Source: Candidatus Saganbacteria bacterium CG08_land_8_20_14_0_20_45_16 (lineage in GTDB: Bacteria; Margulisbacteria; WOR-1; O2-12-FULL-45-9). Taken from it: a stretch of 40,577 nucleotides of DNA. The stretch is taken from contig PEYM01000086.1 of assembly GCA_002774365.1 (NCBI GenBank), forward strand, positions 1 through 40,577, given 5' to 3'. The notes under the pieces are model-generated. The model saw only the letters and a program-made list of their open reading frames with translations. It searched no databases and was not told the origin of the DNA. A program made the translations under genes and the position numbers. How positions within the stretch are numbered: the stretch's first letter is position 1; the number at the start of each line of letters is the position of its first letter. Shown one piece after another: positions 1 to 40,577 of the stretch.

Positions 1-722
1 TATACCAGCTCCAGAGCCAACCAGGCTATATTCGCGTCGATAGCGTCCATCAGGGCGATTCTAGCAAGCAAAAAGGTGTTTATTATATCAATGCCATTGA
101 TGAGGTCACTCAATGGGAGGTGGTAGTGGCTACCAAAAGAATTTCCGAGTCCTATCTGCTCAATGCCCTCTCGAATCTGCTTGCCCAGTTCCCTTTTATG
201 ATTATTGAATTTCACAGCGACAATGGCTCTGAATATATCAACAAACAAGTGGCCGCGCTTCTCAACAAACTTTTAATTAAGTTAACAAAATCCAGAGCCA
301 GGCAATGCAACGATAACGCCTTGGTGGAATCAAAGAATGGCGCAATCATCAGAAAATGGATGGGCTACGCGCATATCCCACAACAAGCGGCTAAGCCCAT
401 CAATCAATTCTTTAAGGGTTATTTCAATTTATATCTCAATTGCTATCGGCCATCAATCTTTCCTGAAATTGTCATCTCCCAAAAAAACAAAGAAGTTAAA
501 AAATACAGATACAAAAACACTATGACTCCTTTTCGGAAACTAAAGTCCATCCCGGACTTTACAAAGCATCTAAAGCCTAATTTCCCGCTACTTGACTTAG
601 AAACTTTTTTAAGCAATCATAGTGTTAACGACTTTACAGAAAGGATGGTGAGGGTTCATTCTAGGCTCCTTGCTGACATCTTCTCTTAACTAGATTTCAG
701 GGACATTCTTGCGTTGGAAAAT
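1..722 (+). mobile_element. 3' part of an insertion sequence (DD35E type), cut by the window edge
   Basis: The transposase gene at the left edge is followed by a short non-coding stretch (about 698-722) containing GGGACATTCTTGCGTTGG, which is a plausible right terminal repeat because the next gene's promoter begins at 732. The left end lies outside the window, so the inverted-repeat partner and target-site duplication cannot be checked. The exact family is uncertain; the integrase core looks like the IS481/ISNCY type. Confidence 0.5.
3..689 (+). CDS. Transposase / integrase core domain (5'-truncated by window)
   Basis: The reading frame is open from the first full codon, so the gene begins upstream of the window and only 228 residues are seen. 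The three catalytic acidic residues of a DDE (retroviral-integrase-fold) transposase are all visible: Asp in IRVDSVHQGD (codon 39-41), Asp in HSDNGSEY (codon 219-221) and Glu in LVESKNG (codon 327-329). Exactly 35 residues lie between the second Asp and the Glu, the classical DD35E spacing. The tail after the core (HIPQQ..., then a PFRKLKSIPD-like segment) fits IS481/ISNCY-like transposases that are often annotated as integrase catalytic domain proteins. It is known of the family that these enzymes cut and join IS ends. The N-terminal helix-turn-helix is not visible. The seen part has no frameshift, so the element may still be active. Confidence 0.9.
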   Translation, partial: YQLQSQPGYIRVDSVHQGDSSKQKGVYYINAIDEVTQWEVVVATKRISESYLLNALSNLLAQFPFMIIEFHSDNGSEYINKQVAALLNKLLIKLTKSRARQCNDNALVESKNGAIIRKWMGYAHIPQQAAKPINQFFKGYFNLYLNCYRPSIFPEIVISQKNKEVKKYRYKNTMTPFRKLKSIPDFTKHLKPNFPLLDLETFLSNHSVNDFTERMVRVHSRLLADIFS

Positions 723-731
723 ACCCCCCCC

Positions 732-761
732 TTGCCACAGCCTGTCCCAATCTGTTAAGAT
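732..761 (+). promoter_or_regulatory. Sigma-70-like promoter of the rubrerythrin-like gene
   Basis: TTGCCA (732-737), an 18-nt spacer and TAAGAT (756-761) match the -35 and -10 consensus at 5/6 and 4/6. It lies about 30 nt before the start codon at 793, with a GGGGGA ribosome-binding site between. An eight-C run (724-731) sits directly upstream of the -35 box. Confidence 0.5.
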
Positions 762-792
762 GCAATTTAGAAGAAACCAAGGGGGAAACAAG

Positions 793-1323
793 ATGAACAA
801 TTTAGTTACTGACACCAAACTCTCTATCGAACTTGAAAAAAAGGGCTATGACTTTTATGTCTACACGGCTGCCAACACTACAAATCCTTTGGCCGCCGCT
901 ACCCTCAACAGTTTGGCTGACAGGGAGCTTGAACACCTGGTCAGGATCAAGGAATTTTACCTGGATATTACTGGCGCGAAAAAACTCCAGGCCGACTGGC
1001 TAAAAGGTATTGATCTTTTTCCATCAAAGAAGGAATTGCTGACCCAAATAATCAATAAATTGCGCGACAGCTTGGACAAAAAATTTGAAACCCAAGAAGA
1101 TATTAATGATCTTTACATCATAGCAGAAGGCCTAGAAAGAGACTCTTATAACCTTTACACTAAAATCGCCAGTGAGAGCAGTGATGAAACTACGAAAAAA
1201 CTCTATTCAGCCCTGGCCAAAGAAGAACAAGAACACTTTGATATTCTTGATGAATCCATGCAGTACTTAAATCGACCTGGTGATTGGTTTAAGGAGCAAG
1301 AGCGATGGATTGTTGAGGGTTAA
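793..1323 (+). CDS. Rubrerythrin-like ferritin-fold diiron protein
   Basis: This 176-residue protein is a four-helix ferritin-like domain. Candidate diiron ligands appear in the expected order: Glu in helix 1 (SIELEKKGYDFY, residues 11-22), ExxH at 45-48 (RELEHL), Glu in helix 3 (EGLERDSYNLY, 112-122) and ExxH at 145-148 (EEQEHF). The family (rubrerythrins) reduces hydrogen peroxide or binds iron in anaerobes and microaerophiles. There is no C-terminal rubredoxin domain (no CxxC pairs), so electrons would have to come from a separate partner. I chose the ATG at 793 rather than a farther upstream TTG because it has an AAGGGGGAAA ribosome-binding site 5-10 nt upstream and a promoter ends at 761. 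It stands alone, downstream of the insertion-sequence remnant. Role in oxidative-stress defence is inferred from the family. Confidence 0.85.
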   Translation: MNNLVTDTKLSIELEKKGYDFYVYTAANTTNPLAAATLNSLADRELEHLVRIKEFYLDITGAKKLQADWLKGIDLFPSKKELLTQIINKLRDSLDKKFETQEDINDLYIIAEGLERDSYNLYTKIASESSDETTKKLYSALAKEEQEHFDILDESMQYLNRPGDWFKEQERWIVEG

Positions 1324-1424
1324 TACGTAGAAAGATATCTAAACGCTAACAAAGTCGCCTTGGCCCCATCTCCAGCTACAATAATAATTTCACCCCGCGC
1401 GTTTTTGGCCACAAAATCATTCAT
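1320..1424 (-). other. Possible 34-codon small ORF downstream of the GerMN gene
   Basis: A short open frame starts at an ATG (1424-1422) just after the stop of the GerMN gene and ends at 1320, overlapping the last codons of the rubrerythrin gene convergently. The product would start MNDFVAKNARGEIIIVAGDG and end with an aromatic tail. I see no clear ribosome-binding site and no known family, so this may be chance. It accounts for the otherwise empty 1324-1431 interval. Confidence 0.15.
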
Positions 1425-1431
1425 TTAAATC

Positions 1432-1956
1432 TCACGGCTCAAAAAGGTCGTCCGGCTTAAAAACAACTTTTTTGACCTCTGGAAATTGCTTGGCTGTCTT
1501 TTCCAGCTGCATCAACATAATAGTAATATGGGCTGTTCCCCCGCTGGTAAAGCCCGGAACCTCGTTAAAAGTTAAAGTAAGGACCCCAGCCTTAAAGCCA
1601 GCTCCTAGCAGCTTAAAATCAGGATTATAAACCTCAGAAAATAGTCCTCGCTCCTCCTCAGCTGGCCCAAGTTTTCTGCTCAGCAATAATCTGATAGTAT
1701 CTTGAATAATAGACTTAGAAGCAGGGACCACAACTTCAATCGGGGTTAGCGCTCCCCAATCATAATCATAATTCTCACTCCTAGTGCTATCATAATAGTA
1801 AAGCTTAATCATGACCGTCTCAACTTGCGGCTTTAGCCCCGGGTTTGCCCACAGATAGAACATTAGGCCTAATATTGCCAAGATCACTCCCAACCACATC
1901 CAGCTGGTTGGTTTTTTTATTAGCTTAAGTAGTTTGGCCCATCGTGCCGCAATCAT
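1432..1956 (-). CDS. GerMN-domain protein with N-terminal membrane anchor
   Basis: The 174-residue product has a basic N-terminus, one hydrophobic segment at about residues 18-38 (MWLGVILAILGLMFYLW) and then a soluble domain from about residue 45. That domain fits the GerMN pattern: an initial strand (VMIKLYYYD), a Glu-Val-Val-Val strand, a helix with IQDTIRLLLSRKLGP, a strand carrying GVLTLTFNEVPGF and a final strand VKKVVFKPDD. GerMN domains occur in spore-germination protein GerM and in many cell-envelope proteins of non-sporulating bacteria; their ligand is unknown. A good AAGGGG ribosome-binding site lies before the ATG. The gene is monocistronic on the minus strand, divergent from the GNAT gene. 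An envelope location with the domain outside the cytoplasmic membrane is inferred from topology. Confidence 0.7.
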   Translation of the reverse strand: MIAARWAKLLKLIKKPTSWMWLGVILAILGLMFYLWANPGLKPQVETVMIKLYYYDSTRSENYDYDWGALTPIEVVVPASKSIIQDTIRLLLSRKLGPAEEERGLFSEVYNPDFKLLGAGFKAGVLTLTFNEVPGFTSGGTAHITIMLMQLEKTAKQFPEVKKVVFKPDDLFEP

Positions 1957-1998
1957 AAATACCCCTTTCGCGTCAACAATAACCCTTTGCCCAGCCAG

Positions 1999-2028
1999 CT
2001 GTCAAGTCGGTCAAAAATTTGCTAAACT
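1999..2028 (+). promoter_or_regulatory. Promoter of the GNAT gene, implying a leaderless mRNA
   Basis: CTGTCA (1999-2004), 18 nt, TAAACT (2023-2028). The -10 box ends only 6 nt before the ATG at 2035, so transcription would begin at or next to the start codon. No Shine-Dalgarno sequence fits in between. Confidence 0.45.
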
Positions 2029-2034
2029 AGAGAG

Positions 2035-2454
2035 ATGTTTGACCTAGTTAAAGCCACCAAAGAAGACGGACCAGCCATAATTAACCTGCTCCAAGATGTA
2101 GATAGCTACTATTCAGAACTAAAGCTAGAAAACTTTTGGCTATTTAAAGCCGCTAGCCAGCTAGTAGCAGTAATCCAACTCAATCCATATCCAGACTTTG
2201 TTTTTTTGAGCTCGTTAGCAGTTACGCCCAAAAACCAGCACCAAAAAATTGCTAGCCAACTATTAGCCGCTGTTTTAAAAAACACCATCCAGGACATTTA
2301 TCTTTATACTATTATTCCTGATTTTTTCAAAAAGTTAGGCTGGCAAATAATTGACCAACCCAAGGTCAAATTGCCGGGCAAAGAACCATACGAATGTCAC
2401 GCTTGTCAGCCGCAAAAATGCGTGACCATAGTAAAATATGCATCCCCTACCTAA
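2035..2454 (+). CDS. GNAT-family N-acetyltransferase
   Basis: The 139-residue protein has the GNAT layout: an N-terminal beta-alpha unit (FDLVKATKEDGPAIINLL), a central strand (FVFLSSLAVTPKNQHQKIASQLL) carrying a Q/RxxGxA-like acetyl-CoA pyrophosphate loop in which the usual Gly is replaced (NQHQKIA), and a C-terminal DFFKKLGWQ motif that resembles the FYxxxGF end of GNATs. The relatives suggested by the C-terminal part (FFKKLGW...) are small ArgA-like acetyltransferases. The tail adds HACQPQKC, a Cys/His-rich stretch. The last 17 nt overlap the next gene, so the two are translated together. Substrate is unknown. The altered acetyl-CoA loop is worth noting, and the start codon sits almost directly after a -10 box. 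Confidence 0.7.
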   Translation: MFDLVKATKEDGPAIINLLQDVDSYYSELKLENFWLFKAASQLVAVIQLNPYPDFVFLSSLAVTPKNQHQKIASQLLAAVLKNTIQDIYLYTIIPDFFKKLGWQIIDQPKVKLPGKEPYECHACQPQKCVTIVKYASPT

Positions 2455-3325
2455 TTATCCAAAGTTTAAACAGCTCTCTTTAGAAGATCTGCCGCAGATC
2501 AAAGAGCGGCTGCAGGCTTTTGCCCCCACGGTTTGCGAACTCTCGCTGGCCAATCTCTTTATTTATCAGGGCTCAGACAAAACTCAGTTTACACTGATCA
2601 ATGGCAATCTTTGTTTTTTGGTTTCCCCACCTAACGAAGCCCCCTTTTTTCTGGAACCCATTGGCCAAGAACGGCTGCTTGACACTGTTGATGTTTGTTT
2701 AGCCCACACTAAAAAGCTGGCCAGGGTAAGCGAAAAACCGGTCCACCTATTACCACTGAAAAAATATAAAATCTCTTGTACCAGAAGCCACTTTGATTAT
2801 CTCTACCTGACCCAAGAATTGGCAGAATTAAAAGGCAAGCGCTTTGATGGCAAACGCAATCATCTTAAAAATTTTGCGCGTCGCTACCCAGACTATCAAT
2901 TTAAGCCTTTACAAAAAGAGCAAAAACAAGCCTACCTTAATGTCTTTGAAAAATGGTCAGCCACTAAACAAGAAACCCTGCTCTTTACCAAGCTATCATA
3001 CACATCCCAAAAAGAAGCACTGGAGCTGGCTTTTGATCTTTTTGACAAACTAAGCATTAGCGGCGGAGCAATCGCCATTTCTGGGGAGATCCAGGGCTTT
3101 GTTGTGGGCAGCCCCTTGAATACACAAACAGCTAACCTGCATTTCTCGTATCATAACCCGCAACTCCGCGGCCTTTCCCAAGCCCTGCTTTGGGAAGCCT
3201 GCCGCAAAATCTTTGCGTCCTATAAATATGTAAATTTAGAACAGGACTTAGGGCTTCCTGGCCTTAGAAAATCAAAGCTCTCCTATTATCCAGTGCGGCT
3301 AGAAAAAAAGTTTGAGGTCCATTAA
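2438..3325 (+). CDS. DUF2156 protein (lysyltransferase C-terminal / GNAT-like fold)
   Basis: The 295-residue protein fits DUF2156, the soluble domain of MprF-like phosphatidylglycerol lysyltransferases, which consists of two GNAT-like halves. Diagnostic segments are the N-terminal ELSLANLFIYQ, the central FDYLYLTQELAELKGKRFDGKRNHLKNFARRYPDYQF (shown in DUF2156 as the conserved Gly-Lys-x-x-x-x-Lys-Arg-Asn patch) and the C-terminal FVVGSPLN...HFSYHNPQLRG. The membrane flippase half of MprF is absent, as is usual in DUF2156-only proteins. The gene overlaps the GNAT gene by 17 nt, so the pair is an operon. Family knowledge suggests aminoacyl or acyl transfer to a lipid or peptide; the actual substrate cannot be read from the sequence. 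Confidence 0.75.
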   Translation: MHPLPNYPKFKQLSLEDLPQIKERLQAFAPTVCELSLANLFIYQGSDKTQFTLINGNLCFLVSPPNEAPFFLEPIGQERLLDTVDVCLAHTKKLARVSEKPVHLLPLKKYKISCTRSHFDYLYLTQELAELKGKRFDGKRNHLKNFARRYPDYQFKPLQKEQKQAYLNVFEKWSATKQETLLFTKLSYTSQKEALELAFDLFDKLSISGGAIAISGEIQGFVVGSPLNTQTANLHFSYHNPQLRGLSQALLWEACRKIFASYKYVNLEQDLGLPGLRKSKLSYYPVRLEKKFEVH

Positions 3326-3332
3326 TCTTTTC

Positions 3333-3361
3333 TTGCCAAGTTTTTAAATATACGCTAAACT
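3333..3361 (+). promoter_or_regulatory. Sigma-70-like promoter of the sigma-factor operon
   Basis: TTGCCA (3333-3338), a 17-nt spacer and TAAACT (3356-3361) form a good promoter. The first gene of the operon follows with an AAGGAG ribosome-binding site (3382-3387) and ATG at 3396. Confidence 0.6.
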
Positions 3362-3395
3362 TTATTAAGCAAGTTGAGCCTTAAGGAGAAACCCA

Positions 3396-3662
3396 ATGCC
3401 AGATGTTGAAGTTTTCAGAACAAAATTAGCGGACAACATTCACCAGCAGCTCACCGCCGAGCAACTGGCCGAGGTAATCATTACTGCTGCCATGGAAAGC
3501 CAATACGGCAAGGCCTTTACTTTCACCACTGGCTTTGCTAAGATGATTAACACTTTGGCACAATCAATCCTAACTCATCCAGAGCTCAGGCAACAGGCGC
3601 TAACCTTAGTTCACACTTACCTAGAGCAAAAAAATGACTATTCGAAAAACAGATCAATATAA
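3396..3662 (+). CDS. Hypothetical 88-residue protein, first gene of sigma-factor operon
   Basis: I do not recognise a family. The product is predicted to be soluble and mainly helical: MPDVEVFRTKLADNIHQQL, then an amphipathic helix LTAEQLAEVIITAAMES, a middle turn (QYGKAFTFTTG) and another helix (LRQQALTLVHTYLEQ). No signal peptide, Cys pairs or catalytic motif are visible. It has a promoter and strong ribosome-binding site of its own and overlaps the next gene by 29 nt, so it is a real gene translated with the next two. Its place before a FliA-like sigma factor allows a role as a regulator or partner, but it does not resemble the anti-sigma factor FlgM. Confidence 0.65.
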   Translation: MPDVEVFRTKLADNIHQQLTAEQLAEVIITAAMESQYGKAFTFTTGFAKMINTLAQSILTHPELRQQALTLVHTYLEQKNDYSKNRSI

Positions 3663-3885
3663 AAATTACCACGAAGTAAGACAGGTTGGGCGTCCTGGTG
3701 CCGACAGGGTTGTAATCACCCCGCCAACAGACACCCCGCGCATCCTAAGACAGCCAGCCATTTGGCGACTAGCCTGTGATTTGGCCGATCGCTTTGCTGG
3801 AGAAACTAAGGCGGCAGAGAACGAGCAAAAAAGAAGATCTTTTGCCCAAAAACTACTCAGCAAATTGATCAGGAGATTTGTTTAA
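3634..3885 (+). CDS. Hypothetical 83-residue basic protein
   Basis: Unrecognised small protein between the preceding gene (29-nt overlap) and the sigma factor (3 nt after its stop). The sequence is basic, with a proline-rich loop (VITPPTDTPRILRQP) followed by a predicted helical half (IWRLACDLADRFAGE...) and a Lys/Arg-rich end (FAQKLLSKLIRRFV) that could be amphipathic. No secretion signal is seen. Tight packing supports co-translation. Start choice is uncertain because no strong ribosome-binding site precedes the ATG at 3634, but overlap with the upstream stop makes coupling likely. Confidence 0.55.
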   Translation: MTIRKTDQYKNYHEVRQVGRPGADRVVITPPTDTPRILRQPAIWRLACDLADRFAGETKAAENEQKRRSFAQKLLSKLIRRFV

Positions 3886-3888
3886 ACA

Positions 3889-4479
3889 ATGGTCAGCCGC
3901 AAAGATGTTGAAGACCGAATAGTAGCGATCCTGCGAGAGGAATTTCTCAAACACTCCCAAGAAACTCTGGAAAAATACGAGGCCCAAATTAAATCCACTG
4001 TCCGCTGGTACGTCTCTTCCCTACCCCGGCACATTGCCAGCTCAGAGGCAGACGACTTAGAATCAGAAGCCAAGATCGCTTTTATAGACTGCCTCAAGAC
4101 CTGGGACCCACGCAAAGGCAATCTTTGGACCTATGTTTCTCTAAGGCTCAAAGGCTCAATGCAAGATTATCTGCGCAAGCGCGGCTCAGACCCGGTCGCC
4201 GGCCTTTACGAATACATCACCTCAGCTGCTAATGTTTACATGGCCTTTAACAAAAAATCTATTGTACACGAAGAACTCGACAAGATCCTGCACCTGGACT
4301 CCATGATGGAAGACTTGACTGACAAAGAACAAGCAGTGATCGAGGGTTATTATAAAAAAGACAGGACCTTTAAGGAAATTGGCGAAGACATTGGGCTGTC
4401 AGAGTCCCAGGTCAGCCGCATCTGCAAAGAAGCCACGCTTAAGATCAAAGGCAAACTCCAAGAAGACCCAGCTGAGTAG
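3889..4479 (+). CDS. Sigma-70 family factor, FliA/WhiG-like, with short region 3
   Basis: Region 2 is clear at residues 30-98: YEAQIKSTVRWYVSSLP, DDLESEAKIAFIDCLKTWDP, then YVSLRLKGSMQDYLRKRG, which matches the RIrGamxDxLR signature of FliA/WhiG-type sigma factors. Region 4 with its helix-turn-helix is at 143-190 (LTDKEQAVIEGYY, FKEIGEDIGLSESQVSRICKEA). The product is 196 residues, shorter than the usual 230-260, and the stretch between (residues 99-142) is too short for a normal region 3. The sigma factor therefore probably recognises promoters with regions 2 and 4 only, or is a derived FliA. It is the last gene of a three-gene operon with two unknown small proteins. The flagellar cluster in the same window makes late flagellar genes plausible targets, but this is inference. 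Confidence 0.8.
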   Translation: MVSRKDVEDRIVAILREEFLKHSQETLEKYEAQIKSTVRWYVSSLPRHIASSEADDLESEAKIAFIDCLKTWDPRKGNLWTYVSLRLKGSMQDYLRKRGSDPVAGLYEYITSAANVYMAFNKKSIVHEELDKILHLDSMMEDLTDKEQAVIEGYYKKDRTFKEIGEDIGLSESQVSRICKEATLKIKGKLQEDPAE

Positions 4480-4492
4480 TTTTGTAATCTCC

Positions 4493-4501
4493 TGCTATAA
4501 T
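4493..4501 (+). promoter_or_regulatory. Extended -10 promoter, leaderless start
   Basis: TGCTATAAT is a perfect extended -10 element (TGn plus TATAAT). It ends 8 nt before the ATG at 4510; transcription would start about at the A of the start codon. No convincing -35 box is needed for such promoters. Confidence 0.5.
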
Positions 4502-4509
4502 TGTGTTGT

Positions 4510-5283
4510 ATGCCAGACAAAAATCAAATTATCCATTTAAGCGACCTGCATATTGGCTATCAGGATTGCGGCACCAAGGCTGCCAAGATCATTGAAAATA
4601 TTATCAAGTATGAAGACCCAAAGGTTAGCATTATTATTATCACTGGAGATATTGTTGAGCGAGCCAGGCAGGCAAAAGACTTTACTCTCGCATTAGAATT
4701 GATGGCTCGGCTTAAACAGGGCAATTTTAAGGTCCTGCTTTGTCCAGGCAATCATGATTATGGCACTGGATTTATTAATTCCCGTAAAAACGCACGGGAA
4801 TTTAGGAGATTATTTATACCTGAAGTAGCGAACTTTCCGTACTTGGATATTTTTGGCAATACAGCATTTATTGGCTTAGACTCAAATGAAGCCGAGCTCC
4901 ACTGGTATGACCGCTTTTTTGCTGATGGTGAGCTGGGCGCGCTCCAACTCACCAAGCTAGATAAGATGCTTAATGACCCCCAGCTAAAGGATAAGACCAA
5001 AGTCGTTTATTTGCATCACCATCCTTTTTCTCGCCTCCCTTTTCATTGTTTAAAAGACAGCCAAAAACTCAAAAAAGTTATTGAAAATAGGATAGATGTT
5101 TTGCTTTACGGGCATTTGCACCTTGGCCTAAGCCAGAATAATACCTGGGGAATAAAAATTGTTTTGGATGGCGGCTCCTCAACCGGCAAAAGAATGCCTG
5201 AAATGTTTGGCTTTAAAATAAAACACCGGGTTATTGATCTGGCCGACTTTAGTATTGTGGAGAAGAATTATTTAGGGGGTTAA
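4510..5283 (+). CDS. Calcineurin-like metallophosphoesterase
   Basis: The 257-residue protein carries all five metal-site blocks of the family: DLH (Asp12, His14), GD (Asp47), GNHD (Asn81, His82), the YLHHHP block and the final GHLHLG. Those residues bind the two metal ions that activate water for phosphoester cleavage. The layout fits the CpdA/Icc group, cytosolic phosphodiesterases acting on cyclic nucleotides or other small phosphoesters; the substrate is not readable. I chose ATG 4510 over an in-frame TTG at 4501 because the TTG overlaps the perfect -10 box and family members begin a few residues before IxHLSDLH. The gene stands alone and is followed at once by a recombinase remnant, which begins within about 10 nt of its stop. 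No frameshift is seen. Confidence 0.85.
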   Translation: MPDKNQIIHLSDLHIGYQDCGTKAAKIIENIIKYEDPKVSIIIITGDIVERARQAKDFTLALELMARLKQGNFKVLLCPGNHDYGTGFINSRKNAREFRRLFIPEVANFPYLDIFGNTAFIGLDSNEAELHWYDRFFADGELGALQLTKLDKMLNDPQLKDKTKVVYLHHHPFSRLPFHCLKDSQKLKKVIENRIDVLLYGHLHLGLSQNNTWGIKIVLDGGSSTGKRMPEMFGFKIKHRVIDLADFSIVEKNYLGG

Positions 5284-5291
5284 TCAGGGGG

Positions 5292-5867
5292 GTAGAGGGG
5301 CGCACCAGATATTTCTATTACCGCTGTTCAGTTATTGATAAACGAGATCGGTCATTCTGCGATATCCGACAAGTCAGCACCGACCGGCTGGATAAGTTTA
5401 TTATCGATAATCTTAATAGGGTTAGGAAAAACAAGCAATATCTCGATAGTTTGACTTATGTGCTTAATAACGATAGCAATGGCAGCTTGAATGGGTGCGA
5501 ACCAACCGGGTCATACTCGCCGATAATGACCGAAAGGGTTCAGGAAATACTAAAAGCCGTCATTGACGCGGCAAAACTCAAGGGAAAAACTGAGAAACGC
5601 TTGATCATAAAAAGGCACATCGAAAAGGTCATTTATTCGAAAGAGACGATAGAAGTCAAACTATTGTATTCCGATAGCGTCGAGCCTTGCCTGGCGGAAG
5701 GGAAGTTTTCAACCGATCAGAAGAATGGGGCGGCTTGTCGGCACCTATCGGCGCCTCCAACCCGCCCAACAGCAGCGATAGTTCGCTGCGATTTTAGATT
5801 GCGCGCTACTGGACTCGAACCAGTGACCCCTTGCCTGTCAAGCAAGTACTCTAACCAACTGAGCTAA
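5292..5867 (+). pseudogene. C-terminal remnant of a large serine recombinase
   Basis: The frame is open from just after the phosphoesterase stop but has no plausible start. It opens with GRTRYFYYRCSVIDKRDRSF and continues C...V.TDRLDKF, which matches the zinc-ribbon region of large serine recombinases (paired Cys, then a leucine-rich helix). Then follow a coiled-coil-like stretch and a segment EKRLIIKRHIEKVIYSKET, typical of the C-terminal beta strand region. The catalytic serine domain and the recombinase domain are missing, so this is a 5'-deleted gene. The frame runs on into tRNA-Val (ending at 5867); the true protein end is probably near 5760. Remnants of the same kind of element plus a duplicated tRNA fragment next door support past integration and decay here. 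Confidence 0.7.
5772..5789. terminator. Perfect 7-bp hairpin between recombinase remnant and tRNA-Val
   Basis: GCAGCGA / TAGT / TCGCTGC is a perfect stem with a 4-nt loop. On the plus strand it is followed by GATTTTAGATT (partly T-rich); on the minus strand it comes 10 nt after the tRNA-Val 3' end without a T run. It could end the tRNA transcript, stop plus-strand transcription, or be part of a recombination site. Confidence 0.35.
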
Positions 5868-5873
5868 GCGCGC
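5800..5873 (-). tRNA. tRNA-Val (GAC)
   Basis: Read on the minus strand the gene folds with a 7-bp acceptor stem GCGCGCT/AGCGCGC and discriminator A, a D arm GCTC...GAGT, an anticodon stem CTTGC/GCAAG with loop TTGACAG (anticodon GAC, valine codons GUC/GUU) and a T arm ACTGG TTCGAGT CCAGT. CCA is not encoded. It is the last of three minus-strand tRNAs. Confidence 0.9.
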
Positions 5874-5937
5874 ATTGACGGTAACGCGTTCTTCGGGATC
5901 CCGATGATTCCATCACCATTATATCAATAATGAGCAT

Positions 5938-5968
5938 CGGGACAAGTACTCTAATCAACTGAGTCCCG
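5938..5968. repeat. Duplicated tRNA D-arm fragment inside an inverted repeat
   Basis: Positions 5943-5963 match 5843-5863 of tRNA-Val (D arm and part of the anticodon stem) at 20 of 21 bases, exactly 100 bp away. The copy is flanked by CGGGAC (5938-5943) and GTCCCG (5963-5968), so it could fold as a stem with the fragment in the loop. A second inverted repeat, TCCCGATG (5899-5906) with CATCGGGA (5935-5942), lies beside it. The rest of a tRNA is missing. This accounts for the 5874-5997 spacer. Confidence 0.6.
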
Positions 5969-5997
5969 TCGCTCAGTATATAGTTGTTAGTTTCAAA

Positions 5998-6068
5998 AGG
6001 CGCGAGCCGGAATCGAACCGGCGTAAACGATTTTGCAGACCGCTGCCTAGCCGCTCGGCCATCGCGCC
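5998..6068 (-). tRNA. tRNA-Cys (GCA)
   Basis: Acceptor stem GGCGCGA/TCGCGCC with discriminator U, D arm GGCCGAGCGGCTAGGC, anticodon loop CTGCAAA (anticodon GCA), T arm GCCGG TTCGATT CCGGC. The anticodon stem contains two G-U pairs. CCA is not encoded. Confidence 0.92.
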
Positions 6069-6075
6069 ATCAAAA

Positions 6076-6148
6076 AGCGGGAGACGGGGTTCGAACCCGC
6101 GACCTTTTGCTTGGGAAGCAAAAGCTCTACCAGCTGAGCTACTCCCGC
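6076..6148 (-). tRNA. tRNA-Gly (CCC)
   Basis: Acceptor stem GCGGGAG/CTCCCGC with discriminator U, D arm GCTCAGCTGGTAGAGC, anticodon stem TTTGC/GCAAA with loop TTCCCAA (anticodon CCC, codon GGG), T arm GCGGG TTCGAAC CCCGT with one G-U-like pair. CCA is not encoded. First gene of the tRNA cluster, 7 nt before tRNA-Cys. Confidence 0.92.
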
Positions 6149-6162
6149 CTGAATAAAAACAA

Positions 6163-6171
6163 ATTATATCA
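6163..6171 (-). promoter_or_regulatory. Extended -10 promoter of the tRNA cluster
   Basis: On the minus strand the sequence is TGATATAAT, a perfect extended -10 box, ending 14 nt before the 5' end of mature tRNA-Gly. Confidence 0.5.
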
Positions 6172-6219
6172 CAAGACATAATATTATTCGACATAAGGCA
6201 GATCGTTACAACCCAAATT

Positions 6220-6873
6220 TTAAAGCGCCCAAGCTAAACCAGCTGCCCACTCCAAACCATTGGTCAAAGATGCCCCACGCAGCCAATGCGCGGCCAGCTC
6301 CACTTGCCAGGAAAGATTGGCTGCTAGGTTATACTTCAGGCCAAGATCAGCTTCAAGGTCCGTGATCTGACTGCCATGGGATTGGGAAACCAGCGTGGCC
6401 TTGGTACCAATATAAGGGGTTGCAGTAGCAGAATAGAACTTCACATTCTTGCCCAGAATAAGGCCAACTTTACCTGCCGTCTGATCAATGGCCAGCGCGC
6501 CGTGGCTCGTTACCTTGGTCACTTCTAGCCCGACCAAAAAAGACAAATCAAGCGGCGCCCGGCTGCCTAATTTATTTTTTATAACGCCGTACTCAATGTC
6601 CAGACCTATCGTTTGAAATACTTGGCCAGCCACCGCAGGATAACTACCAGGAACAACATAAGCCAAGGCATTCCAGCAATCAGCAAAACCATAACCTATT
6701 TTAAACTCAACCCCGCTTTGATTAAGATCAGCTTGACTGCTAAAACTTCGGCTAAAATAGTCGCTCTGCACAACCATTTTTTGCGGCGCAAGAATGCCTG
6801 AAGTATTTAAAAGATAAGCCTGACTGGTTGAGGCTAAACAAATAAATAAAAGCAGTCCAATTTTAAATCTCAT
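6220..6873 (-). CDS. Outer-membrane beta-barrel-like protein with signal peptide
   Basis: A Sec signal peptide is clear (MRFKIGLLLFICLASTSQA, cleavage near residue 19-20). The rest of the 217 residues is built from alternating polar/hydrophobic stretches typical of outer-membrane strands, for example VEFKIGYGFADCWNALAYV, LSFLVGLEVTKV, ATLVSQSH and NLSWQVELAAHWL, and the chain ends in an aromatic-containing strand (GLEWAAGLAWAL). No named family is recognised. It lies 15 nt downstream of the UPF0182 gene on the same strand, so the two are probably co-transcribed. A small barrel of 8-10 strands is inferred. Function unknown. Confidence 0.65.
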   Translation of the reverse strand: MRFKIGLLLFICLASTSQAYLLNTSGILAPQKMVVQSDYFSRSFSSQADLNQSGVEFKIGYGFADCWNALAYVVPGSYPAVAGQVFQTIGLDIEYGVIKNKLGSRAPLDLSFLVGLEVTKVTSHGALAIDQTAGKVGLILGKNVKFYSATATPYIGTKATLVSQSHGSQITDLEADLGLKYNLAANLSWQVELAAHWLRGASLTNGLEWAAGLAWAL

Positions 6874-6888
6874 TGTTAGTCACCCAGC

Positions 6889-9651
6889 TTACTTGGCTAA
6901 ATCTTGCAAAACTTTCTTTAGCTCTTGCAGCTTATCGCCAAATTCACCAAAACTCCCCTGCTTGAGCTTGGTTTGCGCCTGGTCAAATAAGCCCAGCGCC
7001 TTGGTTGCCAGCTCCTTAGGGTTGAGATATTGCAGGGTTTCAACCGCTGGTCTTATCCCGGTCGTCGAGACCTTGCCAGAAAAGACCGAGGACAAAGCTT
7101 GGCCCAAAGTTTCAGCCATGACAACATTTTTATCAAAAGCCACGATCACCCTTTTTAGCTCTGGCAGCTCGCCAGACGCAGCCTCAAGATAAATCGGCTC
7201 AACATAAAGGATCGACTGCTCAATCGGGATAGCCAAAAGATTGCCACGGATTACCCGTGACCCCAACTGCCCCCACAAGGTAAACTGTTGCGAGATCTCT
7301 GTTTGCTGGTCAATCCTAGCCTCGATCTGCATTGGACCATAGATCAATTTATCCTTGGGGAATTTATAAACTAATAATTTACCATAGTTAGGCATGTCTG
7401 ACCTGGCCGCGAGCCAAGAGATCATATTATCTTTTGTATTAGGCGTAAAAGGCAGCATCAGCAAAAATTCTTCGCTTTTCTCGCCTGGCAAACGCATGAT
7501 CGTATAATAAGCATCCATTTTTTGCTCTGTCCCGGCATAGATCTCTTTAGGAATATTCCACAGGTCCTCCTGGTTATAAAATACCTGGGGATCTTCCATG
7601 TGAAAAACCGCATATTTTCTGGCCTGGACCATAAACAGGTCATACGGGTAGCGCAAATGTTGTTTTAAGTCGGCAGACATTGCTGAGAAAGGCTTGAAAA
7701 GCTTAGGATAGATCTTGGCATAGGTCCTGGCCAAGGGGTCGCTCCCATCCACAATATAAAAAGTTACATTACCGTTGTAAGCATCAATAACCACTTTGAT
7801 CGAGTTCCGAATATAATTAAATTGCTGAAAACCCGCCCCGCTGGGGTCAGAATAAGGGAAAAGGTTAGACAACGTGTAAGCATCTTGGACCCAAAAAAGC
7901 CGGCCAGTATCACCAATCACCAGGTAAGGATCACTGTCATAACTTAAGAACGGCGCAATTTTAGTGACCCGCTGGCGGATCGAGCGGTCAAACATGATCC
8001 GGCTCTTAGAACTGATATAATTAGTCAGCAGGATCTTGAGATCAGCGTATTTAACTGCAAAGGCCAGCCGCCTGGCCAAGGAACTTAGCCGCACCCCGCC
8101 CTGACCTTGGTAAGAAGCATAAACATTTTTGTCGCCTTTGGGATAATCAAATTCTTCTTCTGTAGTATTAACAATCACATACTGTTTTGACTCTTCACCA
8201 TAATATATTTCCGGCCGGCTTATCTTCAGCGAGGTCAGACCATTTGGCGGAATATCTTTGATCATGAAATATGGCATGCCTTCTGAAGTCTGCTCGTTGA
8301 CCGGAGAAAGGCAGAGCCCATAGCCATGGGTAAATTTTAGGTGCTCGTTAATCCAGGTTTGGGCTTTGTCTGGCAATTTTTCCGCCCGCATCTCGCGCGG
8401 CGAAAGCATCACCTGCTGGTAACGGCCATTTATATTATAGCGGTCAATATCAACATCAGAAAAATCATAGTAAAGCCTGATCCCTTGCAACTGGCGGTAA
8501 GTTTTAAGCAGCGGCCGCGGGTCCCACAGCCTAATGTTGCTAATGGTCATAGGATTACGCCGCACATCTCCAAGGCTAAGATTTTGATTGGCACTAAACG
8601 CCTGCTCCTCAATCTTGTCCAAGCCATAACCCAAACGGGTAAATTTTATTGAGTTCTTAATATAGGGAGCTTCCATGGAGATCTCATTGGGCTTGACCTG
8701 AAAGTTTTGCACGATCGAAGGATAAATCCCCCCCATGACCAAGGCTATGATCAGATAAGCGCCCAGACCTACCACTGGCAACTTATAATCTTTTTGAAAA
8801 ATATTAGCGATCAGTAAGCCAGCCAAGATCACCAGCAGCATAATTTGCAAATTATAGCCAAGTAATTGGACCTTAACATCAGTATAACCAGCGCCAAAAA
8901 CCACGCCCCGAGCAGAATAAAGGATATTAAACTCACCAAGCCAAAGGCCCCAAGCCAAGACCAAGGCCAAGCCAGCCAGCAAAACCGCTAAGTGGGCTTT
9001 TACACCTTTAGCAAAAATAAAGCTAAAACCCTTAAAAGAAAAAGCCATTCTGGTCAAATAAAACCAAACCGCCCCAATCAAGGAAAAGACCAGGGCCGAC
9101 ATGATAAAACCTTGCACAAATTTTTGCAGCGGAAATTGAAAGAGATAAAAGCTAATATCGCGGCCAAAGATCGGATCAGCCGTGCCAAACGCCACTGCAT
9201 TAAGCGCCTTTAACCAGACCTCCCATTGAGTAACAGCTGATAACCCCATAAAAATCGCCAGACAAACAATCCCAGCCCACCACCATCGGTCCAAATGAAA
9301 CATTGGCCCAGCTTTTGGTGTAACATTAACATATCCATTTTCATCCGCCTCCCCTGCCTCACCAAAAATCTGCTTAATAAAGTTCTGGACATTGGGCAGG
9401 GCTGCTCTTTGCTGATTAAGATGAGCAGTTAAACGTTGCACCACAAGATAGTTCAGCGCCAAGATCAAAAAGGCCAAGAGGGCAAAGCCCACCGCACACA
9501 ACACTTGGGCAAAAATATTGGTCCAGAGCACTGAAGTAACCCCTAAGTTATCAAACCATAGATAAGTAGGATAAAAAGAAACCAAGGACTGGACCAGTGA
9601 CCAAGCCAGCAAAATAATAATTGGCCACATAAACATTGGTATTTTTTTCAT
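6889..9651 (-). CDS. UPF0182 family integral membrane protein
   Basis: The 920-residue product matches UPF0182 (COG1615). About seven to eight membrane segments fill the first 310 residues, starting with PMFMWPIIILLAWSLVQSLV and including WWWAGIVCLAIFMGLSAVT and VILAGLLIANIF. A long soluble, probably extracytoplasmic part follows, with the family-typical blocks NIRLWDPRPLL (DxRPL), DVDIDRYNI, VYASYQGQGGVRLSSL and DSDPYLVI...LFWVQDAYT. The last 80 residues form helices (GLFDQAQTKLKQGSF...). Function of the family is unknown. Usual length is 900-1000, so it is intact. A GGGGGA ribosome-binding site precedes the ATG. It probably forms an operon with the small barrel gene and diverges from the antiporter gene across only 60 bp. 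Confidence 0.9.
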   Translation of the reverse strand: MKKIPMFMWPIIILLAWSLVQSLVSFYPTYLWFDNLGVTSVLWTNIFAQVLCAVGFALLAFLILALNYLVVQRLTAHLNQQRAALPNVQNFIKQIFGEAGEADENGYVNVTPKAGPMFHLDRWWWAGIVCLAIFMGLSAVTQWEVWLKALNAVAFGTADPIFGRDISFYLFQFPLQKFVQGFIMSALVFSLIGAVWFYLTRMAFSFKGFSFIFAKGVKAHLAVLLAGLALVLAWGLWLGEFNILYSARGVVFGAGYTDVKVQLLGYNLQIMLLVILAGLLIANIFQKDYKLPVVGLGAYLIIALVMGGIYPSIVQNFQVKPNEISMEAPYIKNSIKFTRLGYGLDKIEEQAFSANQNLSLGDVRRNPMTISNIRLWDPRPLLKTYRQLQGIRLYYDFSDVDIDRYNINGRYQQVMLSPREMRAEKLPDKAQTWINEHLKFTHGYGLCLSPVNEQTSEGMPYFMIKDIPPNGLTSLKISRPEIYYGEESKQYVIVNTTEEEFDYPKGDKNVYASYQGQGGVRLSSLARRLAFAVKYADLKILLTNYISSKSRIMFDRSIRQRVTKIAPFLSYDSDPYLVIGDTGRLFWVQDAYTLSNLFPYSDPSGAGFQQFNYIRNSIKVVIDAYNGNVTFYIVDGSDPLARTYAKIYPKLFKPFSAMSADLKQHLRYPYDLFMVQARKYAVFHMEDPQVFYNQEDLWNIPKEIYAGTEQKMDAYYTIMRLPGEKSEEFLLMLPFTPNTKDNMISWLAARSDMPNYGKLLVYKFPKDKLIYGPMQIEARIDQQTEISQQFTLWGQLGSRVIRGNLLAIPIEQSILYVEPIYLEAASGELPELKRVIVAFDKNVVMAETLGQALSSVFSGKVSTTGIRPAVETLQYLNPKELATKALGLFDQAQTKLKQGSFGEFGDKLQELKKVLQDLAK

Positions 9652-9683
9652 TAAAAATCCCCCTTCAATTTTTGGTAGTCCCT

Positions 9684-9712
9684 ATTATCTTATTATGCTA
9701 TCATATTTCCAA
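9684..9712. promoter_or_regulatory. Overlapping divergent promoters between UPF0182 and antiporter genes
   Basis: Minus strand: TTGGAA (complement of 9707-9712), 17 nt, GATAAT (complement of 9684-9689), serving UPF0182. Plus strand: extended -10 TGCTATCAT (9696-9704), ending 7 nt before the antiporter ATG at 9712, again predicting a leaderless mRNA. The two overlap, so they should compete for polymerase. Confidence 0.45.
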
Positions 9713-10911
9713 TGTTTAGCAACTTTGTTAATGCCCTGCAAACACCACTTTTTAATATTCTTTTCCTGGTAGCCATTGCCTGGAGCATTGCCATTATCCT
9801 TGAGCGGATCAGGATCCCTTTGATCATTGGCGAACTCATGGCTGGCATTGTGATCGGCCCAGCCGTACTTAACATTATCAAGCCCTCTTCAGAAATTGAT
9901 CTATTGGCCAGTCTGGGCATGTTTTTCTTAATGTTTTATGCTGGTCTAGAAAACAGCCCCCGCCACTTAAGAAAGACCCTTAAGCAATCGCTTTGGATCG
10001 GGCTGTCTGGTTTGGTCCTGCCGTTTGGCCTTGGCGTAGCAGTTGTGCTTGCTTTTGGTGGTAATCCCTTTCAAGCCGTGCTTATTGGCACAGCTATTTC
10101 TGGCACCTCCATGGTCACCAAGACCAGGATCCTTAGCGATTTAAAACTGATCAAGTCCCAGCTCGGCTACAATATGATGGGCGCGGCTATTTTTGATAAC
10201 ATTTTGATTTTCTTGACTATTTCAATTCTGATCAAGATTGCCAGCAACCACGGTTTTCATTTTGTTGACGCTCTGCTCACCGGCATTGATGCCCTAGCTT
10301 TTTTTGCGGTTACCCTGGCCATCGGCTACCTGATCTTTCCCAAGTTCTCTAAATATTTTTCTACCCGTCAAGGCAAAGGGTTTACTTTTGCGCTCTTGAT
10401 GGGTTTTCTCTTTGCTATCCTGGCCGAATCTATCCGCCTGCCATTTATTCTTGGCGCATATTTAGCTGGCTTATTTGTGCGAGAAGAAATTATGAGCGCC
10501 TCACTTTTTCAAAAGATGAGGGACCGGTTCCTAGCAATCGCGCATGGTTTCCTGGGACCGATCTTTATCATGAGCATTGCCTTTAAAATAGATTTCTCGG
10601 TTTTGGCCAAAGATTTTTGGCTGATTGGCAGCTTGTTCTTAGCCGCGTTTATGGGCAAATTAGCTGGCGTTTATTTTGGCGCCAGGTTCTCAGGCAGCTC
10701 AAACAAAGAAGCAACCATTATGGGCTTGGCCATGAACGGCCGGGGTGAGATCGAGCTGATCATTGCCTTTATCGGACTGCAATTGGGAATTATCAATGCT
10801 GAACAGCTCTCAGTCCTAATTATTGCGGCGTTTCTCTGCACGCTTTTAGCCCCAATTCTCTTAAATTTTGTCCTGCACGGGGTCAAGTTAAAACAGCTTG
10901 CAAAAATTTAG
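9712..10911 (+). CDS. CPA2-type cation:proton antiporter with altered ion-site motif
   Basis: The 399-residue protein has about 11-12 membrane helices and the hallmarks of the CPA2/Kef family: IRIPLIIGELMAGIVIGP near the N-terminus, LASLGMFFLMFYAGLE, an unwound helix with GTAISGTSMVTKTRIL, LPFILGAYLAGLFVRE and PIFIMSIAFKIDF. Members exchange Na+ or K+ for protons. In well-studied members (NapA, NhaA) the ion site contains two adjacent Asp; here the equivalent motif reads GAAIFDNILIF (Asp162-Asn163), so the second acidic residue is replaced by Asn. There is no C-terminal RCK/TrkA-N domain. It ends with a 4-nt convergent overlap with the LOG-family gene. Ion specificity cannot be assigned. Confidence 0.8.
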   Translation: MFSNFVNALQTPLFNILFLVAIAWSIAIILERIRIPLIIGELMAGIVIGPAVLNIIKPSSEIDLLASLGMFFLMFYAGLENSPRHLRKTLKQSLWIGLSGLVLPFGLGVAVVLAFGGNPFQAVLIGTAISGTSMVTKTRILSDLKLIKSQLGYNMMGAAIFDNILIFLTISILIKIASNHGFHFVDALLTGIDALAFFAVTLAIGYLIFPKFSKYFSTRQGKGFTFALLMGFLFAILAESIRLPFILGAYLAGLFVREEIMSASLFQKMRDRFLAIAHGFLGPIFIMSIAFKIDFSVLAKDFWLIGSLFLAAFMGKLAGVYFGARFSGSSNKEATIMGLAMNGRGEIELIIAFIGLQLGIINAEQLSVLIIAAFLCTLLAPILLNFVLHGVKLKQLAKI

Positions 10912-11936
10912 GCTTGGTTAAGATCGCGGATCAGTTGGGCCAACCTGGCAAAACCATGGCGGTCAAAACAAAAACAAATCCTGGGCAAATGCAAGTGGTC
11001 TTTTTCCCTAACCTCAACCGGCAACGGGCCTGAAGGATTAATTTGGCCGGCAATAATATCAGCATATTTTTTTGAGAGCTTGGCTAAATATTTTTCCGAG
11101 AGCGGCTTTTGGAGCCTGATAATCGTAGTCTCCCTACCGTAACGGATAGAATGATAAAGCCGATAAAAATCAATTACTTCTTGGGCTGCTGCTTTGGCCG
11201 AGCTAACGATCTTAAAGAGTGACCGGTCAACCGGCCTGATAAATTTACCTTTAACTAAACCCTCTTCAATAAATCTTAGCCAGTTTTTCCAATATTTTCT
11301 CCCCGGCGCCTCAACCATCACAATCGGCCGCGGAGTAGCTTTGCCGGTCTGGGCCAAAGTTAAGACCTCAAAACCCTCATCATGTGTGCCAAAACCACCT
11401 GGAAATAAAACTGTGGCGTCTGACTCTTTAATAAAGGCCAGCTTGCGGGTATAAAAATATTTAACATTGATCAATTTTTCGCCAGGAATAACATAAGGGT
11501 TAACTTTTTGTTCAAGGGGCAGCTTGATCTTGACCGCAAAGCCACTCTTGCCAGCCCCTTTATTAGCCGCCTCCATCACCCCGCCACCGCCACCGGTAAT
11601 CACCATAAAACCTTGGGCTGCGATCAGCCGGGAAAACTCCTCGGCCAATAAGTACTCCTTATCTTCTGCCGGAGAGCGGTGCGAGCCAAAAAGCGCGACT
11701 TTTTTGATCTCACGATATGGGGCAAAGGTGCGAAAGATATGGCGTAGTTCTTTTAAGGTATTGTTGATCAGATAAAGATCGTGTTCATCTGCTTTATCTT
11801 GGTGCAGTTTAATGACAGTTGTAAACAAATCATGAATGTAAGAACGGGTCTGCGGAGTGCTAAAGTCCTTGGCTAATTCGTCAATCAGCTTGTCTATTTT
11901 GGGATTGCCAGTAGCATATGGTTTATGGTTTGGCAT
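10908..11936 (-). CDS. LOG-family (TIGR00730-like) nucleotide phosphoribohydrolase / Rossmann protein
   Basis: The 342-residue protein contains the LOG-family hallmarks: VALFGSHRS (80-88), the phosphate loop TGGGGGVMEAANKGA (114-128), the Arg-Lys pair in FYTRKLAFIK and the active-site PGGFGTHDEGFE (179-190). Family enzymes cleave the N-glycosidic bond of nucleoside 5'-monophosphates, originally named lysine decarboxylase-like by error. An extra 75-residue helical N-terminus and a 100-residue C-terminus make it longer than the compact 190-residue plant-type LOG, fitting the larger COG1611 group. It is the third gene of a minus-strand run rpsT-ispE-this gene, 18 nt behind ispE. The physiological substrate is unknown. 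Confidence 0.8.
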   Translation of the reverse strand: MPNHKPYATGNPKIDKLIDELAKDFSTPQTRSYIHDLFTTVIKLHQDKADEHDLYLINNTLKELRHIFRTFAPYREIKKVALFGSHRSPAEDKEYLLAEEFSRLIAAQGFMVITGGGGGVMEAANKGAGKSGFAVKIKLPLEQKVNPYVIPGEKLINVKYFYTRKLAFIKESDATVLFPGGFGTHDEGFEVLTLAQTGKATPRPIVMVEAPGRKYWKNWLRFIEEGLVKGKFIRPVDRSLFKIVSSAKAAAQEVIDFYRLYHSIRYGRETTIIRLQKPLSEKYLAKLSKKYADIIAGQINPSGPLPVEVREKDHLHLPRICFCFDRHGFARLAQLIRDLNQA

Positions 11937-11954
11937 AATATTTTTACCTCTACT

Positions 11955-12818
11955 TTACGCCCCTCTCCCTCTGGAAGAGGGATTGGGGGTGAGAGCTTCT
12001 ATTCCTTTTTCAATCGTCTCCACCAGATAGCTCCTAGTATACTCTTTTTTTATCTTTTCCAAAATAACTTCTGCGTCAGCTCTTTTATTAACCACGCCAA
12101 AGACCGTTGGCCCAGAGCCTGACATCTGGGCTTCAGAACAACCCAGGGCCAAAAGCTTTTCTTTTATCCTGCCAATCTCTGGAAATTTTCCAATTACCGG
12201 CAGTTCCAAATAGTTCTTCCCTTCATTGTGCGCCAGAGGCGCATCCGCCTTCGGCAGAAACATTTTATCAAATTCTTCATAAGCCCATTTGGTGGAGACC
12301 TCAAAATCCGGTTTAACTAATATAAAGTAAGTCTTGGGCCAAGGCTCTTGCTGCGTGACCTTTTCTCCCCGCCCCTCGACCAAGCAGATCCCGCCAGTTA
12401 AGCAGAACGAAACATCAGAACCAATTTGACCCCCTAAATCCAACAATTTTTTTGGTGTGAGTTGTGAGGTACGGGGTATGAGGGAATTTAAACCAAATAA
12501 AACAGCCGCTGCATCAGCCGATCCGCCAGCCAGTCCTGCTGCCATAGGAATTCTCTTTTCAATATGAACCCTCACACCTGACACCTCATCGCTCATACCT
12601 AAAAGTTTTTCCGCCGCTTTATACGCGATATTCTTTGGCCCAACAGGTACGCGGGGATCATCACAAGTCACTTCAATCCCAGAAGCCGCAAATTCAACAG
12701 TAACATAATCACAGAGGGAAACAGATTGCATGAGGGACTCAAGGTTGTGGAAGCCGTCATCGCGCAAAGATAACACACGTAGGGAAAGGTTAATCTTGGC
12801 AAAAGCCTTAAGCTTCAC
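11955..12818 (-). CDS. ispE: 4-diphosphocytidyl-2-C-methyl-D-erythritol kinase
   Basis: This GHMP kinase phosphorylates CDP-methylerythritol in the MEP pathway of isoprenoid synthesis. The protein begins MKLKAFAKINLSL with the catalytic Lys-Asn motif, has the ATP loop PMAAGLAGGSADAAA (91-105) and later GSDVSFCLTGG and MSGSGPTVFG, all diagnostic. I prefer the GTG at 12818 to a TTG one codon earlier because the standard N-terminus starts at M(K)LKA; the gene is 3-6 nt behind rpsT. The C-terminal tail (EALTPNPSSRGRGA) is encoded by a palindromic repeat element and is not part of the kinase fold. Two 7-bp-period repeat arrays lie within the gene, covering about residues 73-83 and 112-122. Confidence 0.93.
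   Translation of the reverse strand: MKLKAFAKINLSLRVLSLRDDGFHNLESLMQSVSLCDYVTVEFAASGIEVTCDDPRVPVGPKNIAYKAAEKLLGMSDEVSGVRVHIEKRIPMAAGLAGGSADAAAVLFGLNSLIPRTSQLTPKKLLDLGGQIGSDVSFCLTGGICLVEGRGEKVTQQEPWPKTYFILVKPDFEVSTKWAYEEFDKMFLPKADAPLAHNEGKNYLELPVIGKFPEIGRIKEKLLALGCSEAQMSGSGPTVFGVVNKRADAEVILEKIKKEYTRSYLVETIEKGIEALTPNPSSRGRGA
11958..11994 (-). repeat. REP-like palindromic element forming the C-terminus of IspE
   Basis: The plus strand contains CCCTCT (11967-11972), loop GGA, AGAGGG (11976-11981), flanked by CCCCTCTCC and GATTGGGGGTGAG. This is the widespread C-rich palindromic repeat that encodes TPNPSSRGRG-type tails when it falls at a gene end. It provides the last ten or so codons of ispE and could act as a processing or pausing site before the LOG gene. 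Confidence 0.6.
12454..12484. repeat. Heptamer tandem array 1 inside ispE
   Basis: Plus strand reads in 7-bp steps: GGTGTGA, GTTGTGA, GGTACGG, GGTATGA, GGG. The unit (GGTRTGA) recurs in the opposite orientation at 12569-12600. It encodes part of the IPRTSQ loop region of IspE. Confidence 0.6.
12569..12600. repeat. Heptamer tandem array 2 inside ispE, inverted
   Basis: Minus strand reads AGGTATG, AGCGATG, AGGTGTC, AGGTGTG, AGGG: the same heptamer unit as at 12454-12484 but in the opposite orientation, so the two arrays also form an imperfect inverted repeat about 85 bp apart. It encodes the LLGMSDEVSGVRV region of IspE. Confidence 0.6.
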
Positions 12819-12824
12819 CAAGTC

Positions 12825-13082
12825 TTAGCCCTTGATTTTGTTCAGCAAACGGGATTTTTTCCTGGCCGCCTTATTCTTATGGATAATGCCGCGCTGGGCT
12901 GCCTTATCAATGAGTGAAATTGCCTGCTTGACCAAATCTAGCGCCTCAACAGCTTTTGTTAAGACAGCTTTTTCAGCGACCTTAAAAGCCTTTTTAACCG
13001 CTTTTTTAGCCGTAGAATTTCTCTCTTTTCGCTTCTTAGAAGTTTTTACCCGCTTTTGAGCAGATTTTGATCGCAGTACCAT
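12825..13082 (-). CDS. rpsT: 30S ribosomal protein S20
   Basis: The 85-residue, very basic, all-helical protein fits S20, which binds 16S rRNA: MVLRSKSAQKRVKTSKKRKERN at the start, KKAVKKAFKVAEK in the middle and the conserved end GIIHKNKAARKKSRLLNKI. Usual length is 85-90. I start at 13082 because an AGGAGG ribosome-binding site lies 6 nt upstream and the N-terminus then matches the family; longer upstream starts add unrelated residues. It leads a minus-strand operon with ispE and the LOG-family gene. Confidence 0.93.
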   Translation of the reverse strand: MVLRSKSAQKRVKTSKKRKERNSTAKKAVKKAFKVAEKAVLTKAVEALDLVKQAISLIDKAAQRGIIHKNKAARKKSRLLNKIKG

Positions 13083-13111
13083 GCCTTGCCTCCTTATCAA
13101 ACTTTGAACTC

Positions 13112-13146
13112 TTGACATCATAGCACAACTTACTTTATTATGACAA
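13112..13146. promoter_or_regulatory. Overlapping divergent promoters of rpsT and accD
   Basis: Minus strand: TTGTCA (complement of 13141-13146), 18 nt, TATGAT (complement of 13117-13122) for rpsT. Plus strand: TTGACA (13112-13117), 18 nt, TATTAT (13136-13141) for accD. The accD -10 box overlaps its first ATG (13140), which bears on the start choice. Sharing of bases at 13117 implies mutual exclusion. Confidence 0.5.
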
Positions 13147-14015
13147 GCACTTTGAGCATTCACAATTGGTTTAAGAAAAAGCAGGCGGAAAAAGAGGTCC
13201 TGGGCCGGGAAAGGCTTGATATTCCAGGTGGTCTATGGGTTAAATGCTACAAGTGCGGTCAAGCACTCTTTAGCAAAGACCTGGAAAGTAATCTTAAGGT
13301 TTGCCCCAAATGCAATTATCATTTTAAGCTAACCTCAACAGAACGGATCGCCCAGCTCGCCGACGAAAAGAGCTTTAAAGAAATTAACGCTAACATAAGA
13401 TCAAAGGATTTTCTTGGGTTTAACGATGCCAAGCCTTACGCCAAAAGGATCAAAGACAGTATTACTAAGGCCAAATTAAACGATGCCATTGTCACTGGCT
13501 TAGGGAAAATTTGCGACTTGCCTTGCGCCTTGGGGATCATGGACTTTTCTTTTATGGGTGGCAGTATGGGTTCAGTGGTAGGCGAAAAGGTCACCCGTTT
13601 GATCGAAGAGGCCATTGTCAAAAAATGCCCGGTCATTATTTTTTCCGCCTCTGGCGGCGCCAGGATGCAAGAAGGGATCATGTCGCTGATGCAGATGGCC
13701 AAAACTTCGGCCGCCCTGGGCCGGCTGCGGGAAAACAGCCTGCCTTTTATTTCTGTCCTAACGGACCCAACCACTGGCGGCACCACGGCCAGCTTTGCCA
13801 TGCTGGGCGATATCAATCTAGCTGAGCCAGGCGCGCTGATTTGCTTTGCCGGGCCCAGGGTCATTGAACAAACAATCAGGCAAAAGCTGCCCCCTGGCTT
13901 TCAACGCGCGGAATATCTCCTGGATCATGGCATGATCGATTGCGTGATCAACCGCAAAGACTTAAAAGAGACCCTGGTTAAAATATTAAGGTGGTTTAAC
14001 AATGTCCAAAGATAA
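13140..14015 (+). CDS. accD: Acetyl-CoA carboxylase carboxyltransferase subunit beta
   Basis: AccD pairs with AccA to move the carboxyl group from biotin to acetyl-CoA, the first step of fatty-acid synthesis. The 291-residue protein has the four-Cys zinc ribbon at the N-terminus (Cys36, Cys39, Cys55, Cys58 in CYKCG...CPKCNYHF) and the crotonase-like core with SASGGARMQEGIMSLMQMAKT and DPTTGGTTASFA. The ATG at 13140 overlaps a predicted -10 box; if that promoter is right, translation may start at an in-frame TTG at 13152 (SIHNWFKKKQ...), still before the conserved part. The 3' end overlaps accA by 14 nt. AccB and AccC are not in the window. Confidence 0.95.
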   Translation: MTSTLSIHNWFKKKQAEKEVLGRERLDIPGGLWVKCYKCGQALFSKDLESNLKVCPKCNYHFKLTSTERIAQLADEKSFKEINANIRSKDFLGFNDAKPYAKRIKDSITKAKLNDAIVTGLGKICDLPCALGIMDFSFMGGSMGSVVGEKVTRLIEEAIVKKCPVIIFSASGGARMQEGIMSLMQMAKTSAALGRLRENSLPFISVLTDPTTGGTTASFAMLGDINLAEPGALICFAGPRVIEQTIRQKLPPGFQRAEYLLDHGMIDCVINRKDLKETLVKILRWFNNVQR

Positions 14016-14979
14016 AAAAGAAAAACGTAACCTGCTGGCCATTGAAAAGCCGCTGGAAGATCTTTACCAGAAGTTAGAAGACCTAAAAAAGTTGGCCGAA
14101 GCCGGTAAAATGGAACTGACCGAAGAGGTCAGGCAAATGGAAAAACGCATTGAGGCAAAACGCAAAGATCTTTTTACTAATTTGACCCCGATTCAAACCG
14201 TTCAGATCGCCAGGCACCTCTACCGGCCCACAACCTTGGATTACATTGGTTATATTTTTGAAGATTTTGTCGAGCTCCATGGTGACCGCAATTTTTCCGA
14301 TGATCCGGCCCTGGTTAGCGGCCTGGCTAAACTAGCTGGCCGTTCAGTCGTCGTACTTGGCCAACAAAAAGGCAAGAGCACAAAAGAAAACATTGCCAGG
14401 AACTTTGGCATGGCCAATCCCGAAGGCTACCGCAAGGCTTTACGAGTCATGCGCATTGCCGAAAGGTACGGCCGACCGATCATTTCTTTTATTGACACGC
14501 CTGGCGCTTACTGTGGTATTGGGGCTGAGGAGCGCGGCCAAGCCGAAGCCATTGCCAAAAATTTGCGCGAGATGGCCGAGCTAACAGTCCCTTTTATCTC
14601 AATTGTCACGGGTGAAGGTGGCTCTGGCGGGGCATTGGGGATTGGGATGGGGAATCGCGTCTTGATGCTGGAGTTTGCTATCTATTCGGTGATTTCGCCA
14701 GAAGGGTGTGCCTCAATTCTTTTTCGAGATGCTAAGAGGGCTAATGATGCCGCGGTTGCAATGAAGATAACAGCCAAAGATCTGCTTGAGTTAGGGATCA
14801 TTGATGACATTATAAAAGAACCAGCCGGCGCGGCCCATAATAATCCAGAGCAAGCCGCAGTCAATATTAAGAACGCGCTCATTAACAATCTTGAACCGCT
14901 GCTCACCCTCTCCCATCGCGAACTGATCGCTGACCGCTACAACAAATTCCGCAAGATGGGAATATTTGAAGAGGGGTAA
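14002..14979 (+). CDS. accA: Acetyl-CoA carboxylase carboxyltransferase subunit alpha
   Basis: This 325-residue protein is full length for AccA. A helical N-terminus (LAIEKPLEDLYQKLEDLKKLAE) leads into IQTVQIARHLYRPTTLDYI and FVELHGDRNFSDDPALVSGLA, then the core blocks GQQKGKSTKENIARNFGMANPEGYRKALR, FIDTPGAYCGIGAEERGQ and GEGGSGGALGIGMGNRV, all AccA hallmarks that form the biotin and CoA sites with AccD. It overlaps accD by 14 nt and is certainly co-translated. The accDA pair is alone here, ending about 20 nt before the convergent 667-residue gene. Confidence 0.96.
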   Translation: MSKDKKEKRNLLAIEKPLEDLYQKLEDLKKLAEAGKMELTEEVRQMEKRIEAKRKDLFTNLTPIQTVQIARHLYRPTTLDYIGYIFEDFVELHGDRNFSDDPALVSGLAKLAGRSVVVLGQQKGKSTKENIARNFGMANPEGYRKALRVMRIAERYGRPIISFIDTPGAYCGIGAEERGQAEAIAKNLREMAELTVPFISIVTGEGGSGGALGIGMGNRVLMLEFAIYSVISPEGCASILFRDAKRANDAAVAMKITAKDLLELGIIDDIIKEPAGAAHNNPEQAAVNIKNALINNLEPLLTLSHRELIADRYNKFRKMGIFEEG

Positions 14980-15000
14980 AGTCTCCCCAATTTATCTTTC

Positions 15001-17004
15001 CTAACCCTGACTAAACAACTTAGCTAAGGCTCCGGGAGTTTGCTCCTCATAAATAATCAACCACTGTTTAGCAAAATCTTCTCGAGTCGTGGGAGTATTA
15101 CAATCAATCACAACATTTTTAAAGACCCACGCTCGTCCTTCATCAGGTAACATGTCATAATACGATTCAAATCCATATTGAGCCCTCAACTCAGCAAGCA
15201 ATACCTCTTCATGATAAAAATATAATCTTTTTTGCCAAGGGAACTCGTCAACAATAGTCGCGGCAGTTTCAAAAGATGCCTCAGCTGCTATTTTCATCTT
15301 TTCTAATTCATCCCTAACAACATAGAAAAAAGCATCTTTAGCTATTGCTTCAGAATACTTTGGGCCAGTGATTTTCTGATGCTTTGCGTGAATTGCAGCA
15401 ACAGCCTCGCCTGATAATCTTTGCCGAGCAAGCGACAGATAATCACGGCCACTCCTGAAAGACTCAATCCTGGCAATCGCCCCTTCTACCTGCTCTCGTA
15501 ACCACTGCCAAGCAACTTTCTCCTCAAATCGAGCAATGGCTCTATCACGCGACCGACTCCGCATTACTCCGTGAGCATCCATTTCATAAGTAAAACAAGC
15601 ATCAACAGGATTTTGTTTTTCCCACGTCTCAAATTCAGCTAATGCTTTGGTTTTAATCTCAGCTTTTTGCGCTTCAGTCATAAACCTTTCAGGCAAAGCC
15701 TTCCCATCACTAAAGTATTCTATTGGCAAACGAGTCAAGACCTCTTGGGCAGTTAAAGGGGTGGAAAAAACAGGGGCTCTATTTCCCTTAATAAAAGCTT
15801 GATCTGCGGCAATTTCTTCACGAGAAATAATTTTTGCATTATCTGGTCCATTTGGGTCGAAAAAAAGGTCTAGACACTTTTCTCTTAGTACTCCTAAAAC
15901 ATCCTTGTAGTCCCGGGTTGGGGCAGCCAAAGCAGCAGCAAGCTGGGCCTCCTTCAGCATCGCCCCAACTGAGCCTGGCTTCGCTTTTTCCTTGTTAACT
16001 AACCATCGTAGAGCTGCAGATTCAAAATTTACGTCATCCGAATTATAAACAGGCAGAATCCCTCGACCCAAGCACCAACGCTTCCCCTCATCTGGCAACA
16101 TCTCATAAAATGACCTATACCCATATTCCTTCTGCAGCCGAATAATTTCCAGCTCAGTAATATCTAGTTTTGCCGGAAGAAGGGGTCCCAGCCCATTAAC
16201 ATCTGCTGGGGCTGGTGGAAGTGGCTGCGGTAGGGGTGGCGAGATTGCGGGTGGTAGCGCCGGCGCCTCAGTCGATGCTTGAGGCTCAAAATCACCAGAA
16301 ATATAAACCGGCAGACCGCTCCTGCTCCCAACTCGCATATAGAGTAAATCATTGGGCTGCAACTCAAACTTATCTTCAAGTGTCTGCTCAACAATTTCTA
16401 ACTTAAAATTTCGCACCCCTCCTGTACGAAACTTAGGGATATTATAAGAGTGAAGAACAAATTGATCGCTCGCCTCTTTTTCTCCCTCAAGCACGAAGAA
16501 GGCTGCTCGATTATCAAATCTTGGTGATGTAGCATCAACACGACATAAAGCATAGATTGTGATCGCTCCGGCTTCTCTTTCTCGCATCACTAACACTGGC
16601 TCAAAACCAAGAACAGTTGCATGTGGTTTTTGGCCTGTATAATCAATCGTCAGCTGGTTATCTTCCAGCACAGCAGTACCACGATCAATTACTCCCTTTT
16701 TAAGTAACATCTTGGTATTAATTGGCAAACCATTAGCCCCTGGTTTTGAGCCGATATTTAATGGTTGACTATGACCAAAGTCAAAAGAGCAGCCAGCCAA
16801 AAGCATCCTAAATTGCCCAACCGCAACCTGCTCTGTTTTTTTTCCAAGAAAAACCTTTCTAAATAAACTTCTAGATGCTTCAAACAAGTGAGGCAGCTGA
16901 AACTCGCTCGCTCTCTGACCTGCCCTAAAACTCTTTAAATTAACTCGGGAATGATAACTATAAAAAAAGGTTTGTCCTCTCAAGCTACTATCAAAACCAC
17001 TCAT
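15001..17004 (-). CDS. Unrecognised 667-residue protein with a duplicated YGY...LPDEG domain
   Basis: I do not recognise the family. Residues 1-240 look like a beta-rich module (LAGCSFDFGHSQPLNIGSKP, then LTIDYTGQKPHATVL and AITIYALCRVDAT). A proline-rich linker covers about 243-272. A domain at about 283-352 (LQKEYGYRSFYEMLPDEGKRW..., ending KPGSVGAMLKE) recurs at 602-667 (LRAQYGFESYYDMLPDEGRAW..., ending TPGALAKLFSQ), so the C-terminus is a duplication of the middle domain. Between them is a Lys/Glu-rich helical region with a DRAIARFEEKVAWQWL segment. There is no signal peptide or membrane segment. An AGGAGG ribosome-binding site precedes the ATG. It is a single gene, convergent with accA and divergent from hicBA. 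Role unknown. Confidence 0.7.
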   Translation of the reverse strand: MSGFDSSLRGQTFFYSYHSRVNLKSFRAGQRASEFQLPHLFEASRSLFRKVFLGKKTEQVAVGQFRMLLAGCSFDFGHSQPLNIGSKPGANGLPINTKMLLKKGVIDRGTAVLEDNQLTIDYTGQKPHATVLGFEPVLVMREREAGAITIYALCRVDATSPRFDNRAAFFVLEGEKEASDQFVLHSYNIPKFRTGGVRNFKLEIVEQTLEDKFELQPNDLLYMRVGSRSGLPVYISGDFEPQASTEAPALPPAISPPLPQPLPPAPADVNGLGPLLPAKLDITELEIIRLQKEYGYRSFYEMLPDEGKRWCLGRGILPVYNSDDVNFESAALRWLVNKEKAKPGSVGAMLKEAQLAAALAAPTRDYKDVLGVLREKCLDLFFDPNGPDNAKIISREEIAADQAFIKGNRAPVFSTPLTAQEVLTRLPIEYFSDGKALPERFMTEAQKAEIKTKALAEFETWEKQNPVDACFTYEMDAHGVMRSRSRDRAIARFEEKVAWQWLREQVEGAIARIESFRSGRDYLSLARQRLSGEAVAAIHAKHQKITGPKYSEAIAKDAFFYVVRDELEKMKIAAEASFETAATIVDEFPWQKRLYFYHEEVLLAELRAQYGFESYYDMLPDEGRAWVFKNVVIDCNTPTTREDFAKQWLIIYEEQTPGALAKLFSQG

Positions 17005-17051
17005 CTTTTTGCCTCCTGTTTTTCTAGAAAACTTCTATCAGCCACCACCTC

Positions 17052-17080
17052 TTTACACCCCGCCCAAAACCACCTATAAT
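17052..17080 (+). promoter_or_regulatory. Promoter of hicBA
   Basis: TTTACA (17052-17057), exactly 17 nt, then a perfect TATAAT (17075-17080). The hicB start (17130) follows a GGGAGGA ribosome-binding site. Toxin-antitoxin promoters are usually repressed by the antitoxin; the AT-rich ATTATCGTTAATTAATAA stretch just after the -10 box could be the operator, though no strict palindrome is proven. Confidence 0.65.
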
Positions 17081-17129
17081 ATTATCGTTAATTAATAACA
17101 AAAATTTCACTTGGGAGGAAACAAAAAAA

Positions 17130-17348
17130 ATGGTCAAACAAGAAATGATCTTTATGGTTGAGGAAGACCCAGAAAGCGGCTATACCGCTAAGGCGCTTGG
17201 CTATTCAATCTTTACTGAGGCGGAAACCTTAGACGAATTAAAAAAGAACATCAAAAATGCCTTGGATTGCCACTTTGATAATAAAACAGATATTCCAGCA
17301 GTAGTGATCCTTCATATTGTTAGAGAAGAGACCCTAGCTTATGCCTAA
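17130..17348 (+). CDS. hicB: HicB-family antitoxin (short form)
   Basis: The 72-residue protein matches the HicB/UPF0150 domain: FMVEEDPESGYTAKALGYSIFTEAETLDELKKNIKNAL has the strand, the SGYTAxxxxx turn and the TLDEL helix that form the partial RNase-H-like fold used to neutralise HicA. The C-terminal DNA-binding domain found in longer HicB proteins is absent, so autoregulation might need the toxin complex or another factor. The 3' end overlaps hicA by 8 nt, and the antitoxin comes first, the reverse of the commonest hicAB order. Function by family, not shown here. Confidence 0.75.
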   Translation: MVKQEMIFMVEEDPESGYTAKALGYSIFTEAETLDELKKNIKNALDCHFDNKTDIPAVVILHIVREETLAYA

Positions 17349-17592
17349 AATACCAAGGGATATTTCTGGCAAAGAATTAGCCAAATTGCTTGGCAAGAAA
17401 TTTAGTTATCAACTTGTGCGCGAGGTCGGCAGCCATATTAGATTGTCTTGCACACGTTCGAGCAACGAGCATAAGCTCACAATCCCTGATCACAAAACAA
17501 TAAAAATTGGAACATTAAATAGTATCCTAAAAGATATAAGCGATTATCTTTCAATTAGTAAAGCAGAACTTTTAAACAAACTGTTTGAATAG
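17341..17592 (+). CDS. hicA: HicA-family mRNA interferase toxin
   Basis: HicA toxins are small double-stranded-RNA-binding-fold proteins that cut mRNA, with one catalytic His. The 83-residue product shows ISGKELAKLLGKK (helix 1) and the GSHIRL motif with His32 in the expected place, then LTIPDHKTIKIGTLNSILKDI, the strand and final helix. It overlaps the antitoxin gene by 8 nt. Its stop (17590-17592) is one nucleotide before tRNA-Leu(CAA), so the tRNA may share its transcript. The typical family length is 60-85. Confidence 0.8.
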   Translation: MPKIPRDISGKELAKLLGKKFSYQLVREVGSHIRLSCTRSSNEHKLTIPDHKTIKIGTLNSILKDISDYLSISKAELLNKLFE

Positions 17593-17593
17593 T

Positions 17594-17678
17594 GCCGCTG
17601 TGGTGGAACTGGCAGACGCGCCTGACTCAAAATCAGGTGGGGTATACCCCCGTGACGGTTCAACTCCGTCCAGCGGCA
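17594..17678 (+). tRNA. tRNA-Leu (CAA)
   Basis: Type II tRNA with a long variable arm. Acceptor GCCGCTG/CAGCGGC, discriminator A, anticodon stem CCTGA/TCAGG with loop CTCAAAA (anticodon CAA, codon UUG), T arm GACGG TTCAACT CCGTC. CCA is not encoded. It begins 1 nt after the hicA stop. Confidence 0.93.
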
Positions 17679-17691
17679 GTTAACTCACCAA

Positions 17692-17775
17692 GCCGCGGTG
17701 GTGGAATTGGCAGACACGCATGATTCAGGTTCATGTGGGAGCAATCCCTTGGAGGTTCAAGTCCTCTCCGCGGCA
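17692..17775 (+). tRNA. tRNA-Leu (CAG)
   Basis: Acceptor GCCGCGG/CCGCGGC, discriminator A, anticodon stem CATGA/TCATG with loop TTCAGGT (anticodon CAG, codon CUG), long variable arm, T arm GAGG TTCAAGT CCTC. CCA is not encoded. It lies 13 nt after tRNA-Leu(CAA). Confidence 0.93.
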
Positions 17776-17786
17776 GTAAATTTTGC

Positions 17787-17816
17787 TTGACAGCCCGAGA
17801 ACAGGCATGCTATTAT
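17787..17816 (+). promoter_or_regulatory. Promoter of rho, with a roughly 100-nt leader
   Basis: TTGACA (17787-17792), 18 nt, TATTAT (17811-17816). The leader to the ATG at 17922 is C- and A-rich with few stable stems and carries 7-bp periodicity at about 17849-17876 (AAATCTA AATGACC AAATCAG). Rho commonly regulates its own leader, so attenuation is possible but not shown. Confidence 0.55.
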
Positions 17817-17921
17817 AAATTCACAGTTCACAAAGACCCCAAATTTTTCTAAATCTAAATGACCAAATCAGCATGAAGAAATAAACCCAAAAGCCCCAAA
17901 AAACCAGGAGGAAAAGTAATA

Positions 17922-19166
17922 ATGGATATTGTAGAACTCGAAGGTAAAACGCTCCAACAATTGTACACGATCGCCAAGGACCTCAAACTCCCAAATCCCA
18001 AACAATTAAAAAAACACGACCTCATCTTTAGGATCCTTGAGGTGCAAACAGAAAAAAGCGGTTACATGTTTGCCAAAGGAATATTAGAGATTCTGCCAGA
18101 AGGTTATGGTTTTCTGCGCACCGGGGGCTATCTTCCCTCACGAGACGATGTGTATGTTTCCCAAACCCAGATCAGAAGATTTGACATGCAAAACGGCGAC
18201 CTGGTCACTGGCCAGATCCGTCCGCCTAAAGACGGCGAAAAATATTACAGCTTGCTCAAGATCGAGGCAATCTCTGGTACAGACCCAGAACAAGCCAGGG
18301 AACGTGTTCCTTTTGAAAACCTGACCCCGATCTTCCCTGAAAAGCGTTACACCTTAGAGTATCCCAAATGCGCGGTTTCTGCCCGGCTGATCGACCTGCT
18401 CTCGCCAATTGGCATGGGCCAGCGCGCCATGATTGTTTCGTCACCCAAAGCCGGCAAAACAACTATCCTTAAAAATATTGCTAACAGCATCAGCGAAAAT
18501 TTCCCTGACACAGTGATTAAGGTCTTGCTGGTTGATGAACGGCCAGAAGAGGTTACAGACATGCAACGCTGTGTCAAAGGCGAAGTAATTGCTTCAACCT
18601 TTGATGAACCGCCAGAGAATCACATCCGGATTGCTGAGCTCTTGCTTGAACACTGCAAAAGATTAGTTGAGGGTGGCAAAGACGTGATTATCCTGCTTGA
18701 CTCCATCACTCGTTTGGCCCGAGCTTACAACTTAGTAACCCCACCCTCTGGACGGACCTTGTCCGGCGGTCTTGACCCGACTTGTCTGCACCGGCCCAAG
18801 AGATTTTTTGGAGCAGCCAGAAACATTGAAGAAGGCGGCAGTCTGACAATTGTGGCTACAGCCCTAGTAGACACTGGCTCAAGAATGGACGATATTATTT
18901 ACGAAGAGTTCAAAGGCACCGGTAATTTAGAACTGCACCTTAACCGAAAACTAGCCAACAAGAGGATCTTCCCTGCGGTTGACGTTAAATTGTCTGGCAC
19001 CAGACGAGAAGAACTGCTGCTAGAAGAAAAAGAGCTGAAAAAAGTTTGGCTGCTGCGCAAGATCATGGACAGTTACGATGAGGCTGAAGCCACCGAGCAA
19101 TTGATCGAAAGAATGAAGGACTTTAAGACCAATAAAGCGTTCCTGGACTCATCAGACGTTAAGTAG
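17922..19166 (+). CDS. rho: Transcription termination factor Rho
   Basis: Rho is a hexameric RNA-dependent ATPase that ends transcripts. The 414-residue protein has the N-terminal helical domain ([19 protein letters not shown]), the RNA-binding cold-shock-like fold ([14 protein letters not shown], 53-66), Walker [11 protein letters not shown] (172-181), Walker [11 protein letters not shown] with Asp260 and the R-loop [11 protein letters not shown]. No insertion is present between these, so it is the compact form. AGGAGG ribosome-binding site and ATG at 17922. Its stop is 3 nt before murF, so the two are co-transcribed. Confidence 0.97.
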
Positions 19167-19169
19167 CTG

Positions 19170-20414
19170 ATGTTTACAGTTGAGGAAGTCCTTAAAATAG
19201 TCAAAGGGTCAAGTATCAAGGGTCAAGGGCTGAAAAAAATCAATGGGCTTTCTATTGACAGCCGCACAATTAAGCCTGGTGAACTTTTTATTCCGATCAA
19301 AGGCCCCAAGTTTGACGGCCGCAAATTTATTAAGCAGGTTTTAGCCAAGGGGGCTGCGGTCGTTGCAACCACAGACGGCTTAAAAGCCCTGCAGGCGCTG
19401 GCTGCTTATCACCGCCAAAAATTCAATATCCCGATTATCGGGGTCACAGGCTCAGTTGGCAAAACCACAACCAAAGATATGATCGCGGCCATCCTCTCAC
19501 AAGAAAGAGAAACCCTTAAAACAGAAGAGAACTATAATAATGAAATAGGTGTTCCCCTCACCCTACTAAAACTATCCAAGCAACACAAAGCCGCAGTGAT
19601 TGAAATGGGGATGCAGGCATTAGGCGAAATTGAGCTCTTGGCCAAAATCGCCAGGCCAACCATCTCAGTCGTCACCAATATCGGCGAATCACACCTTGAG
19701 TTCTTAAAAACCAAAAAAAATATTGCCAAAGTTAAAAGTGAGATCTTTAAGTTCCAAACGAAAAATGATTTTGTCGTGATTAATGCCGATGACGAATTTT
19801 TCGAACACTTACTTTCGAATATCAAGTGTCGAATCTCCAATATCGTTTCATTTGGTATTATTGAAAAAGCTAAAGTGACACCAAAAGAACTAAGCAACAT
19901 AACACTGCCCTTGGCTGGCGAACATAACATTTACAACGCCTTGACCGCAATCGCAGTGGCCAAAATTCTTGACGTGAAAAGGACCTCAATTAAAAAAGGA
20001 CTGGAATCTTTTCGGCCATCGTCTAATAGATATGACGTCATCAACCGTCTGGACGGGGTCAAAATAATCAATGACACCTACAATGCCAGCCCGCAATCAA
20101 TGAAAGCCATGCTTGAGATATTGGCTTCACTCTCTGGCAGAAAAATCGCTGTACTAGGAAACATGTACGAACTGGGGGAAATATCTAAATTAGCCCACCA
20201 AAGGATTGGCCGCCTCGCGCGCAAGCTGGGGATAGACATTGTGATTACCATTGGGAAATTAGCCAAAGATCTGGCTGGCCATTATCACTTTGCCAGTAAA
20301 AAAACCGCAATCAAAAAACTAAAAAGCTTGATCCAGCCTGGGGACCGCTTGCTAATCAAAGCCTCCCATGGCCTTCATCTGGAAGAAGTTGTAGCAGCGA
20401 TCAGAAATCTCTGA
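19170..20414 (+). CDS. murF: UDP-N-acetylmuramoyl-tripeptide--D-alanyl-D-alanine ligase
   Basis: MurF adds D-Ala-D-Ala to the peptidoglycan precursor in the cytoplasm. The 414-residue protein shows the N-terminal SIDSRTIKPGELFIPIKG, the ATP loop GVTGSVGKTTTKD (91-103), the NNEIGVPLTLL block and the C-terminal INDTYNASPQSMKAML. Length is normal to slightly short. Two 7-bp-period arrays lie in the coding sequence (19207-19227, 19816-19843), encoding the KGSSIKGQG and NIKCRISNIVS segments in variable parts of the protein. Three nucleotides separate it from rho. Confidence 0.95.
   Translation: MFTVEEVLKIVKGSSIKGQGLKKINGLSIDSRTIKPGELFIPIKGPKFDGRKFIKQVLAKGAAVVATTDGLKALQALAAYHRQKFNIPIIGVTGSVGKTTTKDMIAAILSQERETLKTEENYNNEIGVPLTLLKLSKQHKAAVIEMGMQALGEIELLAKIARPTISVVTNIGESHLEFLKTKKNIAKVKSEIFKFQTKNDFVVINADDEFFEHLLSNIKCRISNIVSFGIIEKAKVTPKELSNITLPLAGEHNIYNALTAIAVAKILDVKRTSIKKGLESFRPSSNRYDVINRLDGVKIINDTYNASPQSMKAMLEILASLSGRKIAVLGNMYELGEISKLAHQRIGRLARKLGIDIVITIGKLAKDLAGHYHFASKKTAIKKLKSLIQPGDRLLIKASHGLHLEEVVAAIRNL
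19207..19227. repeat. Heptamer tandem array in murF (first)
   Basis: GGTCAAG, TATCAAG, GGTCAAG: three 7-bp units with two mismatches, followed by GGC. It encodes KGSSIKGQG near the N-terminus of MurF. Confidence 0.55.
19816..19843. repeat. Heptamer tandem array in murF (second)
   Basis: CGAATAT, CAAGTGT, CGAATCT, CCAATAT: four degenerate 7-bp units. It encodes SNIKCRISNI in the middle domain of MurF. Confidence 0.5.
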
Positions 20415-20433
20415 TACAATAACTTCACTGTTA

Positions 20434-20475
20434 TTAGTTGTTGGTTGTTAGTTTTAGCCCCGCCATAGTCGGGGC
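20434..20475. repeat. Heptamer array and hairpin after murF
   Basis: TTAGTTG, TTGGTTG, TTAGTTT (20434-20454) is a three-unit 7-bp array. It is followed by GCCCCG (20457-20462), a 7-nt loop and CGGGGC (20470-20475), a 6-bp stem with only a weak T-rich tail (GTGTTGT). The hairpin might end the rho-murF transcript, but it lacks a proper T run. Confidence 0.4.
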
Positions 20476-20494
20476 GTGTTGTAAGTTAATTTAC

Positions 20495-20578
20495 GCCGAG
20501 GTGGTGGAACTGGCAGACACACCAGCTTGAGGGGCTGGCGCCGTTAAAAGCGTAGGAGTTCGAATCTCCTCCTCGGCA
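20495..20578 (+). tRNA. tRNA-Leu (GAG)
   Basis: Acceptor GCCGAGG/CCTCGGC, discriminator A, anticodon stem CCAGC/GCTGG with loop TTGAGGG (anticodon GAG, codons CUC/CUU), long variable arm, T arm GGAG TTCGAAT CTCC. CCA is not encoded. The trailer AGTAAATTTT is the same as after tRNA-Leu(CAG), which suggests duplication. Confidence 0.93.
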
Positions 20579-20641
20579 GTAAATTTTCCTCCTCATTCTT
20601 TGCCTTCACCTCATCTTTATAAATTTAAGAGTATATTCCCC

Positions 20642-20678
20642 TTGACGTCTGCAAGTTTTTTAGTTAAACTTTCGATAA
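20642..20678 (+). promoter_or_regulatory. Promoter(s) of the flagellar operon
   Basis: A sigma-70 match is TTGACG (20642-20647), 17 nt, TAAACT (20665-20670). Overlapping it is a FliA-like match: GCAAGTTT (20651-20658), 12 nt, TTCGATAA (20671-20678), compared with the E. coli consensus TAAAGTTT-N11-GCCGATAA (6 of 8 matches in each half, spacer one longer). The sigma-70 match is the simpler explanation; the second is a guess prompted by the FliA-like gene in this window. AAAGGAGG (20683-20690) is the ribosome-binding site. Confidence 0.5.
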
Positions 20679-20694
20679 AACTAAAGGAGGCCGC

Positions 20695-21459
20695 GTGACT
20701 GTTCAAGCAAGGCAACCATTGTTGCCAACCAATATTCAAACACCAGATCCCCGCCAGTTAGAGGATGCTCATGAACAAAATCAATCTAACCCAAACTTTC
20801 AACACTATTTAGAAGAAGAACAAAAAAGATTGCTTAGCTTCTTTTCACCTTTTAATCAACTTGATTTCAGTTCTTGGTTTTCCTACGCGCCATCAGCCAC
20901 AAACAGTGGCTCGTCAAAAACCTCTGACTTGTTGTCTAACCTTGCTGCCTATAAACAACCAGACAGCCACCAAACCGAGCTTGCTCAATCAAATGGCACA
21001 AACCATCAGGCAAGCTCAGTCATGGCCCAAGTTTTTGGCCAAGATGGTCAAGTAAGATCTGTCCAAAGCCAACTGCAAGAAATCCTGGTCAATACCGGTT
21101 GGTTGATCCCAAACCTCGAAGCCCTGCCAATGTTTAACCAAGCCGAGCTTGACGGTAAACTGGCGCAAATTTATGACCTGCAACTACTTATTGACCAAAT
21201 CTTAAGTCAAATTGATCTAGTCAAAGAAAAAGGCAAAACAGAGCTACGCCTAGGTTTAAAACCAGATAATCTTGGTGAAATTATGCTCAGCCTGACTTCT
21301 CACTCTGGCTTAATTTCAATTGTGATTGAGGCCTCTGAAAAGACCAAGAAGATAATCGAATCAAGCTTAACTGACCTGGAAGCTGCCTTAAAAAAAGCCC
21401 TGGTCAATTTTAATGAAATAAAAATCGTAGCAACAAAGGAGGTCGGGAATAATGCTTGA
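20695..21459 (+). CDS. Flagellar hook-length control protein, FliK-like
   Basis: The 254-residue product has a low-complexity, Gln/Ser-rich, poorly conserved N-terminal two thirds and a C-terminal Flg_hook domain (about residues 170-250): ELRLGLKPDNLGEIMLSLTSHSGLISIVIEASEKTKKIIESSLTDLEAALKKAL has the LxPxxLGxxxLxL and LxxxLxxL pattern of FliK. FliK is secreted through the flagellar export gate and sets hook length by switching FlhB specificity. The start is GTG at 20695, behind AAAGGAGG. It overlaps the hook gene by 8 nt. It is shorter than E. coli FliK (375) because the ruler part is short. Confidence 0.75.
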   Translation: MTVQARQPLLPTNIQTPDPRQLEDAHEQNQSNPNFQHYLEEEQKRLLSFFSPFNQLDFSSWFSYAPSATNSGSSKTSDLLSNLAAYKQPDSHQTELAQSNGTNHQASSVMAQVFGQDGQVRSVQSQLQEILVNTGWLIPNLEALPMFNQAELDGKLAQIYDLQLLIDQILSQIDLVKEKGKTELRLGLKPDNLGEIMLSLTSHSGLISIVIEASEKTKKIIESSLTDLEAALKKALVNFNEIKIVATKEVGNNA

Positions 21460-22276
21460 TATGATGGAAAACGCCAAAAACGCGATCGAGGCTTACAATG
21501 ATGCGCTCAAGGCTTCTTCAGCTAACATTGCTAATATGAACGTGACTGGCTATAAAAAAGTGGACGTTTCTTTTCAGTCTATTTTTGAAAAGGTCTTAAA
21601 CCAAGGCACTGCGGCCAACAATGAAACCGGCGGCACCAATCCCACTCAGTTTGGACAAGGGATGGCTGTTTCTGGTGTTTCAATTGATTTTTCCTCGGGT
21701 GAATTTATTGAGGGCAATAGCCTCAACCTAGCCATCAGCGGCCAGGGGCTTTTTATTGTTTCGGCTAACGGCGGTAGCAGTTTCGCTTATACCCGGGCCG
21801 GTAATTTTGAAATTGACGCTGCCGGCAATCTCTCTTCTAACGGGATGCAAGTTTATGGGTTTAACAGTTCTGGCGCGCTGGTCCCGATTGCTGGCTTGCC
21901 ATCAGGCAATCAAAGCGACTATAAGTGGAACAGCGACGGCACCCTAACCTACACGCCAGATTCAACTGCCACTACCCCAACTTATATTAACACCGGCTAT
22001 ACAATCGCCCTGACTTATTTTGTCAATCCCAATGGTCTAGCCCAGGGGCAAGGCACTAGCTTTTTAGAGACACCGGCCTCAGGCAGCCCAGCTACCCCGC
22101 AAACCACCGGGGGCGCGGTCGGCGCAATCAAACCAGGACAACTGGAACAATCTAATGTTTTCTATTTGGGAGAAACTATTGATGCCCTAGAGCTGCAAAG
22201 GGCAATGAGCGGCAACTTGACCGTCATCAAGATGGCATCTGATATGATCTCTCAATTCATCAACCGGCTTTCTTAG
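21452..22276 (+). CDS. Flagellar hook-basal body protein, FlgE-like
   Basis: The 274-residue protein carries the axial-family N-terminus (LKASSANIANMNVTGYKKVDVSFQSIF), then GGTNPTQFGQGMAVSGVSIDFSSGEF, which is the FlgE-type NPxQxGxG block, NLAISGQGLFIV and YTRAGNFEIDAAGNL, and a C-terminal coiled segment (FYLGETIDALELQRAMSGNLTVIKMASDM). The family includes the rod proteins FlgF and FlgG and the hook FlgE. The NPxQ block and position next to FliK favour hook. The length is short for a FlgE (usually 400 or more), implying a small exposed domain; FlgF/FlgG cannot be excluded. Confidence 0.8.
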   Translation: MLDMMENAKNAIEAYNDALKASSANIANMNVTGYKKVDVSFQSIFEKVLNQGTAANNETGGTNPTQFGQGMAVSGVSIDFSSGEFIEGNSLNLAISGQGLFIVSANGGSSFAYTRAGNFEIDAAGNLSSNGMQVYGFNSSGALVPIAGLPSGNQSDYKWNSDGTLTYTPDSTATTPTYINTGYTIALTYFVNPNGLAQGQGTSFLETPASGSPATPQTTGGAVGAIKPGQLEQSNVFYLGETIDALELQRAMSGNLTVIKMASDMISQFINRLS

Positions 22277-22291
22277 AGAGCAAAAAAAATA

Positions 22292-23548
22292 ATGGCTGAG
22301 AGAAAATATAATAAACCAGAGATCGCCTCACAAAAAAAGAGGATAAAGTTAGCTCCGGCCATTGGCGATTGGACAACTTACAATCCGCCTAAAGTCTTGG
22401 TCAAGCAGGTCAAAAGCGGCCTCTATGGTTTTGATCGCTTGTCGAAAAAAGAACTCAACCAAGCCCTTAACATTCATTATCGTTTTATCCAGGACCTGCT
22501 GAAAAAGTTTAGGATTGACCTGGGCTTGTCCGTCGAGCTTTTTTCCGTCCAGATCGAGCAGACAACATATCTAAATTTTTTGCGCTCCCTGGCTGGGCCA
22601 ATCATTCAAGGCCAGATCAAGCTCCCTAACCTACACGAACACATCACCCTTTTGCTTGATCTGCCTGTGGCTAATTCTATAATAAATTATGGCTTGGGCA
22701 GTATTGACCTAGAAGCGATCAACCGGGCTTTAACCGACGGAGAAAGGACAACCCTGGAAACAATCTTGGCCAATTATCTGAATGATTTAAGCCAGGCTTT
22801 TGCTGGCACAATCAAAGACCTTTCTCTTACGCTCTCAAGTTCTCCTGAAGTAATAATTGACCCAACAATTATTCCAGCGTCAACCTTTATGATCTTTTGC
22901 GCTGAGGTCGCCTTGGCTGATAATCCTCCTGGCAAGATCTTCATTGCCTATCAAAACAATTTTCTCAAGTCACTCCTGGAAAATTACCGTTGGCAAGATC
23001 AACACAGAGAACCAGATTTTACCCGCTTGCCTGCCGCTATTTTGGCCAAGATTAAGGTGCCACTCCTCACAGTTTTAGGCGAAACAACTTTGACCACCAA
23101 TGAGATCAGTTCGCTAGAAAGCGGGGATATTATTGCCCTAGAAGCCCCATTGGAAAACGGGGCCTTGACCATGGTTGGTGACTTGATCAAGATCATTACC
23201 GAGCCTGGCACAAAAGTCAACAAAAGTGCTATCCGCGTGGTTAATGTACAGGAAAAAACTGCTGTTCGACCAGCTAAACCCTTATCAATTCCGGCCAAAG
23301 AGCTAATCGCACCACCAGTCGTGCAGCCTTTAGTCACGCCGCCACCAGCACCACCAGCACCAGCACCACCACTCCCAGAAAAACCTCCGCTACCAAGACC
23401 AGCGGCCAAACCACTGACAGCCCCGCCCAAACCAGCGCCGGCCCCAAAGCCGCCAAAACCAGACCCATTTGAAGAAGATGATTTCCTGGACGATGACTTT
23501 TTGGACGACGATTTCACTGAAGATGATTTTAACAAAGAAAGTAAATAA
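22292..23548 (+). CDS. fliM: Flagellar motor switch protein FliM, with unusual tail
   Basis: FliM forms the middle of the cytoplasmic C-ring and sets rotor direction. The 418-residue protein has the CheC-like middle domain (SGLYGFDRLSKKELNQALNIHYRF to LEAINRALTDGERTTLETIL) and the C-terminal SpoA domain (about 245-325: AKIKVPLLTVLGETTLTTNEISSLESGDIIALE). The N-terminus does not show the LSQxEIDxLL CheY-binding motif of standard FliM. After the SpoA domain come about 60 Pro/Ala-rich residues and an acidic tail of DDDFxxDDF repeats, absent from normal FliM. The gene is 15 nt after flgE-like and 16 nt before fliN. Confidence 0.85.
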   Translation: MAERKYNKPEIASQKKRIKLAPAIGDWTTYNPPKVLVKQVKSGLYGFDRLSKKELNQALNIHYRFIQDLLKKFRIDLGLSVELFSVQIEQTTYLNFLRSLAGPIIQGQIKLPNLHEHITLLLDLPVANSIINYGLGSIDLEAINRALTDGERTTLETILANYLNDLSQAFAGTIKDLSLTLSSSPEVIIDPTIIPASTFMIFCAEVALADNPPGKIFIAYQNNFLKSLLENYRWQDQHREPDFTRLPAAILAKIKVPLLTVLGETTLTTNEISSLESGDIIALEAPLENGALTMVGDLIKIITEPGTKVNKSAIRVVNVQEKTAVRPAKPLSIPAKELIAPPVVQPLVTPPPAPPAPAPPLPEKPPLPRPAAKPLTAPPKPAPAPKPPKPDPFEEDDFLDDDFLDDDFTEDDFNKESK

Positions 23549-23564
23549 GGAGGAGAAAGTAGCC

Positions 23565-23855
23565 ATGGAATTAAACAATGTAAAACTGCCTGAGTTTGGA
23601 GAAGAACAAAAAGGTGAAAAGCTTGATCAACGAAGCCTAGGCAATATTCCAATTAAAGCAACCGTTGAACTAGGACAAACAGAATTGTCACTCAAAGAGA
23701 TCCTGGACCTGGCCGAAGGCTCAATTATTGAGCTGGGCCGCTTGGCCGGGGAACCGCTGGACCTTAAGGTAGGCGGTCAGCTAATTGCTCAAGGTGAAGT
23801 TGTGGCTGTTGACGATTATTACGGGCTACGGATCACTAACCTGGCAATCAGATGA
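23565..23855 (+). CDS. fliN: Flagellar motor switch protein FliN
   Basis: FliN is the small SpoA-domain protein that forms the base of the C-ring. The 96-residue product is almost only that domain: IPIKATVELGQTELSLKEILDLAEGSIIELGRLAGEPLDLKVGGQLIAQGEVVAVDDYYGLRIT. The start is ATG 23565, behind AAGGAGG, rather than a longer frame reaching into the fliM tail. A 4-nt overlap with fliO shows translational coupling. Confidence 0.92.
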   Translation: MELNNVKLPEFGEEQKGEKLDQRSLGNIPIKATVELGQTELSLKEILDLAEGSIIELGRLAGEPLDLKVGGQLIAQGEVVAVDDYYGLRITNLAIR

Positions 23856-24151
23856 CAACAGAAGCCTTAGCTTTTCAAACCGCACCGGTCGTTACCTTTG
23901 GCTATTTGGCCCAGGTGGTATTCTCGCTTTTAGTCGTTCTCGCCTTAATTGTTTTAGCTGCCAAGTATCTTATGCCTCGTTTCAAGATCAACCCTAGCGG
24001 TAAAACCATCCAAATCGTAGAACGCGTTTTTTTGGAACCACAAGTCAGCCTTTGCCTGGTCAAGGTTGAGGGCAAAAGATGGCTGATCGGCCTAGGCAAC
24101 AAGCAACTATTTAAAATCGATCGTCTTGATGACGAGAAAGCCAGCACATAA
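23852..24151 (+). CDS. fliO: Flagellar biosynthesis protein FliO
   Basis: FliO helps FliP ring assembly in the export apparatus. The 99-residue protein has a short N-terminal segment, one membrane helix (VVFSLLVVLALIVLAAKYLMPRF, about 22-44) and a soluble C-terminal part with IQIVERVFLEPQVSLCLVKVEGKRWLIGLG, the FliO signature strand pattern. FliO is variable in sequence; identity rests on this pattern and on position between fliN (4-nt overlap) and fliP (directly adjacent, no gap). Confidence 0.85.
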   Translation: MTTEALAFQTAPVVTFGYLAQVVFSLLVVLALIVLAAKYLMPRFKINPSGKTIQIVERVFLEPQVSLCLVKVEGKRWLIGLGNKQLFKIDRLDDEKAST

Positions 24152-24895
24152 ATGAGAAAAACATTTGGTTTAGCCCTAGTCAGTTTTTTGCTGCAAGGGG
24201 TTGTCCTGGCCCAAAAAATTGCGCCCTTAACTGACCAGATCAATTTCTCCCAAATAGTCAGTTCCCCTCAATTTAGCAATAGTATCCAATTGGTCATCAG
24301 CTTATCTTTAATCTCCTTGGTCCCTTTTTTCTTGATCTCCATTTCATCCTTTCTCAGAATAATAATTGTCTTGTCACTTATTAGGACCGCCATCGGGACC
24401 CAACAGGTACCACCCAACACCATTCTGATCAGTTTAGCTATTTTTATGACCTTGTTTGTGATGTCACCAGTCTGGACAGAGATCAATACCAAAGCCGTCG
24501 TCCCCTATAACCAAGGACAGATCAGCCAGGCTAAGGCCCTGGAGATCGGGGCTGTTCCTATTCAAAAGTTTATGCTCAAACAGACCAGGGAAAAAGACTT
24601 GGCCTTGTTTGTGCAATTTTCCAAAATTCCCAAACCAAAAACTGCTGATGATATCCCAATTTATGTCTTGATCCCATCTTTTATGATCTCAGAGCTTAAG
24701 ACTGCTTTTCAAATGGGCTTTTTGCTTTTTATCCCTTTTATTATAATTGACCTAACTGTGGCCAATATTTTGCTCTCACTGGGCATGTTCATGTTGTCGC
24801 CAGTCATGGTCTCGCTACCGTTTAAGATCTTACTTTTTGTACTAGTTGATGGCTGGAACCTGATCGCCAGGGGATTACTCTTAAGTTTTAAATAG
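24152..24895 (+). CDS. fliP: Flagellar export-gate protein FliP
   Basis: FliP is the main subunit of the export gate that passes flagellar subunits. The 247-residue protein starts with a signal-like segment (FGLALVSFLLQGVVLAQ), which FliP uses for insertion, followed by the family core SFLRIIIVLSLIRTAIGTQQVPPNTILISLAIFMTLFVMSPVW and the late blocks PSFMISELKTAFQMGFLLFIPFIIIDL and SLGMFMLSPVMVSLPFKILLFVL. Length is normal. It abuts fliO, and fliQ follows 8 nt later. Confidence 0.97.
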   Translation: MRKTFGLALVSFLLQGVVLAQKIAPLTDQINFSQIVSSPQFSNSIQLVISLSLISLVPFFLISISSFLRIIIVLSLIRTAIGTQQVPPNTILISLAIFMTLFVMSPVWTEINTKAVVPYNQGQISQAKALEIGAVPIQKFMLKQTREKDLALFVQFSKIPKPKTADDIPIYVLIPSFMISELKTAFQMGFLLFIPFIIIDLTVANILLSLGMFMLSPVMVSLPFKILLFVLVDGWNLIARGLLLSFK

Positions 24896-24903
24896 GATAA
24901 ATT

Positions 24904-25173
24904 ATGGGACAAGATTTCGCAATTCAAGTCATGTATCAAGGGATCACTACTGTGCTGATGATCTCACTACCATCAGTGTGCGTTGGCCTCTTGGTTGGTT
25001 TTATAGTTAGCCTTTTCCAAGCCGTGACCCAGATCCAGGAACAAACTTTAACCTTTGTCCCCAAGGTCATCTCAGTCCTGCTAATGGTAGCCCTTACCTC
25101 GCCTTGGATGATCTCGATCATGATCGATTTTACAACTACCCTGTGGAGCACTATTCCTAATATGGCAAGATGA
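24904..25173 (+). CDS. fliQ: Flagellar export-gate protein FliQ
   Basis: The 89-residue protein has two membrane helices in the FliQ hairpin: SLPSVCVGLLVGFIVSLFQAVTQIQEQTLTFVPKVISVLL with the VTQIQEQTLTFxPK signature, then WMISIMIDFTTTLW. FliQ sits with FliP and FliR in the gate. The last 4 nt overlap fliR (ATGA). Confidence 0.97.
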   Translation: MGQDFAIQVMYQGITTVLMISLPSVCVGLLVGFIVSLFQAVTQIQEQTLTFVPKVISVLLMVALTSPWMISIMIDFTTTLWSTIPNMAR

Positions 25174-25943
25174 TTATTTCTACCCAGCAATTTCTGGTAT
25201 ATCTCTTGATCGTAGGCAGAATTGCGGGAGTATTTATTCAAGCCCCGATCCTTAATAGTCGCAGCTTTCCTATTTTTGCTAAAACCTCACTGGTTATCTG
25301 GCTAGCCCTTGTCCTCTGGTTTGTCGTCCCAATCAATAAACCGCTGCCTGTCACCCTAAACACATTTTGGCTCGCGCTGATTTTTGAGGTCGCCATCGGG
25401 TTTGTCCTGGGATTTGTCGCTAACCTTATCTTCTTGGGTGTCCAGGCGGCTGGAGAAATTATTGACCTGCAAATGGGCCTCTCGGTTGCGTCTGCCCTTG
25501 ATCCTGTCTTTGGCGCAGTTATTTCTGTGATCGGCCGGTTGACTTTTTTCTTTGCCATGATCGTCTTTCTCGCGGTTAATGGCCATCACCTTGTCCTGTC
25601 AGCACTGCACCAAAGCTTTACCGTCATTCCTGTCGGGAAAATGGCAAATTTCTCCTCCCCGCACCTAACCATGCAAGTCGTTAACCTCTGCACTGTTTTT
25701 TGGTCAACAGCCATCAAGTTAGCTGGCCCGGCAGTGCTAATTATTTTTTTGTCTGACTTTACCTTTGGGATTGTTTCGCGGGTCGCTCCCCAAGTCAATG
25801 TCTTTATGCTCGGGTTCCAGGTCAAGCCATCGCTTGGCCTAATTACCATTTTATTTAGCTTGCCGTTCCTGGTAAAATATATTGACCACCTTATCGAATT
25901 TATGACCCAGCAATTCATCCTTTTGCTAAATAACATAAAATAG
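25170..25943 (+). CDS. fliR: Flagellar export-gate protein FliR
   Basis: The 257-residue membrane protein has the FliR pattern: VGRIAGVFIQAPILNSRSFPIFAKTSLVIWLAL near the start, EVAIGFVLGFVANLIFLGVQAAGEIIDLQMGLSVASALDP in the middle, where FliR plugs the gate, and the C-terminal PQVNVFMLGFQVKPSLGLITI. It overlaps fliQ by 4 nt, so the start at 25170 is fixed by coupling. The next gene, flhB, follows 12 nt later. Confidence 0.97.
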   Translation: MIISTQQFLVYLLIVGRIAGVFIQAPILNSRSFPIFAKTSLVIWLALVLWFVVPINKPLPVTLNTFWLALIFEVAIGFVLGFVANLIFLGVQAAGEIIDLQMGLSVASALDPVFGAVISVIGRLTFFFAMIVFLAVNGHHLVLSALHQSFTVIPVGKMANFSSPHLTMQVVNLCTVFWSTAIKLAGPAVLIIFLSDFTFGIVSRVAPQVNVFMLGFQVKPSLGLITILFSLPFLVKYIDHLIEFMTQQFILLLNNIK

Positions 25944-25955
25944 GAGAACTAAAAT

Positions 25956-27056
25956 ATGGCTGAAGGCGGAGATAAGTCAGAGGAACCTACCCCCCATCGT
26001 TTGCGCGAAGCCCGAGAAAAAGGACAGGTTGCCAAGAGCCGCGAGATTACGGTCGCGGTAGTTTTATTAGCTTCGTACATATCTCTACGCTATCTCGGTG
26101 AATTCATTATTAGGAATATAATTGAAACGATCAGGATCTTGCTCCTCCTCATCCCAGAAGCAACTAATTTTAATCTTGCTTTTGTTGGTTATGTCTTGTT
26201 AATTGCCATCAGGTGCCTCTTTTTTGCTATTATGCCAATTTTTGGCATTACCTTTCTGGCCACCTTTATCGCCGAAGTAATGCAAACAGGGTTTGTTTTT
26301 TCCTCTGAGCCGCTCAGCCCAAAACTAGAAAAGCTCAACCCGCTCCAAGGGTTGAAAAAGATCTTTTCCCTTCAGGGCTTTGTCGAGTTGATCAAATCAT
26401 TACTTAAGATCTCAATTGTCTTTTATATCTCCTGGATAGCCATTAAGGAGGACCTGCCCTACATTATCACTTTGATCGAAGCTCAACCCTGGGACCTGAT
26501 CGCGGTGGGCGGCATGTTGGTCTATAAAATTGCCATCAGGGTCGGCTTGTTTTATATTGTCATTGCCCTGCTCGATTATCTATACCATCGGTGGGAATAC
26601 ATGAGGAACCTAAAGATGTCCCGCCAGGAGGTCAAGGAAGAGTATAAACGCCTCGAAGGTGACCCGATGGTCAAGCAAAGAATGCGTGACCTACAGCGGC
26701 AGGCAGCCCAGCAACGCATGATGGGGTCCGTACCCAAAGCTGATGTCGTCGTCACCAACCCTACGCACATCGCTATTGCCTTAAAATATGAGCCGCAAAA
26801 AATGACCGCGCCCCTGCTCTTGGCTAAAGGCGAAAGAAAAATTGCGGAAGAGATCAAAAGGATCGCCGAAGCCCATGAGATCAGTATTGTTGAAAACGAG
26901 CCTTTGGCCAGGTCAATTTTTCGCACGACCAAAATCAACCATGAGATCCCGTCCGAGCTTTATCAAGCTGTAGCCGAAGTCCTAGCTTATGTTTATAAGA
27001 TCAAACGAGAGCGCCAAGAAAGGGCCAAAGCTTCTATTGCCCTGCTGCCGAGGTAG
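25956..27056 (+). CDS. flhB: Flagellar export switch protein FlhB
   Basis: FlhB changes export specificity from rod/hook to filament proteins when it cuts itself. The 366-residue product begins DKSEEPTPHRLREAREKGQVAKSREI, the conserved N-terminus, has four membrane helices, then the cytoplasmic domain with the autocleavage motif Asn268-Pro-Thr-His (VVVTNPTHIAIALKY). The rest, KGERKIAEEIKRIAEAHEISIVENEPLARSIF, is also typical. All catalytic residues are kept, so normal switching with FliK is expected. Confidence 0.97.
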   Translation: MAEGGDKSEEPTPHRLREAREKGQVAKSREITVAVVLLASYISLRYLGEFIIRNIIETIRILLLLIPEATNFNLAFVGYVLLIAIRCLFFAIMPIFGITFLATFIAEVMQTGFVFSSEPLSPKLEKLNPLQGLKKIFSLQGFVELIKSLLKISIVFYISWIAIKEDLPYIITLIEAQPWDLIAVGGMLVYKIAIRVGLFYIVIALLDYLYHRWEYMRNLKMSRQEVKEEYKRLEGDPMVKQRMRDLQRQAAQQRMMGSVPKADVVVTNPTHIAIALKYEPQKMTAPLLLAKGERKIAEEIKRIAEAHEISIVENEPLARSIFRTTKINHEIPSELYQAVAEVLAYVYKIKRERQERAKASIALLPR

Positions 27057-27141
27057 GAGTATAATGAGCGCAAATTCAAAGCCCAAAACAATAACATGGC
27101 ATATTCTGACGCCTTAATTTTGAAAACAGGACTTAACATCA

Positions 27142-29232
27142 ATGGCTACACCGGGACTTAATTTAGAGGGTTTTAAAAAGCTTTTTTCAGTCAATGACTT
27201 TCTAGTAGCTTTGCTGCTAGTCGTGATCATTGGTTTGATGATCGTTCCCTTGCCGCCGTTTGTGCTTGACCTCTTGATGACAGTGAGCATTGCTTTTGCC
27301 CTGATTATCCTCTTGGTCGCGATGTTCTTAAAGGAACCTTTGGAATTCGCTTCTTTTCCTTCTATTCTGTTAATCATCACAGTTTTTCGCTTGTCCTTAA
27401 ATATCGCGGCGTCAAGGTTGATCTTAAACCAAGGCTTTGCCGGCGATGTCATCACCGCTTTTGGGACTTTTGTGGTTGGCGGCAATTATGTTGTTGGCGC
27501 CATTATTTTTATAATCATTACGATCGTTAATTTTATTGTTATCACCAAAGGTTCAGAACGCGTGGCCGAGGTGGCCGCCAGGTTCACCTTAGACGCTATG
27601 CCCGGCAAACAAATGTCAATTGACGCTGACCTTAACGCCGGTTTAATTGACGCTAATGAAGCGCGAGCCCGTCGCCGCAAAATCGAGCGTGAAGCCACTT
27701 TCTACGGCTCCATGGACGGTGCTAATAAGTTTGTCCGCGGAGATTCCATCGCTGGGATCATTATTGTTTTGGTCAATATTATCGGCGGGATCCTGGTGGG
27801 CTGGCTGCAAGCCGGCCTCGGGGTCATGGAAGCCCTCACCCTTTACGCGCTCCTGACTATTGGCGCTGGTTTAATTGGTCAGTTAACCGCTCTTTTGATC
27901 TCGATTGCTACTGGTTTAGTGATCACTAAATCAGCCACGGAAATGAGCTTGGGCACAGATGTGGCTAGTCAGGTCTTTGCCCAACCTCGAGCCTTTGCTT
28001 TTGTCTGTATCATCATGGGCATTTTTGCCATGATCCCAGGGATCCCGACGACACCGTTTATGATCTTGGCTTCGCTTTCTGGCGGTGTGGCCTTGGTGCT
28101 GATGCGGTCGCAATCAGCCCTAGACCAGGCTAAAGTCGTGACCGAAGAAGTCACAGCCAAGGACGTGCTCAAAAAACCAGAAAGCATTTTAGGTACCTTG
28201 GGCCTTGATCCCTTATCGCTCAAGGCCGGCCGCAATCTTATCCCGTTGATTGACCCGTCGCAAAAAGGGCCGCTGCTTGAGCGCATCACTCTGATCCGGT
28301 ACAACATTGGCCAAGAACTAGGCTTTGTCATCCCTGGCGTACGGGTTATGGACGATCTTAGCCTGCCACCTGACCAATACACCATTGAGATCAGAGGGAC
28401 CAAGATCGCCCAAGGCGAAATAAAGACCGGCCATCACTTGGTTGAGCTCCCGCTGGCCCAAATCAAAGCCAAAAAACTCTCAGGCATTGGAGGGAAACAT
28501 CCGCTCACCGGTGACTTAGTCACTTGGGTTCCAGACGACGCTTTGCCCACCTTGCAAAAGCTTGGGATCGCCAGCAAACCGCCAGTAGACATTATTTCAG
28601 AACATTTTTCTGAAATCATTAAAAGGCATGCCGACGAGATCATGACCAGACAAAATGTCCAATCATTGATCGAATTAGTTAAGAATAACAATGCCGCAAT
28701 CGTCCGCGAACTGATCCCAGACTTGCTATCTCTTGGACAAGTCCACAAGGTTATGCAGCTCTTGGTACGCGAGAGAGTTTCCATCAGGGATCTTTCAACC
28801 ATTCTTGAAAAATTGGCTGATTACGCGCACCTCTCGCGCGATATAAATGTTTTAGCAGAATATGTGCGGCAGTCCCTGGCCAGGCAAATCTGCGACAAAT
28901 ATACTAACAAAGACGGAGTGATAACAGTCGTAACAATTGATCCTGCCTTAGAAGAAACCCTGATCGGCTCAATTCACCAATCAGAATATGGGTCGTTCTT
29001 GGCTGCTGATCCTAATGTTGGCGAGAAGATCCTGGTCCAAATCTCTGGGCATCTGCGTAACTTTAGACGGATGAAACTCTCGCCGGTAATTCTCTGCTCG
29101 CCTCGTCTGCGTCCGCACTTTAAGCGCTTTATTGAGCGCAGTTTTCCTGATACCTCTGTCCTCTCCTATAATGAGATCGTGCCACAGGTCAAGGTCCAAA
29201 GTATTGGCATGATCTCGGCCGAAGGAAAATAG
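27142..29232 (+). CDS. flhA: Flagellar export-gate protein FlhA
   Basis: FlhA is the large gate protein that docks chaperone-substrate complexes. The 696-residue protein has about eight membrane helices in the first 300 residues, the FHIPEP signature in the loop (VAARFTLDAMPGKQMSIDADLNAGLIDANEARARR), and a cytoplasmic domain of four subdomains from about 340 to 690. The 85-bp gap before it is the longest in the operon and contains two short open frames of 17 and 21 codons (27064 and 27102) that could be a leader, but the ATG at 27142 with AGGA 10 nt upstream gives a normal N-terminus. It is the last gene of the flagellar run. Confidence 0.97.
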   Translation: MATPGLNLEGFKKLFSVNDFLVALLLVVIIGLMIVPLPPFVLDLLMTVSIAFALIILLVAMFLKEPLEFASFPSILLIITVFRLSLNIAASRLILNQGFAGDVITAFGTFVVGGNYVVGAIIFIIITIVNFIVITKGSERVAEVAARFTLDAMPGKQMSIDADLNAGLIDANEARARRRKIEREATFYGSMDGANKFVRGDSIAGIIIVLVNIIGGILVGWLQAGLGVMEALTLYALLTIGAGLIGQLTALLISIATGLVITKSATEMSLGTDVASQVFAQPRAFAFVCIIMGIFAMIPGIPTTPFMILASLSGGVALVLMRSQSALDQAKVVTEEVTAKDVLKKPESILGTLGLDPLSLKAGRNLIPLIDPSQKGPLLERITLIRYNIGQELGFVIPGVRVMDDLSLPPDQYTIEIRGTKIAQGEIKTGHHLVELPLAQIKAKKLSGIGGKHPLTGDLVTWVPDDALPTLQKLGIASKPPVDIISEHFSEIIKRHADEIMTRQNVQSLIELVKNNNAAIVRELIPDLLSLGQVHKVMQLLVRERVSIRDLSTILEKLADYAHLSRDINVLAEYVRQSLARQICDKYTNKDGVITVVTIDPALEETLIGSIHQSEYGSFLAADPNVGEKILVQISGHLRNFRRMKLSPVILCSPRLRPHFKRFIERSFPDTSVLSYNEIVPQVKVQSIGMISAEGK

Positions 29233-29255
29233 ACTTAAGCTTTCCAAGAATTTCA

Positions 29256-29283
29256 TTGACACACTCCCTAGTAGTACTATAAT
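29256..29283 (+). promoter_or_regulatory. Consensus promoter of the first envelope-cluster gene
   Basis: TTGACA (29256-29261), 16 nt, TATAAT (29278-29283): both boxes are perfect. The ribosome-binding site AAAGGGGGG (29295-29303) and ATG 29309 follow. This predicts very strong, constitutive-type expression. Confidence 0.75.
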
Positions 29284-29308
29284 TAGTGTAACTTAAAGGG
29301 GGGTTCAG

Positions 29309-31630
29309 ATGAAAAGAATATTTTTTATTTTGTCGTCTATTTTTTTATTCAGTCTACCTGTTTGGGCCAGTTGGACAACAGAAGCCCAAGATATTAGCGC
29401 CCAAACTTACTATGACGTTCAATTTATTGGCGAAAAAATCGGTTTTGCGGTTGGGGATAAGGATACTTTTGCCACTAGCACTGACCGAGGCATCAATTGG
29501 ACCTCTTCAACTATTGCCGGTATTTCTACTTATGCCTGGTATGGCCTTTGTTTTTTAGATAGCCAAGAAGGTTTTGTCTGCGGTAGTGACGGCAACAATC
29601 CATCAAAACCAAAAATTTATGCCACAACTAATGCTGGCTCATCATGGAGCAATAAATCACCAGCCAGCTATAGTATCAATGGATCAATTGTCTATGATGT
29701 CTTTTTCCTAAATAGCACTACTGGCTGGGCCGGTGGATCAGGCAACAGTTTTTCCCCAGCTCAAAATTATTATTACACTAGCAATGGCGGAGTAAGCTGG
29801 ACACTAGAAGCAATTGAAGATACCAATCAGAACGCCTACCCAGAGATCAGAGAGCTTTATTTTAAAGATGCTTCTAACGGCTGGGCAGCCGGCAGACAGA
29901 CAGGCATGGGCGGTTATGTTTTTAACACTACTGACGGTGGTCTCACTTGGTCTCGACAACTTGGCAGCTCATCATTTCTAGAGCTTTATGGACTTGCTTA
30001 TCTATCTTCCGGCGGTAACGATCTGCTTTGGGTTACAGGGGGGGGGGCAGGGGGAGGCAGTAGCACTAATCAGTTCTATTCCTCGGATGATGGCGGCAGT
30101 ACCTGGACCTCAACAGTTTTTGATGTTTGGCCAGGAATGCGTAGCATCTCTTTTATTGATAAATACACTGGTTATTGTGTTGGAAACCAAGGAACAATTT
30201 ATAAAACAACTAATGCTGGTTCAGCTTGGACGTTAGTTGATTCTGGAACTACGCGAACTCTGCAAAAGGTCCATTATTACAACAGTTACAATGCTTGGGC
30301 TGTGGGCGGCGGTAACCCTGGTCGGATTATCCTAAAAGATGTCACCAATCCAACCATACTTTCTGTTGATCCCGCCTCTGGCAGCCAAGGAGACTCCCTC
30401 TCGGTTTTGATCACTGGGACTAATATTCAAGGCGATCCTCTAAGCTTTGGCTCTGGCATTACAGTCAATTCATTTGCCGTGGCAGGCGAATCAAACACCG
30501 AAGGCCTAGCTGATATCACCATTGACCCTGCTGCCTCTGTTGGCAATAGGGATATAACTTTAACTAATCCAGACTCAGGAGAAGTCACATCTGTCAACGC
30601 CTTTGCTGTCAATGACTCAACTACTACAACTACCACAACTACCACAACCATAACGACAACAACAACTACAATAACGACGACAACTACTACTACTACTACA
30701 ACTACCACAACCATAACGACAACAACAACAACAACTACAATAACGACGACAACAACTACTACTACAACTACCACAACCATAACGACAACAACAACTACAA
30801 TAACGACGACACTACCATCACCCACTACTACGACAACAACTACCAGTGTCCCACCCACAACCATTACCGCCACAACAACTGCCACAGTTACCTCAACTAC
30901 AGTAGCCAGCACAACCACAGTCACTATCACAATAACTACAACAACAATAACAACTACCACAACAACCATGACAACAACTACTACTATTACCAGCACCACC
31001 CTTAGTAACCCAACCCTTAACAGAGTAAATCCTAATAAAACCCAGGTACTTGAAAGCAGTGGTAAAGAAATTACTTTGATCCTTATTGGCACAAATTTTG
31101 CAGAGGGCGCTAGCGTTAAATTGACCAAGGCTGGACAATCAGACATTATTGGCACAGTTAATAGCGTTAGTAGCGACGGCACTACCATCAATGCTAAGTT
31201 CACCCTGCCGGCAAAAACCCAGGAAGGGACGATTGGCTATTGGGCTGCAGTAGTCACTAATCCTAACAGCCAGAGTGCCACGCTACCACACGCTTTTGCT
31301 ACTTCATATGCCGGTGTTTTCTTTTATCCCAATCAACTCTCTTTCCATGGCCTCCAGTCAAGCGCTACCACTTCAGCCGCTAGGATTGTCTACAATCTCA
31401 GCGCGGATACTCCAATTGAGGTCGTTATCTATGATATTCGGGAAATGAAAATTGTCTACCGCAGAAAATACGCCAGCGGTCAAACTGGCGGCAGCAGTGG
31501 CTATAACGAGATCCAATGGAACGGCCAGACGGATTTTGGCCACACCATTGCTAACGGCACTTATGTGTTGCAGATCTATTCTTCTAGAGGAGAAATAATT
31601 GGTCAAACTTATTTTGTGGTCAAAGATTAA
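29309..31630 (+). CDS. Secreted Ycf48-propeller protein with Thr-rich stalk and FlgD-like C-terminus
   Basis: The 773-residue protein has a signal peptide (MKRIFFILSSIFLFSLPVWA). Residues about 22-345 form Ycf48/BNR-like propeller repeats (repeated GWAxGxxG...TTNAGxxW blocks, for example STDRGINW, ATTNAGSSW, NTTDGGLTW). An IPT/TIG-like domain follows (350-432), then a 129-residue Thr-rich tract (438-566) that is almost pure Thr with Ile, a second IPT-like domain (570-670) and a C-terminal FlgD-like Ig sandwich (about 680-773: AARIVYNLSADTPIEVVIYDI to GTYVLQIYSSRGEIIG). Such C-termini occur in secreted surface proteins, sometimes as sorting tails. A G10 run (30038-30047) sits in the propeller. 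It heads the cluster with the strongest promoter in the window. Function unknown; adhesion or structure is a guess. Confidence 0.75.
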   Translation: MKRIFFILSSIFLFSLPVWASWTTEAQDISAQTYYDVQFIGEKIGFAVGDKDTFATSTDRGINWTSSTIAGISTYAWYGLCFLDSQEGFVCGSDGNNPSKPKIYATTNAGSSWSNKSPASYSINGSIVYDVFFLNSTTGWAGGSGNSFSPAQNYYYTSNGGVSWTLEAIEDTNQNAYPEIRELYFKDASNGWAAGRQTGMGGYVFNTTDGGLTWSRQLGSSSFLELYGLAYLSSGGNDLLWVTGGGAGGGSSTNQFYSSDDGGSTWTSTVFDVWPGMRSISFIDKYTGYCVGNQGTIYKTTNAGSAWTLVDSGTTRTLQKVHYYNSYNAWAVGGGNPGRIILKDVTNPTILSVDPASGSQGDSLSVLITGTNIQGDPLSFGSGITVNSFAVAGESNTEGLADITIDPAASVGNRDITLTNPDSGEVTSVNAFAVNDSTTTTTTTTTTITTTTTTITTTTTTTTTTTTTITTTTTTTTITTTTTTTTTTTTITTTTTTITTTLPSPTTTTTTTSVPPTTITATTTATVTSTTVASTTTVTITITTTTITTTTTTMTTTTTITSTTLSNPTLNRVNPNKTQVLESSGKEITLILIGTNFAEGASVKLTKAGQSDIIGTVNSVSSDGTTINAKFTLPAKTQEGTIGYWAAVVTNPNSQSATLPHAFATSYAGVFFYPNQLSFHGLQSSATTSAARIVYNLSADTPIEVVIYDIREMKIVYRRKYASGQTGGSSGYNEIQWNGQTDFGHTIANGTYVLQIYSSRGEIIGQTYFVVKD
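30620..31005 (+). repeat. Degenerate ACN triplet array encoding poly-Thr
   Basis: About 386 bp of ACT/ACA/ACG/ACC codons with scattered ATA. It contains three close copies of a longer unit, starting ACTACCACAACCATAACGAC at 30638, 30701 and 30767 and each ending ATAACGACGAC, 63 and 66 bp apart. This shows expansion by duplication of blocks, not only by triplet slippage. After 30810 the array becomes less regular (ACC and CCA interruptions). Confidence 0.85.
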
Positions 31631-31636
31631 AACTGA

Positions 31637-33511
31637 ATGCCCAAATATTTTAAAATTATATTTTTATTCATTGGTTTGGTTCTCTGGTCAGGGTTAAGCC
31701 TGGCCCAAGAGATCAAGTTTTCCTCTGACATTACTAGGCTTGCGGTTGGCGCTAGGCCCCTGGGCATGGGCAAAACATTTTGCGGCTTGGCCGATGACAT
31801 TAGCGCCATGTACCTTAATCCAGCGGGCTTAGCTTTTCTTGCGGCCCCGCAAGCCTTAAGCCTCTCGGGAAAATTCGTCAACACTGTAAATTATTTTACC
31901 TTAGCCGGCGCCACCCCAGCCTCAATCGGGACCCTGGGCATAGGTTATACCAGCGCGGGCATTGGTTTTTCTGCTCCTAACCTTAATCTCGTAGAAATAG
32001 CCACTGGTGAATACAGGGTTATTCCTTCAAGCAATGAGAGCGTTTCTTTTGATTATCAAAACCAAGTGCTAGCCTTTACGTATGGCACAACATTTTTCAG
32101 GGAAAATCTGGCCTTTGGTACAACTCTCAAGCTATTTAGCGAAAACATCAGCGGTTCAAGCAATGGCTCGTCTTTAGGCAAAGACCTGGACATCGGACTG
32201 CTTTTCAAACCTAATGCTTATATTAACCTGGGCCTGGTCGCCCAAAACGTTTTGCCAGTGGAACAAGGCGGAAAAATTACCTGGGACACAGGGCAAAAAG
32301 AAGCTATCCCAACAACCATAACACTCGGCACCAACATTAAGCTGACAACCAGCGGCGAGCTTAATCTTGGGGCAGATTACAGCTACCAACCAGAACTGGG
32401 TCAAATCCCTGGCTTCTGGCACTTGGGGATTGAATGGTGGCCCACGCCAATTTTCGCGGCCAGGGCTGGCCTTGACCAGGATGTCATTGGCAGCGGAACA
32501 GGCACAGCCTTTGAAACTGTAAACAATCTCACCAGCGGGGTTAGTTTAAAGTTTGACAGTTTCCGCTTTGATTACGCTTACCACAAATATAATGATCTTA
32601 GCAACAATGATACCCATTATTTCTCGTTAGTTTTTGAGGGGCTCAAATTTATCCCCTTGCAAATCACTGAGCCAAGTGATCAGCTAATCACTCACGCCTC
32701 AACTATTAAAGTTGCCGGCTTTCTGCAAGATCATCGAGTCGCTTATTTGCAAATCAAAGACCAGGTGGTTCAAGCCAGCAAAGGTTCTTTTGAAGCTGAG
32801 GTTTCGCTTGATCTAGGCAAAAATACCATTTGGGTTGCTGGATTTGACCGTCATGGCAAATTAGTGGTCAGCAAAAAAACCCGAGTCTTGCGGTTAATAC
32901 AATACAAAGATATTCCTAATGACTATTGGGCCAGAGAGACGATTGAAGAATTGGGTACCTTGGCACTCATGCCTGGTTACAAGGACAATACTTTCCATCC
33001 CGAAAAAGAGACCCCGCGGGCTAATTTTTTGATTAGCTTGCTCAATATTGGCGAGATTCCGCCAGCCGAACAACTTGATCCTTTCCCCTTTGTTGACATC
33101 AAAACCAGTGATTCCGTGGCCCCTTATGCTAAGGCTGGCTATGACACTAAACTTGTGGTCGGTTATCCAGATAAGACGTTTAGGCCATGGCGCATCCTCA
33201 ACCGGCTTGAAGGCGCGATCATGGCTGTTAGGTTCTCAAATTTCACTCTTGACGAGGTCTTAGAGCGGCCATACCTAGACATTACGGCACGGCACTGGGC
33301 CATTAATGAGATCAGCGCGGCCAAGCAAAACAACCTTTTAAAATTTGCCCTGGAATACCTCTACCCTAAGAAAAAAATCACACGGGCAGAGCTGGCAATA
33401 ATGCTAGCTAATACGCCCAAAGTCCTGGTGCAAGTCCAAGCCCTACTTGATTTTGAGGCTGGTTATGAAATAATCTATCCATATCAAGGAGTAAATGGGC
33501 AGCTAAATTAG
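31637..33511 (+). CDS. Outer-membrane barrel (PorV/UPF0164-like) fused to C-terminal SLH domains, copy 1
   Basis: A signal peptide (IFLFIGLVLWSGLSLAQ) precedes the PorV/UPF0164-like start RLAVGARPLGMGKTFCGLADDISAMYLNPAGLAFL. A barrel of repeated amphipathic strands runs to about residue 335 (RFDYAYHKYNDLSNNDTHYFSLVFEGL). Then comes an Ig-like part (about 342-420, SDQLITHASTIKVAGFL) and three SLH repeats (424-600): IPNDYWARETIEELGTLALMPGYKDNTFHPE, FVDIKTS...VGYPDKTFRP and DITARHWAINEISAAKQNN. The SLH binding motif is weak in the first two (PRANF, NRLEG) and standard in the third (TRAEL). Most SLH-barrel proteins known (OmpM, SlpA) have SLH first. It is 6 nt after the Ycf48 gene and lacks its own promoter. 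Confidence 0.78.
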   Translation: MPKYFKIIFLFIGLVLWSGLSLAQEIKFSSDITRLAVGARPLGMGKTFCGLADDISAMYLNPAGLAFLAAPQALSLSGKFVNTVNYFTLAGATPASIGTLGIGYTSAGIGFSAPNLNLVEIATGEYRVIPSSNESVSFDYQNQVLAFTYGTTFFRENLAFGTTLKLFSENISGSSNGSSLGKDLDIGLLFKPNAYINLGLVAQNVLPVEQGGKITWDTGQKEAIPTTITLGTNIKLTTSGELNLGADYSYQPELGQIPGFWHLGIEWWPTPIFAARAGLDQDVIGSGTGTAFETVNNLTSGVSLKFDSFRFDYAYHKYNDLSNNDTHYFSLVFEGLKFIPLQITEPSDQLITHASTIKVAGFLQDHRVAYLQIKDQVVQASKGSFEAEVSLDLGKNTIWVAGFDRHGKLVVSKKTRVLRLIQYKDIPNDYWARETIEELGTLALMPGYKDNTFHPEKETPRANFLISLLNIGEIPPAEQLDPFPFVDIKTSDSVAPYAKAGYDTKLVVGYPDKTFRPWRILNRLEGAIMAVRFSNFTLDEVLERPYLDITARHWAINEISAAKQNNLLKFALEYLYPKKKITRAELAIMLANTPKVLVQVQALLDFEAGYEIIYPYQGVNGQLN

Positions 33512-33570
33512 CACAAGTTTGTCAGTAGTTATTACGATATTATTTTAGGGACAGGGAAGCAGGAATTCGA

Positions 33571-33600
33571 TTGACATTAAGTTCACTAGGATGCTAAAAT
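33571..33600 (+). promoter_or_regulatory. Promoter of the second barrel-SLH gene
   Basis: TTGACA (33571-33576), 18 nt, TAAAAT (33595-33600). It excludes an upstream ATG at 33591, which lies in the -10 region, and supports ATG 33615 behind AAAAGGGG (33603-33610). Confidence 0.65.
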
Positions 33601-33614
33601 TTAAAAGGGGTTAT

Positions 33615-35516
33615 ATGAAAAAAATCCTGCTGCTCGCAATTATTTTTCTTTTATTGGGCGCCTCAATAGTATTGGCGCAAGCAGCCCCTGATCCGATTCG
33701 TATTGCCACTGGCGCCAGGACCCTGGGCATGGGCAAAGCTTTTGTTGGTTTAGCTGATGACGTTAGCTCTGTCTTCCTTAACCCAGCAGGCTTAGCTGCT
33801 CCTGATCGCTGGCAAATCACCTCAATGTCAGGAAAGCTCCTAGAAGAATACAATTATGTTTCCCTATCAGGCCTCTACCCTACCAAATTTGGCAATTTCG
33901 GGCTGGCCTATATACGCTCCGACATCTCCGGGGCCTTGCCAACAACCATTGAGGTCGGATCTAACCATGATGACCCTATTTACACAGTTGACCTAACCCA
34001 AGAGCAGATGAGTTATTACAACAACCTGATCATGCTCTCTTACGCCAATAAACTTGCGCCTTTGTTCCAACTGCCGGCTCTCAATACTGTCAGCGCTCGT
34101 TTCCCAGGACTAAAAGACATACAAGTTGGGGCCAATGTCAAACTTTTTGCTGTTAATCTAACTGGCGACCACATTGAACGCGGCAGTGCTAGTGGCACAG
34201 AGCTTGACCTAGGCATTCAGGGTAAACCCCTCTCCTGGCTGGCACTTGGCGCCAATATTCAAAACGCGCTGCCAATGTCCATGGGAGGAAAACTTGTTTA
34301 TCAATCTGGTTGGGAAGAGTCTTATCCAGCTATCCTAAAGGCTGGCGCGGCCTTTGACCTGCTTGGCCCAGAAAACGCGCTTTACAAATTTGGCACTCAT
34401 AAGCTCACGCTTTTAACTGACTTTGATTATGAGATCTCCCGCTCCAGCAAGATCCCAACTTTACTCCATCTAGGAGCTGAATGGAAGCCAATTAATCTTA
34501 TTGCCATCAGGGCTGGCATTGATCAAGAGATGGCTGGGACCAACAACATTGAGAACAATTTTAGCTCAGGCGTTGGCATTTACTATGGTGATTTTAGGTT
34601 TGATTATGCCTATCACCAGTTTGCCGGCGCACCTGGCATTGACAACCACTTTTTCTCGCTCTCATATGGGATTGCTCCGGCTAGGCAAGTGGAAGACCCT
34701 CTAATCTCCTCGCCAGACAAGCTAATAACAACCGAAACAGTGGTCGCTATTAAGGGCAAGGCGGTTGACACTGAAATTATGTCAATCAAGGTCAATGGAC
34801 TTAAAGTAACCATGTCTCCTAGGGGCGATTTTGAAACTAATGTTTCCTTGCACGTAGGCAAGAACACTATTTTAGTCGAGGGCCTTGATTATAACGGCAA
34901 GCCGATTGCCAGCGACACCCTTAGGATATTAAGGCTAATTACCTACCCAGATGTCCATAAAACCCATTGGGCCAATGAACAAATTGATTATATTGGCACA
35001 CTAGGGGTTATTAAAGGTTATCCTGACGGCAGCTTTAAACCAGAGGGGACCATCAGCCGAGCAGAGCTATCCACTCTCCTTATGAGGATCACCATGAACG
35101 GAGACAGCAACGTGCCAAACGCCTCTAAGAAACGTTTCAAGGACCTGCCTTTGACTCACTGGGCAGCCAAATATGTCAATCTGGCAGCCGCAACTGGTAT
35201 TGTCAAAGGTTATCCTAACAACACCTTTAAGCCTTCTGGCAATGTTACCCGGGCCGAGGGCTTGACCATGATCACTCGTTTTGGCGGGGTAAGCAAAGAA
35301 AGCTACTCTAATCTGTTCATTGATGTTAAGAAAAACCACTGGGTCGCGCCGATCCTAGCCGGGGCTTATCAAGAAGGAATGCTTATTCACTTTAAAGACA
35401 AGCCTTTCTTCCCAAATAATAAGCTTATCCGTTCAGAAGCAGTTGAGCTACTCTATCGCAGCAAACCAGTTATTACGCTGATCGAAGATTTACGTGATTT
35501 TGAGAAAGGATACTAA
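33615..35516 (+). CDS. Outer-membrane barrel (PorV/UPF0164-like) fused to C-terminal SLH domains, copy 2
   Basis: This 633-residue paralogue of the preceding gene has the signal peptide MKKILLLAIIFLLLGASIVLAQ and the diagnostic RIATGARTLGMGKAFVGLADDVSSVFLNPAGLA. The barrel ends near residue 350 (FRFDYAYHQFAGAPGIDNHFFSLSYG). An Ig-like part follows (DKLITTETVVAIKGKAVD), then three SLH repeats from about residue 443: YPDVHKTHWANEQIDYIGTLGVIKGYPDGSFKPE with SRAEL, FKDLPLTHWAAKYVNLAAATGIVKGYPNNTFKPS with TRAEG, and FIDVKKNHWVAPILAGAYQEG with RSEAV. Its SLH motifs are closer to consensus than those in copy 1. It has its own promoter but is 13 nt before the next gene. Tethering an outer-membrane barrel to cell-wall polymer is inferred. 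Confidence 0.8.
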   Translation: MKKILLLAIIFLLLGASIVLAQAAPDPIRIATGARTLGMGKAFVGLADDVSSVFLNPAGLAAPDRWQITSMSGKLLEEYNYVSLSGLYPTKFGNFGLAYIRSDISGALPTTIEVGSNHDDPIYTVDLTQEQMSYYNNLIMLSYANKLAPLFQLPALNTVSARFPGLKDIQVGANVKLFAVNLTGDHIERGSASGTELDLGIQGKPLSWLALGANIQNALPMSMGGKLVYQSGWEESYPAILKAGAAFDLLGPENALYKFGTHKLTLLTDFDYEISRSSKIPTLLHLGAEWKPINLIAIRAGIDQEMAGTNNIENNFSSGVGIYYGDFRFDYAYHQFAGAPGIDNHFFSLSYGIAPARQVEDPLISSPDKLITTETVVAIKGKAVDTEIMSIKVNGLKVTMSPRGDFETNVSLHVGKNTILVEGLDYNGKPIASDTLRILRLITYPDVHKTHWANEQIDYIGTLGVIKGYPDGSFKPEGTISRAELSTLLMRITMNGDSNVPNASKKRFKDLPLTHWAAKYVNLAAATGIVKGYPNNTFKPSGNVTRAEGLTMITRFGGVSKESYSNLFIDVKKNHWVAPILAGAYQEGMLIHFKDKPFFPNNKLIRSEAVELLYRSKPVITLIEDLRDFEKGY

Positions 35517-35529
35517 TGAGGTGAAAATA

Positions 35530-38500
35530 ATGCGACGTTTTACAATTGGGCTGGCATTTTTGTTATTACTAATTTTTCAAGTTGGCGCTGGCGCTACCAA
35601 CACGTGGATTGACCAAACCAGTCCTGCTTCTCAAGGCTTAAATGACGTTTGCTTTATTGATACTTCTACTGGAATTGCGGTTGGGGACAATCAAAATATT
35701 ATCAAAACCACGGATTACGGCACAACTTGGACATCAAAAAGTCCTGGATTCGAGTCACAATCTCATTTTCATGGCATTCAGTTTCCAACCGCTTCCGTAG
35801 GCTATATCGCTGGCGCCACAACTTCAGCTTTGTTCTATAAAACAACTGATACTGGAGAAACCTGGAGTGATCTCTCCTCACATGTTGGTACACTGGCTTC
35901 CCAACTTTATGATCTACAGTTTTTTGACGCTAATAATGGCTGGGTTGTGGGTTATCACGATACCGAAGCGGCTCTGCTAAAAACAACTGACGGTGGAATA
36001 AGTTGGGAACGAAAAGCAATAGGCGCCTCAGGCAATAGAACTTATTTTGGGCTGCACTTTATTGATACTAATACAGGTTGGGTTGTGGGCAGCTTGGGAC
36101 TGATTTACAAAACAACTGACGGTGGGACAAATTGGACTCAACAAGAGACAACAATCACCAACCAAAATTTACGCGACGTGTTTTTTATTGATAGCAATAA
36201 TGGCTGGACAGTTGGGGAAGGGAGCGTAATTATGAAAACCACTAATGGTGGAACAACTTGGTCTCTTATTGACTGCGGGATTTCTAATGCTTATTTTACC
36301 AAGGTCTATTTTATTAACGCAACCACTAGCTGGGTAGTTGGCTGGAGCGGTCTTGTCCTAAAATCAACTGATGGTGGGGAAACCTGGGCACCTGATACCA
36401 ACATAACAACAAGTGACACTGAATATCTCAATGGGATTAATTTTGTTGATCCCAATAATGCAACTATTGTGGGCAAAGGGAGCGACATTATCTTCAACTA
36501 TGGTGCTGTCCCTGATTTTTCTCTCTCTCCTAGCACACGCGCCCAAGGCTGGAGCGGGACTATTACTTGTACTGCTTCAGCGTATTTTAGACCTGACGTG
36601 GCAGTAACTATTAGCAAGACTGGCGGTAGCGGCTTTGATTATACTTATTCATATAACAGTTCAATGGAAATAACTATTCCAACTACTTTAGCCGCAGATG
36701 CTACTACTGGTGATTGGACTGTTACACTAACTGATGGTGACGGACGCTCAGCCGCACAAACTTTTACTGTTAACGACGCCCCAACAATAAGCGATATCAG
36801 TCCAGCTAATAGAGCTCAAGGCTGGAGCGGTGATATGACTGTAACTGGAACCAACTTCCGAGCTGGCGCCACAGCAAGTGTGGCCAAATCCGGCGGTTCT
36901 GGATTTGCTTACTCTTACACCCGCGATAGCGCCACCCAATTCACTATTCCAGCCACCTTGGCCGCGGATGCCACTACTGGCGACTGGACAATTACTGTAA
37001 CTAATACTGACACCAGCGCTACTTCTGCTGCCTTTGCCGTCAATGCCTCACTGGCCATTGATTCAGTAACCCCTGACAATAAATATCTGGGTTGGACTGG
37101 AGAAATAACCTTAGAAGGCTCTGGTTTTCAATCTAGCGTAGCAGTTACTATGACCAAAACAGGCGGGACTGGCCTTAGTTATTCCTATAACCGCGACAGT
37201 GCTACGAAAATAACTTTAACCGCCACGATCGCAGCCACTGCCTCGGTCGGCGCTTGGGTTATTACAGCCACGAATCCTGACAGCAGTGCTAACACGGCCA
37301 CCTTTACTGTTAATAATTTACCAAAGATTATTTCCCTTTCCCCTGCCAGTCTTACCCAAGGCGCTACGGCAAGGGACATAGTCATCACTGGTGATTATTT
37401 CCAAGACGGACTAACCACAAGTAGTTTAAGTTTTGCTGGAGGCGGGATTACCATTAATTCCTTAACTCGCAACAGTACCACCAGTGTCACAGCTAATCTA
37501 ACAATAGCCAGTAGCGCAACCACTGGAGATAGGGCTATCACCTTGACCAATCCAGACGGCGGGATAACAACAGCCAGCGACCTTTTTAGCATCAGCGCGG
37601 CTTCAACGCCAACTCAACCCAACCCAACTATTAGCTCCGTTAGCCCTAACACTGGCGATCAAGGCACGAGCTCGCTTAATCTAACAGTGAGGGGCGAAAA
37701 CTTTTTAGCCACACCCACAGTTTCACTGGGCAGCGGGATAACTGTTAACTCGGTTACATTTAATGATGCAACTTCACTGACCGCTAATATCAGCATTGCG
37801 GCCAGCGCGGCCCTAGGCTCAAGAACCATCACGGTGACAAACTCATCGCCAGCCGGCAGCTTGGGCAGTATGTCAGACGCCTTTTTTGTTACGGCTTCCG
37901 GAGCTTTGCCAGTAACAATAGAATCAGTTTCGCCTAATTTGATATATGTAACTTCTGAGGGCGCAGCCGCTAGCCTAGCCTTCAGGCCACTCTCAACTAG
38001 TCTTAATCCATTTGCCGAGGCTAGTCAAATCCTGACTATCTACGGCCACAATTTCCATGCTAACCCAAGCGCATCCTTTTCCCCCAGCCTGCCTATCCAA
38101 TCGATCAATCGCAGGGATAGCTCCCATATCTTGGTTTACTTTACGCCAAGTGTGGGAACTTATGATATTACAGTTTCTAATAGCGATGACGGCAGCTCTG
38201 GCACAGGCAGCAATCTCTTGACTGTTCGAGCAGCAAGCACAAACGCAGTTACGATGAAATCTGTCTTTGCCTATCCCAATCCCTGGAACCCTCTTAGCGG
38301 CAACCTTACTCTGCAGTTCTTTTTTGACCGTGCTTGTCAGATCAAGATAGTTATTGCTGGAATTGATCTAATTGTCAGGGGTGAAATTGTGCAAAACTGT
38401 GTTGCCGGCAAAAACAATATTACCTGGGACGGCAATCCCAACGGATCCTTTAGCCATCTGCCTCAGGGCATTTATGTAATGACCATCTATGTAATTGAAA

Positions 38501-38556
38501 ATGGCTCAGCCAGAAAACTGGGTACCTACAAACTAGGTGTCGCCTACTTTAAGTAA
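35530..38556 (+). CDS. Secreted Ycf48-propeller protein with Ig/IPT repeats and FlgD-like C-terminus
   Basis: The 1008-residue protein starts MRRFTIGLAFLLLLIFQVGAGA (signal peptide). Residues about 24-340 are Ycf48/BNR propeller repeats (IIKTTDYGTTW, LLKTTDGGISW, IYKTTDGGTNW, IMKTTNGGTTW, VLKSTDGGETW). Then come three tandem Ig-like units sharing the turn RAQGWSG/RAQGWSG/KYLGWTG (starting near residues 335, 425 and 515), two IPT/TIG-like units (SPASLTQGA..., SPNTGDQGT...) and a FlgD-like C-terminus (FAYPNPWNPLSGNLTLQFFFDRACQIKIVI ... GIYVMTIYVI). I chose ATG 35530 because GAGGTGA lies just upstream and a proper signal peptide results. It resembles the 29309 gene, but has Ig repeats where that has the Thr tract. 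Function unknown. Confidence 0.75.
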   Translation: MRRFTIGLAFLLLLIFQVGAGATNTWIDQTSPASQGLNDVCFIDTSTGIAVGDNQNIIKTTDYGTTWTSKSPGFESQSHFHGIQFPTASVGYIAGATTSALFYKTTDTGETWSDLSSHVGTLASQLYDLQFFDANNGWVVGYHDTEAALLKTTDGGISWERKAIGASGNRTYFGLHFIDTNTGWVVGSLGLIYKTTDGGTNWTQQETTITNQNLRDVFFIDSNNGWTVGEGSVIMKTTNGGTTWSLIDCGISNAYFTKVYFINATTSWVVGWSGLVLKSTDGGETWAPDTNITTSDTEYLNGINFVDPNNATIVGKGSDIIFNYGAVPDFSLSPSTRAQGWSGTITCTASAYFRPDVAVTISKTGGSGFDYTYSYNSSMEITIPTTLAADATTGDWTVTLTDGDGRSAAQTFTVNDAPTISDISPANRAQGWSGDMTVTGTNFRAGATASVAKSGGSGFAYSYTRDSATQFTIPATLAADATTGDWTITVTNTDTSATSAAFAVNASLAIDSVTPDNKYLGWTGEITLEGSGFQSSVAVTMTKTGGTGLSYSYNRDSATKITLTATIAATASVGAWVITATNPDSSANTATFTVNNLPKIISLSPASLTQGATARDIVITGDYFQDGLTTSSLSFAGGGITINSLTRNSTTSVTANLTIASSATTGDRAITLTNPDGGITTASDLFSISAASTPTQPNPTISSVSPNTGDQGTSSLNLTVRGENFLATPTVSLGSGITVNSVTFNDATSLTANISIAASAALGSRTITVTNSSPAGSLGSMSDAFFVTASGALPVTIESVSPNLIYVTSEGAAASLAFRPLSTSLNPFAEASQILTIYGHNFHANPSASFSPSLPIQSINRRDSSHILVYFTPSVGTYDITVSNSDDGSSGTGSNLLTVRAASTNAVTMKSVFAYPNPWNPLSGNLTLQFFFDRACQIKIVIAGIDLIVRGEIVQNCVAGKNNITWDGNPNGSFSHLPQGIYVMTIYVIENGSARKLGTYKLGVAYFK

Positions 38557-38582
38557 TAATTTCGGGTGAAACAGAAGAAGAC

Positions 38583-38613
38583 CATTGACAATTGACTATG
38601 GACTATAGGTGAC
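38583..38613. repeat. Intergenic heptamer tandem array
   Basis: CATTGAC, AATTGAC, TATGGAC, TATAGGT, GAC: four 7-bp units in the gap between two convergent genes. It is the clearest of the intergenic arrays. Confidence 0.6.
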
Positions 38614-38623
38614 AACAGAACCC

Positions 38624-39811
38624 TTACGGCAGGCAGGTCAGCTTGCCCTTGCCTAGCAGTTTATTATTAGTGCGGTCAACAATGGTAAAGACATAAATGC
38701 CTGAGCTGACAATCCCGCCCTGGTCTGTCTTTAGGTCCCAAATTACTTTATTAACCCCAGCAGCCGCACCCTCTGCCCTAGCCTCAAAGCTGAATTTCTT
38801 GACCACTCTGCCAGAAACATCAAATAAACTAATCTCTATATTTAAGTCCTGGCTCAAAGTATATTGAAGCACAACTTCGCGGTCAGTAGTGAGTTTCACT
38901 GGACTAGGAAAGGCCAGCGGAACCCCGATCAAGCGCGGTTCACCGCCAGCCACAGTCACAGTGCAGACTTCATAAGTTGGGCCATAAATATTAGTCGCCC
39001 TAAAGGTTATATTTTGTTGTCCTTCTGGCAAGCGAGGCTCTTTTTCTTGGTAAAAATCATAGACAAAAGAAACCCCAGTCGGCGCGCTGGTTGGCCCGGA
39101 ACTCTGCGTAATGTTAGCCGCCGCGATATTAAATGTCCTGGCATCAGCCTTACCCTCGTTTAAGACCATTAACAATTGGCTAGTATCAATACCAAAGGCC
39201 GAAGTAGCGCGGGCAGTGATCCTTGGCTGCTGCGCAATAACATAAGCCTGGCCGCGAGCAACTAAACCAGGCTGGTACTTGCGATTGCCAAAAGTAATAT
39301 CAGTAAAAATTGGCGGCGCACCAACAATTGCCGGGCCGCCAGGCTCACCTGGCTGCGGCTCTGGCCGGGCCGCTATAGTAGTAACCCCAGTGCTCGGTGC
39401 TAAGACCAAGTTAGCAGCCAAAACATCATAACCTAGTCCAGTGACACTAAGCTCAACAGGGTCAGCACCATAGCCATCTTCGCCCCGAACAACTGCCAGA
39501 TGATATTTACCAGGAGCAATCGCCAAGCGAGAATCCTGATAAGCATTCAGCATAAACTGATTGTCCCGGCCTGACAAGCCAGCCGTACCCACAATATCAT
39601 CAGCATAGCCATTGTCAGGATTGTCGCGGTAAAAGATAACTTGGCGATTGGCCGTGGCCACGCCAGCCGGCGCGGAAACCGAGCCAGCAATCCAATACAT
39701 GCCCAAATAAACATGCTGGGCCCTGGCTGGGAGCAAAAAAGCCATCGTTACCAGCAGCCCCGCGATCAGGGCTATTTTAAAACTATTCAACTGTTTTGTT
39801 TCTCTCCTCAT
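38624..39811 (-). CDS. Secreted protein with FlgD-like C-terminal domain
   Basis: The 395-residue protein has a signal peptide after a short charged stretch (IALIAGLLVTMAFLLPARAQ). Its N-terminal half (about 30-140) resembles a carbohydrate-binding or transthyretin-like sandwich (QVIFYRDNPDNGYADDIVG, GKYHLAVVRGEDGYG), a Pro/Gly-rich linker lies at 148-165, and the C-terminal 100 residues match the FlgD-like Ig/sorting fold: FPSPVKLTTDREVVLQYTLSQDLNIEISLFDVSGRVVKKF ... VIWDLKTDQGGIVSSGIYVFTI. The ATG at 39811 has no good ribosome-binding site; a TTG seven codons later, behind AGGAGAG, is an alternative. It is probably co-transcribed with the preceding minus-strand gene (33 nt away). Function unknown. 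Confidence 0.65.
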   Translation of the reverse strand: MRRETKQLNSFKIALIAGLLVTMAFLLPARAQHVYLGMYWIAGSVSAPAGVATANRQVIFYRDNPDNGYADDIVGTAGLSGRDNQFMLNAYQDSRLAIAPGKYHLAVVRGEDGYGADPVELSVTGLGYDVLAANLVLAPSTGVTTIAARPEPQPGEPGGPAIVGAPPIFTDITFGNRKYQPGLVARGQAYVIAQQPRITARATSAFGIDTSQLLMVLNEGKADARTFNIAAANITQSSGPTSAPTGVSFVYDFYQEKEPRLPEGQQNITFRATNIYGPTYEVCTVTVAGGEPRLIGVPLAFPSPVKLTTDREVVLQYTLSQDLNIEISLFDVSGRVVKKFSFEARAEGAAAGVNKVIWDLKTDQGGIVSSGIYVFTIVDRTNNKLLGKGKLTCLP

Positions 39812-39844
39812 AAACTTTTCTTAAATCACCTTAAACTACTAACT

Positions 39845-40577
39845 TTATTCCGAGGCCGGTGCCGCAGACAGGGTTACTGTCACTGCGGCTGAAACCCCTA
39901 TTTGATAAGCTTTGCCTCTAACCAGCTCAACACGGCTGGGATCAGCCCCTGCCCCAGTAGTGGGGGTATAGACAGGAACACCAGTATCGCTATAAGTAAT
40001 ATAATAGCCAACTATTTTCCCGTTCTCAAGCCAGCCAATGGTGGTGATCACAGAGGAGCCAGCAACAGCATTGACCGCGGTAACAAAACCACCAATAGTA
40101 TTGACCGAGTCCATCGCGCTGGTCCCAGCAACATTGGCCACTCTTAAGGGAACAGTTAAGACTGCAAAGTCATTTAAATTAACCCCACCACTAACCGGCT
40201 GAAAACGATAGGTGATTGGTGTGACTGTGGCAGCCACAACAACACCCTCGCCACTGCTGGGGACAAGGGTAGCGCCAGCCAAGCTGCCGCTGGAGAACTG
40301 ATGGGCCGCGATCGAGTCAGCATTATCTGTGGCTAATACTTCACCGCGATTGTAAGCAAAGCCTTGAAAATAATAAACAGTTTCGCCTGTCAAATCAAAA
40401 GGTTGACCGCCAAAGCTGGACAAGGGAACCTGAACTGAATCCCCGGGAGCTGAGCTCTCAGGTGCGACCTCATTAAGCACTAATTTGATCGCGTCACTAT
40501 TTTCAATACCTTCAGGTATGCTGCGATAGGCATCTTTAGTCAATCTGGCCCAATCCCGCACATCGGTTGTCCCCACA
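39845..40577 (-). CDS. Large secreted protein, C-terminal part only (5'-truncated by window)
   Basis: The frame runs to the window edge without a convincing start, so only the last 243-244 residues are seen. They contain a beta-sandwich unit of the kind common in bacterial surface proteins (VNLNDFAVLTVPLRVANVAGTSAMDSVNTIGGFVTAVNAV, then TIGWLENGKIVGYYIT and VELVRGKAYQIGVSAAVTVTL), which resembles the GWNLISLPL...PGKGYWI module seen near the C-terminus of cell-surface proteins. Upstream is DSVQVPLSSFGGQPFDLTGETVYYFQGFAYNRG, which looks like an FN3-like unit. Ends TVTLSAAPASE. It lies directly upstream of the 38624-39811 gene. Confidence 0.55.
   Translation of the reverse strand, partial: VGTTDVRDWARLTKDAYRSIPEGIENSDAIKLVLNEVAPESSAPGDSVQVPLSSFGGQPFDLTGETVYYFQGFAYNRGEVLATDNADSIAAHQFSSGSLAGATLVPSSGEGVVVAATVTPITYRFQPVSGGVNLNDFAVLTVPLRVANVAGTSAMDSVNTIGGFVTAVNAVAGSSVITTIGWLENGKIVGYYITYSDTGVPVYTPTTGAGADPSRVELVRGKAYQIGVSAAVTVTLSAAPASE

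Follow-up and report, generated by a model that had tools for sequence, protein, structure and literature searches.

The window analysed here, a stretch of 40,577 nucleotides, comes from a member of the Saganbacteria, an uncultured lineage related to Cyanobacteria. We found that the reading frame of 667 codons reported by an earlier note does lie at positions 15001 to 17004, on the minus strand, where it is preceded by a Shine-Dalgarno sequence. The gene, here P0001, is convergent with accA and divergent from a putative hicBA pair, beyond which stand two tRNA-Leu genes, and it is single-copy in its own genome (G000). Its GC3 is 0.347, compared with 0.45-0.56 in the other measured genes apart from hicBA, in which GC3 is likewise low (0.411/0.333). 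The features of the locus are as follows.

15001..17004, minus strand: P0001 coding gene, 667 aa, with residue 1 at 17004 (ATG at 17004, stop codon at 15003-15001).
17012..17017, minus strand: Shine-Dalgarno AGGAGG of the P0001 gene, 7 nt before the ATG, read from the sequence.
16270..16827, minus strand: N-terminal beta domain, residues ~60-245, from homology to P0002, P0003 and a protein of genome G030, and from a low-confidence model.
16180..16287, minus strand: proline-rich linker, residues 240-275, with 12 Pro of 36.
15949..16158, minus strand: helical unit 1 (u1), residues 283-352, from the duplication and a module profile score above 2000/2000 shuffles.
15259..15546, minus strand: degenerate further helical unit or units, residues ~487-582 (helix / GRDYLSLA / helix / helix), from the module profile and the helix register.
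15004..15207, minus strand: helical unit 2 (u2), residues 600-667, from the duplication and a module profile score above 1999/2000 shuffles.
17130..17592, plus strand: putative hicB-hicA pair, the divergent neighbour, from the pattern of two small ORFs; context and not part of P0001.
17593..17775, plus strand: tRNA-Leu(CAA) and tRNA-Leu(CAG), the far side of the locus, which is conserved in related genomes.

We searched P0001 against Pfam, NCBIfam, PHROG, PADLOC and the PDB sequences and obtained no match, in Pfam not even at E<=10. Relaxed cut-offs in the family libraries yielded chance matches only (spore_lon_C, E 0.18), as did searching the PDB with the profiles. Additionally, P0001 or its N-domain returned nothing from phage and plasmid records (tblastn) or from a scan of viral and genome contigs. 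No defence family matched P0001, and the module proteins described below were matched by such families at chance level only. Upon running the profile search of the repeated units that the earlier note had proposed, we found no significant match to a described domain. The suggestion of a new protein family therefore stands in that neither the units nor the whole of P0001 significantly match a described domain, whereas the limits of the domains had to be redrawn and relatives were found. The pieces of P0001 recur in related uncultured bacteria, which indicates a real new family and not a stray reading frame, and the proteins in which they recur resemble components of a network for signalling or defence.

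Among 57 relatives searched, a single homologue was found, P0002 (531 aa), encoded in a genome of the same family and another genus (G008). Its residues ~6-211 align with residues 29-238 of P0001 at 25% identity (E 8e-9), and the homology of the two proteins is taken from this N-domain part, as in the full-length alignment the C-terminal halves pair by chance. The P0002 gene occupies the same locus: accA is followed by P0002 on the opposite strand and then by tRNA-Leu(CAA) and tRNA-Leu(CAG). P0001 is thus less isolated than first thought; the position between accA and hicBA was correctly described, and the gene does not sit there alone in the sense of lacking a counterpart. No hicBA adjoins P0002 at this locus, so linkage to hicBA is not conserved. 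Elsewhere in the family and order, several genomes have the tRNA-Leu pair and rho immediately after accA, or carry other inserted genes at that point; the gene itself is present at the accA/tRNA-Leu site in 2/16 of the order genomes with accA. In the accA tree, which is weakly resolved, G000 and G008 are not sisters, so the gene was either ancestral and later lost in places, or inserted repeatedly. The composition of the P0002 gene is that of its own genome (GC 0.594 vs 0.578 in accA). That the gene has stayed in place in two genera, its N-domain still alignable at 25% identity, implies long selective retention. As a separate observation, in some relatives the space from accA to the tRNA-Leu genes (14980-17775 in the window; L003-L017 in our locus set) is empty, in others it contains hicBA, a peptidase judged by eye to be of the M13 type, or further ORFs, and it is an insertion hotspot.

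When the N-domain was searched by profile across 74 genomes of the phylum, a third copy was detected in P0003 (806 aa, G023; E 6.6e-6), the C-terminal end of which is a metallophosphatase domain (PF00149, 4.7e-11). A fourth copy, spotted via a module profile match at the other end of the protein, lies in a 531-aa protein of G030 and scores 15.8 bits (E 4.4e-4) with a three-sequence HMM, the best of 1000 shuffles reaching 6.8. P0001, P0002 and the G030 protein thus combine the N-domain with the helical module, and P0003 combines it with a metallophosphatase; this pairing with differing partners across four proteins points to one exchangeable domain. In the AlphaFold model of P0001, built from a four-row alignment, 11 strands are placed in residues 65-223. 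About half of the top 50 matches of this model in a PDB fold search belong to the SMAD/FHA superfamily, with the best at E 0.12 and none at E<=0.001; they come from independent families, namely SMAD2/3, IRF-3, Ki67, Rv1747, GarA, FhaA, APLF, ArnA and OdhI. The structure prediction that the earlier note had called for therefore does place strands in the N-terminal part and helices in the C-terminal half, at low confidence (mean pLDDT 46.6).

Furthermore, the order of motifs in the N-domain, IG[ST]..NGLxI / LExDHxAID / LxVLGxxSVLV / LQPNDxhLxxG, parallels the FHA series IGR / SRxHA / NGT / LxxGDxIxhG. We also observe that P0003, in joining the N-domain to a metallophosphatase, has the same pairing as a true FHA protein of the class in G013 (FHA 1.3e-9, Metallophos 1.4e-8). 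The N-domain differs from FHA (PF00498), with which it shares a predicted all-beta composition of ~11 strands, in giving no sequence-profile match, in its core of ~145 residues vs ~70-100, and in the phosphothreonine-binding R (IGR), S (SRxH) and N (NG), which are not conserved in the four rows: the IGR position reads IGS/VGT/VGT/absent, there is no SRxH, and no NG stands at the expected place. Against 12 Saganbacteria FHA domains, hhalign returned a probability of 0.1% and the N-domain HMM scored none of them. Since hhalign is negative and the phosphothreonine-binding residues are lost, we claim only the type of fold and not FHA membership: the N-domain is probably a divergent FHA/SMAD-type fold, as the low-confidence model and the reading of its motifs suggest. 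The N-terminal module reported as beta-rich and unrecognised is accordingly beta-rich in the model, whereas "unrecognised" no longer applies to a domain common to four proteins and of probable FHA/SMAD type. Separately, FHA proteins of Saganbacteria (L065-L074), usually a single one per genome, carry a metallophosphatase, a transglutaminase-like domain or, judged by eye, an HExxH protease-like domain.

Turning to the remainder of P0001, the linker of residues 240-275 is proline-rich as had been claimed, and the protein appears soluble, no membrane segment being seen (best 19-residue Kyte-Doolittle mean 0.84). The reported duplication was confirmed: u1 (residues 283-352, YGYRSFYEMLPDEGKRW) and u2 (residues 602-667, YGFESYYDMLPDEGRAW) reach a Smith-Waterman score of 109 when aligned, the mean for shuffled sequences being 23.6 (sd 4.6, maximum 50; 0/1000 as high), and share the pattern YG[YF]x-S[FY]Y-[ED]MLPDEG. 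The two copies are therefore genuine, whereas the 70-residue unit is not a whole domain; it is the helical half of a module of ~190 aa, and this half is present in P0001 in at least three degenerate copies. The model places helices at residues 284-294, 296-301, 305-313 and 327-338 of u1 and predicts an all-helical C-terminal half with its helices in unit register. Against a helical-half profile from which P0001 was left out, shuffles scored as high in 0/2000 cases for u1, 1/2000 for u2 and 3/2000 for the region 350-598; these shuffles do not preserve helical periodicity, and the support for the units is good, not overwhelming. The module profile matches within P0001 at 484-504 and 504-551, and single units reach 0.4-8.5 bits each. 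When the profile was built without P0001, the protein ranked first among the non-members of 289 ORFs with 10.3-11.3 bits, the next scoring 7.1 and the known members 73-123. The signature of the helical half, a YxxMxP turn followed by an A-x-x-WL helix, is present in P0001; the sheet half (LxLTxNGSLxxI ... TSxxxLA) and the C-terminal helix of the module are absent after its units, both in the sequence and in the model. The shuffle tests and the top rank among non-members indicate that the C-terminal half of P0001 is built of three or more degenerate helical units and has no sheet. In having tandem degenerate helical units of ~65-95 residues after a linker, P0001 resembles HEAT, TPR and similar scaffold repeats, from which its units differ in lacking a profile match and in having a signature of their own, YG-x-x-S-[FY]-Y-x-MLP ... 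A-x-x-WL.

The module itself was delimited from a profile that combined u1 and u2 with the unit of P0002, which retrieved proteins in G008, G007 and G029, and from an improved profile, which retrieved proteins in G002, G030, G029, G023, G020 and G024. It spans ~190 aa and occurs in 11 proteins of 8 Saganbacteria genomes of the class. For the G002 member, residues 76-262 were modelled with pLDDT mostly ~85-93; the module there consists of three helices and a seven-stranded sheet, with one more helix at the C-terminus, and a fold search against the PDB and viral structures gave no match at E<=0.001, with TM-scores mostly 0.1-0.35. A PP2C/SpoIIE-like phosphatase, considered for the sheet half from its motifs, was ruled out by the topology of the model and by the lack of any such fold match. 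An alignment of N-domain fragments with the full module set was misaligned and was left out of the analysis. The module genes of G007 and G008 both lie between pyrE and tRNA-Thr/tuf, and that of G007 (L023:1269-1667) looks internally deleted relative to its G008 homologue (132 vs 236 aa).

Upon examining the surroundings of the module in other genomes, we found that in both G023 and G024, downstream of the module gene, there are genes encoding a vWA-like protein, a pyruvate-kinase/HpcH-like barrel and a PurA-like protein (PF00709, 2.2e-52). The vWA-like protein has a DxTGSM or DVSGSM motif and no Pfam match, and the G023 operon has in addition another module gene and a gene for a ClpB-like AAA+ protein. 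In G029, the module and vWA genes share one contig, and vWA, barrel and PurA genes share another. The operon vWA protein occurs in only 3/74 genomes (G023, G024 and G029), and a related vWA/barrel/PurA set with two vWA-like genes was found on a Jorgensenbacteria contig. The loci of this set, the Jorgensenbacteria one included and the module not being present at each, are the following.

L054:3889-8185
L052:2439-8125
L061:153-3734
L064:882-5743

Most module proteins begin with a leader domain of ~70 residues (MxxxKLISF...LRxxGxPxAKxLI), of which we counted 65 copies in G029, 44 in G002, 24 in G024 and 5 in G023 (examples: L087, L095, L096, L099, L104 and L054:3889-4713). The leader is fused to FGE-sulfatase, WD40, HEAT-like and unknown domains. 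It is undescribed, and its architecture is EAD-like, that is, like that of effector-associated domains, for which the record number of proteins is 22 per genome (PMC7159879). Likeness to the EAD / vWA-MoxR ternary systems (Kaur et al. 2020, PMC7159879) extends to the small non-enzymatic modules carried on FGE, WD40 and HEAT proteins and, in the relatives of P0001, to the linking of shared modules with a vWA gene cluster. In contrast, P0001 has no leader and its genome no such cluster, and PurA-like and pyruvate-kinase-like enzymes are not described in the published systems as far as searched ('adenylosuccinate' is absent from PMC7159879). Leader genes were also often seen in tandem arrays (e.g. 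contig C27 of G002).

In the genome of P0001 itself, the leader HMM has no match and gives P0001 0.8 bits, so this terminal shared adaptor domain is lacking; the operon vWA protein likewise has no match there. We observed 13 Pkinase matches and no canonical FHA protein at E<=1e-6 in this genome, from which pieces of kinase/phosphatase-type signalling are present. The reading frame, the duplication, the N-domain homology in four proteins, the link between units and module and the lack of an enzyme-family match are shown directly; from them we infer a fold for the N-domain, partners and a scaffold role. Our tentative proposal, which we regard as quite possible, is that P0001 is a soluble, non-catalytic modular scaffold or adaptor of Saganbacteria. 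The N-terminal beta domain would dock one partner, the array of three or more degenerate helical units in the C-terminal half would dock a second, and the flexible proline linker would separate the two docking parts and give them reach; P0001 may thereby act in the cytoplasm and bring signalling proteins of the kinase/phosphatase type together. No part of P0001 is described in the libraries searched; its working mode, that of modular adaptor proteins, is probably a known one, and its pieces are not.

The surroundings of the module in relatives could also be read as placing P0001 in a conflict or stress network of the EAD/vWA kind, as a detached component that senses or relays an invasion or stress signal. 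The module lies in or beside the vWA/pyruvate-kinase-like/PurA operon in G023, G024 and G029, with a related Jorgensenbacteria set; the leader, at 65, 44, 24 and 5 copies, has FGE, WD40 and HEAT fusions as in EADs (PMC7159879); and P0001 combines an atypical GC3 (0.347) with a patchy distribution. We nevertheless consider this rather unlikely, since its own genome has neither the leader nor the operon vWA protein, P0001 lacks the sheet half of the module, and defence families match neither P0001 nor, above chance, the module proteins. The same low GC3, common to P0001 and hicBA (0.347; 0.411/0.333), would also suit accessory cargo of an insertion hotspot at the tRNA-Leu pair, kept with or by hicBA and having no conserved cellular role, as would the relatives in which accA directly precedes the tRNA-Leu pair or different inserts, and the presence of the gene in only 2/16 order genomes with accA that are not sisters in the accA tree. 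Such an origin is unlikely in view of the long selective retention implied by the shared spot and the 25% N-domain identity in two genera, and of the P0002 gene, whose GC (0.594, against 0.578 for accA) is in line with its own genome and which lacks an adjoining hicBA. Finally, the C-terminal half might itself bind a ligand, such as a lipid or nucleotide, or have catalytic activity, instead of simply being a docking array. Weak matches of the module model to PH domains and to CYTH-like 1yem/2dc4, and the association of the module with nucleotide-handling genes, point in this direction, yet no match reaches E<=0.001, TM-scores are mostly 0.1-0.35, the PH and CYTH matches concern the sheet half that P0001 lacks, and no conserved polar site is evident in the units, which makes this reading very unlikely.

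Beyond the proposed scaffold role of P0001, a wider and doubtful interpretation is that the protein is a branch of a Saganbacteria-specific modular interaction network, built from a divergent FHA-like domain, the helical-sheet module and the 70-aa leader (one 2.2-Mb genome has up to 65 proteins with it), and wired in some genomes to the vWA/pyruvate-kinase-like/PurA-like operon, which may make a nucleotide-type signal. If so, the network would be a lineage-specific counterpart of the adaptor-based conflict systems of multicellular bacteria, with testable building blocks; if not, they remain new protein families from a phylum in which few have been annotated. In either case, an apparent lone orphan has led to undescribed domains, with the module in 8 genomes and as many as 65 leader-bearing proteins in a genome; what surprises more is found in the relatives, namely the expansion of the leader and an operon that joins a vWA protein to paralogues of two metabolic enzymes.

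Elsewhere in the window, at 29309-31630, we observe a secreted-looking repeat protein of 773 aa with a long Thr-rich linker (TTTTTTITTTT).

Follow-up and report, generated by a model that had tools for sequence, protein, structure and literature searches.

A 40,577-nucleotide stretch of Saganbacteria DNA (hereafter the window) encodes, in tandem, two proteins that we interpret, with a probability of roughly 60%, as PorV-type carriers of the outer membrane that bring their own wall anchor and would display cargo proteins encoded beside them, each bearing a C-terminal sorting domain (CTD) of the type IX secretion system (T9SS) type. Several lines of computed evidence underlie this reading: the domain architecture of the two proteins, their predicted PorV-like fold of 14 strands, the conservation of the architecture across the class, an operon-like linkage of barrel genes to CTD genes, and the co-divergence of barrels with their CTDs.

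Architecture and predicted fold of the two proteins

Both ORFs, the second of which spans 33591-35516, encode a signal peptide followed by an outer-membrane barrel, an Ig-like unit and three S-layer homology (SLH) repeats (Table 1). Position 33615 is the better start for copy 2 (giving 633 amino acids) because a ribosome-site-like AAAAGGGG and a promoter-like site stand upstream. The Pfam SLH scores of 70.6 bits (copy 1) and 108.2 bits (copy 2) lie well over the cut-off of 20.8 bits, and both Ig-like units exceed the PF09136 cut-off of 27 bits, confirming the preliminary description of this DNA as encoding two paralogous barrel-then-SLH proteins. Its account of the SLH motifs held in part: copy 1 is indeed weak in two of three repeats (1 and 2), and this weakness is conserved, its orthologue (L110:5902-7803) having the motifs TKRVD, LNRVE and LPRAE, but copy 2, credited with good motifs, departs from consensus in its third repeat (LIRSE). 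The two copies may have different partners, as that description hinted.

Table 1 Features of the window discussed in the text.
Feature	Positions	Strand	Description
Promoter-like site before cargo A	29256-29283	+	TTGACA-16-TATAAT, 12/12; consensus match only
Cargo A, secreted-type	29309-31630	+	Ycf48/BNR-type propeller, Thr-rich linker, C-terminal T9SS-type CTD (31316-31624)
Copy 1	31637-33511	+	Signal peptide, PorV-type barrel, Ig-like unit, three SLH repeats; 624 aa
Copy 1, PorV-type barrel	31718-32641	+	Barrel profile A6, 370.7 bits
Copy 1, Ig-like unit (PF09136)	32657-32881	+	40.7 bits, residues 341-415
Copy 1, three SLH repeats	32903-33397	+	32903-33013, 33086-33211, 33269-33397; motifs TPRAN, LNRLE, ITRAE
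Promoter-like site before copy 2	33571-33600	+	TTGACA-18-TAAAAT, TG before second hexamer; 11/12, consensus match only
Copy 2	33615-35516	+	Signal peptide, PorV-type barrel, Ig-like unit, three SLH repeats
Copy 2, PorV-type barrel	33678-34667	+	A6, 427.6 bits; 14 strands in AlphaFold2 model; PDB matches
Copy 2, Ig-like unit (PF09136)	34704-34907	+	38.0 bits
Copy 2, three SLH repeats	34944-35465	+	34944-35069, 35133-35258, about 35322-35465; motifs ISRAE, VTRAE, LIRSE
Cargo B	35530-38556	+	Ycf48/BNR-type propeller, TIG repeats, C-terminal CTD (38254-38544)
Third CTD-bearing protein	38624-39811	-	395 aa; convergent to cargo B; CTD 38630-38929

A structure prediction without a closed N-terminal barrel would have refuted the preliminary description, which withstood this check: AlphaFold2 models copy 2 with a 14-strand barrel whose best match in the PDB is PorV, the T9SS carrier (VIA Z 30.7, rmsd 4.1 over 293 residues); the top Foldseek matches of the model, 8gl6_F (E 3.8e-13) and 6h3i_F, are both PorV. 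A profile of 12 barrels searched against PDB sequences likewise returned PorV (E 1.5e-6) and nothing else below 0.5. Under the NCBIfam model PorV_fam (NF033709), copies 1 and 2 score 88.2 and 83.3 bits, slightly below the cut-off of 90, while copy 1 reaches 91.2 bits with neighbours and a paralogue in the same genome (C44) scores 95.0 bits. The earlier label of a PorV/UPF0164-like barrel is thus apt in its first half; UPF0164 left only a Pfam trace (E 0.071) and was rejected as a family name.

By fold alone, FadL nearly equals PorV on this barrel (Z 29.5 vs 30.7), and the matches to FadL and TodX structures (Z 26-29.5) would suit FadL-like channels that take up hydrophobic molecules and are tethered to the wall. 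We consider such a role very unlikely, as the 12-barrel profile places a FadL homologue only at 0.72, PorV_fam detects the two barrels at E 1e-23 to 1e-25 vs 0.08 for OMPP1/FadL, and uptake leaves the CTD linkage described below unexplained. Least probable of the roles weighed here is that of a BamF-like accessory barrel assisting the assembly of outer-membrane or surface proteins: FadL-family subunits of Bacteroidota BAM complexes do match (9n2d, 9hiv and 9hjm, Z 25-26), but PorV is the better fit, and the barrels occur as many paralogues per genome, many of them paired with their own CTD gene, rather than as one housekeeping gene.

The SLH part probably lies in the periplasm, since an even number of strands together with a periplasmic N-terminus would bring the C-terminal tail back to that side; in the copy 2 model, six connectors lie on the side inferred to be periplasmic, and four of these have a length of 2 amino acids. 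A sister ORF carries a PorV-type N-terminal motif followed by a signal-peptide-peptidase domain, which is expected to act inside the cell envelope. The preliminary description had allowed for either a periplasmic or an external SLH part, and strand count and sister ORF both support the former. The same two observations make it highly improbable that the tail points outward and binds a surface polymer in the manner of an S-layer-type anchor, even though the cargo proteins resemble surface proteins and, according to PMC10628300, SLH domains hold S-layers in monoderms. The whole-model pTM of copy 2 is 0.52, at which the placement of tail relative to barrel is not predicted; compared with SLH structures, its tail matches 3pyw at Z 17.4 and pyruvylated-polymer complexes at Z 15-16 (VIA).

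CTD-bearing genes beside the barrels

The genes of the window run in the order cargo A, copy 1, copy 2, cargo B, with the stop of cargo A 6 nt upstream of copy 1 and the ATG of cargo B 13 nt past the stop of copy 2, in an ORF that opens at GTG 35494. The linked CTD-bearing cargo genes were missed by the preliminary description, and they point to a carrier or display role rather than to a tether alone. The CTD model, made for cargo A (pLDDT 87.6), has the PorU CTD as its best VIA match (Z 11.1, rmsd 2.1) and PorZ as its top Foldseek match (E 3.6e-5), and a profile search finds PorU at 1.1e-7. The fold is also near FlgD and complement-type domains, and only two of seven single CTDs exceed the TIGR04183 cut-off, most falling below it. 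No more than 6 residues separate the end of any of the 61 linked CTDs from the stop, and 59 of them have a lysine among their last 14 residues.

Across eight Saganbacteria/WOR-1 genomes, a CTD-ending gene lies directly upstream on the same strand for 61 of 100 barrel genes, compared with 0.37 expected, after removal of 36 of 138 barrel rows that scored under 90 bits and of 2 more whose model start came late. The downstream control of 0/100 is weak because a downstream cargo has its CTD at the far end, such that the pair of copy 2 and cargo B goes uncounted. Such a neighbor precedes 30 of 57 SLH-bearing barrels, 28 of the 39 with an Ig-like unit and three SLH repeats, and 28 of 37 SLH-less barrels (frames < 480 aa); the remaining 27 SLH-bearing barrels lack a CTD immediately upstream, and they include copy 2 and the whole Ig-less C103 group of eight members. 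Barrels and CTDs also co-diverge (r 0.495, a value reached in none of 2000 within-genome shuffles), and the nearest barrel and nearest CTD concur in 235 of 420 comparisons vs 59.2 expected, with one of the 61 pairs dropped for its short barrel piece. Joint duplication of the gene pair could produce co-divergence without contact between the proteins.

One may postulate instead that the two proteins are plain outer-membrane tethers, in effect a reversed OmpM, in which a PorV/FadL-type barrel is a membrane plug, the SLH tail holds the wall, and CTD genes adjoin for regulatory reasons. Consistent with this, a C103-type orthologue occurs once in each of the eight genomes, never with a CTD gene directly upstream, and the OmpA-type wall-binding domain PF00691 was found in 0/8 genomes (control matches in 5/14). 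The tether-only reading is nevertheless weakened by the CTD linkage, and we consider it unlikely: SLH-less barrels of the family are CTD-linked as well, CTD and barrel co-diverge within genomes, and the genome already has four OmpM-type SLH-first ORFs.

Under the carrier reading, which we prefer, the 14-strand barrel would sit in the outer membrane and its extracellular loops would grip the CTD of the co-encoded protein as that protein exits a translocon, retaining it at the surface, with cargo A paired to copy 1 and cargo B to copy 2. The Ig-like spacer and the three SLH repeats would hang in the periplasm and bind a wall polymer, probably pyruvylated, such that attachment would run in one line from surface protein through outer membrane to wall; CTD binding, wall binding and the translocon are steps that we infer. 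PF04230, a CsaB-family enzyme, is present in all eight genomes.

Spread of the fusion and the wider envelope machinery

A search of related genomes, suggested in the preliminary description, recovered full-length matches to the barrel-Ig-SLH fusion in all 31 genomes of the class. The order is therefore no chance join or assembly error, and an oddity of this genome alone is ruled out. A tree of 90 barrels, estimated with a quick method, requires the SLH state to change at least seven times on well-supported branches and thus does not establish that the fusion arose once; one barrel labelled SLH-less in this tree (G049:C7) is truncated at a contig end, and its label may be wrong.

SprA proper was rejected for the phylum: SprA/Sov exceeded the model cut-off in 0/69 genomes, with weak partial matches in 55, and profiles of both SprA-like families searched against the PDB returned neither SprA nor any other match. 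A phage tail model also picks up five of eight SprA-like members, and with the empty PDB searches this leaves one short repeated module as the basis of the SprA link. As the SprA-like proteins, with lengths of 1330-1450 aa, score far below the SprA cut-off, we speak only of a T9SS-like carrier and claim no full T9SS. The PorU sortase (peptidase C25) gave matches in 0/8 genomes, with the control blank as well.

We tentatively suggest that Saganbacteria (Margulisiibacteriota) may possess a T9SS-related machinery for export and display, with large SprA-like barrels as translocons, cargo-specific PorV-type carriers, and SLH tails replacing the OmpA domain of PorE, a proposal we hold as possible and somewhat doubtful. 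T9SS is described as Bacteroidetes-specific in the relevant section of PMC7463736. Within the open-licence PMC literature we found no paper joining PorV, alone or together with type IX secretion, to S-layer homology domains, none joining Margulisbacteria with type IX secretion or with SLH, and none on type IX/SprA outside Bacteroidetes in candidate phyla. If the proposal is true, surface display and outer-membrane tethering would be one function outside Bacteroidota, and the PorV-CTD pair would either be older than the split between OmpA/Pal-tethered and SLH-tethered diderms or have passed across it. The cargo-carrier gene pairs offer a natural test set for CTD-to-barrel matching.

Comparison with known systems

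Outer-membrane tethering is held to divide Pal users (Gracilicutes) from OmpM/SLH users (diderm Terrabacteria), as outlined in parts of PMC10628300, and OmpM is described there and in sections of PMC9388160 as SLH first, then a stalk and a barrel of 16-30 strands. Like OmpM and SlpA as presented in these sections, the two proteins combine an SLH domain with an outer-membrane barrel in a lineage that lacks OmpA-type tethers; unlike them, they have a 14-strand PorV-type barrel first, an Ig spacer, and SLH last. The reversed order that the preliminary description proposed is borne out by Pfam and the model, and the two proteins represent a second, oppositely ordered SLH fusion alongside the OmpM-type proteins of the same genome.

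PorV, the T9SS Type A carrier treated in sections of PMC10994853, is the best barrel match by structure and by sequence. Its substrates carry a CTD with a lysine near the end, according to the same sections, and a single PorV serves all Type A substrates in the account given in parts of PMC12618676. Unlike that single PorV, the barrels here occur as numerous paralogues, many of which carry an SLH tail. PorV itself is not known to have a wall-binding tail.

A precedent for both the gene order and a wall-anchored shuttle comes from PorP-PorE of Bacteroidota, in which, as parts of PMC9143113 and PMC12618676 describe it, an OmpA-type domain ties a FadL-family shuttle to peptidoglycan. As in PorP/SprF and PorE of the Type B T9SS in these descriptions, a FadL-family 14-strand barrel belongs to a complex tied to the wall, the barrel gene lies directly downstream of a CTD-bearing substrate, and a genome holds several paralogous pairs. 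The barrel here is PorV-like by its PDB matches, and whereas PorP-PorE has its wall binding in a separate OmpA-type protein, the wall part here is fused and of SLH type. An SLH-fused PorV-type carrier would realise the idea of a wall-anchored carrier with the other kind of anchor, and our best reading of the two proteins is as a one-protein SLH counterpart of PorP-PorE with a domain order opposite to that of OmpM.

Two barrel-Ig-SLH proteins and their gene neighbors

Both W1 and W2, the tandem copies 1 and 2, have the order claimed in the preliminary description, a barrel, then an Ig-like unit and three SLH repeats, and the two proteins are 34% identical. The SLH motifs of W2 are ISRAE, VTRAE, and LIRSE; in W1, ITRAE is intact while TPRAN and LNRLE are degenerate, bearing out the earlier claim that two of its three repeats carry weak motifs. 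As the W1 orthologue in a relative (L110) likewise has degenerate motifs 1 and 2, this degeneracy is not recent decay. Gene order in that relative is identical: CTD gene, fusion, fusion, CTD gene, where CTD denotes a C-terminal sorting domain of the kind found in the type IX secretion system (T9SS). In the window, 6 nt separate the stop of cargo A, the CTD gene beside W1, from W1, and 13 nt separate W2 from the start of its own neighbor, cargo B; promoter-like sites lie 5′ of cargo A (12/12) and 5′ of W2 (11/12). This arrangement points to two separately transcribed units, one of cargo A and W1 and the other of W2 and cargo B. Cargo A also has a long Thr-rich linker.

Coordinates of the genes and reading frames discussed (in the window unless another sequence piece is named)
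Feature	Position	Strand	Description
ORF	15001-17004	-	667 aa; no Pfam match at E 0.01
Flagellar genes	20695-29232		Upstream; FliK, FlgE-type, FliM, FliN, FliP, FliR, FlhB, FlhA
Cargo A	29309-31630	+	Secreted-type; Ycf48/BNR-like repeats; final domain ~100 aa
Antisense ORF	30427-31203	-	258 aa, Val-rich, over cargo A low-complexity coding; probably spurious
W1	31637-33511	+	Signal peptide (by eye), barrel, Ig-like unit (PF09136), three SLH repeats
W2	33591-35516 (ORF); better start 33615	+	Signal peptide (by eye), barrel, Ig-like unit (PF09136), three SLH repeats
Cargo B	35530-38556	+	Secreted-type; Ycf48/BNR-like and TIG repeats; final domain ~100 aa
Barrel-SppA ORF	L060:1713-4148		Own genome, contig C15; 811 aa
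Larger SprA-like ORF with CTD-bearing ORF	L064:2901-7019 with 7016-9253		Tail to tail
CTD gene, SLH-less PorV-type gene, smaller SprA-like ORF	L161:530-5433		G059 contig 1; same strand

Fold and distribution of the fusion

An AlphaFold2 model of W2 (mean pLDDT 86.6, pTM 0.52), based on an alignment of 27 proteins from the window and named loci, has 14 strands of at least six residues between residues 67 and 351; the preliminary description had proposed predicting this count. An even strand number, together with a periplasmic N-terminus, would place the C-terminal tail in the periplasm. Four of the six periplasmic-side connectors in the model are two residues long. The top two hits of a Foldseek search of the PDB were PorV, the T9SS carrier, in translocon structures (8gl6_F at E 3.8e-13, 6h3i_F at E 1.6e-10); third came the SLH domain of Bacillus anthracis Sap. 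By VIA-align, the SLH structure 3pyw aligned over 175 residues (Z 17.4, rmsd 2.6). PorV (Z 30.7, rmsd 4.1, 293 aligned) and FadL (Z 29.5, rmsd 3.4, 283 aligned) are poorly separated on fold alone and better on sequence, where a barrel profile search gave E 1.5e-6 for PorV and E 0.72 for a FadL homologue.

The source genome (1.78 Mb, 95% complete; the window is its contig 34) encodes seven SLH-bearing copies, along with four OmpM-type, SLH-first ORFs (contigs C92, C81, C35, and C68). W1 and W2 are distinct from OmpM in both domain order and barrel. It also holds a second barrel-then-envelope-domain arrangement, another barrel-then-enzyme fusion, in which a PorV-type N-terminal motif (NF033709, E 2.5e-5) accompanies a signal peptide peptidase SppA/peptidase S49 domain; frames of similar length occur at G044:C8, G049:C2, and G059:C1. 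Scanning named genomes with W2 returned 27 loci, 26 of them titled Candidatus Saganbacteria, candidate division WOR-1, or Margulisiibacteriota, and the last, from a Peptostreptococcaceae genome, matching in the SLH part alone. With a profile built from the seven own-genome copies, a search of related genomes for the same fusion, as proposed earlier, found full-length matches in all 31 class genomes (own, 9 family, 9 order, and 12 further), with best E values no worse than 2.3e-169. Some match was present in 74/74 phylum genomes; beyond the class these were weaker, and near full-length in at least 5 of 43 (G014, G030, G031, G032, and G034). The fusion is not a local curiosity.

Linkage and co-divergence of barrels and CTDs

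Individually, CTDs score near or under the 23-bit cut-off of the T9SS sorting domain, with two of seven above it. For a model of the cargo A CTD (pLDDT 87.6), Foldseek placed PorZ first (E 3.6e-5), with FlgD also among the matches, and VIA placed the PorU CTD first (Z 11.1, rmsd 2.1), followed by complement-type domains (Z 10.1); given the complement-type and FlgD matches, the fold is not exclusive. Among PDB sequences, a profile built from 21 CTDs matched PorU (E 1.1e-7), FlgD (E 1.1e-6), and PorZ (E 2.7e-4).

Linkage was assessed in eight genomes, the own genome and seven class genomes assembled in few contigs, which hold 147 CTD-profile and 138 barrel-profile matches. Of 102 barrel matches of at least 90 bits, the 100 that begin at the model start were counted. 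For 61 of them, a same-strand CTD match lies immediately upstream, no more than 343 nt from match to match; uniform placement predicts 0.37. All 61 linked CTDs end within six residues of the stop, and 59 have a lysine within the last 14 residues; Type A substrates are reported to have a lysine conserved close to the end of the CTD (PMC10994853). Among SLH-bearing barrels, verified singly in retrieved sequence (56) or already identified in the own genome (7), 30/57 are linked: 28/39 with Ig and three SLH repeats, 2/11 of the Ig-less type, and 0/7 with Ig and two SLH repeats. Barrels with frames shorter than 480 aa, grouped by frame length, are linked in 28/37 cases. An Ig-less group, the C103 type, occurs once per genome in all eight, with a CTD gene directly upstream in 0/8, and is a candidate for a general tether or carrier.

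Distances between barrels correlate with those between CTDs across 60 of the 61 pairs (r 0.495), a value reached in none of 2000 partner shuffles within genomes (null mean 0.003, sd 0.051). In 235 of 420 comparisons, against 59.2 expected, the closest barrel in another genome is the linked partner of the closest CTD. This co-divergence shows that barrel and CTD form a unit; joint duplication without contact would produce it as well as contact would.

A candidate translocon and comparison with known systems

OmpA domains were found in none of the eight genomes searched (control positive in 5/14), and thus neither the own genome nor its seven relatives yielded an ordinary MotB, despite the flagellar genes of the window. 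A CsaB-family pyruvyltransferase (PF04230) is present in 8/8, and both results fit wall binding by SLH domains in this lineage. Weak matches to SprA, the T9SS translocon, occur in 55/69 phylum genomes and in 28/29 class genomes of that sample, nearly all confined to a short module (model positions ~584-717); as no match exceeded the cut-off in the 69 genomes, we do not claim T9SS membership. Two protein families carry the module, of 1326-1452 aa and about 1000-1030 aa. The larger family is a candidate translocon, no more. In 8/8 genomes (L064 and L153-L159), its outer-membrane ORF adjoins a ketosynthase-like ORF (named by eye) and is arranged tail to tail with an ORF that carries a CTD. At one locus (L161), cargo, carrier, and possible translocon stand directly in a row.

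By analogy with solved PorV-SprA-substrate complexes (PMC10994853), the barrel loops would pick up the CTD of the cargo at the translocon and hold it at the surface. With the tail bound, carriers could not travel far, so every SLH-tailed copy would serve as an immobile display site; the SLH-less sisters may be the mobile form. Among open-licence PMC papers, we found no work joining PorV with SLH, or T9SS with the phylum of Saganbacteria. Bacteroidota Type B substrates commonly have a PorP/SprF shuttle gene directly downstream (PMC12618676), and PorE ties PorP to peptidoglycan (PMC9143113). The Saganbacteria fusions would work likewise, as a wall-anchored shuttle that merges shuttle and anchor in one protein.
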